Shown here: positions 1 through 21,663 of the stretch, in pieces | Layout of the letters: the number at the start of each line of letters is the position of its first letter | Position numbering within the stretch: position 1 is the first letter of the stretch | Origin: a virus | Reading direction: 5' to 3' (one strand) | DNA length: 21,663 nucleotides | Virus record (IMG/VR): IMGVR_UViG_3300047560_001207 | Location: 1 to 21,663 of that record | Notes under the pieces: generated by a model | The model's database searches: none | What the model saw: only the letters and a program-made list of their open reading frames with translations | What the model was told of the DNA's origin: nothing | Program-made: the position numbers and the translations under genes

Positions 1-2095
1 TCATAACATTAACTGGTTGACCTGTTTGGCTAGATATAACTCCGCCAGTATTAGGAACAGATAAACCAGAACTCGATGATTGTGGTCCCGGAGGGCTAAC
101 ACCGTTAGGATCAGACGTTAAACCTGGACGGCCAACAGCAAAGTAATCTGCTTGACCGGTAGACAATGTATGTTTGTGTTCAGGTAAGTTAGTAACAGAT
201 AATGATTTATAGTCTGCACCAGATCCTGCACCTAATGTATCAGCAGTAATATCAGAAACTCTGTTTGCTGCTCCGCCACCTGCATCAATAAAGATTGCAG
301 GATTTGTTTTGTCAGGAACCGTTGTTCCGTTATCCATATTGTCACGACCTAATGGGAATCTACCACGTAAATCAGGAAGTGCAAATGTATTTTTACCCAT
401 CAATAATACAGCAGGTTTGTATGTATATCCAATAGTAGCAAACAATTCTGTATATTTTCCAATAGTAACTTCACTACCATCACAGAATAGGTAACCATTT
501 GGCAATACTTGACCAGCGAATGGAACAATTACACCAATTGGCATGGTAGGAATATTAGATACAAATGTTTGTTTAGTATGTTTTCTTAAACCTGTACCTG
601 GGCGATATATTAATATTTGGTCCGTGTTTAAAGAATCGGTAACTTCAGTTTTAGCCGACACAAAGTCCTGGCTAACTGTTGTTTGAAATACTGCTGTACC
701 ATCAGTAGTTTGACCATCAAACGATACAGCATTACTTGTAACGTCACCTGTTAAACTAAAAACTGTTGGGCTTGCTAGTTTTGCAGCAGATCCTGTAATG
801 TTACCAGATAGAGCACCTGTAAATGAACCGTTAAAGTTACCTTGGAATGTTTGTGCATACACGTTTCTAAACTTACGTGTACTAGATCCAATGTCATACA
901 ACAATGTAGCAGAATCACTACCTGGTAAAATTACCGAGCCACCAATCGGTGTGCTGTTAGTATCTAAATTGTTAACATAAATGTTGCCAAACACGTTTAC
1001 GTCATTGCCAACATTAACACTCTTTTCTACAGATAATCCGCCTGCTGTTGCAATACTGCCAACACCAACTTCAGTAGAATCAGTTGTGTCTGTTACTGCA
1101 AGTGCTCCTGAAGATAAAATATCGCCAGCAACATCTAACGTTGCTTGAGGGTTAGTATTACTTGCACCAATACCTATTCTGTTTCTAGAATCTACGTGCA
1201 ATACTGTATTAATTGCGCCGTTGTTGTTAAGTCTAAAATCAAAACTAGCACCGCTAGTCTTATTATAAAGAACTGTAGCTGACGAATCTGTGCTTAAATT
1301 GAAACTAAGGTCAGAACCAATAGTTAGACCGTTGTTATTTCTAATATTAAAAGAATAGTTTGTAGTACTTGTTTGATCACTTCTTAAGAAGTTTGCAGCA
1401 GCCACTGAGTTAGAGTTAACATTTAATGCATCTGCTACACTAGCAGTACCCCAAAACTTTGTAGGAGAGCTTGAACTACCAGAGTCAACTGTACTTAAAT
1501 TAATACCTTGACCGACTGTAGTAAAACCTGCAATAGTTTGCTTTGGTGTAAATGCCTCTTTGCTAATAATTGCTAATCTGTAATTGTTAGCATACAACGA
1601 TAATACGTTATGATCAGCGTCATTAGTATCTGTAATTGTTTCTACAGCTGGACCTGTCTGGGTGCCTGCGCTGTACTGTGGTCCAATTAACAACCAGTTA
1701 GAACCAGAATACAAATATAATTGTTTGTTGTCAGTATCTACCCATAAATCACCTTGACCTGCGTCAAGAGGAGCAGAAGTAGACTTCTTAATATTGCCCG
1801 CTGCACTCCATGTTGTACCGTCATATACATTTAAAATGTTAGTAGTAGTGTTGTACCATAGTTGACCTTGTACAGGGCTACTTAAAATTGTTGCAGTTGG
1901 AGTATTAGATCCAGAATCTGGACATGCAAAGTTTTCTAATAAGTGTAAAAAGTTTTCTGCAATGACTGGACCATAACCAGCGTAGTTCTTACCTACAAAT
2001 GTAATAGGTGTCTGCTGATTAAGCATCTGATCCTGCACGCTAATTGGCGGCTTTAATGGATTAGTTGTTTCTGTATGATTTACTTGATAGGTCAT
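1..2095 (-). CDS. Tail fibre protein with phage tail-collar domain (C-terminus cut by window edge)
   Basis: Receptor-binding or distal tail fibre subunit. It starts at the ATG at 2095, with GGAG six bases upstream and 11 bases after the preceding stop. The frame stays open for 698 codons to the window edge. The N-terminus has VGKNYAGYGPVIAENFLHLL (about 33-52), then two copies of a GxLWxxTxxxxLxxYxGxxW unit (about 77-95 and 112-131), usual in fibres of large myophages. The middle holds an IGIGASNTNPQATLDVAG segment (about 305-322) and GSSTRKFRNVYAQTFQGN (about 402-420), both typical of repetitive trimeric fibre shafts. Residues about 515-590 are a tail-collar domain: PIGVIVPFAGQVLPNGYLFCDGS, here split as PIGVIVPFAG then LPNGYLFCDGS, followed by FALPDLRGRFPLGRDN. 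NLPEHKHTL follows near 630-640. The last visible residues, TGQPVNVM, usually lie shortly before the end of such proteins, so probably only a few tens of residues are missing. The collar call is firm; the receptor is unknown. Confidence 0.88.
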   Translation of the reverse strand, partial: MTYQVNHTETTNPLKPPISVQDQMLNQQTPITFVGKNYAGYGPVIAENFLHLLENFACPDSGSNTPTATILSSPVQGQLWYNTTTNILNVYDGTTWSAAGNIKKSTSAPLDAGQGDLWVDTDNKQLYLYSGSNWLLIGPQYSAGTQTGPAVETITDTNDADHNVLSLYANNYRLAIISKEAFTPKQTIAGFTTVGQGINLSTVDSGSSSSPTKFWGTASVADALNVNSNSVAAANFLRSDQTSTTNYSFNIRNNNGLTIGSDLSFNLSTDSSATVLYNKTSGASFDFRLNNNGAINTVLHVDSRNRIGIGASNTNPQATLDVAGDILSSGALAVTDTTDSTEVGVGSIATAGGLSVEKSVNVGNDVNVFGNIYVNNLDTNSTPIGGSVILPGSDSATLLYDIGSSTRKFRNVYAQTFQGNFNGSFTGALSGNITGSAAKLASPTVFSLTGDVTSNAVSFDGQTTDGTAVFQTTVSQDFVSAKTEVTDSLNTDQILIYRPGTGLRKHTKQTFVSNIPTMPIGVIVPFAGQVLPNGYLFCDGSEVTIGKYTELFATIGYTYKPAVLLMGKNTFALPDLRGRFPLGRDNMDNGTTVPDKTNPAIFIDAGGGAANRVSDITADTLGAGSGADYKSLSVTNLPEHKHTLSTGQADYFAVGRPGLTSDPNGVSPPGPQSSSSGLSVPNTGGVISSQTGQPVNVM

Positions 2096-2101
2096 TTATC
2101 G

Positions 2102-2105
2102 CTCC
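2102..2105 (-). promoter_or_regulatory. Ribosome binding site of the tail fibre gene
   Basis: GGAG on the minus strand, six bases before the ATG at 2095 and immediately after the stop codon of the 198-residue gene. It supports this start for the fibre and coupled translation of the two genes. Confidence 0.6.
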
Positions 2106-2106
2106 A

Positions 2107-2703
2107 TTAACCTGTTAAACTCTGAATACGAATCGTATAATCAATTTGAATTAAACGATTAAGTGACTTTTGTACAGGATGGAAAACAACGTGTGTTAAC
2201 AATAAACTATTTCCAGACGAGCTATAAGACTTTAGTCCTAACTCATCAAATACATAAGCATTTTCGTTGTTAGTTGTAGTGTCGTATGCTTGTTGACCGC
2301 CTGGCTCACCGTAATCTAACAAACAAGTAATAAACACGTCGGTATAATTTGTACCTGTAACATGGCGTGTTTCAATAAAATTTCTTGTTGGATCTGTATT
2401 ATTACCAGATTTGTCATCAACAATTTTTGTATATGTCTGATTGTAAAGACTTGCATTAGATCCTGTACTGTTTGGAGTTAAGTAAGTAATAATACCTGTA
2501 GGATCTACAGAAGTACCACCATTACCAAACGCCATTTCGTAGATAAAACCCTCGCCTCTATCAGCAATACTGCTTGCTAATGCAATACTCATATTCTCGT
2601 AGTGAATTGCATTGCCTTTATCAATGAAAACTTCCTTACTTACCGGGTCATGTATTTTAATATGACCACGGATAGCTAGGCCTGTCATGTCTTTATGCTG
2701 CAT
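2107..2703 (-). CDS. Conserved beta-rich virion structural protein, 198 aa (function unassigned)
   Basis: A complete gene between the giant baseplate protein and the tail fibre. The start at 2703 is preceded by GAGAG at good spacing and by a late-promoter-like element. The N-terminus reads GHIKIHDPVSKEVFIDKGNAIHYENMS in outline: a strand-turn-strand opening, then a K-G-N-A-I-H segment. A YEMAFGNGG segment follows near residue 55, and the C-terminus has ELGL and then LLLTHVVFHPVQKS and YTIRIQS. I recall similar ELGL...LTHVIFHPVQKS endings in small structural proteins of marine T4-like phages, but I cannot name a T4 counterpart. There is no signal peptide, membrane segment or catalytic motif. 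Its place beside the fibre suggests a connector or adaptor between baseplate and fibre, or a small baseplate component; this is inferred from position only. Confidence 0.8.
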   Translation of the reverse strand: MQHKDMTGLAIRGHIKIHDPVSKEVFIDKGNAIHYENMSIALASSIADRGEGFIYEMAFGNGGTSVDPTGIITYLTPNSTGSNASLYNQTYTKIVDDKSGNNTDPTRNFIETRHVTGTNYTDVFITCLLDYGEPGGQQAYDTTTNNENAYVFDELGLKSYSSSGNSLLLTHVVFHPVQKSLNRLIQIDYTIRIQSLTG

Positions 2704-2721
2704 ATTAATCTCTCTTTATAG

Positions 2722-2731
2722 TATATTTAGC
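2722..2731 (-). promoter_or_regulatory. Late-promoter-like element upstream of the 198-aa gene
   Basis: On the minus strand this 48-base gap (2704-2751) contains AGCTAAATAT (2722-2731 covers GCTAAATATA). The CTAAATA core ends 20 bases before the ATG at 2703. The T4 late consensus is TATAAATA, and close variants are used by marine T4-like phages. The same ten bases recur upstream of gp6 at nearly the same distance. No convincing terminator hairpin is visible in the gap. Confidence 0.6.
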
Positions 2732-2751
2732 TAGTCCATTATCTGCTATGT

Positions 2752-5700
2752 TTAAGTCTTCTTTATTTCGCTATACCAAATTCCTGGGCGAGCTTTTAAG
2801 AATTGCGCAATTCTGTTATTATCAACTTGGATATTAACAGCAGAATCCCATGTAGTTCCTTGGCGTTTTACAACGTCAATACGGGTGCCAAAAATAGGTG
2901 CATCACGTAATGTGATAACGTTTGTGGCGCCATCTACTGTAAATTCAGCATCAAACGAAACGTCGCCCTCTGGGCTATCTGGGTATGTCGCAGGGCTGTA
3001 CACCTTATACGGTACTTTCTTAAGTCTAACCCCGCCCACAAATACTTCAATTTCGTTAACGCTTGCTGGAATAAAGTCTAAAGTAACAGTAGTTGTTCCA
3101 TCAGAATCAATTTTTCTAACAATATTTTGTTCAGTATACGGCAATGTTTCACTAGCACCAATTTCTTGAACAATAGTACCGATAGCGTGTAGTTTTCTAA
3201 CACCAGTACCTAACGTACCTCTGCGAAGTTGGCCTAAAATATTTCCGTTAACAGTAAAGTATTCAATACGCTCACCGTCAATTTCAATAATACCAGGCTT
3301 GTTATTTGTAGGGCTTGGTAAGTCAAAGTTGCTTGCATCTAAAACTTCAATAGTTGTATCTGTTGGGAGAAGCTCTCTAGCTAAGTTAGTTTGCTTATCT
3401 AAACTTAAACGTTTGAAGATAACTCTGTTAAGAATATCTTTAAACTGCATGTAGGCAATACCCGTAGTTAGAACATTATTACCAAACGAAATAATAGTAA
3501 ATTCGTCAGATACAATTGGCTCTTGTAACAACTTAATAGATACTTTGTCAGGCATTACCTTAAAGTCAATGCTTGGAATTAACAAGTTACCGTTTTTAAC
3601 AACCCATACAAAATTATCATTAAGAACTTCTCTATCAAGCGGCAATAAACCACTTGCTAGATTCTTGTATGAATAATACAACGGAGTGTTAGGTGTTAAT
3701 GACAAGCTAGATGTAATGTTAACAATAGTTCGTTGTATATCTAAAATATCGTGATTATAGGAACTAATAACCTCTATCTTATTTTCAGGTCCGTATGCCT
3801 GTGATAATTTAATTCTAGGTGGCGTACCATTTACAGATGGAATATACTCATACCCTTGCCCTTTCTTAACACTAATAACTAAAGGTTTATTCTTGTATTT
3901 GTTATAAACTTTCTTAGTGATAGAAACTGTAATACCGCTTAGGTCAATCTTGTAATCAACAATAGGTGTCAGTATCTTTCCGTCTGCAAATACAGAAATT
4001 TCACTAACAGAAATGCTGTATGGAACAAACTTAGCAGGATCGATTGTAAAGTCCTTATTATTATTTTCAATAGTGTAGTAACTGTTGTTCGGTCCTAATA
4101 AGATTTTTTGATCCACTCTAACAATCATGCTTGTTTCAACAGGCAATGCATCGCCGATAATGTTTGCTAATGCATATGTATCCGACCCATTACCATTAAA
4201 CTCTTCTGATTTTGTAATTGCAAATGTTTGTTGATTGCCGTTTACAATAATAAAGTTAACTAGATCGCCCACTTCTGGTGGAGTAATAAATCTAATACCT
4301 GTACGATTTGAACTTTCATACGATAAATCTGTTTGGAATAACTCTACAACTGCAGGTGTACCGTTAACATATACAATGTATGTAATATTATCTAGCCACG
4401 GTGCCTTTGTAATAAACTCTTTAGTAGATCCATCGCCAACAAAGTAGTCAAGGTCTAAGATGTTAGATCCGTTAAATCCAATACTAAACACAGAAATATA
4501 TGTTCCTTCTGGAATTGGATTATTAAATCTAACAGTTTTTGTTTTATAATCAAATACATAGTCTGCAATTTTTTCTTTAATACCAATAGATGTTTTAACA
4601 ATAATTGCATCTTTGCTGTTTGGTTGTTGGCTCAATTCGTAGTCTAAAGTTGTGCCATCGCTAACAAAACTGTCAACCTTGATCATTGCAGATCCGGTAC
4701 TTGGTCTGTCAAATACCTTAATCGCAACTGTGTCTGCAACTTGGCCTGGCACAACTTCCTCTGGACCAGAACTTGTTGTAAGTGTCGAGAAGCCGTCACC
4801 GTCAACAATAATCTCGTCTGCTGTTTTACCAGTAGCAGTTGTAAATATTCCACCTAATCTTTCTAAGGATCCACCAGTCAATGATGTATCAAAATCAGAA
4901 TCTGGTGTTTTAATACTACCATCGCTAGTGCTCTTACGGATAATAATCTTGTCACCGTCTGCTATAGGATAATCGTTAGGAATTTCTACAACATTTGTGT
5001 TTCCTGTAGCAATTATAGGTAACATAACTGCGTACTGGCTTTGCTCAGGAGTACCAAACTTAGGATCATCAATTCTGAAAATATCAAAGTATCCTCCTAG
5101 TTTAATAACTGCGCCGGCTACAAGCGGTTCATTTAATGTAATTAATCCTACAACTGGGTTGGAATAGTCAACTGTTGCTACTAATGTTCTTGTAAACACA
5201 GCGTCAACGTTTGCAGGAATGGCTCCAAAAAACACTTGATCCATTTTAACTGTATTAGATACTGCAACAATTTGAATTACTTTAGCTGTGTAAGATACAG
5301 ATGTGTAGTGTGACGGTATTGTTAAAATATCGCCAACTAACAATCCATCTACATCATCTAATACTAGCGTATCAGAGCCCACAATGATATCGGTAGAAAC
5401 ATTCTTTGTTATCTCTGCTGTAACATTTAATGGTGTATTCATGTAAATGTTCCAGTTGTAATCTAATGTAGATCCATCGGATACATAAGAATCAATGTTG
5501 TAAGATGAATGATAAACGTTTAATTCTTCATTTGCACTTGGTGTATAAGGCAATGTAAAGGAATGTGTATCAGCAGCAACAGTAACGATAAAGTCATCGA
5601 ATGTACTGTCAAAGCTATCCCATTTATCTGAGTAGTAAGGGTTTCCTCCCCAGCCGCGACTGGTTTCAAATCCCATACCGTTAACAATTACACCACCGTA

Positions 5701-8700
5701 ATCAATTCCAGTCATTAACTGACTTAGGTCCTTGCCTATTTGACCAACTGTTGGATCATAATAGAACTGGATTCTATCCGCTGCATTTAATAACGACCAA
5801 TCTTTTAGATATGTAATAGCTATTACATCATTCTTAGCAGGCGCAGTAGTAAACACAATAGAACCGTAATAACGTGTATAACCTCTATCTGTAGATTTAA
5901 CAATACCTAATTGGTATGTGTCGCGCAAGGCTGCAACACCGTTAATAGTAACCGTAGAAGTTCCAATGCGAACGTCCGGTCCCCAAATTAAAGGCCATTG
6001 TAGTCTAGAACCTGTGCCTGTAAATGTTTCAGTTTGTTGTAAGTCATTAATAAAATACGAGTTTGTTATACGGTCAAACTTCATTCTAATCAATGTTGAT
6101 CTTACAGGGCTATTACCAATAATAGCAACTGCTCTTGCAGGAGTGCCAGTGGTGTTTAATCCGCCATCTAAAACAATAGTAGGGGCACTTAGGTATCCGT
6201 GTCCAGGTGTTAACAATACAATTCTGTTAACCTTACCGTTAGCAATAAACGCTCTTGCAGTTGCACCAACACCGGAGTCACTAATAAATTTTACAATTGG
6301 TTCAGAAATATATTCAGTACCGTTGTCAACAATCTTAATGTCAGTAATTTCATATCCTGCATTGTCTAGCCAATGTCTCCATGGATACTCTAGCAATTGA
6401 GCATTAGTTGATGTAATTTTTCCAGAGGAAACTGTTGCATTTACAGTAGCAATTCCTCCGTTTTGATATGTTGGAGGAAGGTCAAAGTCAGTAATTACAG
6501 ACTTAGTGTTATCAAGTCCGCTGTAATTGCTAACGTATTCTCTAACTTTTGTTCTGTATGGTTTAACTTCGTTAATATACGATTCAAAGTCGCTAAGGTT
6601 GTCGTTGTTATATGTAACCTTTTGTGACAAGTTACCAACGTTGTGTTGTACCTTAACAAAACTTGTTTTAAACGCCCAATCAACATAATTTTGTTCGCTA
6701 ATAGCATATCTTAACCCAGTAAAGAATAGATTTAAATATTCTGTTCTAAGCTCATTTATAAAGATGTCGTTCTTTAATGATTCTAAAATATTTCTTAATT
6801 CTACATACGCAGAGTTATCAAAAATACTTCCGTCATACAATGAACCGTCATAGCCATAAACACTATCAATAAACTGATACAATGAACTAGAGAACTGTAT
6901 TGTTCCATTTTCTATACCAACAACTGAGTAACTTGCTGTCCAATCAATTGAATCAACATCAGAATATTTGTGCAACAGTACCCAGTTGTTAGAACTATCA
7001 GTTAACACTTTAACAATTTGTCCAACTGTTGACGGAATACCGCTTAGTTCTGCAAAAGTGTTTACAGCATAATCAATAGCAGTAAACTGACTGTATCCTG
7101 ATGCATACCAATCAACATATGACCAGTACTTTCTTGTGTCGTATGTTTGACTTAATGTTCTTGACCAAACTTTTGTTGTTTGTTCGTAAGCATAGATACT
7201 CCAGCTACCTGTTGCTTGAGAATCTGCTCTAACTAATGCAGAGTAGTTTCTTAAAATAAATGTTGTTGAAGAATCGTAGCCAATACCTGATTCAATAATT
7301 GAAGCGCCTGTTACTTGCCCAGATGCATTAATGATTGTTTTAATTTTTGCACCGGATCCTGATCCAATAATTTCAATGAACGGGGGATTTACATATCCGT
7401 TACCTTTGCTAATAATGTTAACGTCGACAATTCTTCCGTCAACAATTACAGGAGTCAGTATCGGTTTAATAAAGTTTGTTGTAACTGCTAGTCTTAATTC
7501 AGCATCAGTATCTAACACAACGTCATACATTCCTGTAATTACGTTAGGTTCAGGGTCGTACTTTTCAATGTTTGAAAGATTACGTTGCGTTGAGATTTGA
7601 TTTTTAATCAATACTCTATTTGCTTGTTCAATGATTTGTTTTAATGCTTCAAATCTATTAACAAACATGCTTTGCAATGGACGGTTTTCAATACCATAGC
7701 GTAGTTTAACTGGCAATGTTAAATCAGGAACAACTCTTCCGTTAAAATCTTTACCGCATAAACTATCAATCCATTTTTGTTCAATTGCTGTCGGAACCAA
7801 TGAATTAACATCGTTACTAATTAACTTCCATTGTGTGTGAACGTTCTTATCAGTCTTATCAACAGTCCAGTATTCAACCGATAATACAACGTTAGCATCT
7901 TGTAATAATGGCTTAACGTTTACTAAGCTAAAACTGTTAGAACTTGTTAATGCAAGGTATTTGTATCCTTGACCACGTGGGTTTTCAATCAACGATGCAA
8001 CATCTTTAGATGATATTTTGCGTGAAGAAATATTTGGTACTGTTGTTTTATTTTTAACCCAGTAGTAGTATGTGTATTTGATTGTTTTGCTTACGTTGTC
8101 GTATCTAGCTGTTCTACTATAAACATCGTTACCATATAAAGTAGTACCACTTATACCTTGGACTAATCCTTCTTCTGTGTCAGCAATAGCGTTCCATGCA
8201 TCTGGCAACAATGTAGACGATACCCATTCGTAAACGTCAATGCTTGCGTTAGGAAATAATGTCGACCATGTACTATTTCTATAAACAATGTCGTTGTCCG
8301 AGCTATCTAGGAACTTAGCAGTTCTTAGATCCCACCATAACATACCTACTTGTGTTGAACCCCATTGGATACCTTCATCAACGTTAACGCTACTTGTACC
8401 AGTGTAATAAGTTGCAGGGTCATAGTATGTCTTATACTTAATTTCTTGTTCTGCAATGCCAGGAATCTTGCCCTGTGTTGGGTCAAGTACATCTATATAA
8501 GAAACTAGTTTGTTAGTTAATGAGTTATACAAGAATGCCTGTTTAATCTTAGAAACATCTGGCTTGTCAATTTGTCTATGGATGATTTCCCACGACGACG
8601 AACCATTAATCTTACTGTATTGATATACTCTTCCAGAAGTATAAGATTGATCGTCTGCGCTCGGTGCGCCGATAAAAATGTTATTAGATCCAACTGCAAA

Positions 8701-11700
8701 TCCTGCACCATAACCGTCACTAGAATTAGATGGGTTAGCAATGCTTTCACCAAATACCCAAACATCGCCGTAGCGATCATAGATATCAATTTTACCAGTT
8801 CCATTGTTACTAAACACTACCAAAGTTGCATAATCGTTCATAAACGATACATTAGCACCAAAGTGTGCCGATGCTGAACCTGTTAAAGTTTGTAATGGTT
8901 CTTGACCACCGTTCATCCAAATCTCAACTGCACCTGCATTTGTATCAGCATTGCTGTTACCAATTGCAATGTATGAACCGTCAGTAGATAAAGATAGTGC
9001 CGATCCGTAACCAATTGTGTCGCCTAATAAACGCACAGGTAACTGGAATCCATTTTCGTCTTTATTGTAAACATAAACTGCACCAGGATCATTTGCATTA
9101 ATTGCCATTGTAGAACCATCTCTACTAATTGCAATTTTTGTACCAAACCCTGTATCACCAGCTTCTGTTGGAGAATAGGTAGTATTACCATACTGCCATC
9201 TTGTTAAAGTAAATTCAAATGTCCCAGACGGATCGCTATCCGGTGCTGCACTTAATGCAAGAGTTGAAGAATCTATAACCTCAAGTACTGTTTGACCTTT
9301 AGTAAAACCAGTACCAACAATAGCCATTCCTGGATAAATTACACCAGCAACAGACGACACTTTAAGAATAGTATCGCCACTGCCAACTGGGTTATATGAT
9401 GCTGTTGCTTCTGTTGTTGTCTTATATTCTAATTGGTATACAAGACCGTCACCGTTACCCAATGCGCTAACAAAAAGTGTATTCTCTCCAAACACTAGGC
9501 TTGAACCAAACAGCTCGTCAGTTTGTGGGTTAGGACTTAATATTGTATCTACTAATGTAAAAATGTTGTTTGGGTCTTTCTTATAGATAGAAATAACGCC
9601 CTGACTAGTAAAGTCTGAATTTGCACCATTCGCATTTACAGGAATATAAGGAACTTTTTTCCAATACTGTAAATTAGTATCAGGTGGATAATCAACATCC
9701 GGTAGTTCTGCAACTACTTGATAGAATCCTGTCTTAGACGGTGTCAAAGAAGTAAAGTGTACTATGCTGCTAAGATCGTAAAGAGACGTATTGTCCCATT
9801 CACCTACATAGAATGATGCAACATTATTAGCACCAGGAGTGCCGGAAGCTAACCACGTGCCGTCAACTGAAATTGCTAACACATCACCTGTCAAATCATC
9901 AGAAGTTGGTTGAATAACTGGATCAAACCCAACCGTTAATGATATAAATGGTGCTGTAATTGTTTGGCGTTCTACCCAAGGCAACGCAGGGGTAATGTTA
10001 TCATAAACAATAATTTGGCCTTGACTATTTGTAATAGCAGCAATATTACCACGAGTGTTAATTAACACTTGTCTGCCGTATGCTAAACCATCTTGTGGAA
10101 TGGCATTAGGAATTTCTGCTTTAGTGTAAACAGGATAATGTTGCCATGTTGCCCACTTTCCAGTACCGTCGTTATCTGTCCAAACAAGTTCGCCTGGCTT
10201 GATACCATTTGTAAACAATGAATCAACATTGTCAATAGTAGAAACACGCTGGCTTGTAATTGTATAGATTTGTGTTTCGTTACTAATTGCAAAAGGTTGC
10301 GGAGGGCTTTTAACTTCTTTACTAATTGTAAATGTGTTAGAAGCAACAGATACAACCTTATAAAAACCGTCAATTAAAGATGAATTAACAATACCTACAT
10401 ATTCGCCTTCGGCAAATGATACTGCGCCACTAAGTGTTAGTGTAACTTGTTTAGACGAATTGTTGTAACTCGAACTCTCCACTGTGTAAGATGTTAGAGT
10501 ATATCTGTAAACGTTCCAGTCTTGTTTTTCAAATCCGCACCAAATATAATCACCGTCTGCATAGTTTGTTATAGTTTCTAATAAAATATTATCTATAGAA
10601 GTTAGTGTTGTTTTAACTTCGTTAGAACGAACATAACCAGGTGTTCTTAAGAAAGGTTTAAAGTTTTTAATTACTGGCCATGGATTATTATTGTAACCTA
10701 AAGGTTTTAAATAAACATCGTTTGGAGTTTGTCTTACAATAAAATCAATAACACTAGTATCAACAGTTGAAACTAATTCTAATCCTTGAGGATTATTTTT
10801 AAATTGAGATTCATCTAATTTAAATTCAATATTTTCAAACGCAGCACTTGCTCCGTACTGACCAGCACGTAATGCCCATTCTTCATAGAATTTTAAACTT
10901 TCTTGATCTTCTGCACTTAGAACATCAAATAGTTTATTAAGTACATTTTGTGTACCTTTTTCTTGAATCATACCTTGATAGAATTTAAATTCGCTAACAT
11001 CATCTTTAATAATGTTGTCAAGGTACTGACGTTTCTGATAACCAACCAAATGTTGAGATAGCTCTTGTTGAGTTAAATCAAAATTGTCGCTATCTAAACT
11101 ATAAAAATCTAAGAACTGTCCTGCTTTGTAAGACCAGTTAGGCAACAATTCTTGTGTTGGCTTTTTATCTAACTTAACCCACTGGCTGTCAACAAACGTC
11201 TCGCCGCCTGGGATAAAAGATTGCGCACTATAATAGAATTCTTTGTACTTAACAATGTCACCAAGTGCATAATCTTGCCACGAGCTCCATGCATTAATCT
11301 TTGCTTGGTCAAATACAAATCCAGGAATATCAAATCCACCGTACCAATCTGCACTAGTATAACCAGATACCTTAATGCGCTCTTGGCGGTATCCACTCAT
11401 TGGATTGTAAATTGTATCATTAAAGATAGTTGTATTGTTAATAATTGCAACTTGTTCTTGCTGAATCAAATAGAACGTAGCGCCATAGATGCCATCTTCT
11501 GTTTTCGGTGTATAGCTAACAGCGTTGTCTTCTCTGTATGAATTCAAGAAGTTAGGCTCTAATGGAGTACCGTCAACTTTAAAAATTTCATAGTTATTAA
11601 ACGGATTCTTAATATCATCAACAACACTTAAAGGTGAAGTAAATGTAATTTTAGATGCACTCGGGCTTAACGAAATAACAGAACTGCCGACCATGCTTAA

Positions 11701-14700
11701 ACCGTCAAGCTGGGCAAAGTCTTCGTCAATAAAGAATGGGTTTGCAGGAGAGTTTCTTAAAGCTCTGTAATATAAACCATTGTATTTTACAATAGATCCA
11801 ACACTAGTTGGTGTATCAGGTAACCAGTCTTCCCACTTGTCTTCTCCAGTACTCCAGTTTTGTGTTGTCCAGAATAAGAATTCCTTAGCACTAGTTTCCC
11901 AGTTAGTAACTGCACCTAGTGTAGGATTAAATTCGTCAAAGATGAAACCTTGATCTTTTAAGTACTCGCCATACCCTAATAAGAAATCAACAACAGACTG
12001 TACGTCTGTAAACTTAGTACCATAAGATACAGTTATAGCTTCTGTTCTATCCCAGCCTTTTCTAAATTGTGCTGTTCTTCCGCCAACAACAGGCAATGAC
12101 GGTAACGCTTGATAATATTTTACGTCAAATGTCGAGCCTGCTGTGTGCAGTACTTGTGATCGGTAATACTTGTTGTTATATTCAACAATTTTACCAGCAG
12201 CATATTGTTCGCCGCCTGTCCAGATGGAATACGTTTCCGAAATGCCGCCGATGTTAACAGTAATTCCGTTTTGTGTCCATGGATAATATTTAAAATAAGG
12301 TGTTGAAAAATTGTAACCTTTTAGTTCAAATCCGTCTGACAACTTTGTAATAATTACACCACTATAAGAAATTTTCTTAATAGGGCTAGACGAATTCAAA
12401 ACAATTGAATAGTCTTCTTGCGGTACAAAAACACTTCCTTGGCTTAAAGGAGTTTTACTATCTAAAATTAGATTGAACTTTTCTTTACTTGTAAATGCGC
12501 CAATTCTGTATGATAATTTTGAAAGGATATTATCTAAATCATACTGGTATGCGTTATAAGATTTTAAGTTGTCGCTTAAAATATAATCAACAATGTAGTT
12601 AATAATACCAGCAGTTTGTACGTTTGTGCTGCTAGAGTAAATGCTAGGCAACACAATATCTGCTGGTCTAAGTCTTAAACCAGTTTCTTTATAAACAAGT
12701 TGTCCTGCAATGTTTCTAACAATTCTCGATCTGTCTAATAATACACCAAATGTCTTAGATGGTTGCATTAACATTGATGCAAGCAACACACTAAATGGAT
12801 AGTAGCTGCTACGTCTCCATGCTGCTTCAATAGGGCTAATATCTCCAAATACGAAATCTCCAGAAGTTGTAATAGTAATAATACCTTCAACTAACCCGGA
12901 GTCGATTGGGCTTACTAATTCACCTGAATGATTTACAGGAATGCTGTTTAGCAAATAAGGTCTAACATATTTTTTATTAACAACTGGAGGAACATTAGGT
13001 TCTCTTATTGTACCAGTAGACAAATCTGTCCACATCGGAATGTTGTCGTTTGTATAAGGAGCAGGTCCGTATTGTTCTGTCCACCATGTTGGCTCTTCAG
13101 AGAAGCCTAACATTTCCCAAGGACATAAGTGAGGACGATCTGTGTCTAATATCCACTGATAGACACCTCTCCAATACCCCGGAGTTTCTCTACCATCGGG
13201 TGCTGTATGACCTTTATAGTTATAAGTGAATGAATTAGTTCTGTCATAGCTCATTGGTTTTGTAAAATCTTTATCTACAAAAGTTAACCACTTGTAAAAG
13301 CTAGGAGCAAGAACTTCATTAAATTCTTTTAACGAATAATTGTTTTCTTTGTTGTATGATGGTACTAAATCGTTAACATCAAAAATGTCAACATCATATT
13401 TTACTTTAATGTTGTTGTAAATTCTTTTTTCTAATTCAAGAATTAAATCGTCTCGATAGTCACCGTATGCTAATACTAAACTACCGTCGTGACCTTGTAT
13501 CATTTCACGAGGTGTTAGTAATGTAGTGTCTAGATATTTCTTAGGCTCATACTTTGGCCAAATGCCTAGTTTTGTAGGTGTAGCAGGTACAAACGAACCG
13601 CTAGTATTTTCATACTCATAGATTGTAATAGTATCACCATTTACTAAATCAACTTGGTCAGTAATAACAATAAATCCTTGATTACTAAAGGTATAATCTT
13701 TACCAAATAAAATTTGATTATCGTTATGGTAAACGATAACAGCTCTTGATGATAATTCATCAAGGCTAAACACTTTATTCAAAGGATATGTTCTAATTCT
13801 GTAATCAACAACAGTTAGGTCAGCTTTAATATAAGCACCGTAAGGTACCATGTCACTGAAATAATAAGGAGAAGTCTTAGGTTTGTCCTTATTAATTTTT
13901 TCTAAAATCAAGTCAACTTGACGAATTGGATCTGCATCAATGCCTAAGTTTTCTGCTGTAATAATAAAACTACGTTTAAACTTGTTATAATCGTCTCTTG
14001 CTTTTTCAATAGCTCTAACAACGTTATTTGTTTCAGATGTAATGTGATACACAGACAAACTCATTGGGCCGCTGTGCTGTACAAACTTAGTACCGTAAGA
14101 CGTAATGTCCCCTAAGTCTCTTAAATTATTTGCACCAGGATAGCTTCCTGAAAATGTTGATAAATTGTCAACAATAGAGTTAACGTGGTCGCTTACTTCG
14201 CCTAGTGTAAATGTTGTAATAGAATCGTTAAATGGATTATTTTGTAAATTTACAGGAATTTCATAATAACCATTTTTGTTAATAGGCTGCTTTGCAAACG
14301 CTCTAATTGTTAGTACATCGCTAGTTGAAATAGCTGTATTAAGAATAACTTTCTTATAAACAACTCCGTCAACTAATGTCCAGTTTTCTTTACCTAGACG
14401 AATCCCGTTAACATATACCTTAACTACTAAATCAGAAAGATCTGTAATATCATCAAATAAGTCGATATCAAAGTTATTTGTTTTATTTGTATTTTTATAA
14501 ATTCTTACTGCTGCTTGAGTTACGTCAGCTTGACAGATTTGCCAGCCGTTTGTATATGAAGTAACTCCGATGTCAGAAGTTCGTTTTAAAAATCCTACAT
14601 CAATTGTTTGTGTAAGAACTTTGTCAACTGTTTTGTATTGGAAACTATCTGTTAATAAATCAAAGTTAAAAACAATGTCACCGATGTTGCTAATATTTTT

Positions 14701-16479
14701 ATAAGATAATGCAAATCCTAAATTAGAATCTGTTGTACCTGTACCAATCTTATAAGAAAATAATTTTGTTCCGCTAAATGTAGAACCTGAATAAACATCA
14801 GTATCGCTATAGCTGTAACCGTTTGAATCAAATGCATCAAAGTACGGCGCCTGATTTAAAGATGTTTTTTGCTGTCCTAGTATCCAAGTCGATCCATTGA
14901 ACCAGTACATTTGTCCTTGGTTCTTTGTACCTTGTTTAACTAAAACTACATCACCTAATGTCGGTTCAGTTTCTAATTCAAGGTGGATTTGTCTAACACC
15001 GTCAATGGTTACATAGGTAACTTTGTAAACGTTGTTTTTTACTAATCTATCAGGGTCGTTAACAAACAGCACTCGTTGATTTTGTGCTAATTGAATTCCG
15101 TCGACGTTGTAACCTAAGCTACCTTCGATATTAGAAAACACGTCTGTTGTAAATGTATCAATTAAGTCAACATCTGCGATTGCTCTAATACCAAAGTTAA
15201 AAAGTTTTAAGTTTTCTTCAAATTCAATAATAGGGCGAACAGCACGAGAATCTTGATTAATATCAGGAATCTTTCCATTATATGCGGCGCTTGCCTCAAT
15301 AACACTCTTGTGGAACCAACGGTTATTTCTGCTCCAAGGGTTCTTGTCTTGGCTTCCTCTGTTAATAACAATGTAGTCGCGCTTACCAGAGAAACTTGTA
15401 GCATCGCTAAATGGCATTGCATCGAAAGGCGTTGCATCAAATAAAATTGATTCTGCACTAGAATAAGAAGATACAATTTCTAATACTGTTTCATTGATTA
15501 ACTTAATTGACTTGCCAACGCCTTCAACATAGTAAAAACCTGTTGCGTAAGACGCAGGGGTAACATTGCCAATGAAACGAACTTTCATACCATTACTTAA
15601 AGGTGTTCCGTTTGATAATGTATAGTTAATTTTTCCAATGATTTCTTCTTCAACATTAATTGTTGTATTGTAGTTCAAAGATTGAACTTGGAAAATACCA
15701 CCTAAGTCAACGTCTGACTTGCTTACATAATATAGCACGTCTGGAGCATCGTAAGGAACTGTAAAAGTAATAGTTCCAGATTCCGTACCGTTGTTTGTTA
15801 ATAAATCAGATGTATAAACATCATACTCGCCAGGTGTTCTAACAGTTTTAATTGTAAAAGGATTGCCTGGACTATTAACGTTAAACTTATAAGTTTGTCC
15901 TCTATATAATTTAACAGTAGGATTTCTTGTTAAACCGTTAGGATAAAAAACAAACTCGTTACTATCGCCTTCTGATTCAACTACAATTTCATATTCACTT
16001 GTTACCGAATCTTGTACATCAGTAATAGTAATCGCATCGGGACCATACGGTAGCCAGTAATATTGTTGGAAGTTAACAAACTTGTCCCAGTCAATGTGAG
16101 GATCCCAAGAATAAAATTCTTGTTTATTAATACGATCGTGATTAGTTGTGTTGCTACCAAATACACTTAACTGATTAATATAATCAATATAATCTTTAAA
16201 AAACGTTGTATTGCCCAGCTGGTCATTAATTACAAATCCTGGCTCTAGCTGATAATTTTGTCTATCACTATCCGGAGCTGCAATAAAAATATCGCTGCCT
16301 GTGGCTGCTTTTGCATTTTCGCGACCAATGTAACCGTTAATTTTCTTAACAGTTCCTGACTGCGTTAACTGGTCAACTGTTGCTTGTAAAAACTTTTTGT
16401 TAGCATCCGATTGGAAGAACTTTGGCAAAAAGTTGTAGCTACGGCCACCGTTTGCATTTGGATTAATTTGGTCCGACAT
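2752..16479 (-). CDS. Giant modular baseplate-associated structural protein, 4575 aa
   Basis: One uninterrupted frame starting at an ATG that overlaps the gp6 stop (TAATG), with GGGAG inside the end of gp6. Its slot matches T4 wedge proteins gp7 and gp8, but it is several times longer. The N-terminal half carries blocks I recall from large structural proteins of marine T4-like phages: FLPKFFQSDANKKFL (about 17-31), PTKLGIWPKYEPK and GDYRDDLILELEKRIYNNIKV (about 964-1020), WEMLGFSEEPTWW and YGPAPYT (about 1110-1135), QGFIFDEFNP, and KFYQGMIQEKGT. Four carbohydrate-binding-like modules lie near 1420, 1549, 1731 and 2228. A seven-bladed propeller spans about 2130-2640. Paired 39-residue glycine repeats sit at 3026/3065 and 3387/3426. 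From about 3485 to the end there are repeated beta-sandwich units and an ERIEYF-LRRGTLGT domain (about 4360-4447). It probably forms the outer wedge or periphery of the baseplate; adhesion is inferred from the modules. Structural role is fairly sure, exact T4 equivalence is not. Confidence 0.85.
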   Translation of the reverse strand: MSDQINPNANGGRSYNFLPKFFQSDANKKFLQATVDQLTQSGTVKKINGYIGRENAKAATGSDIFIAAPDSDRQNYQLEPGFVINDQLGNTTFFKDYIDYINQLSVFGSNTTNHDRINKQEFYSWDPHIDWDKFVNFQQYYWLPYGPDAITITDVQDSVTSEYEIVVESEGDSNEFVFYPNGLTRNPTVKLYRGQTYKFNVNSPGNPFTIKTVRTPGEYDVYTSDLLTNNGTESGTITFTVPYDAPDVLYYVSKSDVDLGGIFQVQSLNYNTTINVEEEIIGKINYTLSNGTPLSNGMKVRFIGNVTPASYATGFYYVEGVGKSIKLINETVLEIVSSYSSAESILFDATPFDAMPFSDATSFSGKRDYIVINRGSQDKNPWSRNNRWFHKSVIEASAAYNGKIPDINQDSRAVRPIIEFEENLKLFNFGIRAIADVDLIDTFTTDVFSNIEGSLGYNVDGIQLAQNQRVLFVNDPDRLVKNNVYKVTYVTIDGVRQIHLELETEPTLGDVVLVKQGTKNQGQMYWFNGSTWILGQQKTSLNQAPYFDAFDSNGYSYSDTDVYSGSTFSGTKLFSYKIGTGTTDSNLGFALSYKNISNIGDIVFNFDLLTDSFQYKTVDKVLTQTIDVGFLKRTSDIGVTSYTNGWQICQADVTQAAVRIYKNTNKTNNFDIDLFDDITDLSDLVVKVYVNGIRLGKENWTLVDGVVYKKVILNTAISTSDVLTIRAFAKQPINKNGYYEIPVNLQNNPFNDSITTFTLGEVSDHVNSIVDNLSTFSGSYPGANNLRDLGDITSYGTKFVQHSGPMSLSVYHITSETNNVVRAIEKARDDYNKFKRSFIITAENLGIDADPIRQVDLILEKINKDKPKTSPYYFSDMVPYGAYIKADLTVVDYRIRTYPLNKVFSLDELSSRAVIVYHNDNQILFGKDYTFSNQGFIVITDQVDLVNGDTITIYEYENTSGSFVPATPTKLGIWPKYEPKKYLDTTLLTPREMIQGHDGSLVLAYGDYRDDLILELEKRIYNNIKVKYDVDIFDVNDLVPSYNKENNYSLKEFNEVLAPSFYKWLTFVDKDFTKPMSYDRTNSFTYNYKGHTAPDGRETPGYWRGVYQWILDTDRPHLCPWEMLGFSEEPTWWTEQYGPAPYTNDNIPMWTDLSTGTIREPNVPPVVNKKYVRPYLLNSIPVNHSGELVSPIDSGLVEGIITITTSGDFVFGDISPIEAAWRRSSYYPFSVLLASMLMQPSKTFGVLLDRSRIVRNIAGQLVYKETGLRLRPADIVLPSIYSSSTNVQTAGIINYIVDYILSDNLKSYNAYQYDLDNILSKLSYRIGAFTSKEKFNLILDSKTPLSQGSVFVPQEDYSIVLNSSSPIKKISYSGVIITKLSDGFELKGYNFSTPYFKYYPWTQNGITVNIGGISETYSIWTGGEQYAAGKIVEYNNKYYRSQVLHTAGSTFDVKYYQALPSLPVVGGRTAQFRKGWDRTEAITVSYGTKFTDVQSVVDFLLGYGEYLKDQGFIFDEFNPTLGAVTNWETSAKEFLFWTTQNWSTGEDKWEDWLPDTPTSVGSIVKYNGLYYRALRNSPANPFFIDEDFAQLDGLSMVGSSVISLSPSASKITFTSPLSVVDDIKNPFNNYEIFKVDGTPLEPNFLNSYREDNAVSYTPKTEDGIYGATFYLIQQEQVAIINNTTIFNDTIYNPMSGYRQERIKVSGYTSADWYGGFDIPGFVFDQAKINAWSSWQDYALGDIVKYKEFYYSAQSFIPGGETFVDSQWVKLDKKPTQELLPNWSYKAGQFLDFYSLDSDNFDLTQQELSQHLVGYQKRQYLDNIIKDDVSEFKFYQGMIQEKGTQNVLNKLFDVLSAEDQESLKFYEEWALRAGQYGASAAFENIEFKLDESQFKNNPQGLELVSTVDTSVIDFIVRQTPNDVYLKPLGYNNNPWPVIKNFKPFLRTPGYVRSNEVKTTLTSIDNILLETITNYADGDYIWCGFEKQDWNVYRYTLTSYTVESSSYNNSSKQVTLTLSGAVSFAEGEYVGIVNSSLIDGFYKVVSVASNTFTISKEVKSPPQPFAISNETQIYTITSQRVSTIDNVDSLFTNGIKPGELVWTDNDGTGKWATWQHYPVYTKAEIPNAIPQDGLAYGRQVLINTRGNIAAITNSQGQIIVYDNITPALPWVERQTITAPFISLTVGFDPVIQPTSDDLTGDVLAISVDGTWLASGTPGANNVASFYVGEWDNTSLYDLSSIVHFTSLTPSKTGFYQVVAELPDVDYPPDTNLQYWKKVPYIPVNANGANSDFTSQGVISIYKKDPNNIFTLVDTILSPNPQTDELFGSSLVFGENTLFVSALGNGDGLVYQLEYKTTTEATASYNPVGSGDTILKVSSVAGVIYPGMAIVGTGFTKGQTVLEVIDSSTLALSAAPDSDPSGTFEFTLTRWQYGNTTYSPTEAGDTGFGTKIAISRDGSTMAINANDPGAVYVYNKDENGFQLPVRLLGDTIGYGSALSLSTDGSYIAIGNSNADTNAGAVEIWMNGGQEPLQTLTGSASAHFGANVSFMNDYATLVVFSNNGTGKIDIYDRYGDVWVFGESIANPSNSSDGYGAGFAVGSNNIFIGAPSADDQSYTSGRVYQYSKINGSSSWEIIHRQIDKPDVSKIKQAFLYNSLTNKLVSYIDVLDPTQGKIPGIAEQEIKYKTYYDPATYYTGTSSVNVDEGIQWGSTQVGMLWWDLRTAKFLDSSDNDIVYRNSTWSTLFPNASIDVYEWVSSTLLPDAWNAIADTEEGLVQGISGTTLYGNDVYSRTARYDNVSKTIKYTYYYWVKNKTTVPNISSRKISSKDVASLIENPRGQGYKYLALTSSNSFSLVNVKPLLQDANVVLSVEYWTVDKTDKNVHTQWKLISNDVNSLVPTAIEQKWIDSLCGKDFNGRVVPDLTLPVKLRYGIENRPLQSMFVNRFEALKQIIEQANRVLIKNQISTQRNLSNIEKYDPEPNVITGMYDVVLDTDAELRLAVTTNFIKPILTPVIVDGRIVDVNIISKGNGYVNPPFIEIIGSGSGAKIKTIINASGQVTGASIIESGIGYDSSTTFILRNYSALVRADSQATGSWSIYAYEQTTKVWSRTLSQTYDTRKYWSYVDWYASGYSQFTAIDYAVNTFAELSGIPSTVGQIVKVLTDSSNNWVLLHKYSDVDSIDWTASYSVVGIENGTIQFSSSLYQFIDSVYGYDGSLYDGSIFDNSAYVELRNILESLKNDIFINELRTEYLNLFFTGLRYAISEQNYVDWAFKTSFVKVQHNVGNLSQKVTYNNDNLSDFESYINEVKPYRTKVREYVSNYSGLDNTKSVITDFDLPPTYQNGGIATVNATVSSGKITSTNAQLLEYPWRHWLDNAGYEITDIKIVDNGTEYISEPIVKFISDSGVGATARAFIANGKVNRIVLLTPGHGYLSAPTIVLDGGLNTTGTPARAVAIIGNSPVRSTLIRMKFDRITNSYFINDLQQTETFTGTGSRLQWPLIWGPDVRIGTSTVTINGVAALRDTYQLGIVKSTDRGYTRYYGSIVFTTAPAKNDVIAITYLKDWSLLNAADRIQFYYDPTVGQIGKDLSQLMTGIDYGGVIVNGMGFETSRGWGGNPYYSDKWDSFDSTFDDFIVTVAADTHSFTLPYTPSANEELNVYHSSYNIDSYVSDGSTLDYNWNIYMNTPLNVTAEITKNVSTDIIVGSDTLVLDDVDGLLVGDILTIPSHYTSVSYTAKVIQIVAVSNTVKMDQVFFGAIPANVDAVFTRTLVATVDYSNPVVGLITLNEPLVAGAVIKLGGYFDIFRIDDPKFGTPEQSQYAVMLPIIATGNTNVVEIPNDYPIADGDKIIIRKSTSDGSIKTPDSDFDTSLTGGSLERLGGIFTTATGKTADEIIVDGDGFSTLTTSSGPEEVVPGQVADTVAIKVFDRPSTGSAMIKVDSFVSDGTTLDYELSQQPNSKDAIIVKTSIGIKEKIADYVFDYKTKTVRFNNPIPEGTYISVFSIGFNGSNILDLDYFVGDGSTKEFITKAPWLDNITYIVYVNGTPAVVELFQTDLSYESSNRTGIRFITPPEVGDLVNFIIVNGNQQTFAITKSEEFNGNGSDTYALANIIGDALPVETSMIVRVDQKILLGPNNSYYTIENNNKDFTIDPAKFVPYSISVSEISVFADGKILTPIVDYKIDLSGITVSITKKVYNKYKNKPLVISVKKGQGYEYIPSVNGTPPRIKLSQAYGPENKIEVISSYNHDILDIQRTIVNITSSLSLTPNTPLYYSYKNLASGLLPLDREVLNDNFVWVVKNGNLLIPSIDFKVMPDKVSIKLLQEPIVSDEFTIISFGNNVLTTGIAYMQFKDILNRVIFKRLSLDKQTNLARELLPTDTTIEVLDASNFDLPSPTNNKPGIIEIDGERIEYFTVNGNILGQLRRGTLGTGVRKLHAIGTIVQEIGASETLPYTEQNIVRKIDSDGTTTVTLDFIPASVNEIEVFVGGVRLKKVPYKVYSPATYPDSPEGDVSFDAEFTVDGATNVITLRDAPIFGTRIDVVKRQGTTWDSAVNIQVDNNRIAQFLKARPGIWYSEIKKT
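2885..6034 (-). repeat. C-terminal array of beta-sandwich units in the giant protein
   Basis: The last ~1,090 residues contain repeated openings of the form F/Y-x-G/S-D/N-G-S/T followed by alternating hydrophobic residues: FTGTGSRLQW (about 3485), YVSDGSTLDY (3668), FVSDGTTLDY (3941), FVGDGSTKEF (4016), FNGNGSDTYA (about 4096) and FTVDGATNVI (about 4515). Each is followed by a turn of the type VYVNG or VFADG and a strand pair ending in a GD or GT turn. The spacing is irregular, so other domains are interleaved. Together they look like a string of small beta-sandwiches, as found in long tail-fibre-like proteins. Confidence 0.6.
3140..3400 (-). other. ERIEYF / LRRGTLGT beta domain in the giant protein
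   Basis: Residues about 4360-4447 read as DTTIEVLDASNF, then PGIIEIDGERIEYF, then LGQLRRGTLGTGVRKLHAIG. I know this pattern as a recurrent module near the C-terminus of large structural proteins in marine T4-like phages. Its function is unknown. It precedes the last beta-sandwich unit of the chain. Confidence 0.55.
6085..6355 (-). repeat. Second pair of 39-aa glycine-rich repeats in the giant protein
   Basis: DNGTEYISEP begins its motif near residue 3387 and GHGYLSAPTI at 3426, exactly 39 residues later. Each is followed by a GxGA or TGTPA segment and a turn leading into the next strand. The layout matches the pair at 3026/3065, but the first copy is degenerate (NGTEY instead of GxGY). Confidence 0.6.
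7225..7450 (-). repeat. First pair of 39-aa glycine-rich repeats in the giant protein
   Basis: GNGYVNPPFIEI begins at residue 3026 and GIGYDSSTTFIL at 3065. The linking part, GSGSGAKIKTI then GQVTGASI, follows the pattern GxGY-xxPP-x-I/V, GxGxGA, G-x-V, I-x-x-x-G-x-GY. This pattern recurs in large phage structural proteins. Its biochemical role is not known to me. Confidence 0.65.
9205..9395 (-). other. Beta domain inserted in propeller blade 3
   Basis: Residues about 2362-2425 read GSGDTILKVSSVAG, YPGMAIVGTGFTKGQTV, then DSSTLALSAAP. This is a recurrent small domain of phage structural proteins. It lies between the YQLEY strand and the TRWQYGNTTYSP segment, which I read as the two sides of blade 3. 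Confidence 0.5.
9650..9808 (-). other. Carbohydrate-binding-like module 4, inserted in propeller blade 2
   Basis: Residues about 2225-2277: EWDNTSLYDLSSIVHF, then GFYQVV, then PPDTNLQYWKKV. The W...Y...IV...Y...P...YW pattern resembles the small CBM5/12-type (chitin-binding type 3) fold. It is more divergent than modules 1-3. Confidence 0.5.
11165..11300 (-). other. Carbohydrate-binding-like module 3 in the giant protein
   Basis: Residues about 1728-1772: AWSSWQDYALGDIVKYKEFY, then YSAQSFIPGG and SQWVKL. This is the clearest match of the four to the WxxxxxYxxGDxVxYxxxxYxA...W pattern of CBM5/12-like modules, with aromatic residues at W1731, W1734 and W1767. Confidence 0.6.
11690..11840 (-). 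other. Carbohydrate-binding-like module 2 in the giant protein
   Basis: Residues about 1548-1597: WEDWLPDTPTSVGSIVKYNG, then LYYRALRNSP. It has the same pattern as module 3: W, then G-x-I-V-x-Y-N-G-x-Y-Y-R-A. Confidence 0.55.
12100..12230 (-). other. Carbohydrate-binding-like module 1 in the giant protein
   Basis: Residues about 1418-1460: SIWTGGEQYAAGKIVEYNNK, then YYRSQVLHTAG and YYQALPS. It follows the W-xx-G-xx-Y-xx-G-x-I-V-x-Y-N-x-x-Y-Y-R-S pattern, with W at residue 1420. Confidence 0.55.
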
Positions 16480-19400
16480 TAATTACTACTCCCGTAAGTT
16501 GAACTTGTAATAGATTGTTGAGCTATTGAATTTGAACTAACTGTTGTGCCTGCTACTGCTTTAATAGTGCTTGCAGTAATACCAGAAATAATTTCAATAT
16601 CAGATACTGTTGCATTACTAATAAACAATTCGTCATTATTAGAATGTATTTCAAATAAACTACCGAAACCTAACCCGCTTTGCTTTGGAACAATAACAAA
16701 GCTAGTAATATCTGGTGATAGTTGATTTACAACATATGTTGCTAATTCTGTAAAATAGAATGTATCGCCAAAGTCCCAATTATCTAAACTAAAGAACTGA
16801 TTAATTGCTAAAACAATTCTTGATTTAACATCATTATCTGAAACTACACGACCAGGATTCTTTACAACTTTAAATGTTGCTTGCAACTCCGAACTTGCAG
16901 CACTACCAAACAATACTTTATATTTTACTGGATGGTAGATAATTTCATCACTAATAGATTTAATTAAATTTAACTCAGGTGATAAGATATCATACAATTC
17001 GTCATTGGCTGGAGGTAAAGGTTCGTTTGCAATAACTCCAGCTACATATTGTCTATAATTTGTATCGTAATTCTTTGTTAATACAAACACGTCAATAATA
17101 TTGCTTGCGCCAGCATCAATTCTGCTGTCATAATCTGCGCTATGGATGTATTGGAATTTTAATTTATCTCTACCAACAAATACTTTATAATCCAACGTGG
17201 CATTAAATTCGCCAGTTGCATAAGTGTACTTTTTCACAACGCTAGAATCTTCAAAATAGAAATACTGACCGTCTTTCTTGTCATTCAATGTTACTGAACT
17301 TTGCGATGATCTAATTAAAACAGTATTTGAAGAATTATCAAAATATCTGTAATCTTCTTGGCCAGAGGTAATTTGATATTTTTCTAAAACTACGTAATAG
17401 TTGTTTGTAGGATTTGCAGAATCATATACAATGTTTGTAAAAATTTCTGGATCATCTACAATTCCGTTGTCGTCAGTGTCAGCAAATGTAACTAACAATT
17501 TCTTAGTATCAACATATCCATCTAGACCAATAAATCCACCATCAACATCCCACGGATAGTCAACTGTGAATGCACTAGTATTGTTTTGTTGCAAGTTAAT
17601 GCTTAAAATATTAATCTGGTCTTTAATAACAGAATCTGTTCTGCTATCAAAAATCTTTTTAGATTCATCAAAATAGAATCTAACTTGCTTGTCGCTTTCA
17701 AAGATGTAACGTTGCTCTCTGCTCTTAACAGTATAAGTTACGTTGTCTGTTGTGAATAATATCATCCAACTTGCATCTTGTTGTTGTCTAGTTGTACTGC
17801 CTGCTTTAGATAAACTAAATGGGCTAACAATATCTAAGTTAGCTTCAAAAATAATTTGCCAGCTTTGGCTATCTCTATCGTAACGTAGACCAAATGGTTT
17901 GTTTGCAAAAATTAAATCTACCATTGTAGAAATAACTGAACTATCAATAATAGTTCTCCACTTAGGAATAATTCTAGTAATAACTGGACGTGCAGCAGAG
18001 TTAGATGGAATAGCACGGTTTAAAGTAATTGGACCAAATCCTGTAGATAGTACACCTGTGTTGTTAGCAGTACCGTCGTCAACAACATTAACAATTTCTG
18101 CCCAAATGTTTGTTACTGCGCCTTCAGAAGTACCATCGCCGTATACCAATGCGTTTGCATTTTTTGTATCAAAGTAATAACCTGTAGGTGCAGTAAAGTT
18201 AATTAAAGAACCTGCTGTGAAATATTTTAAATCGCCACTAGATACAAATGTGCCTACTCGTGAAGGAGTTCCCGAACTAGTACTTACATAACCAGTAGAT
18301 GCATTTGAATCTGTTGTAACGTTATACCATGTAACATTTAAACTTTCAATTTGTTTAATAAACTCTGAATAATAAAAATTTCTTAAACTTTTCTTTGATA
18401 AAATGTCAAATACATTATTATAGATAATACCTGTAATATCAGTTTTTGTTTGATATGTAAATGTTGTTTGGCTTGTAAACTTTTCTTTATAGACTATCCC
18501 GTCGTCAGCAAATAGTGTTGTTGAACTGTATTTTCCTGTTGGGTCAACAAGGTCAAAGTAACGACTAATACCGCTGCTTGTGCGGTTAATAGATTTAATT
18601 TTTGCTACTGCTGTAGTTACAGACAGTGGACTAATGTTATAGTCTTCGCCAGTAATCATTCTATTTTGTGTATAGAATGTCGATGGGGCATTTGCTTTAA
18701 TGCTATCGTTAGACTCGGTTGTAGCAGCATTAGAAACACTAGTTGCCAAGTTTAAGCTAAGTGTTAATGTTTCGTTTTGTCCTGTTGCAGAAATGTAAGG
18801 GAAAGAAATAGAAACGTTGCGAATATCGGTTGCACTAATTGTATATTGTAATCCGTTACTTACACGATAGTATGTGCGGAATGTACCAATTGGCAGATTT
18901 CCAAATGTACCGTCACTAAATTGCAAACTTACTGCATCGTTTACTCTGGTTAATACAGAATAAATGTTTCTAATGTTTTTGTTTAAGCTATTATAGATAA
19001 TGTTGTTTGATTCAAAATTAGAAACTTGAGACCATGTTTCGTACTCTAATCCATTTTGATCAATCTTGTACAACCATACGTCACTATTATTAATATTTTG
19101 TGCATCAATATCAATTGACTGATTGCTGCTTGGTTGTGTAATTGTAAACGTACCTGTGTTTAATGTACCTTGTACAAAACGTAAGAAGAAACCAGATCCA
19201 GGGCTGCTAGCACCATGGCCGTCATCTCTGTAGATACAGCTAATTTGATTTCCTATTGCTGGAGGATCTTCATAAATGTAGTTTTGTCCCTTGAAAGTTG
19301 TACTTGTAATTTCAAAGTTCATAGGACGACCAGCAACTGTCTTTGTAAATGTAAAAACAGGAACACTTGTTGAAATATTGTTAAACTGGTAGCGTTCTGT

Positions 19401-19949
19401 TGGAATACCGTAAACTGTCCCGCTATCAGCAGGGTTACCAAATTGCTGAATTTGTGGGAAACTAGCATTAATAACTTTAATAAACTGGTCATACCAGTTG
19501 TTGTTACTTGGGTCATTCCAAATAATAACTTGTCCGGACATATTACGGCCGTTACTATCTAAAACTGACTCAGTTGTACTAATGCTATTAAACTTTAATA
19601 ATCCAGACGCAGCAACGTTTCTTTTAGCATTATAGCTAATTAGACGTGCTAAACGCAAAATGCTGTCGCGGCGCTCTGCTAGTTCTAAGAAGTTTTCACG
19701 AGCATTTAAATCAACACGGAAAGCTATGCTTTGGCCCAAGAACGCAATAAGGTCAATTAGGGCAAGGTATTCGCTAGACTCAATGTAATCGTTGAAATCT
19801 TCTGGATAATTGACTCTAATGTAATCAATCATTGTACGACGCAAGTTTTCAAAGTCATAGCTCTGGAAATCTGCGTTACGGAAACTTTGGTAAATTCGCT
19901 TCCAATCTTCTGCTGCAAGCAGTCTATTTTGTCTAGTTGTTACGCTCAT
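16479..19949 (-). CDS. 6: gp6-type baseplate wedge protein, enlarged (1156 aa)
   Basis: Wedge subunit that in T4 forms the inner ring binding gp25 and gp53. A longer frame exists from a TTG at 19967, but the ATG at 19949 has AGGA six bases upstream and reads MSVTTRQNRLLAAEDWKR, so I take it as the start. Residues 46-106 have the gp6 signature: NYPEDFNDYIESSEYLALID, LGQSIAFRVDLNARENFLEL and ILRLARLISY. Residues about 417-465 carry the baseplate-J-like block, NAPSTFYTQNRMITGEDYN. Residues about 1050-1070, NWDFGDTFYFTEL, match the conserved gp6 C-terminus. T4 gp6 is 660 residues; the excess is beta-rich sequence between the J-like block and the C-terminus, including an EF-hand-like loop at 824-835. 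It lies between gp25 and the giant gene, overlapping the latter by one base. Confidence 0.9.
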   Translation of the reverse strand: MSVTTRQNRLLAAEDWKRIYQSFRNADFQSYDFENLRRTMIDYIRVNYPEDFNDYIESSEYLALIDLIAFLGQSIAFRVDLNARENFLELAERRDSILRLARLISYNAKRNVAASGLLKFNSISTTESVLDSNGRNMSGQVIIWNDPSNNNWYDQFIKVINASFPQIQQFGNPADSGTVYGIPTERYQFNNISTSVPVFTFTKTVAGRPMNFEITSTTFKGQNYIYEDPPAIGNQISCIYRDDGHGASSPGSGFFLRFVQGTLNTGTFTITQPSSNQSIDIDAQNINNSDVWLYKIDQNGLEYETWSQVSNFESNNIIYNSLNKNIRNIYSVLTRVNDAVSLQFSDGTFGNLPIGTFRTYYRVSNGLQYTISATDIRNVSISFPYISATGQNETLTLSLNLATSVSNAATTESNDSIKANAPSTFYTQNRMITGEDYNISPLSVTTAVAKIKSINRTSSGISRYFDLVDPTGKYSSTTLFADDGIVYKEKFTSQTTFTYQTKTDITGIIYNNVFDILSKKSLRNFYYSEFIKQIESLNVTWYNVTTDSNASTGYVSTSSGTPSRVGTFVSSGDLKYFTAGSLINFTAPTGYYFDTKNANALVYGDGTSEGAVTNIWAEIVNVVDDGTANNTGVLSTGFGPITLNRAIPSNSAARPVITRIIPKWRTIIDSSVISTMVDLIFANKPFGLRYDRDSQSWQIIFEANLDIVSPFSLSKAGSTTRQQQDASWMILFTTDNVTYTVKSREQRYIFESDKQVRFYFDESKKIFDSRTDSVIKDQINILSINLQQNNTSAFTVDYPWDVDGGFIGLDGYVDTKKLLVTFADTDDNGIVDDPEIFTNIVYDSANPTNNYYVVLEKYQITSGQEDYRYFDNSSNTVLIRSSQSSVTLNDKKDGQYFYFEDSSVVKKYTYATGEFNATLDYKVFVGRDKLKFQYIHSADYDSRIDAGASNIIDVFVLTKNYDTNYRQYVAGVIANEPLPPANDELYDILSPELNLIKSISDEIIYHPVKYKVLFGSAASSELQATFKVVKNPGRVVSDNDVKSRIVLAINQFFSLDNWDFGDTFYFTELATYVVNQLSPDITSFVIVPKQSGLGFGSLFEIHSNNDELFISNATVSDIEIISGITASTIKAVAGTTVSSNSIAQQSITSSTYGSSN
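17445..17480 (-). other. EF-hand-like calcium loop in gp6
   Basis: Residues 824-835 of gp6, DTDDNGIVDDPE, fit the canonical 12-residue EF-hand loop: acidic or Asn at 1, 3, 5 and 9, Gly at 6, a hydrophobic residue at 8 and Glu at 12. The residues before it (KLLVTFA) look like a beta strand rather than an E helix, so this is the loop without the usual EF-hand frame. Confidence 0.55.
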
Positions 19950-19955
19950 GATATG

Positions 19956-19959
19956 TCCT
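19956..19959 (-). promoter_or_regulatory. Ribosome binding site that fixes the gp6 start
   Basis: AGGA on the minus strand, six bases before the ATG at 19949. It lies inside the short extension that would be coded from the TTG at 19967, which argues against that earlier start. Confidence 0.65.
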
Positions 19960-19966
19960 AATATCA

Positions 19967-19976
19967 ATATTTAGCT
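19967..19976 (-). promoter_or_regulatory. Late-promoter-like element upstream of gp6
   Basis: AGCTAAATAT on the minus strand in the 47-base gap between gp25 and gp6. The CTAAATA core (19968-19974) ends 18 bases before the gp6 ATG. It is identical over ten bases to the element upstream of the 198-aa gene. It resembles the T4 late promoter TATAAATA. The proposed transcript would have a very short leader holding only the ribosome binding site. Confidence 0.6.
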
Positions 19977-19996
19977 GATAAAATTATGTGGGTATA

Positions 19997-20440
19997 TTAT
20001 CCTGTAAGCAATCCGTTAGCTGTATCAAAGCGTAATTGCATAACTTGTTGGATGTTATAAAGCAAATATTTTAAGACACATTCAATTTGTATTCCGGACT
20101 CGTAACTTGTTACCAACACATTTGTAGCAGTTACTCTTGGGTCGTAATTTATAATTGTGTTAACGTTTTCTGTAATAAGATGTTGAACTTCAGGTGTTAA
20201 TGGCTCATACAATAAGTCCCAAATTACACATCCGAACCCTGGATTCATCAGGCGTTCGCCCTGACGAGTATTAAAATGATTTAACAAGTCTTGTTGAATT
20301 AATTGTAAATCAAACAATCCAAAATTTTCTGAATCAGGATTAATAGTACTAAAACCCCTATACATTTTTTGTCTAGGCGCCTCAAACTTATTAGAAGATC
20401 TTAGTACAATTTTGTCATATAAATTAGAATTTGAAGCCAT
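19997..20440 (-). CDS. 25: gp25-type baseplate wedge / sheath-initiation protein
   Basis: Small wedge protein related to T4 gp25 and type VI secretion TssE. It joins the baseplate and nucleates sheath polymerisation. At 147 residues it has the usual family length. The core reads FNTRQGERLMNPGFGCVIWD (about 56-75), then LLYEPLTPEVQ (76-86), then a helix ENVNTIINYDPRV and a final two-strand segment. The family's Glu-Pro-Arg motif appears here as Glu-Pro-Leu (79-81). The start at 20440 follows GGAG in the last codons of the spike gene, 2 bases after its stop, so translation is probably coupled. The neighbours gp5 and gp6 are what the family would predict. Confidence 0.93.
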   Translation of the reverse strand: MASNSNLYDKIVLRSSNKFEAPRQKMYRGFSTINPDSENFGLFDLQLIQQDLLNHFNTRQGERLMNPGFGCVIWDLLYEPLTPEVQHLITENVNTIINYDPRVTATNVLVTSYESGIQIECVLKYLLYNIQQVMQLRFDTANGLLTG

Positions 20441-20442
20441 TT

Positions 20443-21663
20443 TTATTTCTCCGCAGGTTTGATTTGTTCAAACGTATCTGTTGCTGTTGTGTACTTTAAT
20501 GCAGACCCGTGCAAGTTCTCATGCCCTGCCCAAGGCTCAACGTCTGGCACTCTAGGTGCTACAGGAGCATTAGCAGTACCAGAGTTTAAGTGGATCTCTC
20601 CACCGTCAATATTCGTTCCGCCATTCTGTACTTCTAGTGTTCCGCCAGAGTTAATATTAACGTTACCACCGCTGGTTAAGTTGATGTTGCCGCCAGCAGT
20701 TACGTTAAAGTTACCGCCAGTGTGCATACTAATGTCATCGGCAGCATAGATATCTATCTTACCATTGCTGGTTAATTCGATCCAAGTTGTGCCCCTTGCA
20801 TTGCCAATGTAAATTAAATCTTCGCTATTGTGTAGCAGGATTTGATGCCCAGTGCGTGTTCTAATGCGTACTAATTCATTGTGCGGAATATCAGGTTGTC
20901 CACCAGTTTCACCTTGCTCAACAGCAGCATATTCCGGAGGGCCATCGCTTGCAGGAGTTTTACGAAGAAACTTATCATCGCCGTCATCCATGACAAATGT
21001 TGTACCGCCTAAGCGACTTACAAAGGCATTTACTTGACTGCCTTCTTTGCCAACCTTACCTTTTTTAGCACCGGAACGTTTATCAACAGGACCAGGTGTA
21101 CTAATTCCAAATACAGCACTAGGTACTTCTCGACGAGCACTTGATGTTGTAATTCCTCGTGTATCGTCTTTTAACAAACCTTGCTTATCAAGCACATCTG
21201 CAAAAGGATGTCTTGGTTTTAAGATCTTTGTAGCATCTGGAGATTTGCTAGTGTTCTTGTTGTATTCTGCAACAGGTACTCTCGATCCGTCACCGTCAAC
21301 TACGTATTTTGTTGCAGCAATACCTGGCACCATAAAGTTAACTTTCTCATCAGGTACTACCCCAATCCAGTATCCAACTTTAGTATTTCCCATAGGAAAC
21401 AACACAACAACTGTTGCACCAACATCTGGCGGAACCATCCACATGCCGTACGATTTTTGAGTGTTATCATAATCGTTAGGGTCTTCACCAATATGGTCAA
21501 CACTAGTTTGCCCCCAGAACGAGCTCATATATTTTACTTTAGTTAACTGGCCTGCTTCATTACTGTTACCTGCAGGGCGATTTAGTCTTACTTCTAAATC
21601 TCCCATAAAATCAGGGTCTAAGTGGCTAATAACAACCGCAGTATAAATGCCTGCATTAATCTT
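20443..21663 (-). CDS. 5: gp5-type baseplate central spike / hub (N-terminus outside window)
   Basis: Trimeric spike under the tail tube that pierces the outer membrane. An ATG at 21606 could open the frame, but 19 further codons without a stop run to the right edge and read GIYTAVVISHLDPDFMGDLE, the first strands of the gp5/VgrG OB fold, so the true start lies beyond the window. Of the 406 visible residues, about 5-115 form the OB fold (VPPDVGATVVVLFP, VGYWIGVVPDE). A charged linker follows (RSGAKKGKVGKEG). Residues about 259-310 are the pre-helix block, RTRTGHQILLHNSEDLIYIG and GNARGTTWIEL. An octapeptide beta-helix comes next, and the tail ends with EPWAGHENLHG. T4 gp5 has a lysozyme domain between the OB fold and the helix; I see no such domain or catalytic signature here. 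Confidence 0.9.
   Translation of the reverse strand, partial: KINAGIYTAVVISHLDPDFMGDLEVRLNRPAGNSNEAGQLTKVKYMSSFWGQTSVDHIGEDPNDYDNTQKSYGMWMVPPDVGATVVVLFPMGNTKVGYWIGVVPDEKVNFMVPGIAATKYVVDGDGSRVPVAEYNKNTSKSPDATKILKPRHPFADVLDKQGLLKDDTRGITTSSARREVPSAVFGISTPGPVDKRSGAKKGKVGKEGSQVNAFVSRLGGTTFVMDDGDDKFLRKTPASDGPPEYAAVEQGETGGQPDIPHNELVRIRTRTGHQILLHNSEDLIYIGNARGTTWIELTSNGKIDIYAADDISMHTGGNFNVTAGGNINLTSGGNVNINSGGTLEVQNGGTNIDGGEIHLNSGTANAPVAPRVPDVEPWAGHENLHGSALKYTTATDTFEQIKPAEK
20447..20456 (-). promoter_or_regulatory. Ribosome binding site of gp25 inside the end of the spike gene
   Basis: The last spike codons (CCT GCG GAG AAA TAA) contain GGAG eight bases before the gp25 ATG at 20440. This supports translational coupling of the two genes. 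Confidence 0.55.
20623..20718 (-). repeat. Octapeptide beta-helix repeats of the spike
   Basis: Four consecutive 8-residue units, GGNFNVTA, GGNINLTS, GGNVNINS and GGTLEVQN, encoded in exactly 96 bases. They are followed by a partial unit, GGTNIDGG. In T4 gp5 comparable octads build the triple-stranded beta-helix needle. The regularity predicts a short needle here. Confidence 0.85.

Follow-up and report, generated by a model that had tools for sequence, protein, structure and literature searches.

A predicted integrin-type beta-propeller with exchangeable loop modules in a giant protein of a phage baseplate gene cluster

Structure prediction supported a single closed seven-bladed beta-propeller of the FG-GAP or integrin-alpha type within a giant virion protein, whose gene lies in a 21,663-nucleotide stretch of viral DNA (IMG/VR record IMGVR_UViG_3300047560_001207, positions 1 to 21,663), here called the window. 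The propeller occupies aa 2119-2622 of the protein (positions 8614-10125, minus strand). Among relatives, small beta modules are gained and lost mainly in loops of one face, which is predicted to point outward from the giant protein. The reading preferred here, to which a probability of roughly one half was given, is that the propeller may contact the host envelope through this outer face.

Fold and closure of the propeller

AlphaFold2 was run on aa 2115-2650 with 55 aligned homologous sequences. The model had a pLDDT of 92.8 and a pTM of 0.90, and its strand order gave seven blades, with four strands in each of blades 1-6 and three in blade 7. When 968 chains were aligned to the model with VIA-align, the 50 best were all integrin alpha chains (Z 33.6 to 30.8), aligned over about 330-357 residues with an rmsd of 3.1-4.2. 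These alignments spanned the whole ring, from model residue 1-3 to residue 510-521, against complete integrin alpha propellers. Plain Foldseek ranked by E-value placed WD40 proteins on top and also listed integrin 1tye. A sequence profile search of the PDB returned one match at E <= 0.01, which was integrin alpha-L (E 3.5e-4).

Scanned alone, the window sequence matched the Pfam family FG-GAP_2 with an E-value of 8e-4 and 19.9-20.4 bits, below the cut-off of 23. This is the point in favour of unrelated repeats instead of a propeller. The homologues, however, were well above the cut-off. FG-GAP_2 matched 51 of the 55 homologous slots, the slot being the region between the conserved flanks of the giant protein, with a best E of 1.1e-17; the top match among relatives scanned singly reached 64 bits (L083). 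The sub-threshold match of the window is therefore not due to chance, and together with the AlphaFold2 model and the integrin matches this makes unrelated repeats extremely improbable. None of the PHROG families matched the window's propeller.

In the VIA-align comparison, model residue 2 was paired with integrin residue 1 and the ring end at about residue 510 with integrin residue 449. Judging from this alignment and from the strand order, the N-terminal velcro strand at aa 2119-2123 (10111-10125, minus strand) would complete blade 7 as its putative outer strand. Calcium loops of the type DxDxDGxxD were found in none of the 61 propeller sequences.

In the model, all on the minus strand, blade 1 covers aa 2138-2174 (9958-10068), blade 2 aa 2200-2313 including a first insert, A (9541-9882), blade 3 aa 2324-2435 including a second insert, B (9175-9510), blade 4 aa 2444-2485 (9025-9150), blade 5 aa 2490-2533 (8881-9012), blade 6 aa 2540-2581 (8737-8862) and blade 7, strands A-C, aa 2590-2622 (8614-8712). 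The A-B loops of the window propeller are 3-5 residues long, and its blade 6 lacks a 28-aa insert in the B-C loop that most relatives carry. A preliminary description of the sequence had placed five blade starts at residues 2325, 2444, 2490, 2541 and 2589, and FG-type motifs lie within one residue of each, at aa 2324, 2445, 2491, 2540 and 2590. The two earlier units that brought its count to seven were recovered in the model as the A strands of blades 1 and 2 (aa 2138-2140 and aa 2200-2203, respectively). The check it had proposed, a predicted structure compared with known folds, thus returned the FG-GAP-like ring it had described, seven-bladed, closed by prediction and with the inserts in loops. 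Its limits for the feature, 8570-10090, were close but are replaced by those given above.

The giant protein and its gene neighbourhood

The propeller lies in a single-frame ORF of 4575 aa (2752-16479, minus strand) that was matched in five stretches, with 1133 bits, by the profile of phrog_10938, a family of virion structural proteins. Three baseplate genes precede it on the same strand. The first encodes a gp5-like baseplate hub or injector OB protein that runs off the window end (20443-21663; phrog_13211, E 4.7e-44); Phage_base_V scored 22.3 bits on it, slightly under the cut-off. The second encodes a gp25-like baseplate wedge protein (19997-20440; PF04965, E 1.1e-11; phrog_261), and the third, directly before the giant ORF, a gp6-like baseplate wedge subunit (16479-19967; phrog_10646, E 3e-299). 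The giant protein is a member of a baseplate gene cluster in a large aquatic T4-like phage lineage, in line with the baseplate protein named in the preliminary description.

The homologous giant genes of cultivated jumbo phages are likewise placed after a gp6-like gene. One such homologue, CBB_236, was detected by mass spectrometry in particles of phage CBB with 21 unique peptides, and the adjoining gp6-like wedge protein, CBB_237, is also in the CBB virion data (PMC5259590). These data support a virion role for the giant-protein family. CBB_236 probably lacks the propeller, judging from the kinship of CBB to 121Q and RaK2, and that the virion evidence comes from such a homologue was counted against the reading of host contact.

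In gene order the giant ORF, directly behind a gp6-like gene, has the position of T4 gp7. Comparison of the conserved flanks with T4 gp7 by hhalign gave a probability of 0.2% for each flank, i.e. no similarity, and hhalign of T4 gp8 with the downstream flank likewise showed none. This lack of gp7 and gp8 profile similarity was also counted against host contact. An alignment of distant flanks held no stretch conserved enough for scanning. A model of the flank at aa 955-1910 was of middling quality (pLDDT 67.5) and matched essentially only through its CBM-like modules; no wedge protein was among its listed fold matches. Because the flanks lack gp7 similarity, the downstream flank lacks gp8 similarity and this model is middling, a position of the propeller at the baseplate rim is a prediction from gene order.

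Distribution among phages

Cultivated jumbo phages share the flanks of the giant protein at about 25-35% identity by tblastn, and between these flanks they carry other sequence: about 190 aa in 121Q, 270-300 aa in Vibrio 2.275.O and Paride, 480 aa in SCTP-2 and 1500 aa in Atu_ph07 and Phosso. With the propeller as query, tblastn found no close relative in the annotated phage collection, and relatives were therefore drawn from IMG/VR. The downstream flank yielded 563 relatives, the best 80 of which were kept, and more were added via the propeller and the Paride flank.

A core propeller profile matched 142 of 142 non-redundant IMG/VR slots with a worst E of 4e-25, a result that is partly circular because the profile includes most of those slots. 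The same profile gave no match on the cultivated giants (E 0.16 or worse); the jumbo-phage homologues of 121Q, RaK2, Paride, Atu_ph07 and SCTP-2 lack the propeller. An earlier, narrower profile had missed five slots, three of which were inspected and were clear FG-GAP propellers. In a tree of the downstream flank built by a quick method, with long branches and an unsure deep order, six propeller-free cultivated representatives and 99 propeller-bearing rows were one change apart. The IMG/VR contigs reach 356 kb (L061), and the lineage therefore includes jumbo genomes.

Modules inserted in blades 2 and 3

Insert A, at about aa 2217-2291 (9607-9831, minus strand), lies in the B-C loop of blade 2 and was assigned as a CBM5/12-like module from the model, the alignment and CBM_5_12 matches in relatives. 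Insert B, at about aa 2355-2427 (9199-9417, minus strand), lies in the C-D loop of blade 3 and is a 'GMxVxGTGF' beta module, as indicated by the model, the alignment and a module profile (E 6.7e-31). In the model it runs on from the long strands C and D of the blade. In the alignment of 61 sequences the seven core units were always filled; about 38% of the sequences lacked insert A and about 10% lacked insert B. Five relatives (L034, L056, L073, L082 and L083) carry neither module and keep all seven blades. The splitting of blade 3 by another beta domain had been proposed beforehand and was borne out. For blade 2 a carbohydrate-binding-like module had been proposed, and here the module stood but a carbohydrate function was not supported by sequence, as set out below.

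CBM_5_12 (Pfam, PF02839) matched the slots of 14 of 55 relatives with a best E of 1.1e-5, and in L014 and L067 the match falls within the B-C loop of blade 2. Relatives scanned singly gave 20.9-21.7 bits (E 2e-4 to 4e-4), below the cut-off of 26.2, and a Pfam scan of the window's own insert A gave no PF02839 match. A simple pattern for the CBM5 aromatic pair, as distinct from the CBM12-type single C-terminal Trp, matched none of 110 copies. Sugar binding by insert A is therefore unsupported by sequence, and was likely lost. The absence of the pair from 110 of 110 copies was also counted against host contact.

The missing pair fits another possibility, that the propeller with its modules serves for the docking of other tail proteins such as fibres or spikes and not for binding the host surface, with inserts that change together with their partners. 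A profile made from insert A found further copies elsewhere in the giant protein, and several such CBM-like modules outside the propeller would suit docking as well. The same CBM5/12 fold is present in the baseplate of the Agrobacterium phage Milano with its receptor-binding complex (8fqc), in the tail fibres of phage 7-7-1 and in the baseplate of the Anabaena CIS (7b5h). The occurrence of this fold in baseplates and fibres already known from phages makes docking a serious rival, judged somewhat unlikely overall.

The insert B module also occurs outside the propeller, with at least two copies in 20 of the 46 full-length relatives that have a match. This would agree with neutral additions, in which small beta modules of phages accumulate in the exposed loops of virion proteins and take no part in recognition. 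Mean identity, however, was 46% for the blade-3 module, 41% for the core and 32% for insert A, and a module more conserved than the core is not predicted by neutral addition.

Variation of the loops

In a propeller, one face carries the D-A and B-C loops and the opposite one the A-B and C-D loops. Inserts A and B would accordingly lie on opposite faces by standard topology, one being in a B-C loop and the other in a C-D loop. Since the N-terminal strand appears to close blade 7, the two ends of the chain should exit on the A-B/C-D face, below called the tether face. The assignment of the D-A/B-C face as the outward one is likewise a prediction from standard topology.

Across 56 sequences, a length range of at least 20 residues was observed in nine of 14 D-A and B-C loops vs two of 13 loops on the tether face, where nine of 13 varied by no more than two residues. 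The difference between the faces gave p 0.013 by Fisher's test and p 0.004 by a Mann-Whitney test on the ranges, values that are approximate since neither the loops nor the sequences are independent of one another. Two features of the tether face depart from this pattern: the blade-3 module and, in one relative (L067), a 227-aa insert in blade 5. One common insert and one of 227 aa on the supposed tether face were counted against the reading of host contact.

CBM-like modules were located in loops 2B-2C (68), 1D-2A (6), 4B-4C (4) and 3D-4A (1), and MAFFT placed 12 more under 3C-3D. That placing was rejected: in nine of the 10 inspected the module comes after strand D, so those were reassigned by hand to loop 3D-4A. 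Local HMM mapping of module positions was noisy and was dropped.

On the tree, about 18 gains or losses were counted for the CBM-like module in 2B-2C (at least five of them forced by well-supported branches), about three for the blade-3 module and six for the B-C insert of blade 6. The trees are quick trees, and recombination could inflate these counts. A turnover of 18 changes in 2B-2C seems fast for a conserved partner interface, which speaks against docking. Neutral addition is opposed by the gathering of insertions on one face, with most loops of the other face nearly constant in length, and was considered distinctly improbable. A bias of the variable inserts towards the side opposite the chain ends would agree with a role in recognition or docking.

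Proposed role of the outer face

Under the preferred reading of host contact, the chain would enter and leave the ring on one face, and the opposite face would look outward from the remainder of the chain. Small beta modules, frequently of the CBM5/12 type, would be exchanged in the outer-face loops, D-A and B-C, and the tether face would stay almost invariant except for one slowly changing module in blade 3. The baseplate would then present the outer face to the host cell envelope as a contact surface that evolves rapidly. A more specific proposal is put forward tentatively, at less than even odds. Virions of this large aquatic phage lineage, which is uncultivated, may use the integrin-like propeller as a scaffold for module exchange. 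One face would be fixed to the baseplate, and on the other small beta modules would be traded between four or more loops, by which host or partner recognition would be changed.

Phage tails with propellers have been described before, as have viral FG-GAP proteins; a search limited to open-access literature turned up no phage baseplate with an FG-GAP propeller. Within the literature searched and as far as shown, an integrin-type propeller inside a giant protein of a baseplate cluster is new, as are its presence as a fixed feature of an aquatic lineage, of which this analysis found no cultivated member, and one-sided module exchange on a propeller. More than 100 natural variants are available, ranging from rings free of inserts to rings that bear several, and their variation is one-sided; what a baseplate propeller is in contact with is therefore a directly testable question. 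This series may also give a marker linked to host range for this phage lineage.

Comparison with known systems

Precedents for propellers in phage host-recognition devices are few (PRD1 P2, phi11 Gp45 and phiKZ gp131; PMC4901313), and their role is mostly unproven. The C-terminal seven-bladed propeller of phiKZ gp131 (PDB 4GBF) is located at the baseplate periphery of a myophage, and the receptor-binding or enzymatic role proposed for it was speculative at the time of writing of that paper (PMC4901313). A seven-bladed propeller in a myophage baseplate setting is shared with the window, where the setting is given by gene order. In contrast to gp131, the window propeller is internal to a 4575-aa protein and carries inserts. 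No sequence match to gp131 was found and it was not among the 50 best structural matches, which does not speak against kinship. The receptor-binding protein Gp45 of phi11 has a five-bladed propeller closed by an N-terminal strand (PMC4901313). It is thus similar as a phage propeller with this type of closure, but differs in blade number and in being a separate trimeric receptor-binding protein of a siphophage.

The giant virion proteins of jumbo phages (121Q gp582, RaK2 YP_007007225, CBB_236, Paride_0436 and Atu_ph07 FDI40_gp180) have homologous flanks at the same locus, whereas the propeller is absent in those compared and the slot ranges from about 190 to 1500 aa. The insert A copies of some relatives match the CBM5/12 family (PF02839), but the matches are weak and the CBM5 aromatic pair is absent.

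The closest likeness in fold by VIA-align was to the integrin alpha propeller (Z up to 33.6), with seven blades, FG-type blade starts and closure by an N-terminal strand. Some integrins carry an extra domain, the alpha-I domain, in a propeller loop, and an extra domain in a loop is therefore common to both. In contrast to integrin alpha, the phage propellers are without DxDxDG calcium loops and carry small beta modules in other loops.

Insertions in the propeller blades

The B-C loop of blade 6 of the predicted propeller, which lies at window 8794-8808, was found to carry an insert of at least 13 aa in 53 of the 60 relatives. This insert was mostly 28 aa long with the motif 'FDxxxTTFDxxxT', and it was absent from the window and from its closest relatives, L009 and L011. 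Large inserts were also observed in other blades. Four relatives (L188, L198, L211 and L218) had propeller slots of 1250-1385 aa, with an insert several hundred residues long in blade 2, and in two others (L065 and L080) the blade-3 module was itself interrupted by a nested insert of 240 aa.

Other modules and comparison with cultivated phages

Three additional CBM5/12-like modules were present in the giant ORF, all upstream of the propeller, at window 12139-12222 (aa 1420-1447), 11740-11826 (aa 1552-1580) and 11209-11295 (aa 1729-1757). The first of these was the sole Pfam match over the cut-off in the giant protein. In the gp5-like ORF of the baseplate hub, a tandem repeat of period 24 (window 20642-20720) falls in a repetitive C-terminal stretch, 'GGN.N..SGG'.

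In SCTP-2, the gp6-like gene (231230-234973 of its record) is located about 90 kb from the giant gene on the opposite strand, and the giant gene is preceded by another, 9.3-kb ORF. The propeller slot of the cultivated jumbo phages was filled by different content. The SCTP-2 stretch (about 17600-19090) was LamG-like in appearance when inspected by eye, and the slot of about 1500 aa in Atu_ph07 and Phosso (about 16880-21440) contained many glycine-rich beta repeats.
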